Of a DNA stretch of 32,223 bases, positions 1 to 32,223 are shown one piece after another; position 1 is the stretch's first letter; each line of letters begins with the position of its first letter. A model generated the notes under the pieces. The model saw only the letters and a list, made by a program, of their open reading frames with translations, searched no databases and was not told where the DNA came from. The DNA is from a virus. The translations under genes and the position numbers were made by a program. The DNA is taken from the IMG/VR virus record IMGVR_UViG_3300021368_000231, positions 1 to 32,223 of that record, one strand, 5' to 3'.

Positions 1-1
1 T

Positions 2-109
2 ATACCACTCATTGACCTAGAGACTATGATGCCTGTACTAATGGGTATGCTTGGTCTTGGCGCTATGCGCTCTTATGAAAAAACCAAGGGCGTATCGAGG
101 GAAAAGTAA
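2..109 (+). CDS. C-terminal end of a probable holin (partial at left edge)
   Basis: Only the last 35 residues lie in the window; the frame is open from base 2 and ends in TAA at 107-109, immediately before the next ATG. The tail contains a hydrophobic Met/Leu/Gly stretch (MMPVLMGMLGLGAMR) followed by a charged end (SYEKTKGVSREK). The pattern of a hydrophobic Gly-Leu segment followed by R-x-Y/V-E-K-x-K-G is one I associate with the C-terminus of small three-transmembrane phage holins. That is recall from family appearance, not a search. A holin would form the inner-membrane lesion that lets an endolysin, such as the M15 peptidase at 24978, reach the cell wall. The fragment is too short to be sure. 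Confidence 0.4.
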   Translation: MPLIDLETMMPVLMGMLGLGAMRSYEKTKGVSREK

Positions 110-3100
110 ATGGCATTACGACCTACTAAAGGAATGTTGACAGGATCTAAAGAGACTAAGACTTTGCCCGGAGAGTCTGGTCCTTTTGACCCTAATGCTG
201 GTACTCCTACTTCTTTTGACAATGAGATACCTCCGGGCGATATTCCCGGACCTAGCATTCCCGGAGACGGTGAAATTAGAATCAACGGTCGCCTTGTAAC
301 TACTGATGACGTCTTTGAAATGCTTATGGCTATTATGGCCGGTACTCAAGGCGTTCCTGAAGGCACTTCTGCGGAGGTACTTGCTCGTCTTCAAGGCAGA
401 GGTATAACCACTCAAGAGCAACTAGACGCTGCTATTACACAAATAGTAACTGAGTCTTTTGACAGAGCGCAAGAGATTGTTGACACAATGTATGACAATC
501 CTGAAGAACTTGCGGACATGGAAGATCCGGGTGAGTTGACCAAGTTGTTTATAGAACAAGGCGGTATGTCTTTTGCTGGTGTTGCTCCTCCTGTTGCTAC
601 TACAACCACAGTAACTGGTAGAGAAGTTGCTGTAACTGAAGGTGGCGGCATATCAGGAAATATATTTGATATTCTTGAAACTGGGGGTCGAGTTTTTGGT
701 GAAAATGTTCCTGTAGTATTACGCGATGTAGACGGAAATCCTATAACAGACGAAAACGGCGATCTTGTAACAGTAGAAGAATATCGTCCCGGCATTTTAG
801 ATGTAATGATTCCTCATCTTCCCGGAATATCATTACCTAATTGGATGCCTTCTGCTGGCGTTATTTTTCTTCCTACAATACAAGAAGCTGTAAACAAAGT
901 ATGGACAATAATCGACGAAACAGATATTGGAGAAGCGTGGGAAGAAGGTGACATTGGCGAAGTACTAAACGACATTGGTGAAATTATTGTTCGTTCTGGA
1001 GAAGCTGCTGCTGGCGTACTTGAAGAAAAAGTTAGTGAAATTATTGGCACTATTACAGGAGCTATTTCAGACCCTACCAAAGCAGGTACTGTTCTTGGTG
1101 GCGTTATTGGAACAGCGTTTCCTTCTATACCTCAATGGCTTCCTCCCTTAATTTTAGATCCTCGTGTTTACGGCGCAGTGCGTAATGTACTAACACAAAA
1201 CTTTAATACGCCTGACGAAGATTTTCCTCCTATTACTCAAGACCCAGAACAAGACTCTGCCCTTATGTTTACCAACAGGGGTGACAACTACTTTGTAAGT
1301 AGTGAGGGCGATGAGTACTTCCAGTTAGCCGAAAGCGAAGACATTGACTTTGAGTTTAACGGTCAGTACACCAGAGAGCAGCTAGAAAACACTGGACTAG
1401 AGACAATCAACTCTGGTACGTATCAGTCACTGTTGGATGATCTGTCGTCTCAGGCAGTAGAAGAAGACATCTATCAGTACTCTATAGAAGATCTGGTAGC
1501 GCGTTACGAAGAAGAAGGAGGAATACTTCCCGGTGACTGGAAAGAGATGGATGAGGAGTCGCGGTACAACTACTTCTTAGACGACTACTTTGACATCCCT
1601 ACTCGTGTTGAAGACCCTGATAAAGATGATTTACCGGGTGACGAAGAACCTCCTGTAGAGCCACCTGTAGAGCCACCTACAGACGAGCCTGAGCCACCTG
1701 TAGAACCACCGCCTACAGAGCAACCAGAGCCTGAACCAGAGCCTCCTACAGACGAACCTGAGCCAGAGCCTGAGGTAGACACATCAGTAATTGAAGGTTT
1801 GTTTGCTGACTTCTTGGCACAACTAGACGAAGAGTTTACAGGTCAACAAGAGCAGATCAACGAGATCATTCAGAACTTTGTTGAGACACTGCCTGACTTT
1901 GACGCAATGCCTACAATGGAGGACATTGCTGAGTACTTTGAAATCAACGGTGTCACACTGTCAGAGCAGAACTTTGAGCGTATACGTCAAGAGTTAGCTG
2001 ATGCAGGTTACCTGACACAAGAGCAGTTGACAGAAGCGTTGGCTGGTGTTGCTACGCCAGAGCAAGTACAACAGGCTATTGAAGGTGCTGGCTTTGCTAC
2101 ACCGGAGCAGGTAATACAAGCGTTAGCAGAAGCAGGTTATGCTACTCCAGACGACATTACTAATGCACTGGCTAACTCAGGGTTTGTTACAGAAGATCGT
2201 ATGTTACAAGCCTTGGCAGAGGCTGGATATGCTACGCCTGAACAAGTACGAGAAATAGTTGACAACGCTGTTTCTAACATTGTTATACCTGAGGGCGCAA
2301 CTGCTGAAGAAGTACGACAGCTAATCCAAGAGGCTATTGACGGTATACCTGAGGGTATTTCTCTTGAAGACGTAGGCGACGTAGTTAACGAAGCTATCGC
2401 TAACATAGAGTTCCCTGAAGGACTATCAGAAAGTGACGTACGTGGTATTGTAGACAGCTTTGGGTTTGCTACTTCTGCTGACGTACAGGCTGGCTTTGAA
2501 GATCTTAATCAACGTTTTGATGACGCTATTAACGGTATTGCTACACAGTTTAGCGACCAAGAAGCAGAGTTCCTGGCTAGTATTACAGGACTTGAGGCTT
2601 CTTTAATTCAGTCTCTTGCAGCAGTAGAAGGTGGACTCAGTGCTGAACTAGAGATGCTAGGCACTGACTTAATATCTTTACAAGAAGACGTAGCAGGACG
2701 CTTTGATGAGTTTGAAGCGTTTACTTCAGAGCAGTTTGAACTTGCATCGACTGAACGTCAACAACTACAGCAAGCTATTATTGCGGCTAACGGTGACATT
2801 ACACAGCTAAGTGCTGACATGCAACAGATGTTTGCAGACTTTGGTGGCACTATTTCTGATCTGTTTGCTGGCGTAGGTGTTGACATTGAAGCACTACAAG
2901 CAGGACAGATAACGCAGCAGGAAGCACTAGACCAACTGCGTACGTCTATAGGCCAACAGTTTACTACGGCACAGGAAGAACGTCAGGAGCTACAACAGGC
3001 AATCATAGCTGTCGGTGGTGACGTAACTCAGCTTAGTGACGACATGATGCTACGGTTCCAACAACAGGACCAAAGCATAGAGGAACTGTTTGCTGGTACT

Positions 3101-3721
3101 AACGTAAACATTGAAGCATTACGTCAAGGTCAAATAACACAACAAGAAGCATTTGACGCTTACCAGCAGTACACAACAGAACAGTTTGGTCAGGCACAGC
3201 AGGACCGTTTAGCACTAGCTCAGGAAATAATTAGTGTTGGTGGTCAGGTAGAAGCTCTTAGCTTTGACAGTCAACAACGGTTTGCTGAACTAGGTTTGTC
3301 TCTTTCTGATCTGCAGGAAGAATTTAACGTAAACCTAGTTGGTTTACAGCAGGGACAGATCAGTCAAGCTGAAGCGTTTGGTCAGTTTAGAGATAGTGTT
3401 ACTACGCGGCTGGGCTTGGCAGAAGAAGAACGTGAAGAAATACTAACACGTCAAGCTGAGTTTGAAGCAATGTACGGTGAAAATCAGCAGGCACTGCAGG
3501 AACAAATTACTACTGGTAACTTACTAACTATGTTAGCTGGCGGCGGTATGTTCGGTGGAGGTGCTGCGCCTGCTAGAGCGCCTTATAAAGAGTTTACAAA
3601 AGGTATTACGTACCGCCCTAGAGAAGCAGTACCGCTTGCTATTAAAACGCCAGCTTTAGATTACAACGAAGAAGCACAAAAATTATTAATGCGGACACGC
3701 AGACGAGGAATGTTGGTATGA
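110..3721 (+). CDS. Large repeat-rich coiled-coil virion protein, probable tail fibre or appendage
   Basis: This 1203-residue protein matches no family I can name. The N-terminal 400 residues are Gly/Pro-rich and then mixed alpha/beta. Residues about 507-555 form a Pro/Glu/Asp hinge of PPVEPP and PEPEPE type. Residues about 627-720 hold five or six short units related to AGYATPEQVxQAL. Residues about 864-1120 hold three longer units of about 75 residues, each with ERQxLQQAIIA, a GGDVTQLS-like segment, a SIEELFAG-like segment and a GQITQQEAF motif; a fourth is truncated. The C-terminus has a GGGMFGGG stretch and a basic end. High Gln/Glu content and heptad-like spacing suggest long coiled coils. 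Its position next to the tail adaptor and nozzle supports a tail or fibre role by inference. Its stop overlaps the next start as ATGA. Confidence 0.6.
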   Translation: MALRPTKGMLTGSKETKTLPGESGPFDPNAGTPTSFDNEIPPGDIPGPSIPGDGEIRINGRLVTTDDVFEMLMAIMAGTQGVPEGTSAEVLARLQGRGITTQEQLDAAITQIVTESFDRAQEIVDTMYDNPEELADMEDPGELTKLFIEQGGMSFAGVAPPVATTTTVTGREVAVTEGGGISGNIFDILETGGRVFGENVPVVLRDVDGNPITDENGDLVTVEEYRPGILDVMIPHLPGISLPNWMPSAGVIFLPTIQEAVNKVWTIIDETDIGEAWEEGDIGEVLNDIGEIIVRSGEAAAGVLEEKVSEIIGTITGAISDPTKAGTVLGGVIGTAFPSIPQWLPPLILDPRVYGAVRNVLTQNFNTPDEDFPPITQDPEQDSALMFTNRGDNYFVSSEGDEYFQLAESEDIDFEFNGQYTREQLENTGLETINSGTYQSLLDDLSSQAVEEDIYQYSIEDLVARYEEEGGILPGDWKEMDEESRYNYFLDDYFDIPTRVEDPDKDDLPGDEEPPVEPPVEPPTDEPEPPVEPPPTEQPEPEPEPPTDEPEPEPEVDTSVIEGLFADFLAQLDEEFTGQQEQINEIIQNFVETLPDFDAMPTMEDIAEYFEINGVTLSEQNFERIRQELADAGYLTQEQLTEALAGVATPEQVQQAIEGAGFATPEQVIQALAEAGYATPDDITNALANSGFVTEDRMLQALAEAGYATPEQVREIVDNAVSNIVIPEGATAEEVRQLIQEAIDGIPEGISLEDVGDVVNEAIANIEFPEGLSESDVRGIVDSFGFATSADVQAGFEDLNQRFDDAINGIATQFSDQEAEFLASITGLEASLIQSLAAVEGGLSAELEMLGTDLISLQEDVAGRFDEFEAFTSEQFELASTERQQLQQAIIAANGDITQLSADMQQMFADFGGTISDLFAGVGVDIEALQAGQITQQEALDQLRTSIGQQFTTAQEERQELQQAIIAVGGDVTQLSDDMMLRFQQQDQSIEELFAGTNVNIEALRQGQITQQEAFDAYQQYTTEQFGQAQQDRLALAQEIISVGGQVEALSFDSQQRFAELGLSLSDLQEEFNVNLVGLQQGQISQAEAFGQFRDSVTTRLGLAEEEREEILTRQAEFEAMYGENQQALQEQITTGNLLTMLAGGGMFGGGAAPARAPYKEFTKGITYRPREAVPLAIKTPALDYNEEAQKLLMRTRRRGMLV

Positions 3722-4365
3722 CGTACCTTAACCTAATGAATAGCGTACTACGTCGATTACGAGAAGAAGAAACGACATCGGTTACTAGTACTACCTACGT
3801 TAAGATGGTAGGTGATTTTATTAATGATGCAAAGAAAATGGTAGAAGAAGCCTCTGATTGGTCTGCCTTGCGAGATACTATTGTTATTAGTACTACTGCA
3901 TCAGACAACAGCTACTCACTTACTGGTGGTAGTGACAACGTAAAAGTAATGTCAGTACTTAACGATACTGAAAATTGTTTTATGGGTTATCAGACTAAGG
4001 ACTGGTTTAATGAGCAGCTGTATTTGGTTGATGCTGCAGAAGGCGCACCACGGTACTACACGTACAACGGTCTAGACTCTAGCGGTGATACAGAAGTTCT
4101 TGTAGGACCAACTCCTGATGCTGTGTACAGCTTAAGGTTTGATGTCGTAAAAAGACAAGCAGATCTTTCAGCTAATGATGATTCGTTGCTTGTTCCTGCA
4201 ATGCCTGTTGTTCACCTTGCTGTAGCGTTGCTTGCACGAGAGCGCGGTGAAACTGGCGGTACTTCTGTTGCTGAGTACTTCCAGATTGCTGATAAGTTTT
4301 TGTCTGACGCTATTGCTATAGACGCAGCAAAGCACCCTGAAGAGATGGTATTTAGGACTATTTGA
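3718..4365 (+). CDS. Head-tail adaptor (tail tubular protein A / gp4-like)
   Basis: The 215-residue product begins with MTYLNLMNSVLRRLREEE and has a helical N-terminal third (GDFINDAKKMVEEASDWSALR) followed by a beta-rich half. This is the usual appearance of the ring protein that sits under the portal in short-tailed phages (T7 gp11 or P22 gp4 position). The length suits the family. It overlaps the preceding gene by four bases (ATGA) and is followed two bases later by the tail nozzle gene; adaptor followed by nozzle is the standard order in this phage type. The assignment rests on position and N-terminal resemblance to adaptor proteins of marine podoviruses. No catalytic motif is expected. 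Confidence 0.65.
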   Translation: MTYLNLMNSVLRRLREEETTSVTSTTYVKMVGDFINDAKKMVEEASDWSALRDTIVISTTASDNSYSLTGGSDNVKVMSVLNDTENCFMGYQTKDWFNEQLYLVDAAEGAPRYYTYNGLDSSGDTEVLVGPTPDAVYSLRFDVVKRQADLSANDDSLLVPAMPVVHLAVALLARERGETGGTSVAEYFQIADKFLSDAIAIDAAKHPEEMVFRTI

Positions 4366-4366
4366 T

Positions 4367-5890
4367 ATGGCTCAACAACTGCAAAGTATCAATCTTGTAG
4401 CTCCAGCGTTTAAAGGTGTTAACACCGAAGACTCGCCGTTGGCTCAAGGCCCGTCGTTTGCAGAGATTGCAGACAACGCTGTGATTGACAAACGTGGTCG
4501 TATTGCTGCACGTAAGGGCCACACTGTTGTAACAACAAACAAGACTGTACTGGGCACTGACTCGTTACGGGCTATCAAAGAGTACAAGGACAACGCAGGA
4601 AACACCAAGATATTTTCTGTTGGCAACAACAAGATTATGAGTGGCACAACTACGTTGGCAGACGAGACTCCCGGCAGTTACACAATCAGTGCTAACAATT
4701 GGAAGATTGTAAACTTTAATGACCACTTGTTTTTCTTTCAACGTGGTTATGAGCCTTTAGTTTATTCTAATCATGCTGGTGTTGTAGAGAAAATGTCAAC
4801 ACACGCCCACGCTACTGGTGTTGCTAGTACTATGTACGGCCATGAGGTGTTAGCGGCGTATGGACGTTTATGGACTGCGGACTTTAGTACTAACAAGTCT
4901 ACTATTTATTGGTCAGACCTGTTAGACGGAGTTGCTTGGTCAGGTGGATCTAGTGGCAACATTGACGTGTCTAAGGTGTGGCCTGACGGTTACGACGAGA
5001 TTGTAGCTTTAGCAGCACACAACGGCTTGTTGATTATCTTTGGTAAGCACAGCATTATTGTGTACGACGGTGCTACTTCTCCTGCTTCTATGACTTTGTC
5101 AGATACCGTAGCGGGCATTGGTTGCGTCAACAGGGACACTGTGCAGTACACGGGTACAGACGTGCTGTTCTTGTCGCACACAGGACTTAAGAGCTTTGGT
5201 AGGACAATACAAGAAAAGTCAATGCCTATCAGCAGCTTGTCCGGCAACATTACTAAGGACATCATTGCTGCACTACAGAATGAGACAGAGTTTTTTAGAA
5301 CTGTATACAGTCCAGAAGAAGGTTTCTACCTGCTAACCTTTACTGGTCAGGATGTTACTTATTGTTTTGACGTGCGTAGTACTTTAGAGAATGGATCATA
5401 CCGTGTTACTCGTTGGCCTTCTACTAAGTTTACATCATTTACACGATTAGAGAACGGTACGTTGTACATTGGTACCAGCAACGGTATCAGCACGTACACA
5501 GGTTACAGTGACAACGGCAGTGGTTACAGATTTAAATACTACAGCCCAAGCTTAACATTTGGCGATAGCTCTAGAGTTAAGATTTTAAAGAAGTTAAAGC
5601 CTACTCTTGTTGGTGCAAACAACGCAACAGTGTTTCTTAAGTGGGCTTACAACTTTGAAACAACATATGCTACTGCAGAGTTTACAGTAGGTAACCAGAT
5701 TACTGGTTTTTATGGTGAGAGTGAGTACACCACCGTAGAGTTTACAGCAGGTCAGTTGACCAATGCAAGAGTACTTAATACAACAGGATATGGAACAAGT
5801 GTGCAAGTAGGGCTAGAGTCAGAAATAAACGGCTTTGCTTTGTCACTACAAGAAATTAACGTAATGGCTTTAATAGGAAAGCTGCTTTAA
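4367..5890 (+). CDS. Tail nozzle protein (tail tubular protein B-like)
   Basis: This 507-residue, beta-rich protein has an N-terminus of the form GVNTEDSPL followed by ADNAVIDKRGRIAARKG. That layout, a plea to few residues then many short beta repeats with aromatic and glycine turns such as WPDGYDEIVAL and FLSHTGLKSFG, resembles the propeller-like nozzle proteins of podoviruses (T7 gp12 and P22 gp10 role). The nozzle is the distal part of the short tail tube and binds fibres. Immediate placement after the adaptor gene supports the call. There are no transmembrane segments. Translation probably starts at the ATG two bases after the upstream stop, which implies coupling. Confidence 0.65.
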   Translation: MAQQLQSINLVAPAFKGVNTEDSPLAQGPSFAEIADNAVIDKRGRIAARKGHTVVTTNKTVLGTDSLRAIKEYKDNAGNTKIFSVGNNKIMSGTTTLADETPGSYTISANNWKIVNFNDHLFFFQRGYEPLVYSNHAGVVEKMSTHAHATGVASTMYGHEVLAAYGRLWTADFSTNKSTIYWSDLLDGVAWSGGSSGNIDVSKVWPDGYDEIVALAAHNGLLIIFGKHSIIVYDGATSPASMTLSDTVAGIGCVNRDTVQYTGTDVLFLSHTGLKSFGRTIQEKSMPISSLSGNITKDIIAALQNETEFFRTVYSPEEGFYLLTFTGQDVTYCFDVRSTLENGSYRVTRWPSTKFTSFTRLENGTLYIGTSNGISTYTGYSDNGSGYRFKYYSPSLTFGDSSRVKILKKLKPTLVGANNATVFLKWAYNFETTYATAEFTVGNQITGFYGESEYTTVEFTAGQLTNARVLNTTGYGTSVQVGLESEINGFALSLQEINVMALIGKLL

Positions 5891-5903
5891 TTAGGAGAAA
5901 ACG

Positions 5904-6797
5904 ATGGCTGAAGAAAACTCAGACAAAGGGTTTATGGATATGTTGGGGGATCTTGGGTCGTACCTGATGCAACCAGACGTTCTCCTTCCGGGTGTTGTTG
6001 GCGGTTTGCTAACAGGAGAGGCTTATGGTCGTCTTAGCGATATAGGACGAGAGGCAAGAACAGGTGCTGAGGCTCTTGCTGCACAACAAATGGAGCAGAC
6101 ACAGTTTAGACCATTCACTGTGACTACTGCTACTGGTGCTGGCATGGGTACTCAGGTAACGCCTGAAGGTGGTTTTGAAACTACTATGGGGCTGTCTCCA
6201 CAAGAAGTTGCTTTGCAGAATCAACTACTAGGAGGCGCTGGTGGTTTTTTTGGTCAAGCAGTACAGCCTAGAGAAGCACGTGAGCAGGCTATCTTTGAGC
6301 GTATGCGTAGAGCACAACGTCCTGAAGAAGAGCGACAACGTCTTGCACTTGAAGAGCGTTTAGCAGGGCAAGGTAGACTTGGTGTTAGTTCTGCTGCTTA
6401 TGGAGGCGCTACTCCTGAGATGTTAGCTATGGCTACAGCGCAAGAAGAAGCACGTAACAGAGCTATGCTAGGGGCTATGCAGCAGGCTCAAGCAGAACAA
6501 ATGCAACAAGCAGCATTAGGACAACAGTTCCTTGGTGCAGGTTACTTACCTCAGCAACAGCTTATGGCCGCTACTCAGCCTTCACAGCAATTAGCAGCGT
6601 TGCAGAATCAACTTCAAATACAAGGTGCTGGGTTGTTTGGTGAAGCAACTATGTCGGGTCTTGAAGCTCAGTTGGTTGCAGAACAGGCACGAGCTAACTT
6701 ACTAGGACAAACAGGTACTGGTCTTTTACAAGGCGCGTTAACTCCTAGTACAACGTCAACTGAAGCAGCTATAATTAAGAAAATTCTTGGAGGCTAA
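5904..6797 (+). CDS. Probable internal virion protein (gp14-like position)
   Basis: This 297-residue protein of no family I can name has a hydrophobic N-terminal region (YLMQPDVLLPGVVGGLL) and an Ala/Gln-rich helical remainder (QQAQAEQMQQAALGQQFLGAG). It follows the nozzle gene and precedes two larger helical proteins. This reproduces the T7 order tail tube, gp14, gp15, gp16, where gp14-16 are ejected into the host to form a channel. The role is inferred from order and composition. The start is well supported by an AGGAG at 5893-5897, six bases before the ATG. Confidence 0.55.
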   Translation: MAEENSDKGFMDMLGDLGSYLMQPDVLLPGVVGGLLTGEAYGRLSDIGREARTGAEALAAQQMEQTQFRPFTVTTATGAGMGTQVTPEGGFETTMGLSPQEVALQNQLLGGAGGFFGQAVQPREAREQAIFERMRRAQRPEEERQRLALEERLAGQGRLGVSSAAYGGATPEMLAMATAQEEARNRAMLGAMQQAQAEQMQQAALGQQFLGAGYLPQQQLMAATQPSQQLAALQNQLQIQGAGLFGEATMSGLEAQLVAEQARANLLGQTGTGLLQGALTPSTTSTEAAIIKKILGG

Positions 6798-6799
6798 AC

Positions 6800-8071
6800 A
6801 TGGCTAAGTTTTCACAAGCGTTCCTGCAAGGACTCTTACAGCCTACTTATCAAGAAGGTTTGTTTACTTCTGCACAACAAGCAGCACAACTTCCGGATAA
6901 GCTAAAGCAACAGCAGCAAATGCAAGCTTACAGGCAAATGGATCCTTTGCAACGTCTAGATTACGGAATTGCTGTTGCAAAAACACCTGCAGAAATACAA
7001 GAGGCTCAAGCCGCTAAAGATGCTTTCATGAAAGAAAAGGCACAGAGATCTATTAACATGCTAGAAGCCGCTAGAGCTTCTTCAGATGATCCAACCCTTC
7101 AAAGAAACTATGAAAAATCAATGGCCGCTATAGCAGGTCAGTACAATATAGACCCCAAAGGTATTGTTGGCCGTACAGATGCAGAAGAACTTAGACAACT
7201 TCAAACAAATGCAGTACAGGACGCTGCTAATGAAAGGCAGTTAAGAGATCAAAGCAGGGCTATAGCGACTGCTTACAGGGGACTGTTATCTAGAAAAGAC
7301 CAAGCAGGTGAAGGTGTCATTGAACAGTTTAAAAAGAATGTACAAGATACAAGCGCTGAACTTTATGCAGTTATAGAAGCTATAGATCAAACAGCTATAG
7401 AATCTGCTAACAGAGAAATGAGGCATCAAGAACTTTTAGAAAGCAGAGCTGAAAAAAAATCTTATCTTTCGACAACAAAACCTGTTGGTGAGTTAGAAAC
7501 TCAAATAGATAGTTCTAAGTTAGAGCCTGCTATTAAGCAAGTATTGAAAGATAGAATAGCACGTCTTAAGGCACAGTACCCTGATTTCGCCAAAAAAGAA
7601 ACATGGACACCTGCAGGTAGAAAGCAGCACGATGCAGAATATCAAGCAATTAATAAAGCTTTCTATGCTGAAGTCACAGATGCTGAAGCATTAAAAGCGC
7701 GAGAAAGAATACGAATGGCTAAACTTAGGGATAGTTTAGCAAAGATAGCTACTAAAACTCCTCCTCAGAATGTATGGGAGCAATACGTTCCTGCAGCAGA
7801 AGAAGAGTTAGGAAGTGGATTTTTAGGGTTTGGTGGTCCTAGTGAAGAACAACTTAATATAAGAGCAATAGAGTTAGCACGGTTGGCTATGCAGCGAGAT
7901 GCATTAAATGCAGTCAACGCCGCTCGTGTTGCTAATGATTTAGAGGCTTTGTCTTTAGAGGAAGTATTAGGTACTGATCTTAGTGTTGTTACGCCTACTG
8001 AGGTTCCAGAGCCTGTTGAAGAAAGAGAAACGACAGACTTAACTAAAGCCGACAGTATAGTAGGAGTTTAG
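6800..8071 (+). CDS. Probable internal virion protein (gp15-like position)
   Basis: The 423-residue product is almost wholly helical in appearance, rich in Ala, Gln, Glu and Lys, with long stretches of coiled-coil type such as NEAxxRQLRDQSRAIA. It has no transmembrane segment and no motif I recognise. It starts two bases after the upstream stop with a GGAGG at 6789-6793. Its place as the middle of three ejection-type genes suggests a component of the DNA-ejection apparatus, but this is inference from synteny only. The gene is noticeably more A/T-rich in codon choice than the tail genes to its left. Confidence 0.5.
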   Translation: MAKFSQAFLQGLLQPTYQEGLFTSAQQAAQLPDKLKQQQQMQAYRQMDPLQRLDYGIAVAKTPAEIQEAQAAKDAFMKEKAQRSINMLEAARASSDDPTLQRNYEKSMAAIAGQYNIDPKGIVGRTDAEELRQLQTNAVQDAANERQLRDQSRAIATAYRGLLSRKDQAGEGVIEQFKKNVQDTSAELYAVIEAIDQTAIESANREMRHQELLESRAEKKSYLSTTKPVGELETQIDSSKLEPAIKQVLKDRIARLKAQYPDFAKKETWTPAGRKQHDAEYQAINKAFYAEVTDAEALKARERIRMAKLRDSLAKIATKTPPQNVWEQYVPAAEEELGSGFLGFGGPSEEQLNIRAIELARLAMQRDALNAVNAARVANDLEALSLEEVLGTDLSVVTPTEVPEPVEERETTDLTKADSIVGV

Positions 8072-8072
8072 T

Positions 8073-11018
8073 ATGGTCGATAGAGTTCAAGCGTACGCAA
8101 GCTGGCTCATCGAAAACGAAGACAAAAAAGGAACTGCAGAGTTTGAAGAGGTGGCTAATGCTTATCGCTACCTTAGAGCAGAGCCAGAGCGTATTCGTTT
8201 AGAGAAAGAGTTAGAACAAGCAGAGCAAGAAAGAGCAACGGCTGACTACAGGTTAGAAGCCGCTGAAGACACTATGCTTGAAAACTTAGCAGAAGGTATA
8301 CAACAAACCTCTGCCGCTGGTGTAGGTGCTGCTGCTGACTTAGCTACACTTATTGCTTCTCCTATTACTTATGCTTATGAGAAAGCTACAGGCCAAGACG
8401 TACCTACTGGGCGTGAAGCACTGGCTATGATAGATCCCCGTCTAGATCCTAATCAACGCTTTGTAGAAGAAGATGTAGGTGCTTTTGCTACTCGTCTTGC
8501 AGGTGAGATGTCTGTCTTAGGTGGTGGTTTTGCTCAGGTAGCTAGAGACCCTGCAAAAATATCTTCTGCTATTAAAGACATTGCTGGTTTAGGTATGACC
8601 AAAACTCCTGTAACCGCAACAGCTTTGAAAGAAGGACCAGAGTTTGCAGAAAGACTAACCAGAGATTTAGCAGACCCTGATCGCAATTTTAATCTAGAAA
8701 CTATTGAAGGTGTCAAGCAATTTGCTGATGATGCTGCTATTCGTTTTGACGTAGAACAAGCACGTCCTCAGTTTGATAACTTCGAGCAATGGCAGAAAGT
8801 AGAGCTACCTCGTTTTGAGGCACAGCAAGTTAAATTAGGAGAGCAGTGGGAAAAAGCAGCAGACCGTGTTAAAAAGGCAGAGAAAAGACAACAAAAAGCA
8901 ATAGCGTCAGGAGACGAGGATAAGGTAGTCAAGGCAACTACTGCTTTAAATAAGGCAGAGCAAGAACTAGAAGCGTTAACAGCGCAAGCAGTAAAGGCTC
9001 CTGTACCTCCGTCTATTGCAAAAGGATCAGCAGAGCGTCGTGCTTTTATTAAACAGGAACTAGAACAAGCTGGTGTTGTAGACGACATGGTTAAGCAAGT
9101 TGTTTTACCTCAACGCTATCGAAAGCCTAAGCCGTTTGAAGAGCTAATAGAATACGACAAGATGGCAATGCGCGGGATGTACGATACTAATCCTAGTGCT
9201 TCCGTTAGTTTTTTTGGTAAAGCTTTACGCCCTACTTCTGCTATTGTAACTAAGTTTGCGGGTCCACGTGTAGGTGCTATCTTTGCATCGTCTTTTGAAA
9301 CAGCAGGACGTAATCAAGAACTTTTATACAATAAGTACTTTGACGATAAAGTTAAAGACAGTCTTGCTGAGTTAATTGATTGGGGCAATAATCCAATGAA
9401 TAAAGCTATGTTTCTTGATTTACACCACCAGCCTGAGAATTTAAAAACACTTCTTAGTAATGCATCAGACGAACTCAGCAGACCAGCTTATAATTTGTTT
9501 AAGCAATTAGTGGCAGATTCTAAAGCTCATCAATCTAGTGTAAGAGGTCTGTACAAAGAAGACGTACTTAAAGATGAAGTTTACTGGGCATCAGGTATTA
9601 AACGTTCTGCGTTAGACGACGAAGAAACTTTAGGCACTGCTATTGAAACAGGGACAATTATAAATCCTGGCTCTAAAGAACGTAGCAGAAAAATAGCCCA
9701 AGAGATGGAGCTAGATGAGCTTGACGAGTATTCAAGTCCTATACTTGAACAAATTAATCGTATGTCGCACGAGCAGATGCTTATTGAACTGTCTAAAAAC
9801 TTTAGAATGCGTCCTAGTATACCGTTAAACGGTAACAGTAATGATTTTTTTAGAGAGATGCAACGTACTATCCAAGCTCAAACACAGTCGCCGACTGTAG
9901 CAAAGCGTGTAGCAGAAATGGCTAACACAACATACTTAGGTGCTAAAACATCTACAGGTAGTTTTGTTACTGCATGGATGAAGCAGGCTTATGGTGGTAC
10001 GCTAGGTCAGTTTGATTCTGCTTTTCTTAACTTGCATGATTCTACTATATCAATGGTAAAAAGCGGTGTCAAACCTACGTTAAGAGCTATCCTTAATAGA
10101 GAAGGAATGAGGATTGAAGACTTCGGCATAGGTGGTACTAATAAAAATATAGGAGAGTTTCAAGCAGGATTTGACGAAGGATTAGAAAAAGCTTTTTATG
10201 AAAAGGCTGCAGATAAGTATCAAGACATTGGCTTTAAGTGGTCTGCCTTTAGACTATCGGATAGGAAAGGCAAAGGTATTACTCTTCGTTCTGCATTCAA
10301 TGCTATGAGAGACTCTGCGACTAATGCACAAAAATTTAAAGATGATTTTTCTGTTTATTTTTCTGCGAGAGAACGTGCTTTAATAAGACCTCATTTAGTA
10401 AAAGGCACTGATGTAAATGACATGCCTGAACAAGTTAAACAGATAGTACTAAGAGGTATGTTTACACGGCTAGGTGAACAACAACTTATTTCTGCTGCAG
10501 GTCGTCCTTTGTATTACTTAAACAAGCCTTATGCAAATCTTGTTCGTCCTTTGTATGCACTGTCAGGGTTTGCCATTATGCAGGGCGAGCTACTAAAGCA
10601 AGGTATTATTGACAACATAGCCAAAGGAAACTACAAAGCTGCTGGTAATTTTTCAGCACGTTACATGGCGTACGCTGGTTTAGGTTATGGGATCATTGAT
10701 GAGTTAAGAGGAATACCACAATGGATTCTAGGTAATGAGGACAAAGAACCTACTATCGAAGACATTGTTATAAAAGCAGCCAGCCAGCCTGTACAGGTAG
10801 CTACTTATGGGCGGTTAGGTGATCAGTATTCCACTAAAAAGTTTTTAGATTCTCCTGTTGATCATACCATTGAATCTTTAGCACCTCCTAGTGGACTTGT
10901 TGGTAATTTATCTAAAGATGTTGCAGACGTTGTAACAGGAAAAGATACAAAGTATGAGACGCTAAAAAGTTTTCCGGGCGGTGAAGAGCTACGTGCTGTA
11001 TTGATGGAGGATAGGTAA
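8073..11018 (+). CDS. Large internal virion protein (gp16-like, ejection protein)
   Basis: This 981-residue protein opens with VQAYASWLIENEDKKGTAEF followed by EEVANAYRYLR, a short N-terminal segment I associate with large ejection proteins of T7-like phages. A hydrophobic stretch lies near residues 85-105 (AAGVGAAADLATLIASPITY) and a coiled coil near residues 250-305. The C-terminal quarter has two amphipathic or membrane-type helices (LYALSGFAIMQGELLKQGII and RYMAYAGLGYGIIDELRG). T7 gp16 is larger (about 1318 residues) and carries a lytic transglycosylase domain; I see no such E-containing domain here, so wall penetration may rest on another protein. It overlaps the following gene by one base (TAATG). 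Confidence 0.6.
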   Translation: MVDRVQAYASWLIENEDKKGTAEFEEVANAYRYLRAEPERIRLEKELEQAEQERATADYRLEAAEDTMLENLAEGIQQTSAAGVGAAADLATLIASPITYAYEKATGQDVPTGREALAMIDPRLDPNQRFVEEDVGAFATRLAGEMSVLGGGFAQVARDPAKISSAIKDIAGLGMTKTPVTATALKEGPEFAERLTRDLADPDRNFNLETIEGVKQFADDAAIRFDVEQARPQFDNFEQWQKVELPRFEAQQVKLGEQWEKAADRVKKAEKRQQKAIASGDEDKVVKATTALNKAEQELEALTAQAVKAPVPPSIAKGSAERRAFIKQELEQAGVVDDMVKQVVLPQRYRKPKPFEELIEYDKMAMRGMYDTNPSASVSFFGKALRPTSAIVTKFAGPRVGAIFASSFETAGRNQELLYNKYFDDKVKDSLAELIDWGNNPMNKAMFLDLHHQPENLKTLLSNASDELSRPAYNLFKQLVADSKAHQSSVRGLYKEDVLKDEVYWASGIKRSALDDEETLGTAIETGTIINPGSKERSRKIAQEMELDELDEYSSPILEQINRMSHEQMLIELSKNFRMRPSIPLNGNSNDFFREMQRTIQAQTQSPTVAKRVAEMANTTYLGAKTSTGSFVTAWMKQAYGGTLGQFDSAFLNLHDSTISMVKSGVKPTLRAILNREGMRIEDFGIGGTNKNIGEFQAGFDEGLEKAFYEKAADKYQDIGFKWSAFRLSDRKGKGITLRSAFNAMRDSATNAQKFKDDFSVYFSARERALIRPHLVKGTDVNDMPEQVKQIVLRGMFTRLGEQQLISAAGRPLYYLNKPYANLVRPLYALSGFAIMQGELLKQGIIDNIAKGNYKAAGNFSARYMAYAGLGYGIIDELRGIPQWILGNEDKEPTIEDIVIKAASQPVQVATYGRLGDQYSTKKFLDSPVDHTIESLAPPSGLVGNLSKDVADVVTGKDTKYETLKSFPGGEELRAVLMEDR

Positions 11019-11818
11019 TGGACTTTGAAACAGCACGTATTAAACGTACACAGTTTCCTCAAGAAGAAGTAGTAGTAACAGCTTCTCGTACTAAAGGACA
11101 AGCAGAACAAGCTTTGTCAGATGAGTTTGTTATTGACATGGTTAATCGTTTACCAACAGAAGGGCAACCCGGAACTCCTTTAGGTTTTATGATGGGTCTT
11201 GGTCTTAGTAATCAAGACACTGACTTTCGTATGTTTAAAAAACCTGCTCGTGCAAGAGGCCGTACTGTTTATGGTGCTTACCTTCCAGAAGGAGAAGAGT
11301 TTGCTGCTGATAGAGAACAGATAGGAGGCATGCTTACTTCAAATAAAAGTAGCACGGTAACACCGTATAAGGGAGAGAAAGATATACTTTACTATACGCC
11401 TCAGCATGTTGTTGAGCAGAGAGGCGTGGCAGATAGAATAGGAGAAAGCGATACGTTTGCTCATGAGCTTTTTCACAAAGGATCTGTCATTGCATTGCCT
11501 GTTATAGAAGACATGCTCCAAGAAAAAGGCGGTCCTCTTAAGTTAATGTCTTTAAACAAAGATAAGCTAAGAAAATTTAAGCAGTCGTTTGAAGACGACA
11601 GAAGCCATAGTAAATATTTAGATGCTATGGACAAATATTATCTTGTTGGTGGCGATGTTTCTAAGCTGTCCAAAGAAGAACAGCAGACAATAAACGATGT
11701 TAAAGTTATCAGCACGACTGTAGAAAACTATCTAAGGTCTGATAAGAAAGATAAATACGACATTAGACTACCTACTAAAGCAGCTAAACCTAAAAAGAAA
11801 GGGTTGTTTGAGAAATAA
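11018..11818 (+). CDS. Putative zinc metalloprotease with HELFH motif, virion-associated
   Basis: The product has 266 residues. Residues 149-153 read HELFH in the context DTFAHELFHKG, a textbook HExxH zinc-binding motif in which two His bind zinc and the Glu activates water. The third ligand is not obvious; candidates lie in the helix after residue 190. The N-terminus (EEVVVTASR) is extended and the C-terminus is Lys-rich. The gene is the last of the late operon and overlaps the large ejection protein gene by one base, so it is probably co-expressed with virion proteins. It could be a packaged protease or a maturation enzyme. The motif is clear; substrate and location are unknown. Confidence 0.6.
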   Translation: MDFETARIKRTQFPQEEVVVTASRTKGQAEQALSDEFVIDMVNRLPTEGQPGTPLGFMMGLGLSNQDTDFRMFKKPARARGRTVYGAYLPEGEEFAADREQIGGMLTSNKSSTVTPYKGEKDILYYTPQHVVEQRGVADRIGESDTFAHELFHKGSVIALPVIEDMLQEKGGPLKLMSLNKDKLRKFKQSFEDDRSHSKYLDAMDKYYLVGGDVSKLSKEEQQTINDVKVISTTVENYLRSDKKDKYDIRLPTKAAKPKKKGLFEK

Positions 11819-11836
11819 AAAAGGGGCCGAAGCCCC
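11817..11836 (-). terminator. Factor-independent terminator of the replication operon
   Basis: On the minus strand the sequence reads GGGGC-TTCG-GCCCC followed by six T. The stem is five G/C pairs closed by a C(UUCG)G tetraloop, an unusually stable hairpin. It lies just after the ribonucleotide reductase stop and fills the gap between two convergent operons. Read on the plus strand there is no T run after the stem, so it should stop minus-strand transcripts only. Confidence 0.85.
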
Positions 11837-11842
11837 AGTAAG

Positions 11843-13714
11843 TTACAACTCACAGTTATTACCCGTGCAGGCTAACTGCTGAGACCCTTCCGTCATGTCA
11901 GAGTTCTCAGAGATGTTCCAATCGATCGTCTCTGGGAATTCCTCCTTCAGCTTCTCATAGGTCTCTACGTCGATGGGTTCGTAAGGAGCCTGTTGGTACG
12001 TATGTTCGGAATAAGGCAGAAAACTAACACCGCTTATCTTATCGAACTTGTTGTACAACCACTGACCTACCTCAAGAAACTCATCATCACGATAGTAACA
12101 CGTCATTGATGGTTTGTGTTCACACCAATAGTCTTGGTATATCTCCCATAGTTCTAACTGTTCCATAGCACCCATCTCAGAGGCCACCACAGCCCCGTCA
12201 GGAGACTTTATAGGGAAGGAGAATACCTTGGTACTGGGTGACATTACATCGTCTTCTACGGGGATTCCTGCGGCCTCGAGGACTGTACACAGTGGGTCTC
12301 TTGCATCTGCTCGTACTCGTCTGATGTACTGGTGTGCGTATCGTGGATGTATACCACTAGCAGAATCAACCAGTTGAGACACAGTACCGCTAGGCTTAAC
12401 GGCGGTAATAGCAGTAGAAGTATTAATAGACAGTCGGTCAGCCCATGATTTATTCGTTCCGATAGCCTCTTCACGTAACTCAGTAAGCCATGTTTTGAGG
12501 ACACCTTTATCTCTCCTTCCCGACAACGTCGGATGATCCATGATGCCTGTTAGTGATACACCAAGCAGTGCTTCTTCTTCAGTGTTGTTCTTCCACACCT
12601 TACGCAGGTAACGGAAGTCAGTCAAGGTAGCCTGTAAAGTTCCAAGGATAGTCGCAACACGAACTTTTCGTTTGAGGTCTGAGAGCGTATCTGTTGCCCT
12701 GACAACAACTTCCGATAGATTGCAGAATTGGTAAGGTCGTAGGATGATCTCGCTACATGGATTAGTTCCAAAATCATAGGTAGCATCTCGTCGGTCGTTC
12801 TTTGCAGCTTGCTTTTGACTTGCGACTCTAGAGAACATACCTCGCTCTCCTGATCGGGACTCGTATAAACTTTTCCACTCATTTAGGAATGCCTCAAAGT
12901 CTGGCTTCTCTGTGTAACATGCACTGTTGTTGGCTAGGCCACGCTGCGGATTGTCTTGCCACCACTGGCCTGACTTGCATCGTCGGAGTCTATCGTCAGT
13001 GAGGTTAGACAAACTGATGAGAGCACTTCTGCGAACTCCCCCGACAACGACGATCTGTGCAATCTTACAGCAGAGATCGTGACATTCGATTGAGGAGAGT
13101 TTACGTCCATGAGCTTCCCGAAAGACGTCAACGGTGAAGTTAAACAGATCGACAAGAGGTTCTGGACCAGATGCTCTACCGCCGAAGGTCTTAAGGGTTG
13201 CGCCTGCAGGTCGTACTCCAGATATGTCCCACTTTGGAAGCTGACCCGAATAGAGCAAGCTAATAAGTTCTCTGTATGCTTTAGCCCAGCCAATTTTAGA
13301 ATCGGCGACGTGTATAACGGTATCGGTGTCATGGAATTCCTCTGCTACTTCAGGTAGTTTGGTTACGTATTGACGCTCAACGCTAAAACCTACGCCTGTA
13401 CCGCACATCAGGACGTACATCATCTCGTCAAACGCTTTAGGATGATCAATAGGTAGGTAGCTACAGTTGAAGCCAGCTACGTTGTCACGATCTAGTGCTT
13501 CCCCTGCAGTCATCAACGCTCTCATACTGGGCATGACATCTAAGTTATGAATGTCTGCAAACATACCATTAGCTTCTTCTAATGTTAGTCTGCCTTTTTC
13601 AACCCAGAAGTTTAGGTACCTGTCAATTGTTTCTTCCCACGTCTCACGTCGCTGCTCATCTGGCAGGTAACGTGCATAGCGGGACTTGTGTATGTACTGT
13701 TGATATGCATCCAT
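11843..13714 (-). CDS. nrdJ: Class II (adenosylcobalamin-dependent) monomeric ribonucleotide reductase
   Basis: The enzyme makes deoxyribonucleotides for phage DNA synthesis, using a coenzyme B12-derived thiyl radical. The 623-residue protein carries every functional cysteine of the Lactobacillus leichmannii triphosphate reductase type in matching spacing. C84 (GFNCSY) and C331 (QFCNLSE) would be the active-site redox pair. C320 in TNPCSEI would be the radical cysteine, with E322 as catalytic acid. C616 and C621 (ACTGNNCEL) would be the C-terminal shuttle pair. The C320-C331 and C616-C621 intervals equal those known from the Lactobacillus enzyme (11 and 5). It is about 115 residues shorter than that enzyme. 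It is the last gene of the replication operon; its start overlaps the stop of the DUF3310 gene by one base (TAATG). Confidence 0.92.
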   Translation of the reverse strand: MDAYQQYIHKSRYARYLPDEQRRETWEETIDRYLNFWVEKGRLTLEEANGMFADIHNLDVMPSMRALMTAGEALDRDNVAGFNCSYLPIDHPKAFDEMMYVLMCGTGVGFSVERQYVTKLPEVAEEFHDTDTVIHVADSKIGWAKAYRELISLLYSGQLPKWDISGVRPAGATLKTFGGRASGPEPLVDLFNFTVDVFREAHGRKLSSIECHDLCCKIAQIVVVGGVRRSALISLSNLTDDRLRRCKSGQWWQDNPQRGLANNSACYTEKPDFEAFLNEWKSLYESRSGERGMFSRVASQKQAAKNDRRDATYDFGTNPCSEIILRPYQFCNLSEVVVRATDTLSDLKRKVRVATILGTLQATLTDFRYLRKVWKNNTEEEALLGVSLTGIMDHPTLSGRRDKGVLKTWLTELREEAIGTNKSWADRLSINTSTAITAVKPSGTVSQLVDSASGIHPRYAHQYIRRVRADARDPLCTVLEAAGIPVEDDVMSPSTKVFSFPIKSPDGAVVASEMGAMEQLELWEIYQDYWCEHKPSMTCYYRDDEFLEVGQWLYNKFDKISGVSFLPYSEHTYQQAPYEPIDVETYEKLKEEFPETIDWNISENSDMTEGSQQLACTGNNCEL

Positions 13715-13989
13715 TAAATTAGTTCCTTAATTAATCTGTCAATGTACCAGCGACACTTACGTAAATCTTCTACTGGTTTACCTTTGTAATCATAGCGCCA
13801 TAGGTACTTCAATGCGTTGCCTTTCAAGTAGCCATTGAACTCGTTGGCTGGCATAGATGCTTTGATTGCTTCGATAGCCTCGATAGCGCCTTTGTTGTAG
13901 TGGTCTGGTTGTTCTACGGGGTCTGCCTTTGGCTTCTTCAATATAGAAATACCGTCCCACTCTGCTGGAGTTGCGTCGTCAATACTCAT
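13714..13989 (-). CDS. DUF3310 family protein (T7 gp1.7-like nucleotide kinase domain)
   Basis: The 91-residue product has the DUF3310 signature: PDHYNKGAIEAIEAIKA, then GYLKGNALKYLWRYDYKG, then EDLRKCRWYIDRLI. In T7 this domain occurs in gp1.7, a small nucleotide kinase that phosphorylates dTMP and related nucleotides. The protein here consists of little more than that domain with a 25-residue N-terminal extension. Its location between the metallophosphoesterase group and the ribonucleotide reductase gene fits a role in nucleotide supply. The start ATG overlaps the stop of the upstream 49-residue gene (ATGA), and the upstream gene's end supplies an AAGGAG. Confidence 0.8.
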   Translation of the reverse strand: MSIDDATPAEWDGISILKKPKADPVEQPDHYNKGAIEAIEAIKASMPANEFNGYLKGNALKYLWRYDYKGKPVEDLRKCRWYIDRLIKELI

Positions 13990-14135
13990 TCCATCTCCTT
14001 AAACTTGTAGACTTTTTCTAGCACACGATCTGCAAACCGCTCTACCAGATCCTCTGCCGTGATCTCTAGTGCTTCCATGATTGTTACCTCATCGTAGTGT
14101 TCGGCAACGTGTTCCAACAACTCGTCGAACGTCAT
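13986..14135 (-). CDS. Small acidic conserved protein (49 aa)
   Basis: This short gene fills an otherwise empty gap in the operon. It reads MTFDELLEHVAEHYDEV and continues with EALEITAEDLVERFADRVLE, ending KVYKFKEME. It overlaps both neighbours as ATGA, and an AGGAG lies nine bases before the ATG. The helical, acidic sequence with an ITAEDLVERF motif resembles small proteins I recall from marine phage replication operons. The function is unknown. The double overlap and the ribosome site make it a real gene rather than chance. Confidence 0.7.
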   Translation of the reverse strand: MTFDELLEHVAEHYDEVTIMEALEITAEDLVERFADRVLEKVYKFKEME

Positions 14136-14890
14136 CCATACTTTCTCCTGAGGTAGTTCATACTAATTGGTAACTCATCGAACGATCCGTTGTTTACTTC
14201 GTTTAACATCCAGATTCCTGACCAGCTACCGTTAGTCTGAGGGTTCAGATAATCTTCAGAATGAGTATAAAAAATGCCAGCGAACAAACCAGTAATATTA
14301 CTTCCATCTGCTTTTCTTGCATAAGCTATATCCCTATCCTGAACATGTCCCATGATACATGACATAAACTTTTTCTGCAACATGAGCTTCGCAGTGCTAA
14401 CAGGACGACCCATCACACCGCTAGTGAAGTAATGACAGTAAGCTATACCGTCAATGATAATGGGTTGTAAGAACGGCACTACCTCCCAGCTATCTAAGTA
14501 GAAGTCGTTGTATGACATAAGCCCGTCTAGCTTGGAGTCTGATTCGATAGCTCGTTCTATTCTGTACTCGTGGTTGCCTAGAAGAAACACCATGCGAGGC
14601 TTCCACAGTCTACGTTTACCTTTACGTAGGCGTTTACGTTCTGCCTCAATGGGTTCTAGGAACCTAGCCATTGCCTCGTTACCAGCTTCAATGTCATTGA
14701 CATAGCGTCTACCCTCGAACGACTTCTTCCCAACGTCATAGCTACTGAGACTTGGCATGTCCCAGTGATCCCCCAGATGAATGATAACGTCAGGTTTAGT
14801 TGCTGCGGCGTAGCGTCCTGCCCAGTACAAATGATCGAAGTTACTGTCGGGTTTTACTTGCGTATCAGGTATTACTAGATGCCTAGTCAT
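14132..14890 (-). CDS. Calcineurin-like metallophosphoesterase
   Basis: The 252-residue product has the phosphoesterase motif series in order: PDTQ (residues 8-11, D-x-Q in place of the usual D-x-H), LGDHWD (39-44), LLGNHEYR (103-110), CHYF (152-155) and GHVQ (181-184). These residues would bind two metal ions that hydrolyse phosphodiester or phosphomonoester bonds. Related proteins in phage replication operons are often annotated as DNA repair exonuclease-like or phosphatase; the substrate cannot be read from sequence. I chose the ATG at 14890 over a GTG six bases upstream because the GTG lies in the AGGAG ribosome site and the ATG overlaps the upstream stop as ATGA. Confidence 0.85.
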   Translation of the reverse strand: MTRHLVIPDTQVKPDSNFDHLYWAGRYAAATKPDVIIHLGDHWDMPSLSSYDVGKKSFEGRRYVNDIEAGNEAMARFLEPIEAERKRLRKGKRRLWKPRMVFLLGNHEYRIERAIESDSKLDGLMSYNDFYLDSWEVVPFLQPIIIDGIAYCHYFTSGVMGRPVSTAKLMLQKKFMSCIMGHVQDRDIAYARKADGSNITGLFAGIFYTHSEDYLNPQTNGSWSGIWMLNEVNNGSFDELPISMNYLRRKYG

Positions 14891-15261
14891 AACCACTCCT
14901 TAGGAAGAGTGCTTGGTGTGTACCACTCAAATCCGTTCTTCTCTGCCCAGTCCCTCATACGATAACGACTACCGTCCTTCCGTCGTCTCGAACCCGGCAT
15001 CGGTGTATTAGGATTCTGAAATACAAACACAAGATCTTCATATTTACCTAGCGCCTTACGTACCTCTACGTATTTACGCGCCTCCTCTCTAGTTCTGAAT
15101 CTGCCTTTTACCTCTATGTACGTCATCCATCCAGCACTGTTGTAACAGAAGTCAGGCTCGTACATCTTAGGTATGATATAGCTGATCCTCTCCGCAGGGT
15201 GATATGAACAACTCTTCATGACACCATATAGTTTCTGCTCTAGCTTACTATCAAACTTCAT
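14887..15261 (-). CDS. T7 endonuclease I-like Holliday junction resolvase
   Basis: The enzyme cuts branched DNA, resolving junctions before packaging and helping degrade host DNA. Taken from the ATG at 15261 the protein is 124 residues (T7 gp3 has 149). It shows SKLEQKL with E8, YEPDF with D37, and YIEVKGRF with E50 and K52. These correspond to the E20, D55, E65 and K67 active-site residues of the T7 enzyme. The end PKEWL matches the family's IPxEWI end. A longer reading to 15375 overlaps the exonuclease gene by over 120 bases; the ATG at 15261 has AGGA six bases upstream and is preferred. It overlaps the exonuclease stop by 11 bases. Confidence 0.85.
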   Translation of the reverse strand: MKFDSKLEQKLYGVMKSCSYHPAERISYIIPKMYEPDFCYNSAGWMTYIEVKGRFRTREEARKYVEVRKALGKYEDLVFVFQNPNTPMPGSRRRKDGSRYRMRDWAEKNGFEWYTPSTLPKEWL

Positions 15262-15940
15262 CAGGTATCCTATACTTGTCATCAGAAGATCTGAGAAGGT
15301 ATAGAAGCTGAAGGCTTTCATAGAGTCTATCAGCGTTGAGTTCATTGTCTTCGTATAACTTAAGACACCGCTCATACAGTTCCCTCTCTGTTGTCCAGTC
15401 TGCTAGTGCTTTCTCTGCTTTCTTCGGACCTATGCCGTGTACCCCTGCGATGTTGTCTACCCTGTCGCCCATCAAGGCTTGACGGTACAGCCACTCTGTT
15501 GCAAAGCGTTCGTCAACTTCCTTCATGATTTTCTTGGTGTAGTCATATATCTTAGTGGGTATCTGCAAAAAGTCTTTGTCAAGAGAACAGATAATAGACT
15601 TGTGTTCTAACTCAGTAGATTTGATAGCTATACAGTCATCAGCCTCCATGTTGTCAGAGAGTTCCGCTTTCCATGCATCGAGCATGTACTCACGGAGCAA
15701 GTCTTTATGCACTGGCTTACGTGCGGGACGGCTACCTTTGTAAGGCTGAGAAACAGCAACCTCGTTTCTGAAGTTGCTGCTGCCAGTAAGGTACAGCCTG
15801 TGATCGTTGTAATGCTCAGACAGATCAGAGATTATCTCAGAGATGTAGTTAGCCATAGTTTGGATTGCTATCTTCTCTGGTTCCTCGTCACAGGCAAAGC
15901 CTACACGATAGACAAGCATGTCACCGTCGATGAGTATCAC
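15251..15940 (-). CDS. 5'-3' exonuclease (FEN/T7 gp6-like)
   Basis: The 229-residue protein is a flap endonuclease-type nuclease that removes RNA primers and degrades DNA ends. Metal ligands are visible as IDGD (D5, D7), MEADD (E99, D101, D102), SLDKDF (D121, D123) and GDRVDN (D159, D162). The last is followed by the helix-3-turn-helix DNA-binding segment IAGVHGIGPKKAEKAL. The start is GTG at 15940, overlapping the preceding stop as GTGA; it is chosen because the family begins with the hydrophobic strand leading into IDGD. The length is shorter than T7 gp6 (about 300). Confidence 0.88.
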   Translation of the reverse strand: MILIDGDMLVYRVGFACDEEPEKIAIQTMANYISEIISDLSEHYNDHRLYLTGSSNFRNEVAVSQPYKGSRPARKPVHKDLLREYMLDAWKAELSDNMEADDCIAIKSTELEHKSIICSLDKDFLQIPTKIYDYTKKIMKEVDERFATEWLYRQALMGDRVDNIAGVHGIGPKKAEKALADWTTERELYERCLKLYEDNELNADRLYESLQLLYLLRSSDDKYRIPDEV

Positions 15941-16377
15941 ACGGCTTCCTCGAGATTCATCTCAGGCTCATACTCTACGACGTTAGAGATAACCATGCGA
16001 CGTAGGGTAGGTGAACGACCCTTCTTCTTCATGTACTCCCAGTCATAGAATCCAACAAGACACTTGGCTTCCGAACCGTTTGCAACGACAACACCCATGT
16101 CAGGATCATCCTCGTCATCAAGAGGTGTACGTCCTCTGATTAACAACTCCTCACCGTCAGGCTTAAACGCACGGTACTTGTTGTTTGACTTACAGGTGAT
16201 GTAGTAACCACGCTCGTCACCTTTGTTGTTTACCTTCAGCCCCATGTCTTCGAGTGCTGTTACTGCCTCGTCTGACAAGAGAGCTAGATCAACCGTGTAC
16301 TTGTTAGCAAGCTGGTTCTTCATGGTTAGGTTAGGCCAGTACAGTTGGCACTTAAGGTTTACGTTTGCTTCACTCAT
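15937..16377 (-). CDS. Probable single-stranded DNA-binding protein (gp2.5-like)
   Basis: The 146-residue product is beta-rich with many aromatic residues (LYWPNL, GYYITCKSNNKYRAF, VGFYDWEYM) and an acidic end (EYEPEMNLEEAV). A T7 gp2.5-type single-strand binding protein has the same outline: OB-fold plus acidic tail that contacts polymerase and helicase. It sits between DNA polymerase and exonuclease and is the first gene after a probable promoter at 16407-16436, with GGAG six bases before the ATG. The call rests on composition and position; no invariant motif proves it. Confidence 0.6.
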   Translation of the reverse strand: MSEANVNLKCQLYWPNLTMKNQLANKYTVDLALLSDEAVTALEDMGLKVNNKGDERGYYITCKSNNKYRAFKPDGEELLIRGRTPLDDEDDPDMGVVVANGSEAKCLVGFYDWEYMKKKGRSPTLRRMVISNVVEYEPEMNLEEAV

Positions 16378-16406
16378 AATTAACTCCAGTTAATTTAACA
16401 GCTAAT

Positions 16407-16436
16407 ATTATACCACACATTTACGGATTGTGCTAA
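16407..16436 (-). promoter_or_regulatory. Sigma-70-like promoter before the SSB-like gene
   Basis: On the minus strand TTAGCA (16436-16431) and a perfect TATAAT (16412-16407) are 18 bases apart, with TGTGG just before the -10. The -35 overlaps the polymerase stop codon. It would give the SSB, nuclease and reductase genes an extra start of transcription inside the replication operon. Confidence 0.6.
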
Positions 16437-18121
16437 TGCGTTTCGGCCCAGTTACTACCGATACGGTACTCGCCATCCAGTGGGCAGTTAAGGTTGAAGG
16501 TTTCGCCAGCCTGAACGATTGCCTGTACAGCAGACTTACCTACGTACTCAGCATCATCAGGATGACACTCTATTTGCCACTCATCGTGGACTTGTGCTAC
16601 TAGCTTGAAGTCAACATGCTCAAGTAATTCATACAGATGTATCACAGCCTGCTTCATTACTATAGCACCTGCTCCCTGCAGTAGTGTGTTCAATGCAGCA
16701 TGAGCAGAACGAACACGTAACCGTCTGCCATCGAGTCCGTCAAGGAACCCAGACCCTGCTTGCATTGCTATGTCTTCTCGTAGTTCAGCAAGTGCAGGTG
16801 TGTTCTCAAGGAACTTGTCTTTGAGTTCACCACCTTGTCTTGCATTGCCGCCTACGACAGATCCTATCTTGGCATTACCAGCACCGTACAAGAACGCATA
16901 AATGAATGTCTTAGCTTGCGCCCTTGTTTGTAACCCAGCCGCGTGTTGGTTAGCCGTATGTATATCACCTTCTAGGATTTCTTTCGTATACGCTCCGTCA
17001 TCCATATAATGGGCGAGCATACGCAACTCCAGACCAGAAGCATCAGCACCCACAAGGACACGTTCATTAGGAACAATAAACAAGCTACGGCACTCAGTAC
17101 CATAATCCGCATACACCGCAGGAACTTGTGCAAGGTTGGGACTAGAGTGCGCCATGCGTCCTGTAACCGCTCCGATGTGTTTAACTCTACCATGTATCCT
17201 CCCTTTGTTTTCTGCTTTGATCCACGACAGTACTTGAGAGTGTCGCTTCTGTAACAGCAGATACTCCAGCACCATCTTAGCTTCAGGTATGTGTAGGTTC
17301 TTCTTGAGAGTAGACTCATCCACCTTGTCCTTACCTGATGGTGTCTTCTCTTTCCATACAGCACCCTTTTGCTTCAGCCTCTCAGCTATCTGCTGACGTG
17401 ACCCTACGTTGAAGTGAGTGTACCTCAATGGCAATGGTTTGCCTGTTGTCTTGTGATACCTCTGCTCCTCTGCGATGGGTGGGAATACATTCTGCAATGC
17501 AGCTTCAATTCCCAGCATCTTAGTTTCAAGCTGACGTTCTAGTTCTTTTGCACCAGTAAGATTGAAAGCAAACCCATTCTCTTCTTGCTCTCTGCATATG
17601 TGTGCAACAGAATGCTCGAGGTACACACTGGTGTCAGTGAAGTCATACATCTGTAGTTGTATGCACAGTGTTTCATACAACTTCTCTGTCACCGATACAT
17701 CGCGCATACAGTACTGGATCATAGCCTCAGACAACTGACTCCAGTCATCATGATCTCCTTTAGGGAAACGTAACTTCTCACCCCACGTAGCTAGACTGTG
17801 ACCACCCTGTACATCTGGATGGAATAGCCTCGACATCACTAGTGTATCCAACACACGATCAGAATGTACCCGTATGTCCCATAGCTTTTCCAGCACGGGT
17901 CCGTCAAAGCCTATGTAGTTGTGGCCGCATACGTGACCACCTCTAGCTAGTTCCTCGAACAGCGACTCCCTACAGGTATGGAGACAGTGATCCTCGTTTG
18001 GTCTCTTCGTCACCACGCAGTGTATTACCGATGGCTGGAGACCATCCGTTTCTATATCCAAGAACACTATATTCGTAGTAGGCAAGGTCCATCTCTTCTC
18101 GCTCTGTAAGTTCTCTACCAT
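16433..18121 (-). CDS. DNA polymerase, family A, with 3'-5' exonuclease
   Basis: This is the replicative polymerase. The proofreading exonuclease occupies roughly residues 15-160, with FLDIETDG (D22, E24), HNYIGFD (D73) and YCMRDVS (Y137, D141). The polymerase domain has motif A at VGADASGLELR (D360), motif B at RAQAKTFIYAFLYGAG (R400, K404, Y408, Y412, G413) and motif C at VHDEW (H512, D513, E514). At 562 residues it is compact compared with T7 gp5 (704). The position equal to Escherichia coli F762 is Y408, the tyrosine form also found in T7. The ATG at 18121 lies inside the last codons of the upstream zinc protein gene, so translation is probably coupled. Confidence 0.95.
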   Translation of the reverse strand: MVENLQSEKRWTLPTTNIVFLDIETDGLQPSVIHCVVTKRPNEDHCLHTCRESLFEELARGGHVCGHNYIGFDGPVLEKLWDIRVHSDRVLDTLVMSRLFHPDVQGGHSLATWGEKLRFPKGDHDDWSQLSEAMIQYCMRDVSVTEKLYETLCIQLQMYDFTDTSVYLEHSVAHICREQEENGFAFNLTGAKELERQLETKMLGIEAALQNVFPPIAEEQRYHKTTGKPLPLRYTHFNVGSRQQIAERLKQKGAVWKEKTPSGKDKVDESTLKKNLHIPEAKMVLEYLLLQKRHSQVLSWIKAENKGRIHGRVKHIGAVTGRMAHSSPNLAQVPAVYADYGTECRSLFIVPNERVLVGADASGLELRMLAHYMDDGAYTKEILEGDIHTANQHAAGLQTRAQAKTFIYAFLYGAGNAKIGSVVGGNARQGGELKDKFLENTPALAELREDIAMQAGSGFLDGLDGRRLRVRSAHAALNTLLQGAGAIVMKQAVIHLYELLEHVDFKLVAQVHDEWQIECHPDDAEYVGKSAVQAIVQAGETFNLNCPLDGEYRIGSNWAETH

Positions 18122-18357
18122 AGTTCTTCATCTCCAAGTTCTGTTCCTGAGTAACTATCCAGTTCCCCATCTTCGACATCGTATGATTCCTCCATGTCTG
18201 ATAAATGTGCATAGTCTAAGTTGCCTTCAATGGTAACATCATCTTCGATTAGAAATCTACTACAGTTACCACATAAATCAACAAACTCCCCCGACCCAGT
18301 GAACTTACGTGTTAACTCGTAGTCATTGAGCATCTTGTTACATGCAACGCATCTCAC
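18115..18357 (-). CDS. Small zinc-ribbon protein
   Basis: The 80-residue product has two CxxC knuckles, C3-C6 (RCVACNK) and C29-C32 (LCGNCSR), which would bind one zinc ion, followed by a very acidic C-terminal half. The gene is wedged between primase-helicase (four-base ATGA overlap) and polymerase (seven-base overlap). It is therefore translated with them and may serve as a small adaptor at the replication fork or in transcription. That role is inference from position. I know of similar small zinc proteins in marine phage replication operons but cannot name a family. Confidence 0.75.
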   Translation of the reverse strand: MRCVACNKMLNDYELTRKFTGSGEFVDLCGNCSRFLIEDDVTIEGNLDYAHLSDMEESYDVEDGELDSYSGTELGDEELW

Positions 18358-19940
18358 TCCATTATCTCCGTCAACCGCCCTGAATCTTTATTATACAGCA
18401 ACGAACAGGCTGGTCCAGTCATGCCGCTGAACCTGTTCTTTAGTACACGCACGTGTGTTGTGTTGCGTACCATCTTATCTTCTGCTTGTGCATTACGCTC
18501 TAGTCCAAGAACAATATCAGAAAGCTGAGCAATTGAAGCACTGCCACGAAGCTGACCCAGACTAGTAACTGCTCCATCCTCATGTCCTTTTCCTTCTGGT
18601 CTACGTAGGTGACTAACAACAAACATACATATCTCCATCTCCTGACAGAACATACGTAGCTTGGTCATGATCTCATCAATGGCTTTACGTTCATCGCCAT
18701 TGGCTTGATCTGATACCAGAATGGATATGTGATCGAGGATGATGTACCTAACACCTAGTACCTTGACTTGGTAGCGAAACCTAGCCAGCACGTTTTCGAT
18801 CTGGTTGGAGCCAAAGGAATCCCATAGTACAACACGGTCATCTAGATCTAACGTATTGAATACGTACTCTACCTCATCAGGGGAGTAATCACATCCGGGT
18901 AGGTGTATTGGTTTGTTGATCTGTAGACCCACTAGTCCACGGGCAGTACGGTCAGGTGTCTCTTCAAGGAATGCTAGACCTATCCTCTCGTTGGTCTGCG
19001 ATGCAACGGAGAAGACTAGCTCACGCATGAACGTAGACTTACCTAAACCAGAGCCAGAACAGATGGTGACTAGCTCAGTCGGTCTCATACCAAAGGTCAT
19101 GTCATCCAGTCCCTTGTAAGGATAGCGTACCTCTGCCTCCATCAATGGCTTCTTCATCGCCTCACGGAGTGACCCTATCATTACCATGCCGTCAGGTGTG
19201 TACACCTTTGCAGCCCACCACCGTTTGATGAAGTCATCCTTGTCGGCATTCATCAGATAGTCGGAAGCATCCTTGTGTTCACCGTGCTGGTAGATCTTTG
19301 CCTTACCACCAAACAGATCTGCACACTCATGTGCCGCCTTCTTACCATGCTCATCGTTGTCAAAGCAGAAGATGATGTTGTCGAATAGATCGAGGAACTC
19401 ATACGCCCTACGACAATCCGCCGCCGCACCCTGCGCCCCATTACGAATAGAGACTACGGGGTACTTGTCACCAAACATCTGGTAGGCAGACAGGGCATCC
19501 ATCTCCCCCTCGACTACGGTTATGTACTGCCCACCTGAAGGGAAGAGGTGTTGACCGAATAGACCTGCACGTTTCCAGTCTCCTTCGATGCTGAACTTCT
19601 TCTCAGGTGTACGCTTTTTAACTGCAGTTAATTCGCCATCAGCTGTGTGATATCCAAAGTGCACCTCGTCACCGTACAGAGTAGTGGAGTACCTCTCCAT
19701 TGTACGTGCATCGAGACCCCTCTCCTGATAGCTCCTAGATTTCCCTCTAAGCTCTACTAAATTAACCCTAGGGTTAGGTACCCTGTAATCGTTTATGTCA
19801 CTCACAGGGCTTCCTACGCCGTCTGGTGAGGGGGTAAACGTAGCACATGCGAAACAGTAGCTAGACCCATCTTCATTGTAGGACAACGCATCACTAGATC
19901 CACAATCATTACACTTCTGGTGTAGCTCCACAAAAGCCAT
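18354..19940 (-). CDS. Primase-helicase (T7 gp4-like)
   Basis: This is a bifunctional replication protein that primes the lagging strand and unwinds DNA as a ring. A zinc-binding domain is present with C10, C13, C29 and C32. The Toprim primase core shows VVEGEMDAL (142-150) and FCFDNDEHG (191-199). The RecA-like helicase has Walker A SGSGLGKST (295-303), Walker B YIILDHIS (399-406), and a later LGQLRGSASIAQLSD motif (461-475) typical of DnaB/gp4 helicases. At 528 residues it is close to T7 gp4 (566). Its start overlaps the preceding small gene as TGATG. One copy of the 14-base palindrome found in control regions lies inside this gene (residues about 55-60). Confidence 0.95.
   Translation of the reverse strand: MAFVELHQKCNDCGSSDALSYNEDGSSYCFACATFTPSPDGVGSPVSDINDYRVPNPRVNLVELRGKSRSYQERGLDARTMERYSTTLYGDEVHFGYHTADGELTAVKKRTPEKKFSIEGDWKRAGLFGQHLFPSGGQYITVVEGEMDALSAYQMFGDKYPVVSIRNGAQGAAADCRRAYEFLDLFDNIIFCFDNDEHGKKAAHECADLFGGKAKIYQHGEHKDASDYLMNADKDDFIKRWWAAKVYTPDGMVMIGSLREAMKKPLMEAEVRYPYKGLDDMTFGMRPTELVTICSGSGLGKSTFMRELVFSVASQTNERIGLAFLEETPDRTARGLVGLQINKPIHLPGCDYSPDEVEYVFNTLDLDDRVVLWDSFGSNQIENVLARFRYQVKVLGVRYIILDHISILVSDQANGDERKAIDEIMTKLRMFCQEMEICMFVVSHLRRPEGKGHEDGAVTSLGQLRGSASIAQLSDIVLGLERNAQAEDKMVRNTTHVRVLKNRFSGMTGPACSLLYNKDSGRLTEIME
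19763..19776. repeat. 14-bp perfect palindrome, copy 1 (inside primase-helicase)
   Basis: The sequence TAACCCTAGGGTTA is its own reverse complement. It is in frame with the primase-helicase codons for Asn-Pro-Arg-Val-Asn. Identical copies lie at 23260 and 24153 in non-coding DNA, so this is unlikely to be chance. Confidence 0.9.
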
Positions 19941-20125
19941 CAGTGTACCTCCTTACTAGCACCGAAACGAGAAAGGTAACGAGCCTCTAGTTGCTTATCA
20001 TCCATCGCTTCAAACTCCATCGCAAAAAGATTAAACAACATGTTCATTGCCTCCATGTAGTTGATGTTGTACATATGATCTTCAGTTAACTCTTCAATCA
20101 TACGAGTACGTTCTGCTTGTTCCAT
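19940..20125 (-). CDS. Small acidic protein, first gene after the replication promoter
   Basis: This 61-residue protein has no recognisable family. It is helical, rich in Met and Glu (MEAMNMLFNLFAMEFEAM), without cysteines or membrane segment. It has one of the strongest ribosome sites in the window, AGGAGGTAAC before the ATG, and its stop overlaps the primase-helicase start (TGATG). It therefore seems to be the leading gene of the replication operon transcribed from the promoter at 20208-20237. A role in replication or its regulation is inference from position. Confidence 0.7.
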   Translation of the reverse strand: MEQAERTRMIEELTEDHMYNINYMEAMNMLFNLFAMEFEAMDDKQLEARYLSRFGASKEVH

Positions 20126-20144
20126 GTTACCTCCTATTATAAAA

Positions 20145-20203
20145 GTAATATGTATTAGTAATACTTAATACTAATGCATAGTACTTACTGTATAGACTAT
20201 ATA
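20145..20203 (-). promoter_or_regulatory. Untranslated leader related to the packaging-operon leader
   Basis: The region downstream of the -10 contains the core AAGTACTATGCATTAG (minus strand, 20186-20171). This matches 15 of 16 bases of a core at 24520-24535 on the plus strand. Flanking pieces (TATATAG, CTATA before; AGTAyT and ATATTAC after) also align with small gaps. Both cores begin about 15-20 bases after the expected transcription start. Confidence 0.75.
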
Positions 20204-20205
20204 GA

Positions 20206-20316
20206 TTAGTATACCACACTACGCTTTCTTTTGCCAATGGATTTGTCGGCACTATTACCTCTTGATTTACTGCGTGGTTTGTGCGTCTTAACATATCGGC
20301 GTGTATTCCTTGCCAT
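20206..20316 (-). CDS. Very basic 36-residue protein
   Basis: The short reading frame begins MARNTRRYVKTHKPRSKSR and ends KRKRSVVY; 13 of 36 residues are Lys or Arg. GGAG lies seven bases before the ATG (in GAGGAGATAAGGT), and the gene overlaps the end of the sigma-like gene by 29 bases. The composition suggests a nucleic-acid-binding peptide; no family is recognised. The 3' end overlaps the replication promoter. It is too short for most gene finders, but start site and packing make it credible. Confidence 0.55.
   Translation of the reverse strand: MARNTRRYVKTHKPRSKSRGNSADKSIGKRKRSVVY
20208..20237 (-). promoter_or_regulatory. Promoter of the replication operon
   Basis: On the minus strand TTGGCA (20237-20232) and TATACT (20213-20208) are separated by 18 bases, with GTGTGG before the -10 as at 16407. 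It overlaps the end of a 36-residue gene, so transcripts from further upstream may also read through. Confidence 0.65.
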
Positions 20317-20494
20317 ACCTTATCTCCTCCACATCGTTAATATGATCCAAGAAAGCACGTAGCTTACCTGAACGCTTGAGCTTTTGCAGCGCTTGGTACT
20401 CAATGTTACGCACCATCTGACGACTGATACCTAACTCGTCAGCAATCTCTTGGTGTGTCATGTAGTACGTAAGATAACTACCCTTCTTCGCCAC
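20288..20494 (-). CDS. Small helix-turn-helix protein resembling sigma factor region 4
   Basis: The 68-residue protein contains MTHQEIADELGISRQMVRN followed by IEYQALQKLKRSGKL. This is the layout of the sigma-70 region 4.2 DNA-binding helix-turn-helix, in which E-I-A-x-x-L-G-I-S-R-x-x-V-x-x-I-E-x-x-A-L-x-K-L is the recurring pattern. Region 4 recognises the -35 element and contacts the RNA polymerase beta flap. No regions 2 or 3 are present. I place the start at the GTG at 20494, seven bases after AGGAG; an internal ATG at 20461 has no ribosome site. It could redirect host RNA polymerase to phage promoters or block it. That role is inference; the fold call is fairly firm. Confidence 0.75.
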   Translation of the reverse strand: MAKKGSYLTYYMTHQEIADELGISRQMVRNIEYQALQKLKRSGKLRAFLDHINDVEEIRYGKEYTPIC

Positions 20495-20624
20495 TATCAC
20501 GCTCCTCTTTGTACTTGGAGATATCGTCCTCGTGATACTCCTCTGCATAGTCCCAGATACAACGATCACCTTCCCAATAGTCTTGGTAGTCGTCGTGCCA
20601 TACTTCCCACGTTTCCTTACCCAT
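20478..20624 (-). CDS. Small acidic, aromatic-rich protein (48 aa)
   Basis: The product begins MGKETWEVWHDDYQDYWEGD and ends ERDSGEEG. It is rich in Trp, Tyr, Asp and Glu. A TAGGAG lies eight bases before the ATG, and the 3' end overlaps the GTG start of the sigma-like gene by 17 bases. No family is recognised. Very acidic aromatic miniproteins are often inhibitors or DNA mimics in phages, but nothing here proves that. Confidence 0.65.
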   Translation of the reverse strand: MGKETWEVWHDDYQDYWEGDRCIWDYAEEYHEDDISKYKEERDSGEEG

Positions 20625-20651
20625 AATAAATCTCCTATTACCCGAACCTAA

Positions 20652-21248
20652 TTACTTTACATGCTCAACAATAACCTGCGTGGTGTCATGCTTGTAGCAT
20701 AGTAAACAATCCATACACTTCTGTCCAGTGCAGTTAGCTTCCCCATCATACGACTCCGACACGTTGTTGAATACACGGTCGAACCCACGCGGTGGAGATG
20801 ACATCACGTTATCAATTGTCGGATTACTATAAACAAGAATCATATTATCAGGTACATGATGCAGATTCTTACGCACAATACCCACACGCTTAGTCCACAA
20901 AGCAAACGTAGAGTGCTTATTGTCACTAGCTATCGCACATAAATTACGGAAGTGCTGCTCGTTTATTAGCTCTCCATGCCCATGAAACCGCACGAATGCA
21001 CCGGAGGTACGAGGCAGAATGAACTCAGCATCACTCGCAAGTACGTCACTATTCCTCTGGAACGCTGGTTGGCAGTTCTTCCTATAACTAGAAAGCATAC
21101 TCATGCTGTAGCACTTTCCGCATATCTTGTCGGCATCGGGTTTACTAGACTCCTTGATACAGAACGGGTTCGTCGCTGTGTTGGTATTGATTGCTTGTAT
21201 ACCGTCCAGCTTACCCGTCATCTTACTTACACTAACGGTCGGGATCAT
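20652..21248 (-). CDS. Gp88-like cysteine cluster protein
   Basis: The 198-residue product starts MIPTVSVSKMTGKLDGIQAI and has eight notable cysteines. C30, C43, C46 and C59 surround ICGKCYSM; C173, C178, C181 and C184 form CTGQKCMDCLLC at the C-terminus, a ferredoxin-like spacing that could hold an iron-sulphur cluster. The segments SYRKNC, HGHGELIN and FALWTKR match proteins I recall as 'gene product 88' relatives in mycobacterial phages, cyanophages and other aquatic phages, whose function is not known. AGGAGG lies seven bases before the ATG. It overlaps the upstream gene by 17 bases. Confidence 0.75.
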   Translation of the reverse strand: MIPTVSVSKMTGKLDGIQAINTNTATNPFCIKESSKPDADKICGKCYSMSMLSSYRKNCQPAFQRNSDVLASDAEFILPRTSGAFVRFHGHGELINEQHFRNLCAIASDNKHSTFALWTKRVGIVRKNLHHVPDNMILVYSNPTIDNVMSSPPRGFDRVFNNVSESYDGEANCTGQKCMDCLLCYKHDTTQVIVEHVK

Positions 21249-21420
21249 AGACCACCTCCTCTCTGATTACACGGCACTCTTCGCCGTCCTTGATATAAGC
21301 ATCGCAAAAATACTTTGCATGGTCAAGTGAAGAGTAGTGGTCACACCCATCCGGTGATCTCTCTACCCATTCCCATACATTACGATCAAACTTTTGCACA
21401 ATAAAATTTGTACCAATCAT
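21232..21420 (-). CDS. Small unknown protein (62 aa)
   Basis: The protein of 62 residues opens MIGTNFIVQKFDRNVWEWVE and has a mix of charged and aromatic residues with three cysteines. It resembles no family I know. GGAGG lies just upstream of the ATG, which directly follows the TAA of the preceding gene. The end of the gene carries the ribosome site and start of the gp88-like gene, so the two are translationally linked. Confidence 0.65.
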   Translation of the reverse strand: MIGTNFIVQKFDRNVWEWVERSPDGCDHYSSLDHAKYFCDAYIKDGEECRVIREEVVYDPDR

Positions 21421-21807
21421 TTACACCTCCACATCATAGACCTTGGTGGTCTCTTCATCTTCATCACGGAACACCTGCACATCGTCCTCGTTCCAGTCAA
21501 TAGTACAATCCAACTCGTTGATAGCGAAGTCCATTGCAGCTTGTTCCGCATCATCCTCATCACGAGCCTTGACATTGACACGACGACTGACAGTGATAGT
21601 CACATCGAACACGTACACATGCTCCTTCATCTTATCATGGATCTCATCCAGCTTCACTACTGCATCGTGAAGTAATACTTCTAGCTCCTCGAACTCAGTG
21701 TTAAGCGGACTGTTAACCACATCGTACTCAATGGCACTACGTATCGTATTGATGCGCCGACGATGCTCCTCTACTTCTTCCCTACTTGTTAAGAGATATG
21801 TACTCAT
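21421..21807 (-). CDS. Unknown 128-residue acidic protein
   Basis: The N-terminal 70 residues are helical and coiled-coil-like (REEVEEHRRRINTIRSAIEY, LLHDAVVKLDEIHDKMKEH). The C-terminal half has alternating beta-type segments (VYVFDVTITVSRRVNVKA) and a strongly acidic end. No known family is recognised. The start overlaps the end of the upstream gene by 26 bases with AAGGA ahead of the ATG; the stop is directly joined to the next ATG. Gene packing and codon use support a real gene. Confidence 0.65.
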   Translation of the reverse strand: MSTYLLTSREEVEEHRRRINTIRSAIEYDVVNSPLNTEFEELEVLLHDAVVKLDEIHDKMKEHVYVFDVTITVSRRVNVKARDEDDAEQAAMDFAINELDCTIDWNEDDVQVFRDEDEETTKVYDVEV

Positions 21808-22009
21808 AGTCCTTCAACTCCTCGTATGTTAAGTTACATTGCTGTTCATGTATATCCTTCATCTCTGAAAGGAACCGTTCGCATTCCTCCACTGCCACAA
21901 TATCAATGAGACCTATCATGTCATCGAACTGTGTAAACGGAGCGGCTTCATTGAACTCTCTGTAAGCCCGCATAGATTTAACCTTCAACTTCAATATGTT
22001 GCTAGTCAT
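21782..22009 (-). CDS. Unknown 75-residue protein
   Basis: The product, starting MTSNILKLKVKSMRAYREFN, is acidic and helical with no cysteine pairs useful for metal binding. I use the ATG at 22009 because GGAGGAG stands immediately upstream and the ATG follows the previous stop by one base; a longer reading to 22030 would cut into the upstream gene. The function is unknown. Confidence 0.65.
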   Translation of the reverse strand: MTSNILKLKVKSMRAYREFNEAAPFTQFDDMIGLIDIVAVEECERFLSEMKDIHEQQCNLTYEELKDYEYISLNK

Positions 22010-22010
22010 A

Positions 22011-22268
22011 TTACTCCTCCCAATCATCACAACACTTCTTACACATATACAGACTGCACCTGCCCTGTATACCTAAGTCCAAGCGAGCGGCAATAAGTAT
22101 CTCTCTCGTCCACACGTCCTCATCTGGAAAGAGATCCTGAACCAGTCGCTTACCATTAATGTACCAGTTCCATGCATCACCGTCAACGATGCGCGAATGC
22201 ACATCACCACATGACATACACCTAGCTGATACCTTCTTCTTGTTAAACAGATCTATTACTTCTCCCAT
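22011..22268 (-). CDS. Small zinc-finger protein with two cysteine groups
   Basis: The 85-residue product has C17-C20 (RCMSCGD) and C71, C76, C79 and C80 (RCSLYMCKKCC). The two groups could hold a single zinc ion in a ribbon or treble-clef arrangement. Between them lies a Trp-rich segment (DAWNWYINGK). GGAG stands seven bases before the ATG. It is part of the tightly packed small-gene cluster. No family is recognised. Confidence 0.7.
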   Translation of the reverse strand: MGEVIDLFNKKKVSARCMSCGDVHSRIVDGDAWNWYINGKRLVQDLFPDEDVWTREILIAARLDLGIQGRCSLYMCKKCCDDWEE

Positions 22269-22404
22269 AGTACTTCTCCATTAACTCTTCCACGTTATCT
22301 TCCCAACAAGGCACACAGATGCAGTCACCGTTGTCCTCTTGGTATACCTCTTTCTCATTGCGAAACAGCTCATCGCACACAACACACTCAAAGACCATAG
22401 ACAT
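22243..22404 (-). CDS. Short zinc-knuckle protein (53 aa)
   Basis: The product starts MSMVFECVVCDELFRNEKEV and contains CICVPC later. The cysteines at 7, 10, 28 (or 30) and 33 suit a small zinc ribbon. The ATG overlaps the previous stop as TAATG, with GGAG eight bases upstream; the 3' end overlaps the next gene by 26 bases. The gene lies in a gap otherwise left empty in a cluster with no real gaps, which adds support. Confidence 0.65.
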   Translation of the reverse strand: MSMVFECVVCDELFRNEKEVYQEDNGDCICVPCWEDNVEELMEKYYGRSNRSV

Positions 22405-22685
22405 TAGAACATCTCCTCCGCTATCTCTAGCATCATCTCAATCTCATCAGGACTACTCCACTCGTCAGGGTACGGTGACATGTCCTGTGCTGTTCGTATC
22501 AACTCCATCATCTCAGGTGGATAGATAGGACTGCGCCTACACGTCATCAGCGGTGGCTCGAAACCAAACGCACCACACCCATGCACCACAAACAACTGAA
22601 CAGCCTCCTTGTATGACGCTCCCTCCACATCATGAAGCTCGTCATGATCCCACGGTTCACCACAATGTCTGCAATGAATATCCAT
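22404..22685 (-). CDS. Zinc-finger protein of phage type (CRHCGEPWD)
   Basis: The 93-residue product begins MDIHCRHCGEPWDHDELHDV, with C5-C8 and later C37 and C49. A similar CxxCGEPWDxDELH opening occurs in small proteins that I recall from phages of actinobacteria and aquatic bacteria, where the function is unknown. The rest is acidic and helical. GAGGTG precedes the ATG, and the stop overlaps the next start by one base. It probably binds zinc. Confidence 0.7.
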   Translation of the reverse strand: MDIHCRHCGEPWDHDELHDVEGASYKEAVQLFVVHGCGAFGFEPPLMTCRRSPIYPPEMMELIRTAQDMSPYPDEWSSPDEIEMMLEIAEEMF

Positions 22686-22688
22686 ACA

Positions 22689-22910
22689 TCACCTCTCATT
22701 GATGTAATGAAGATTATCTTCCGGACCGTCGTTGTAACTCTCGCTCCAACGCTCTTCATCCAAGATGTCGATTAGATCCATACGAAGATCAGCAAGCGTA
22801 CTGAATATCTCAGGATACCTGTCGAACGCTCGCGGATTTATAGTTAACACTGACGACATTGCATCAACAGCAACACGCAATGCATCCAGCTTTTTCTGTG
22901 TATTTTCCAT
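22689..22910 (-). CDS. Unknown 73-residue helical protein
   Basis: The sequence opens MENTQKKLDALRVAVDAMSS and is predicted helical with an acidic end. GGGAGG is found eight bases before the ATG, which overlaps the previous stop as TGATG. No family is recognised. It is a member of the small-gene cluster. Confidence 0.65.
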   Translation of the reverse strand: MENTQKKLDALRVAVDAMSSVLTINPRAFDRYPEIFSTLADLRMDLIDILDEERWSESYNDGPEDNLHYINER

Positions 22911-23242
22911 CAGTCAAACCTCCCAACACGTTGATTACCTACGCTGTCCTTGATGCCGAATATCGAATAAGGATACGCCCACATCGTCCACCCGTTGAAG
23001 TCAACACGAGCGAACGGATCAAGCGGCTCATCTTCTGGTGCACGATACACACCATCATCATCAATGTCACCACGCCAGTGATCATTGAAGCCGCCCATAC
23101 CATACATGGCGTTCATCTCATCAGCTACTGTACTGATACCGCCACCTTCAAACCTTGCCGCTACCACACCACGTGCAAAGAATTCAGGGACGATACCCAA
23201 CCACTCACGATCAGCGCGATCGTCGAAATATTGAATCATCAT
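22910..23242 (-). CDS. Unknown 110-residue protein, first gene of the small-gene cluster
   Basis: Starting at the ATG at 23242 the protein opens MMIQYFDDRADREWLGIVPE and is rich in Gly, Asp and aromatic residues. The reading frame could extend to 23323, but the promoter at 23328-23356 should begin transcripts near 23321, and GGAG stands eight bases before the ATG at 23242, so the shorter form is preferred. A copy of the 14-base palindrome lies in its untranslated leader. I recognise no domain. Confidence 0.65.
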   Translation of the reverse strand: MMIQYFDDRADREWLGIVPEFFARGVVAARFEGGGISTVADEMNAMYGMGGFNDHWRGDIDDDGVYRAPEDEPLDPFARVDFNGWTMWAYPYSIFGIKDSVGNQRVGRFD

Positions 23243-23259
23243 AATAACGTCTCCATTTT

Positions 23260-23273
23260 TAACCCTAGGGTTA
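23260..23273. repeat. 14-bp perfect palindrome, copy 2
   Basis: TAACCCTAGGGTTA lies in the leader of the small-gene cluster, about 50 bases after the predicted transcription start and 18 bases before the ATG at 23242. It is a candidate operator or RNA hairpin. Confidence 0.9.
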
Positions 23274-23327
23274 GTTTGTGATGCGCCACACGTCCGCATA
23301 TAACGCAAACGAATGACCACCAAACCT

Positions 23328-23356
23328 ATTATCTCATATGGTTATAATGGTGTCAA
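23328..23356 (-). promoter_or_regulatory. Promoter of the small-gene cluster
   Basis: On the minus strand a perfect TTGACA (23356-23351) and GATAAT (23333-23328) are 17 bases apart, with TGA directly before the -10 (extended -10). It stands just after the terminator of the upstream gene, so the cluster begins as a separate unit. Confidence 0.75.
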
Positions 23357-23398
23357 GTCACATTCACAGTATGAATGTCATCGACTTTTTACAGGCAC

Positions 23399-23423
23399 AA
23401 AAAAGCCCCAATTAAGGGGCTTT
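23399..23423 (-). terminator. Factor-independent terminator after the lone gene
   Basis: On the minus strand an eight-pair stem AAAGCCCC / GGGGCTTT with a TTAATT loop merges into a run of T (plus-strand A at 23399-23404). It lies 30 bases after the stop at 23453 and separates that gene from the small-gene cluster promoter. Confidence 0.85.
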
Positions 23424-23452
23424 AAAGGTTACTACTACGGTGTGGCGGGTTG

Positions 23453-24076
23453 TTAGTGCTTGCTAGGTACAGCGGACCATACCTTATCGAACGTCTCTCG
23501 ATTGGTGCTCAATTGCTGGATAAGGTTAAAGACTTCATCCGGCGTGTGAGAGTGCTTTTTACAGTTGGCGATGTAACCCGCTAATAGTTCCAGCGGATTT
23601 TGTGAATCCTTATCGAGTAACTCTCCCGACTCCGATTCAGTCTCAGTCGACTCCGATTCAGTCTCAGTCGATGGTGGCGTTAGCGCTTCCGCTAATCCTT
23701 TCACCGACTTGATACCGTTCTCGTCGATCAGACGATGAAGCAGTGCTTTACCTTCATCCGGTGTCGATACTCCCCATGCTTCACAAAGCTTTTTATCAAG
23801 GCTAAACGCTACCTTAAACAGTCGAGTAACCCGACTTGCCGCATTGGCCGCGCCTTTACCCTCGCCGCCTTTCTCAACTGATCGGTCAGTGTAGTACTCG
23901 ATCAGACTAGCGCGGATAGGTTTTAGGTCAGCCTTGGTTACGTCTTTCGTATCGATCAATTTAACGATCTTATCCAATTCAGACTGGCGCGCCTTATCGA
24001 TAGCTTTATCAGCTGAAGCGATGGCGGTTCGTACGGCTACGGCTATAGCGTTAGCCTTATGTTCAATTTGTGTCAT
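23453..24076 (-). CDS. Unknown early-type protein with Thr-Glu-Ser repeats
   Basis: The 207-residue protein has an Ala/Lys-rich helical N-terminus (AIAVAVRTAIASADKAIDKA), a central helical part and, near residues 135-150, two copies of TETESES, which form a flexible acidic linker. The C-terminal part is again helical. No family is recognised. It has its own probable promoter and terminator and is the gene nearest the divergent control region on the minus strand, a typical place for an early takeover or regulatory gene. That is inference. Confidence 0.7.
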   Translation of the reverse strand: MTQIEHKANAIAVAVRTAIASADKAIDKARQSELDKIVKLIDTKDVTKADLKPIRASLIEYYTDRSVEKGGEGKGAANAASRVTRLFKVAFSLDKKLCEAWGVSTPDEGKALLHRLIDENGIKSVKGLAEALTPPSTETESESTETESESGELLDKDSQNPLELLAGYIANCKKHSHTPDEVFNLIQQLSTNRETFDKVWSAVPSKH

Positions 24077-24118
24077 ATCAAATAATCCTTTTATTTAGGG
24101 CAACATTACCCAATACCG

Positions 24119-24147
24119 ATTCTCGCATATAAGCACAATGTGGTCAA
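24119..24147 (-). promoter_or_regulatory. Probable promoter of the 207-residue gene
   Basis: On the minus strand TTGACC (24147-24142) and GAGAAT (24124-24119) are 17 bases apart and TGC precedes the -10. The -10 is a weak match. The palindrome at 24153-24166 ends five bases upstream of the -35. Confidence 0.5.
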
Positions 24148-24152
24148 CTGTT

Positions 24153-24166
24153 TAACCCTAGGGTTA
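24153..24166. repeat. 14-bp perfect palindrome, copy 3
   Basis: TAACCCTAGGGTTA sits directly upstream of the -35 element of the minus-strand promoter, a position suited to an activator or a repressor. It is identical to the copies at 19763 and 23260. Confidence 0.9.
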
Positions 24167-24199
24167 CTTTATATAGGTCCATCACAGACTCACACTCTT

Positions 24200-24271
24200 T
24201 ACTGTATGGATGCACAGTACTGTATAGATGTACAGCACTGGTTATCTGTACAGTACTGTATAAATGTACAG
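24200..24271. repeat. Four tandem 18-bp repeats of LexA-box type
   Basis: The array is four contiguous 18-base units without spacers: 24200-24217, 24218-24235, 24236-24253 and 24254-24271. Unit two is TACTGTATAGATGTACAG. All four keep CTG-N10-CAG and three keep CTGT-N8-ACAG. The known LexA site of gammaproteobacteria is TACTG-(TA)5-CAGTA, with the same spacing. Alternatively the units are iterons for a replication initiator or sites for a phage regulator. Confidence 0.85.
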
Positions 24272-24403
24272 GGGGAGGGGATTTTGCAGCACATCGCGGG
24301 CAGGGTACTGCTCAGACACAAAAAAGAGCAAAATTGGAAGACGTTATTGCTAGTACTTTTAGTTATATATCAATAATTTACTATAATCCTGGGGCATAAG
24401 ACT

Positions 24404-24440
24404 AATCTGCACTGTAAAATCACAGAATCTGCACTGTAAA
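24404..24440. repeat. Two 15-bp direct repeats upstream of the packaging promoter
   Basis: AATCTGCACTGTAAA occurs at 24404-24418 and again at 24426-24440, a period of 22 bases (about two helical turns). The second copy ends 24 bases before the -35. Each contains CACTGTA, which resembles the core of the 18-base repeats. They look like activator or repressor sites. Confidence 0.75.
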
Positions 24441-24464
24441 TACAATGTTTTTTCCCTACAGGGG

Positions 24465-24493
24465 TTGACAAATGTTAAAAAGTATGCTATAAT
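24465..24493 (+). promoter_or_regulatory. Perfect consensus promoter of the packaging operon
   Basis: TTGACA (24465-24470) and TATAAT (24488-24493) are 17 bases apart, with TGC before the -10 (extended). Spacer and flanks are almost the same as those at 29562-29590. It would use host sigma-70 RNA polymerase. Confidence 0.85.
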
Positions 24494-24500
24494 ATACGTA

Positions 24501-24553
24501 TATATAGAACTATAACGGAAAGTACGATGCATTAGGACTTAGTACTTATGCAT
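24501..24553 (+). promoter_or_regulatory. Untranslated leader related to the replication-operon leader
   Basis: The core AAGTACGATGCATTAG (24520-24535) matches 15 of 16 bases of 20186-20171 on the minus strand. The stretch 24527-24553 is also an imperfect 27-base palindrome beginning and ending ATGCAT. It lies between the promoter and the first gene of the packaging operon, and encodes no protein. Confidence 0.75.
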
Positions 24554-24610
24554 ATTACCCACAAGTATAGATAACAAACCCAAAAGCAATCTAGGTAGAG
24601 CCTATACAGT

Positions 24611-24988
24611 ATGGAAAACAAAAAGAATCCTGTTGGTAGACCTAAAAGAAGTTCTGTTTCTAGTAAAACGAAGGGTAACAGGAAGTCTGTTGGTCGTCCT
24701 AAGGGCGATGCAGCTATAATAAACGAGTATAAGGCAAGGATGTTAAACTCGCCTCGCTCTCGCGCCGTGATGGATGCGATATTTGATGCAGCATTAGACC
24801 CAGAACATAAGAATCAGTCAGCAGCGTGGAAGTTAGTGATGGATAGAATCCTTCCTGTTGCTGCATTTGAAAAAGATATTGTTAAGGATGGTGGTAGAAA
24901 CGCTATTCAGATTAACATTACAGGTGTCGGTGCTGTCGATGTCGAACAACCCACAACAATTGAAGGGGAAGTAGTAGATGAATCTTAA
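24611..24988 (+). CDS. Probable terminase small subunit (AT-hook DNA-binding protein)
   Basis: The 125-residue product has a basic N-terminus with two AT-hook-like VGRPK motifs (residues 8-12 and 27-31), a helical centre (RSRAVMDAIFDAALDPEHKN) and an acidic end. It is the first gene after the packaging promoter and lies two genes ahead of the large terminase, the usual place of the small terminase, which recognises the packaging site. The family sequence is too divergent to confirm; a general DNA-binding protein is the alternative. The ribosome site is weak (AGGTAGAG well upstream), and the ATG overlaps a CTATACAGTA half-site. Confidence 0.55.
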   Translation: MENKKNPVGRPKRSSVSSKTKGNRKSVGRPKGDAAIINEYKARMLNSPRSRAVMDAIFDAALDPEHKNQSAAWKLVMDRILPVAAFEKDIVKDGGRNAIQINITGVGAVDVEQPTTIEGEVVDES

Positions 24989-25328
24989 GCATTTTGATTC
25001 TTCAGAGTTCAACTGTCAAGTTACTGGCACCAACAACATGGAACAAGAGTTCCTAGAAAAGTTAGACGAGTTAAGAGGGGCATGCGGGTTTCCTTTCACG
25101 ATCACCAGTGGGTATCGACACCCGACTGAGCATCCGATAGAGGCTAAGAAAGATGTACCCGGAACACATGCCCAAGGGATCGCGGCGGATATAAAAATAA
25201 CAAGCGCCGTGTTTCGCCTTAAAATTGTAGAGGAAGCTCTTCGTCTAGGCTTCACAGGCATTGGCATTGCTGATGACTTTGTACATGTGGATACACGCGG
25301 GACAACACCCGTCATGTGGACATATTAG
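24978..25328 (+). CDS. Endolysin, M15 family peptidase
   Basis: The enzyme should cleave peptide bonds in peptidoglycan at lysis. The 116-residue protein is a bare catalytic domain of the peptidase M15 (D-Ala-D-Ala carboxypeptidase/endopeptidase) type. SGYRHPTEH (residues 44-52) is the family's start of the active-site region; GTHAQGIAADI supplies H64 and D71; FVHVD supplies H103 and D105. H64, D71 and H103 fit the zinc ligands. No signal peptide is present, so a holin is needed for export; one may lie at the left edge of the window. The gene overlaps both neighbours. Confidence 0.85.
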   Translation: MNLKHFDSSEFNCQVTGTNNMEQEFLEKLDELRGACGFPFTITSGYRHPTEHPIEAKKDVPGTHAQGIAADIKITSAVFRLKIVEEALRLGFTGIGIADDFVHVDTRGTTPVMWTY

Positions 25329-26578
25329 TGGATCTTAATATAGAACTACTGCCGTGGCAACAACAAGTCTGGGCAGACGACACAAGATTTAAAATAGTAG
25401 CTGCTGGGCGACGTACAGGTAAGTCTAGGTTAGCAGCATGGTTATTAATTGTTAACGCACTACAGGCGGACAGAGGACATGTATTTTACGTCGCACCTAC
25501 TCAGGGACAAGCCAGAGACATCATGTGGACCACCCTTCTCGATCTTGGGCATGAAGTTATCAGTGGTAGTCATGTTAATAATCTTCAAATTAAGCTTGTT
25601 AATGGAGCCACTATCAGTCTCAAGGGAGCCGATAGACCAGAAACCATGCGAGGTGTCAGCCTCAAGTTCTTAGTAATGGACGAGTACGCTGACATGAAGC
25701 CTGAGGTATTTGAACAAATCCTGAGACCTGCTTTGGCTGACCAGAAGGGTTCTGCAATGTTCATAGGGACACCTATGGGACGCAACCATTTTTATGAGTT
25801 GTACAAATATGCGGAGTTAGACGATGATCCGACGTACAAAGCTTGGCACTTTACTTCTTATGACAATCCATTATTGGACCCGGACGAAATTGATATTGCT
25901 AAAAGGTCTATGTCTTCTTATGCGTTTCGCCAAGAGTTTATGGCGTCGTTTGAAGCACGTGGGTCAGAAATGTTTAGAGAGGACTGGGTCTCTTTTAGCG
26001 AAGACAGACCTGAAATAGGAGATTACTACATTGCCGTTGACTTGGCGGGTTTTGAAGAAGTCAACAAGAAGAAGACTAAGAATTCCAAGCTTGACGACAC
26101 AGCGATCGCCGTGGTTAAGGTCAATGAGCATGGTTGGTATGTTGACAATATTATATACGGTAGATGGTCACTTGACGAGACAGCACTTAAAATATTTCAG
26201 GCCGTTAGAGATTACCGTCCCGTATCGGTTGGAATCGAAAGAGGTATTGCTAAACAAGCAGTAATGTCTCCTTTGATGGACATGCAGAAACGCTATGGCA
26301 TGTTCTTTAGAGTAGAAGAGTTGACCCACGGCAATAAGAAGAAAACAGATCGTATCATGTGGGCATTGCAAGGACGATTTGAAAACGGATACATAACGCT
26401 AAACAAGGGAGAGTGGAACAGCAGGTTTCTTGACCAGTTGTTTCAGTTTCCAGACCCATTAACCCACGATGACTTGGTTGACGCTTTAGCATACATTGAC
26501 CAGTTAGCAAATGTGGCTTACGACTACGATTACGAAATCGAAGACCACGAAATCTTAGACGTAGTAGCAGGATACTAA
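25316..26578 (+). CDS. terL: Terminase large subunit
   Basis: The motor protein packages DNA into the procapsid and cuts it. The ATPase domain has Walker A AGRRTGKS (30-37), Walker B FLVMDEYA (118-125) and a GTPMG coupling motif (151-155). The nuclease domain has YYIAVDLAG (D242), GIERG (E308) and HDDLVDAL (D385, D386, D389). At 420 residues the length suits a podovirus or siphovirus-type enzyme. Both plausible starts are GTG: at 25316, used here, and at 25328, which overlaps the preceding stop as TAGTG; neither has a strong ribosome site, so the first four residues are uncertain. Confidence 0.93.
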   Translation: MDILVDLNIELLPWQQQVWADDTRFKIVAAGRRTGKSRLAAWLLIVNALQADRGHVFYVAPTQGQARDIMWTTLLDLGHEVISGSHVNNLQIKLVNGATISLKGADRPETMRGVSLKFLVMDEYADMKPEVFEQILRPALADQKGSAMFIGTPMGRNHFYELYKYAELDDDPTYKAWHFTSYDNPLLDPDEIDIAKRSMSSYAFRQEFMASFEARGSEMFREDWVSFSEDRPEIGDYYIAVDLAGFEEVNKKKTKNSKLDDTAIAVVKVNEHGWYVDNIIYGRWSLDETALKIFQAVRDYRPVSVGIERGIAKQAVMSPLMDMQKRYGMFFRVEELTHGNKKKTDRIMWALQGRFENGYITLNKGEWNSRFLDQLFQFPDPLTHDDLVDALAYIDQLANVAYDYDYEIEDHEILDVVAGY

Positions 26579-26579
26579 T

Positions 26580-28613
26580 ATGAGTGATTTATACGAAAAC
26601 GAGCCTCTGATGATCCAAGAAGCCCTAGAAGACTGGGTTATTAACAAATGTGAAGATTGGAGGGATTATTACGAAAGCAATTATGAAAACAGATTTGAAG
26701 AGTATTATAGACTATGGCGTGGCATCTGGGATCCTGCTGACAGCCAGCGTGGGTCTGAGCGTTCCCGTATTATTTCTCCTGCACTTCAACAGGCAGTTGA
26801 GTCTAATGTAGCGGAACTAGAAGAGGCTACGTTTGGACGTGGCAAGTGGTTTGATGTAAGCGATAATCTTGGTGACACAGACCGTCAAGACGTGCAGTTT
26901 CTTCGTAATAAACTTATGGAAGACTTCGAAGACTGTATGGTACGTAAAGCAGTAGCAGAGTGTCTTATCAATGCTGCTGTGTTTGGTACAGGTATTGGTG
27001 AGGTTGTAATTGAAGAAATGAAAGAGATGGCTCCTGCCACTCAACCCCTTATGGGAGGAGACCTTCAAGCAGTAGGAGTAAGCATTACTGACCGTGTCAA
27101 GGTAAAACTTAAACCTGTACTACCACAAAACTTTTTGATTGATCCTATAGCTACGTCTGTAGAAGATGCACTAGGTGTTGCAGTAGATGAATTTGTCAGT
27201 ATGCACCAAGTAGAATTACTACAAGAACAAGGTGTTTATCGTGATGTATTTGTTGGTCCTGCTGCACCGGACACTGATTTAGAGCCTGACCAAGACATTA
27301 CAATTTACAATGACGACAAGGTACGACTGACTAAGTACTATGGTTTAGTGCCACGAGAGCTTTTAAACGCCGCCACAGGCGACGAAGACGAAGAAACGTT
27401 AGTAGATGATGAGTCTGATTCTCGTTACGTAGAAGCTGTTGTGGTGATTGCTAACGGCGGTATTCTTCTTAAGGCTGAAGCTAACCCTTATATGATGATG
27501 GATCGTCCTGTTGTTGCGTTTCCTTGGGACGTAGTACCCGGACGCTTCTGGGGTCGTGGAGTATGCGAAAAAGGTTACAACAGTCAAAAAGCACTTGACA
27601 CAGAGCTACGTGCTAGAATCGATGCACTAAGTCTTACTATACACCCAATGATGGCTATTGATGCAACTAGGTTACCACGCGGTTCTAAACCTGAAGTACG
27701 TCCCGGCAAAATGGTTTTAACTAATGGAGATCCTCGTGAAGTACTCCAGCCTTTCAACTTTGGTCAAGTTAACCAAATTACTTTTGCTCAAGCCGGAGCA
27801 CTGCAGCAAATGGTACAGCAAGCAACAGGAGCCGTTGACTCAGCAGGAATTGCAGGTCAAGTTAATGGTGAGGCTACTGCCGCTGGTATCAGTATGTCTC
27901 TTGGCGCTATTATTAAACGTCATAAGCGGACACTAATTAACTTCCAACAGTCGTTCCTGATTCCTTTTGTCAAGAAAGCAGCCTATCGGTACATGCAGTT
28001 TGATCCAGAGAACTATCCTGTAGCTGACTATAAGTTTAATGCTAGTAGTACGCTGGGCATTATCGCTAGAGAGTATGAGGTTACTCAGTTAGTACAGCTA
28101 TTGCAAACTATGGGTAAAGACTCACCACTTTATACAACATTAATACAATCGGTTGTAGACAATATGAACCTCTCTAATCGTGAGGAATTGTTATTAGCTA
28201 TGCAACAAGCTATGCAACCAAACCCACAAGCACAACAAATGCAAATGCAAGCACAACAAGCACAAATGGCATTCCAACAATCACAAACTGCAGCATTGTC
28301 TGCTCAGGCACAAGAGTCACAAGCTAGGGCTGCTAAATTGGCAGCAGAAGCTCAGGTAGTTCCTCAGGAGCTAGAGATTGACAAGATTAATGCTATCACC
28401 CGAAACCTTCGTGAAGGTGACGCTGAAGATAAAGAGTTTGAGCGACGTATGAAAGTTGCTGATACTCTCCTCAAAGAAAAGCAGATAGAAGGTAAAACCA
28501 ATGTTAATAACGCAGAAAGAAATGCAACTCCTGCTAGACCAGATCAACCACAAGTTCAGCGACCAGTTCGCCCGGTTGGACCAGCTGGAAACCAAGGTGG
28601 AGGAACTCAGTAA
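26580..28613 (+). CDS. Portal protein
   Basis: The 677-residue protein forms the dodecameric ring at the capsid vertex through which DNA passes. It follows directly after the large terminase. The N-terminal region (EDWRDYYESNYENRFEEYYR), the conserved SRIISPALQQAVESNVAELE and the later ECLINAAVFGTGIGEVVIEE are typical of podovirus portals. The C-terminal 130 residues are very Gln/Ala-rich and helical, like the barrel helices of large portals, and end in a Pro/Gly-rich tail. The stop overlaps the next ATG as TAATG. Confidence 0.85.
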   Translation: MSDLYENEPLMIQEALEDWVINKCEDWRDYYESNYENRFEEYYRLWRGIWDPADSQRGSERSRIISPALQQAVESNVAELEEATFGRGKWFDVSDNLGDTDRQDVQFLRNKLMEDFEDCMVRKAVAECLINAAVFGTGIGEVVIEEMKEMAPATQPLMGGDLQAVGVSITDRVKVKLKPVLPQNFLIDPIATSVEDALGVAVDEFVSMHQVELLQEQGVYRDVFVGPAAPDTDLEPDQDITIYNDDKVRLTKYYGLVPRELLNAATGDEDEETLVDDESDSRYVEAVVVIANGGILLKAEANPYMMMDRPVVAFPWDVVPGRFWGRGVCEKGYNSQKALDTELRARIDALSLTIHPMMAIDATRLPRGSKPEVRPGKMVLTNGDPREVLQPFNFGQVNQITFAQAGALQQMVQQATGAVDSAGIAGQVNGEATAAGISMSLGAIIKRHKRTLINFQQSFLIPFVKKAAYRYMQFDPENYPVADYKFNASSTLGIIAREYEVTQLVQLLQTMGKDSPLYTTLIQSVVDNMNLSNREELLLAMQQAMQPNPQAQQMQMQAQQAQMAFQQSQTAALSAQAQESQARAAKLAAEAQVVPQELEIDKINAITRNLREGDAEDKEFERRMKVADTLLKEKQIEGKTNVNNAERNATPARPDQPQVQRPVRPVGPAGNQGGGTQ

Positions 28614-28879
28614 TGCCCAAGTCAAAGGACCCAAAACTAGCACGAGCGGGCGTAAGCGGGTACAACAAGCCAAAGCGGACGCCTAGTCACCCGACTAAGA
28701 AGTTTGTAGTAGTAGCCAAAGAAGGCGACAAAACCAAGACCATACGTTTTGGTGACGCCAAGATGACTATTAAAAAAGATCAACCTGCACGTCGTAAGTC
28801 GTTCAGAGCACGTCACAAGTGTGACACAAATCCACCTAGTAAACTAACAGCACGATATTGGTCGTGCAAAAAATGGTAA
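28613..28879 (+). CDS. Conserved Lys-rich small protein
   Basis: The 88-residue product begins MPKSKDPKLARAGVSGYNKP and has VVVAKEGDKTKTIRFGDAKM and a KSFRARHKC segment. I recall this family, ending in YWxxKxW, from many marine phages and some algal viruses, without a proven function. The basic composition and place between portal and scaffold suggest a DNA-bound or capsid-internal protein. It overlaps the portal stop by one base. Confidence 0.7.
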   Translation: MPKSKDPKLARAGVSGYNKPKRTPSHPTKKFVVVAKEGDKTKTIRFGDAKMTIKKDQPARRKSFRARHKCDTNPPSKLTARYWSCKKW

Positions 28880-28889
28880 GGAGATAGTT

Positions 28890-29120
28890 ATGCCAATGGG
28901 ACCGGGAACATATGGAAGCAGAGTAGGACGACCGCCTAAAAAGAAAGGAATGGGTAAACCCATGTCTACTGCTGACTTCAATAAAAAAATAGCTGCAATT
29001 AAAGCAAACACTAAGTTAACTGCTGCTCAAAAGAAAACACAAATAGATAAAATGATGAAAACTAGAGTTGCTCGTAAAAAAGCTGGCGAGCCTATGAAAG
29101 CAAAAATGCCAAGGAGATAA
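28890..29120 (+). CDS. Basic small protein (76 aa)
   Basis: The product opens MPMGPGTYGSRVGRPPKKKG; RVGRPPKKK resembles an AT-hook. The rest is helical and Lys/Met-rich, ending PRR. AAGGAG lies eight bases before the ATG. It is one of a group of small basic proteins in the head gene cluster; no family is recognised. Confidence 0.65.
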   Translation: MPMGPGTYGSRVGRPPKKKGMGKPMSTADFNKKIAAIKANTKLTAAQKKTQIDKMMKTRVARKKAGEPMKAKMPRR

Positions 29121-29122
29121 CT

Positions 29123-29167
29123 ATGCCGGGTAAAAAGAAAAAAGTTAAAAAGCCTTATGGCTACTAA
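29123..29167 (+). CDS. Possible 14-residue leader peptide
   Basis: The short frame encodes MPGKKKKVKKPYGY. AAGGAG stands six bases before the ATG, a stronger site than that of the next gene, whose ATG lies inside this frame. Overlap suggests that its translation feeds ribosomes to the following gene. A peptide this short may have no function of its own. Confidence 0.4.
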   Translation: MPGKKKKVKKPYGY

Positions 29168-29315
29168 AAAAAAGAAAGCTAACGACGCTTGTGCGCGTAA
29201 GGTTAAGTCTAGATACAAAGTCTGGCCTTCCGCGTACGCTTCTGGTGCAGTAGCCAAATGCCGAAAGGTAGGAGCTAAAAACTGGGGTAATAAAAGTGGC
29301 CGTAAGAAAAAGTAA
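29157..29315 (+). CDS. Conserved basic protein with WPSAYASGA motif (52 aa)
   Basis: The short protein contains the sequence ACARKVKSRYKVWPSAYASG followed by AVAKCRKVGAKNWGN. The KVWPSAYASGAxxKCRKVGAKNWGN core is highly characteristic and is one I recall from aquatic phages and large algal viruses; the biochemical role is unknown. It is missed by length filters. It begins inside the 14-residue frame and overlaps the next gene by 20 bases. Confidence 0.75.
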   Translation: MATKKKKANDACARKVKSRYKVWPSAYASGAVAKCRKVGAKNWGNKSGRKKK

Positions 29316-29565
29316 AAAGGGCGCTGCTCTTAAAAAGTGGTTTAAAGAAGAGTGGGTAGACGTTAAGACAGGTAAACCCTGTGGACGTAAATCTGCAAAG
29401 GGCGATAGCAAACGTCCTTATCCTTCTTGTCGGCCTAAAGCCGTTGCCGCTAAAATGACTAAAGGTGAGAAGGCTTCATCTGCACGTCGTAAAACAGGGC
29501 CAACTAAAATTAAACATGCAGTAACAGCATCAGGACGTAGAAGAAAAACTTCTAAAAAGTCTTGA
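29296..29565 (+). CDS. Conserved basic protein with KWFKEEWVDVKT motif (89 aa)
   Basis: The product contains KKWFKEEWVDVKTGKPCGR and RPYPSCRPKAVAAKMT. This sequence also recurs, in my recollection, in aquatic phages and algal viruses, often near the WPSAYASGA type. The start is GTG, inside the preceding gene. The protein is strongly basic and suits DNA or capsid interior binding. The stop codon overlaps the -35 of the next promoter. Confidence 0.75.
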   Translation: MAVRKSKKGAALKKWFKEEWVDVKTGKPCGRKSAKGDSKRPYPSCRPKAVAAKMTKGEKASSARRKTGPTKIKHAVTASGRRRKTSKKS

Positions 29566-29590
29566 CAAATGCATAAAAGTATGGTATAAT
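29562..29590 (+). promoter_or_regulatory. Perfect consensus promoter before the scaffold and capsid genes
   Basis: TTGACA (29562-29567) and TATAAT (29585-29590) are 17 bases apart, with TGG before the -10. The spacer differs from the 24465 promoter at few positions. It would add transcription of the scaffold and major capsid genes. Confidence 0.85.
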
Positions 29591-29621
29591 ATAACTATAT
29601 AATATAATAACAGAGGAAATT

Positions 29622-29876
29622 ATGACTCCCGAGCTTGAAACTTACTTCAACAACTATAACGAACTCTTCAACCACGAAGGTTTCAAACAACTCGTACAAG
29701 AGCTTTCCAATAACGCAACGCAACTAGCAGACATTCAAACAGTAAAAGATCAGGAAGATTTGTACTTTCGTAAAGGTCAAGTAGCTGCTTTTGCAACTGT
29801 CATTAATCTACAGGCGACGATCGAAGCTGCTCGTGATCAAGCCGAAGCAGAAGAACAAGAACCAGTAGATGTATAA
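29622..29876 (+). CDS. Conserved small acidic protein (84 aa)
   Basis: The product begins MTPELETYFNNYNELFNHEG and contains DLYFRKGQVAAFATVINLQA. I recall proteins of this type in marine podoviruses just ahead of the scaffold gene, without an assigned function. It is helical and acidic. It is the first gene after the 29562 promoter, with AGAGGAAA before the ATG, and overlaps the next gene by eight bases. Confidence 0.7.
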   Translation: MTPELETYFNNYNELFNHEGFKQLVQELSNNATQLADIQTVKDQEDLYFRKGQVAAFATVINLQATIEAARDQAEAEEQEPVDV

Positions 29877-30081
29877 GATATATGACTTCCGTTGTACTAA
29901 CGGACACGTCTTTGAAGAAATGGTAGAGAGTAACGTCACAACCAGTAGGTGCGGTTGCGGCGCGAATGCTACACGTATGGTATCTGCCCCGTCCTTTCAC
30001 TTAAATGGCGCTGATGGTTCATTCCCCGGCGCGCATATAAAATGGGTCAAAGAGCACGAAAAAGCAGGTAATAAACAATAA
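29869..30081 (+). CDS. FmdB-type zinc ribbon protein
   Basis: The 70-residue product begins IYDFRCTNGH with C9 and H13, followed by RCGCGANATRM with C28 and C30. This is the short N-terminal zinc ribbon of the FmdB/CxxC_CxxC family, whose members are often regulatory or of unknown role. The segment APSFHLNGADGSFPGAHIKW follows. In phages such proteins recur near head genes. Confidence 0.75.
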   Translation: MYKIYDFRCTNGHVFEEMVESNVTTSRCGCGANATRMVSAPSFHLNGADGSFPGAHIKWVKEHEKAGNKQ

Positions 30082-30116
30082 CATCTCCATAATGATAACG
30101 ATCACGGAGCTTAATT

Positions 30117-30926
30117 ATGTCTAGAGCAACGATTCTAGATCCCCGTCCTGAAGAGGAAAACGCGGATCAAATCGAACAAAACGAAGTAGAAGAGATTCAA
30201 CAAGAAGCAGTAGCCGAAGTTGAGCAACCTCAGCCAGAAGAACCTAGCTTACCAGAGAAGTACCAAGGTAAGTCTTTAGAAGAAGTTGTACAGATGCACC
30301 AAGAAGCTGAAAAGCTATTAGGTCGTCAGTCTTCTGAAGTAGGCGAACTTCGTAAAGTTGTGGATGACTACATCAGTACTCAAACACAACCTACAGCACC
30401 TCAACAGCAACACGTTGAGCCTGAAGATGATATTGATTTTTTTACTAATCCTCAAGGCGCAGTAAATCGTGCTATTGAGAATCATCCTAAAATTAAAGAA
30501 GCGCAAGAGTACTCAATGCAGTACAAACAGCAAGCATCCCTTGCTACGCTTCAAGCTAAACATCCAGACATGCAGACGATCCTTAGTGATCCTAAGTTTG
30601 CAGAATGGATTAAGGCATCTAAGATTAGGACTCAGTTGTTTGTAGCAGCTGACCAACAGTACGACGCTGACTCTGCGGACGAACTCTTCTCACTCTGGAA
30701 AGAGCGAAAGACAGTAGCCCAGCAGACTGCCCAAGTTGAAAAACAGGCACGTAAGCAGACACTCAAGGCAGCTAATACAGGCAACGCACGAGGCACTGGT
30801 GAGGGTTCCCGTAAGAAAACATATCGCAGGTCCGACATTATTAAACTAATGAAAACAGACCCCGAGCGTTACCAAGCATTGTCAGATGAGATACTGACAG
30901 CATACGCGGAGGGTCGGGTCAAATAA
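30117..30926 (+). CDS. Capsid scaffolding protein
   Basis: The 269-residue product has a very acidic, Gln/Glu-rich N-terminus, then LPEKYQGKSLEEVVQMHQEA and LLGRQSSEVGELRKVVDDYI. It has a helical middle and a short basic C-terminus. This charge pattern and its position immediately before the major capsid gene are typical of scaffolding proteins, which guide capsid assembly and leave before DNA packaging. It is preceded by ACGGAG. Confidence 0.85.
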   Translation: MSRATILDPRPEEENADQIEQNEVEEIQQEAVAEVEQPQPEEPSLPEKYQGKSLEEVVQMHQEAEKLLGRQSSEVGELRKVVDDYISTQTQPTAPQQQHVEPEDDIDFFTNPQGAVNRAIENHPKIKEAQEYSMQYKQQASLATLQAKHPDMQTILSDPKFAEWIKASKIRTQLFVAADQQYDADSADELFSLWKERKTVAQQTAQVEKQARKQTLKAANTGNARGTGEGSRKKTYRRSDIIKLMKTDPERYQALSDEILTAYAEGRVK

Positions 30927-30943
30927 TCTAAAGGAGATTAATC

Positions 30944-31936
30944 ATGGCTGGCGAAACTTCCGGAACTTATTTCACAGCAAATGCTGTGGTAGACAAAACA
31001 GCAGCAGGTACTTTCATTCCAGAAATCTGGAGTGACGAGATCATTGCTGCATACCAAAAGAACCTCAAGATGGCTCCTCTTGTCAAGCGCATTCAAATGT
31101 CTGGCAAGAAAGGCGATGTAATCCACATCCCTAAGCCTACTCGTGGTTCAGCTTCTGCTAAGGCGGAATCAACTGCAGTAACAATCCAAGCGAACCTTGA
31201 GTCAGAGTTGCAGATCAGTGTAGATCGTCACTTTGAGTACTCACGTCTGATCGAAGACATCGTTGAAGTACAGGCTCTCAACAGCCTTCGTCAGTTCTAC
31301 ACAGAAGATGCTGGCTACCAGCTTGCTCTTAAGGTAGACACTGACCTTATCAACGCTGCTACTGGCTTCGGTGACGGTACTCGTACACAGTCTCCAGCTA
31401 ACACTGGTGCTAACTGGGTTAACAGCAACAGCTATTACTTCAATGCTGCAACTGGTATTGATGCTTATGCTGTTGACACTGTAACTTCAGGTGACAACTT
31501 CACTGACCTTGGCTTCCGTGAGGCTATCAAGCTGATGGACGACGCTGACGTTCCTATGGAAAACCGTGTCCTCGTTATCCCACCAGCAGTACGTAAGTCT
31601 ATCATGGGCATCGACCGTTACGTGTCTTCGGACTTCGTAGGCGGACGTGGTGTAGAGTCTGGCCTTATTGGTAACCTCTACGGCGTAGACATCTACGTTT
31701 CAAGCAACGCTCCAGTACTTGAAGTAGCAGCACAAAACACTGCTTCTTCTGCTGACACTCGTGGTTGTTTGTTCTTCCACCAAGATGCTCTTGTAATGGC
31801 AGAGCAAATGGCTGTCCGTTCACAGACTCAGTACAAGCAGGAATACCTGTCAACACTGTTCACTTCGGACACTCTGTACGGCGTAGAAACATACCGTCCA
31901 GAAGCTGGCTTCATCCTCGCAGTTTGCGACGAGTAA
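30944..31936 (+). CDS. Major capsid protein
   Basis: The 330-residue protein builds the icosahedral head. It opens AGETSGTYFTANAVVDKTAA, then FIPEIWSDEIIAAYQKNLKM, typical of HK97-fold capsid proteins of marine short-tailed phages, and follows the scaffold gene. An AAGGAGATTAATC stands before the ATG. Codon choice is sharply different from neighbours: almost every Asn is AAC and most Phe, Tyr, Asp and Ile codons end in C, as in highly expressed genes. A strong terminator follows. Confidence 0.9.
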   Translation: MAGETSGTYFTANAVVDKTAAGTFIPEIWSDEIIAAYQKNLKMAPLVKRIQMSGKKGDVIHIPKPTRGSASAKAESTAVTIQANLESELQISVDRHFEYSRLIEDIVEVQALNSLRQFYTEDAGYQLALKVDTDLINAATGFGDGTRTQSPANTGANWVNSNSYYFNAATGIDAYAVDTVTSGDNFTDLGFREAIKLMDDADVPMENRVLVIPPAVRKSIMGIDRYVSSDFVGGRGVESGLIGNLYGVDIYVSSNAPVLEVAAQNTASSADTRGCLFFHQDALVMAEQMAVRSQTQYKQEYLSTLFTSDTLYGVETYRPEAGFILAVCDE

Positions 31937-31946
31937 GTCCACTAGG

Positions 31947-31968
31947 GGGTCAGCAATGGCCCTTTTTT
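31947..31968 (+). terminator. Factor-independent terminator after the capsid gene
   Basis: GGGTCA-GCAA-TGGCCC (one G-T pair, GNRA loop) is followed by six T at 31963-31968. It begins 10 bases after the capsid stop and ends the head operon. Confidence 0.8.
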
Positions 31969-32033
31969 AAGCAGTTCAAGAGGGAAAGGCACTGCACTGC
32001 TTAGTACCTCTTATTTCTCGTGCAGGAGAAAGT

Positions 32034-32223
32034 ATGAAAACATGTAGTGCATGTGAGGTGCAAAAACCTTACAAAGAATTCCATAAAAACTCATATGCTA
32101 AAGACGGTTTACAAACACGGTGTATAGAGTGCAGAAGAAAGCTCGAAACAACAAAAGATTATCGTGCTATCTACATTAATGACAACAAATGGCGTTTAAA
32201 ACAACTTTACCACGCAGCTAAAG
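32034..32223 (+). CDS. Zinc-finger/HNH or endonuclease VII-like protein (partial at right edge)
   Basis: The frame begins MKTCSACEVQKPYKEFHKNS and runs off the window after 63 codons. C4-C7 and C30-C33 (RCIECRR), with FHKN and SYAKDGLQTRC between, form the zinc-binding start I associate with phage HNH or endonuclease VII-type nucleases, which often are homing endonucleases between essential genes. An AGGAG stands seven bases before the ATG. The catalytic part is not in the window. Confidence 0.6.
   Translation, partial: MKTCSACEVQKPYKEFHKNSYAKDGLQTRCIECRRKLETTKDYRAIYINDNKWRLKQLYHAAK

Follow-up and report, generated by a model that had tools for sequence, protein, structure and literature searches.

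The window, meaning the whole stretch of DNA that was analysed, is one IMG/VR record of 32,223 bp, in which a gap between two divergent gene modules carries a short tandem array. The structural genes run rightward from 24611 past the right end and also fill much of 110-11818, while the replication genes run leftward from 24076 and encode ribonucleotide reductase, a metallophosphoesterase, a 5'-3' exonuclease, an endonuclease I-like protein, a family A polymerase and a primase-helicase. The features in and around the gap are as follows:

23453-24076, minus strand: first leftward gene (207 aa), of no known family, opening the replication module; relatives in L081, L082 and L083
24119-24147, minus strand: predicted leftward (early) promoter, -35 TTGACC (24147-24142), N17, -10 GAGAAT (24124-24119)
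24177-24197, plus strand: left frame box, GTCCATCACAGACTCACACTC; family consensus about GTCCWACCTAGACTCTCACAC
24200-24217, plus strand: LexA-like unit 1, TACTGTATGGATGCACAG; 20.7 bits including the next two bases
24218-24235, plus strand: LexA-like unit 2, TACTGTATAGATGTACAG; 21.1 bits, top site of the window
24236-24253, plus strand: LexA-like unit 3, CACTGGTTATCTGTACAG; CTGG variant, 16.4 bits
24254-24271, plus strand: LexA-like unit 4, TACTGTATAAATGTACAG; 18.7 bits, its final G being the first base of the G-run
24271-24280, plus strand: G-run, right border of the cargo, GGGGGAGGGG; the same G-run in most relatives
24281-24303, plus strand: spacer from G-run to right box, of variable sequence
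24304-24329, plus strand: right frame box, GGTACTGCTCAGACACAAAAAAGAGC; found in 166 of 168 relatives at a match of at least 15/21
24465-24493, plus strand: predicted rightward terS promoter, TTGACA-N17-TATAAT, near-perfect, top score 15.2
24611-24988, plus strand: TerS, a small protein named by position (no database family), preceding an M15 peptidase/endolysin and the large terminase
25316-26578, plus strand: terminase large subunit, TerL (Pfam Terminase_6N, 1e-18; PHROG terminase large subunit)

A perfect 21-bp tandem repeat (2.1 copies, 23627-23671) lies inside the 207-aa leftward gene, and a direct repeat, AATCTGCACTGTAAA, present in two copies at 24409-24450 just upstream of the terS promoter and conserved in the close subgroup, is possibly the site of a phage activator. 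The small protein encoded at 20288-20569 on the minus strand carries a helix-turn-helix like that of sigma-70 region 4 (Pfam, 6.6e-10) and is a candidate transcription regulator of the phage. No integrase or repressor was recognised among the scanned proteins of the window, and no tRNA was found in it.

TerS has hundreds of relatives in IMG/VR and none among the named phage records, where the relatives of TerL all fall below 60% identity. Thus, the lineage seems to be uncultured. The element belongs to a large group of podovirus-like aquatic phages. A scan of GTDB returned three MAG contigs labelled Bacteroidota and Verrucomicrobiota, which are probable binning errors, and therefore no host was assigned.

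The array consists of four 18-bp units that abut at exact 18-bp steps, as the preliminary description had read them from the letters; TRF gives the same interval, 24200-24271, with a period of 18, 4.0 copies and a score of 74. The motifs described for the units were confirmed as well: all four carry CTG-N10-CAG, and the LexA operator palindrome CTGT-N8-ACAG, which is embedded in TACTGT-N8-ACAGTA, is exact in three of them, unit 3 having CTGG-N8-ACAG. Since adjacent 18-mers share the bases between ACAG and CTGT, units 1 and 2 extend as almost complete 20-bp boxes. In the whole 32,223 bp CTGT-N8-ACAG occurs only once more, at 13055, and the reversed control pattern has no occurrence. The units were scored with a 20-bp matrix built from 15 E. 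coli SOS boxes. On this matrix, where the E. coli training sites themselves score 13.3-25.3 bits, the units occupy ranks 1-4 among all positions of the window (21.1, 20.7, 18.7 and 16.4 bits). Sixty Markov-shuffled windows contained no site of at least 18.7 bits, and the mean of their maxima was 12.4, one of these maxima being 16.9; the array exceeds chance expectation. The matrix scores thus favour the earlier reading of these units as probable LexA boxes of the gammaproteobacterial type.

Searches of IMG/VR with the TerL and TerS proteins and a pattern of the flanks yielded 168 distinct regions upstream of terS, and these share a frame: a left box, an exchangeable cargo of 47-313 bp, a G-run and, after a fixed spacing of 35 bp, a right box, the whole adjoining terS. 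Of 166 framed relatives, 150 have the left box as the left limit of the slot (match of at least 16/21). The distance from the start of the G-run to the right box is 35 bp in most relatives, its length being kept and its sequence not. The right box has a family form like GTNCYACCYAGACACAAAAAAGAG, usually found 35 bp past the G-run start; its GTCCTACCTAGACAC is a repeat of the left box in many relatives, and GTCCTACCTAGAC is common to both boxes in many members. Thus, a dedicated cis element lies beside terS, with a conserved frame and the array as its cargo. The word GGGNAGGG occurs within 700 bp before terS in 122 of the 168 relatives, the other 46 having different G-runs or none recognised, and elsewhere in 18 copies on both strands of 1.23 Mb. 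It is the KOPS word of FtsK, and in the conserved G-run of the window (24271-24280) and of the relatives it points toward terS. KOPS may be what the G-run means, but the word is missing before terS in those 46 relatives; it might load FtsK, mark a site of cutting or serve some other purpose.

The cargo differs from phage to phage, the sites in one cargo belonging to one, or sometimes two, host DNA-binding regulators as predicted from their motifs. Among the 150 framed loci classified, two or more sigma-54 sites occur in 47, DnaA boxes in 39, Fur boxes in 10 (and Fur-like boxes in 2 more) and LexA boxes in 7; the sigma-54, Fur and DnaA sites were recognised by their general consensus sequences. 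Three further motifs define smaller classes, namely ATAAAGATATCTTTAT-like sequences (13), TTGCATTYTGCG repeats (10) and GTTCTNTTTTGG (4), and 18 cargos fall in no class. TTGCATTYTGCG resembles the PutA operator GTTGCA; a literature search with the letters of the cargo motifs and with PutA/GTTGCA gave no identification. SahR was considered for ATAAAGATATCTTTAT and rejected, as its described gammaproteobacterial motif resembles ATC-N10-GAT and does not fit. Combined cargos also occur (GTTCTNTTTTGG with DnaA boxes in L101, LexA with DnaA boxes in L405).

The exchange of cargo is evident between nearly identical phages. The window, with its LexA array, and L085, with two sigma-54 sites, are 98.4% identical over 633 bp from the right box to the end of terS, and unlike cargos also stand beside similar right flanks in L095/L096 (99.3%), L057/L326 (99.2%) and L101/L191 (98.0%). 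L262 (sigma-54) and L268 (DnaA) are 91% identical over 1167 bp leftward and 96.7% rightward of the slot. In L134 and L139 both flanks and the edges of the cargo are similar, and the cores consist of TTGCATTYTGCG repeats in one and of a ATAAAGATATC-type palindrome in the other. The exchanges end at or near the left box. On a tree of terS and the downstream DNA at least 43 changes of cargo type are required, against a minimum of 6 and a mean of 64 for shuffled types, a count that recombination may have inflated. As to the conservation across related phages that had been proposed as a check, the ends of the LexA units persist wherever the LexA array is kept, so that loss of the CTGT/ACAG ends with retention of the period was not observed; elsewhere, the whole array is replaced by sites of another regulator.

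These replacements bear on two further proposals. The iteron array that had been suggested as an alternative is refuted, since phages whose flanks are almost identical have DnaA, Fur or sigma-54 sites in this slot. An origin of replication of any kind, of iteron or DnaA type, is very improbable: DnaA boxes are among the two commonest cargos (39/150), but close relatives replace them completely with LexA, Fur or sigma-54 sites, and the phage encodes its own primase-helicase and polymerase. So complete an exchange of boxes within one lineage is not known for any origin. The array itself was also considered as a set of TerS-binding repeats and rejected, because nearly identical terS regions carry unrelated arrays.

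The frame, as distinct from its cargo, might be a packaging site or a genome end. The left box, the G-run and the right box would then form the terminase site (pac or terminal repeat), and the host proteins bound to the cargo would serve as a barrier, as an architectural factor like IHF at lambda cos or as an end protector, or else as a timer, the site opening only once there are more genomes than regulator molecules. We consider this unlikely, even though the frame is fixed and lies directly upstream of terS, and contig ends coincide with it: the near-complete contig G002 begins at the left box, with 2141 identical bp recurring at the other end, the near-complete contig G001 begins there with an end repeat of 146 bp, and several shorter contigs begin within about 15 bp of the box. 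Such starts may be assembly breaks at a hypervariable, recombining spot, and they are only suggestive of a genome end since recombination breakpoints fall at the same place; moreover, the distance from the last site to the G-run varies. Composite cis elements next to terS, with boxes that flank a variable part and host IHF as a possible component, are known in lambda cosB and SPP1 pac. The boxes of these phages bind terminase, whereas here the variable part consists of sites predicted for unrelated host regulators.

The enrichment of regulator sites in the cargo was assessed against 750 segments of equal length taken elsewhere in the same loci; the counts take in related sequences and are not independent events. 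At least three DnaA sites were found in 34 of 150 cargos and in none of the control segments, at least three sigma-54 sites in 16/150 against 0/750, Fur sites in 10/150 against 2/750 and LexA sites in 2/150 against 0/750. A count that presupposed no motif gave the same picture for DnaA, as the top 9-mer of the cargo is the DnaA box TTATCCACA, with 190 copies against 5 in 1.10 Mb; next in rank are overlapping words of the DnaA box and fragments of sigma-54 sites. The sigma-54 sites of the cargo align as YTGGCAYG-N4-TTGCA, and further positions that the search pattern did not include are conserved as well. Compared with the rest of the genomes, the enrichment is hundreds-fold for the DnaA and sigma-54 motifs (1600-fold for DnaA), and for LexA it is about 100-fold over background, hits of at least 14 bits occurring at 0.99 per kb in the cargo, 0.72 per kb in the 250 bp to its left and 0.008 per kb in the other 1.16 Mb. 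A single intergenic region thus contains a disproportionate share of the host-regulator sites, which is the mark of CtrA-type phage regions. It is hardly credible, in view of these figures, that a fast-evolving phage protein is what binds the arrays and that their match to host consensus sequences is a coincidence. The protein encoded at 20288-20569 would be available for such a role, but there is a close match to four unrelated host consensus motifs, and TerS regions that are 98-99% identical stand beside different arrays.

LexA boxes occupy a second position in 17 loci, where boxes of 15.6-24.0 bits lie 18-190 bp left of the left box (L139, L134, L101, L128, L123, L152, L159 and L196 among them); the cargo of these loci belongs to another regulator or to no class. 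These boxes could be true operators of the leftward genes. Left of the frame in L088, L165 and L193, the early leader contains a palindromic TTAATCNNGATTAA, another possible regulator site.

The arrangement was also sought in IMG/VR with a query that contained no phage sequence and asked for a pair of LexA boxes 18 bp apart; the exact pattern of the array, which was too strict, had given no match there. The scan returned at least 118 new loci, and among the matches listed 37 encode a TerS homologue (33-94% identity); 36 of these extend far enough upstream, and 33 of the 36 have LexA sites no more than 600 bp before terS. In 26 distant loci among the matches listed (TerS below 50%), 56 LexA sites lie upstream of terS and 7 elsewhere, LexA sites being what these loci were selected for; Fur boxes, which were not searched for, number 10 upstream and 0 elsewhere, and GGGTAAACCC palindromes 21 and 2. 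Most of the distant loci listed have a G-run at a short distance from the array, and the LexA arrangement, often together with Fur boxes, stands beside terS genes of only 33-45% identity among them. Given its occurrence beside such distant homologues, the arrangement is old and broad. A palindrome, AGGGTAAACCCTA, is repeated around the LexA sites upstream of distant terS genes in L372, L402, L443, L466, L421 and others, with 21 copies before terS and 2 elsewhere. In three contigs without recognised relatives of the proteins of the window (L432 at about 10281-10426, L410 at about 116-261 and L465 at about 9959-10088), pairs of LexA boxes are interleaved with two near-perfect copies of TGTTCCACGTGAAACA, the parS site of chromosomal ParB.

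The location of the array relative to the promoters bears on what the cargo may do. By consensus scoring, the -35 element of the leftward promoter is about 53 bp from the array, which lies upstream of it, with similar positions in relatives of the subgroup, and the terS promoter is about 194 bp away, its distance to the right box being constant within the subgroup. A repressor bound to the array would accordingly cover neither predicted promoter, unlike LexA at an operator, which overlaps its promoter. The proposal of the preliminary description that the array lets LexA, bound as at an operator, govern the early and packaging genes is not supported, because the promoters are distant and because DnaA, Fur or sigma-54 sites take the place of the LexA array between almost identical flanks. 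In a wider form, the cargo might be an upstream control region that senses the state of the host (DNA damage, iron, nitrogen, replication) and tunes the early or late transcription of the phage to it, as CtrA sites do in phages of alphaproteobacteria. This is possible, though doubtful. The intergenic position between divergent modules would suit it, as would the LexA hits left of the left box (0.72 per kb in 250 bp; 17 loci), which are nearer to the leftward genes, and the many cargos with two sigma-54 sites facing leftward. Precedents are the intergenic regions of phages that are densely set with CtrA sites and the phages under LexA control (PMC9437464). Against it are the 53 and about 194 bp that separate the cargo of the window from the predicted core promoters, as well as the fact that, among the matches listed, consensus prediction gives most members of the distant clade no good rightward promoter close to the array. 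In addition, one and the same task at a promoter is unlikely for proteins as different as the repressors LexA and Fur, the initiator DnaA and a sigma factor, and in long sigma-54 arrays the direction of the sites alternates.

LexA, Fur, DnaA and sigma-54 have in common a wide distribution and a strict DNA consensus, and the simplest common role for them would be that of being captured. The reading that we tentatively favour, at somewhat less than even confidence, is that the cargo is a cassette for the capture of host regulators, a DNA decoy that would titrate them. Starting from what was observed, namely the identity of the sites by sequence, their position and their exchange, we infer binding and occupancy of the cargo, titration of the regulator and a benefit to the phage. 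Each replicated copy of the phage would add 2-12 strong sites away from core promoters, and since the sites multiply as the phage replicates, the proposed decoy would become stronger with rising copy number. A LexA cargo would titrate LexA and derepress the SOS genes, a DnaA cargo would starve the host of initiation of replication, a Fur cargo would turn iron uptake on and a sigma-54 cargo would turn the sigma-54 regulon down. Recombination of the cargo within the conserved frame would retarget a phage to another regulator. The multiple near-consensus sites clear of the predicted core promoters are consistent with this capture, and decoy sites are reported to titrate regulators in E. coli (PMC7826281).

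Several points speak against capture by a decoy. A pure decoy would need neither a fixed frame beside terS nor a G-run at a constant distance, and the frame therefore gives a hint of a role in packaging or replication, or of a genome end. Against an abundant regulator such as Fur, the two to four sites of each genome are modest, and the promoter-free placement of the sites rests on consensus promoter predictions. Some of the sigma-54 sites face leftward and could be real promoters. Finally, 18 of the 150 cargos are in no class, and the 27 cargos of the three further motif classes have no matched regulator. For the broader proposition, that widespread aquatic phages hold an exchangeable cassette with a fixed frame at the packaging end and a one-regulator operator array as cargo, swapped by recombination so that strains may titrate LexA, DnaA, Fur, sigma-54 or others, we consider the case evenly balanced.

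The nearest published case is that of the CtrA-site-dense intergenic regions of alphaproteobacterial phages, which are associated with lytic deferment (PMC9437464). According to that source, a large intergenic region of phage vB_BsubS-Delta separates the structural module from a divergent module at the terminase end. The CtrA phages described there involve a single regulator, whose sites lie preferentially in promoter regions and have a demonstrated transcriptional effect, and that text mentions neither a frame of left box, G-run and right box nor an exchange of regulators. The LexA-controlled phages CTXphi, GIL01 and SPC32H resemble the window in having host LexA boxes in the phage genome; according to the same text, the boxes lie in promoters of antirepressor, co-repressor or lytic genes and SOS is used for induction, whereas the window has a tandem array off the predicted promoters and no recognised integrase or repressor. 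Phi29-type phages, which are virulent, likewise bear sites of a host DNA-binding protein, Spo0A, but these are promoter-associated, concern one regulator and serve spore entrapment, and they form no exchangeable cassette (PMC9437464). The proposed mode of action is shared with chromosomal clusters of strong DnaA boxes that titrate DnaA (PMC12371093), which are cellular, and with transcription-factor decoys (PMC7826281), which are synthetic; neither is a phage element with exchangeable cargo. A conserved frame with an exchangeable cargo for several regulators was not found described in searches of the open-access literature. Its exchangeable frame sets the element apart from these cases, though less so if its function should prove to be promoter control.

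Phages are known to inactivate host regulators by means of proteins and to borrow host regulators at phage promoters. If the capture reading is true, a DNA element that holds host regulators, with at least four unrelated proteins interchangeable, would amount to a reprogramming of the host without proteins, evolving by the swapping of cassettes of 50-300 bp. It would become testable which host circuits these uncultured phages must disarm, and, as the cargo would name regulators of the host, it may give a handle on the hosts of uncultured phages. The cargos may also offer natural multi-site decoys. If the frame is a packaging site, the levels of host regulators would be linked to packaging.
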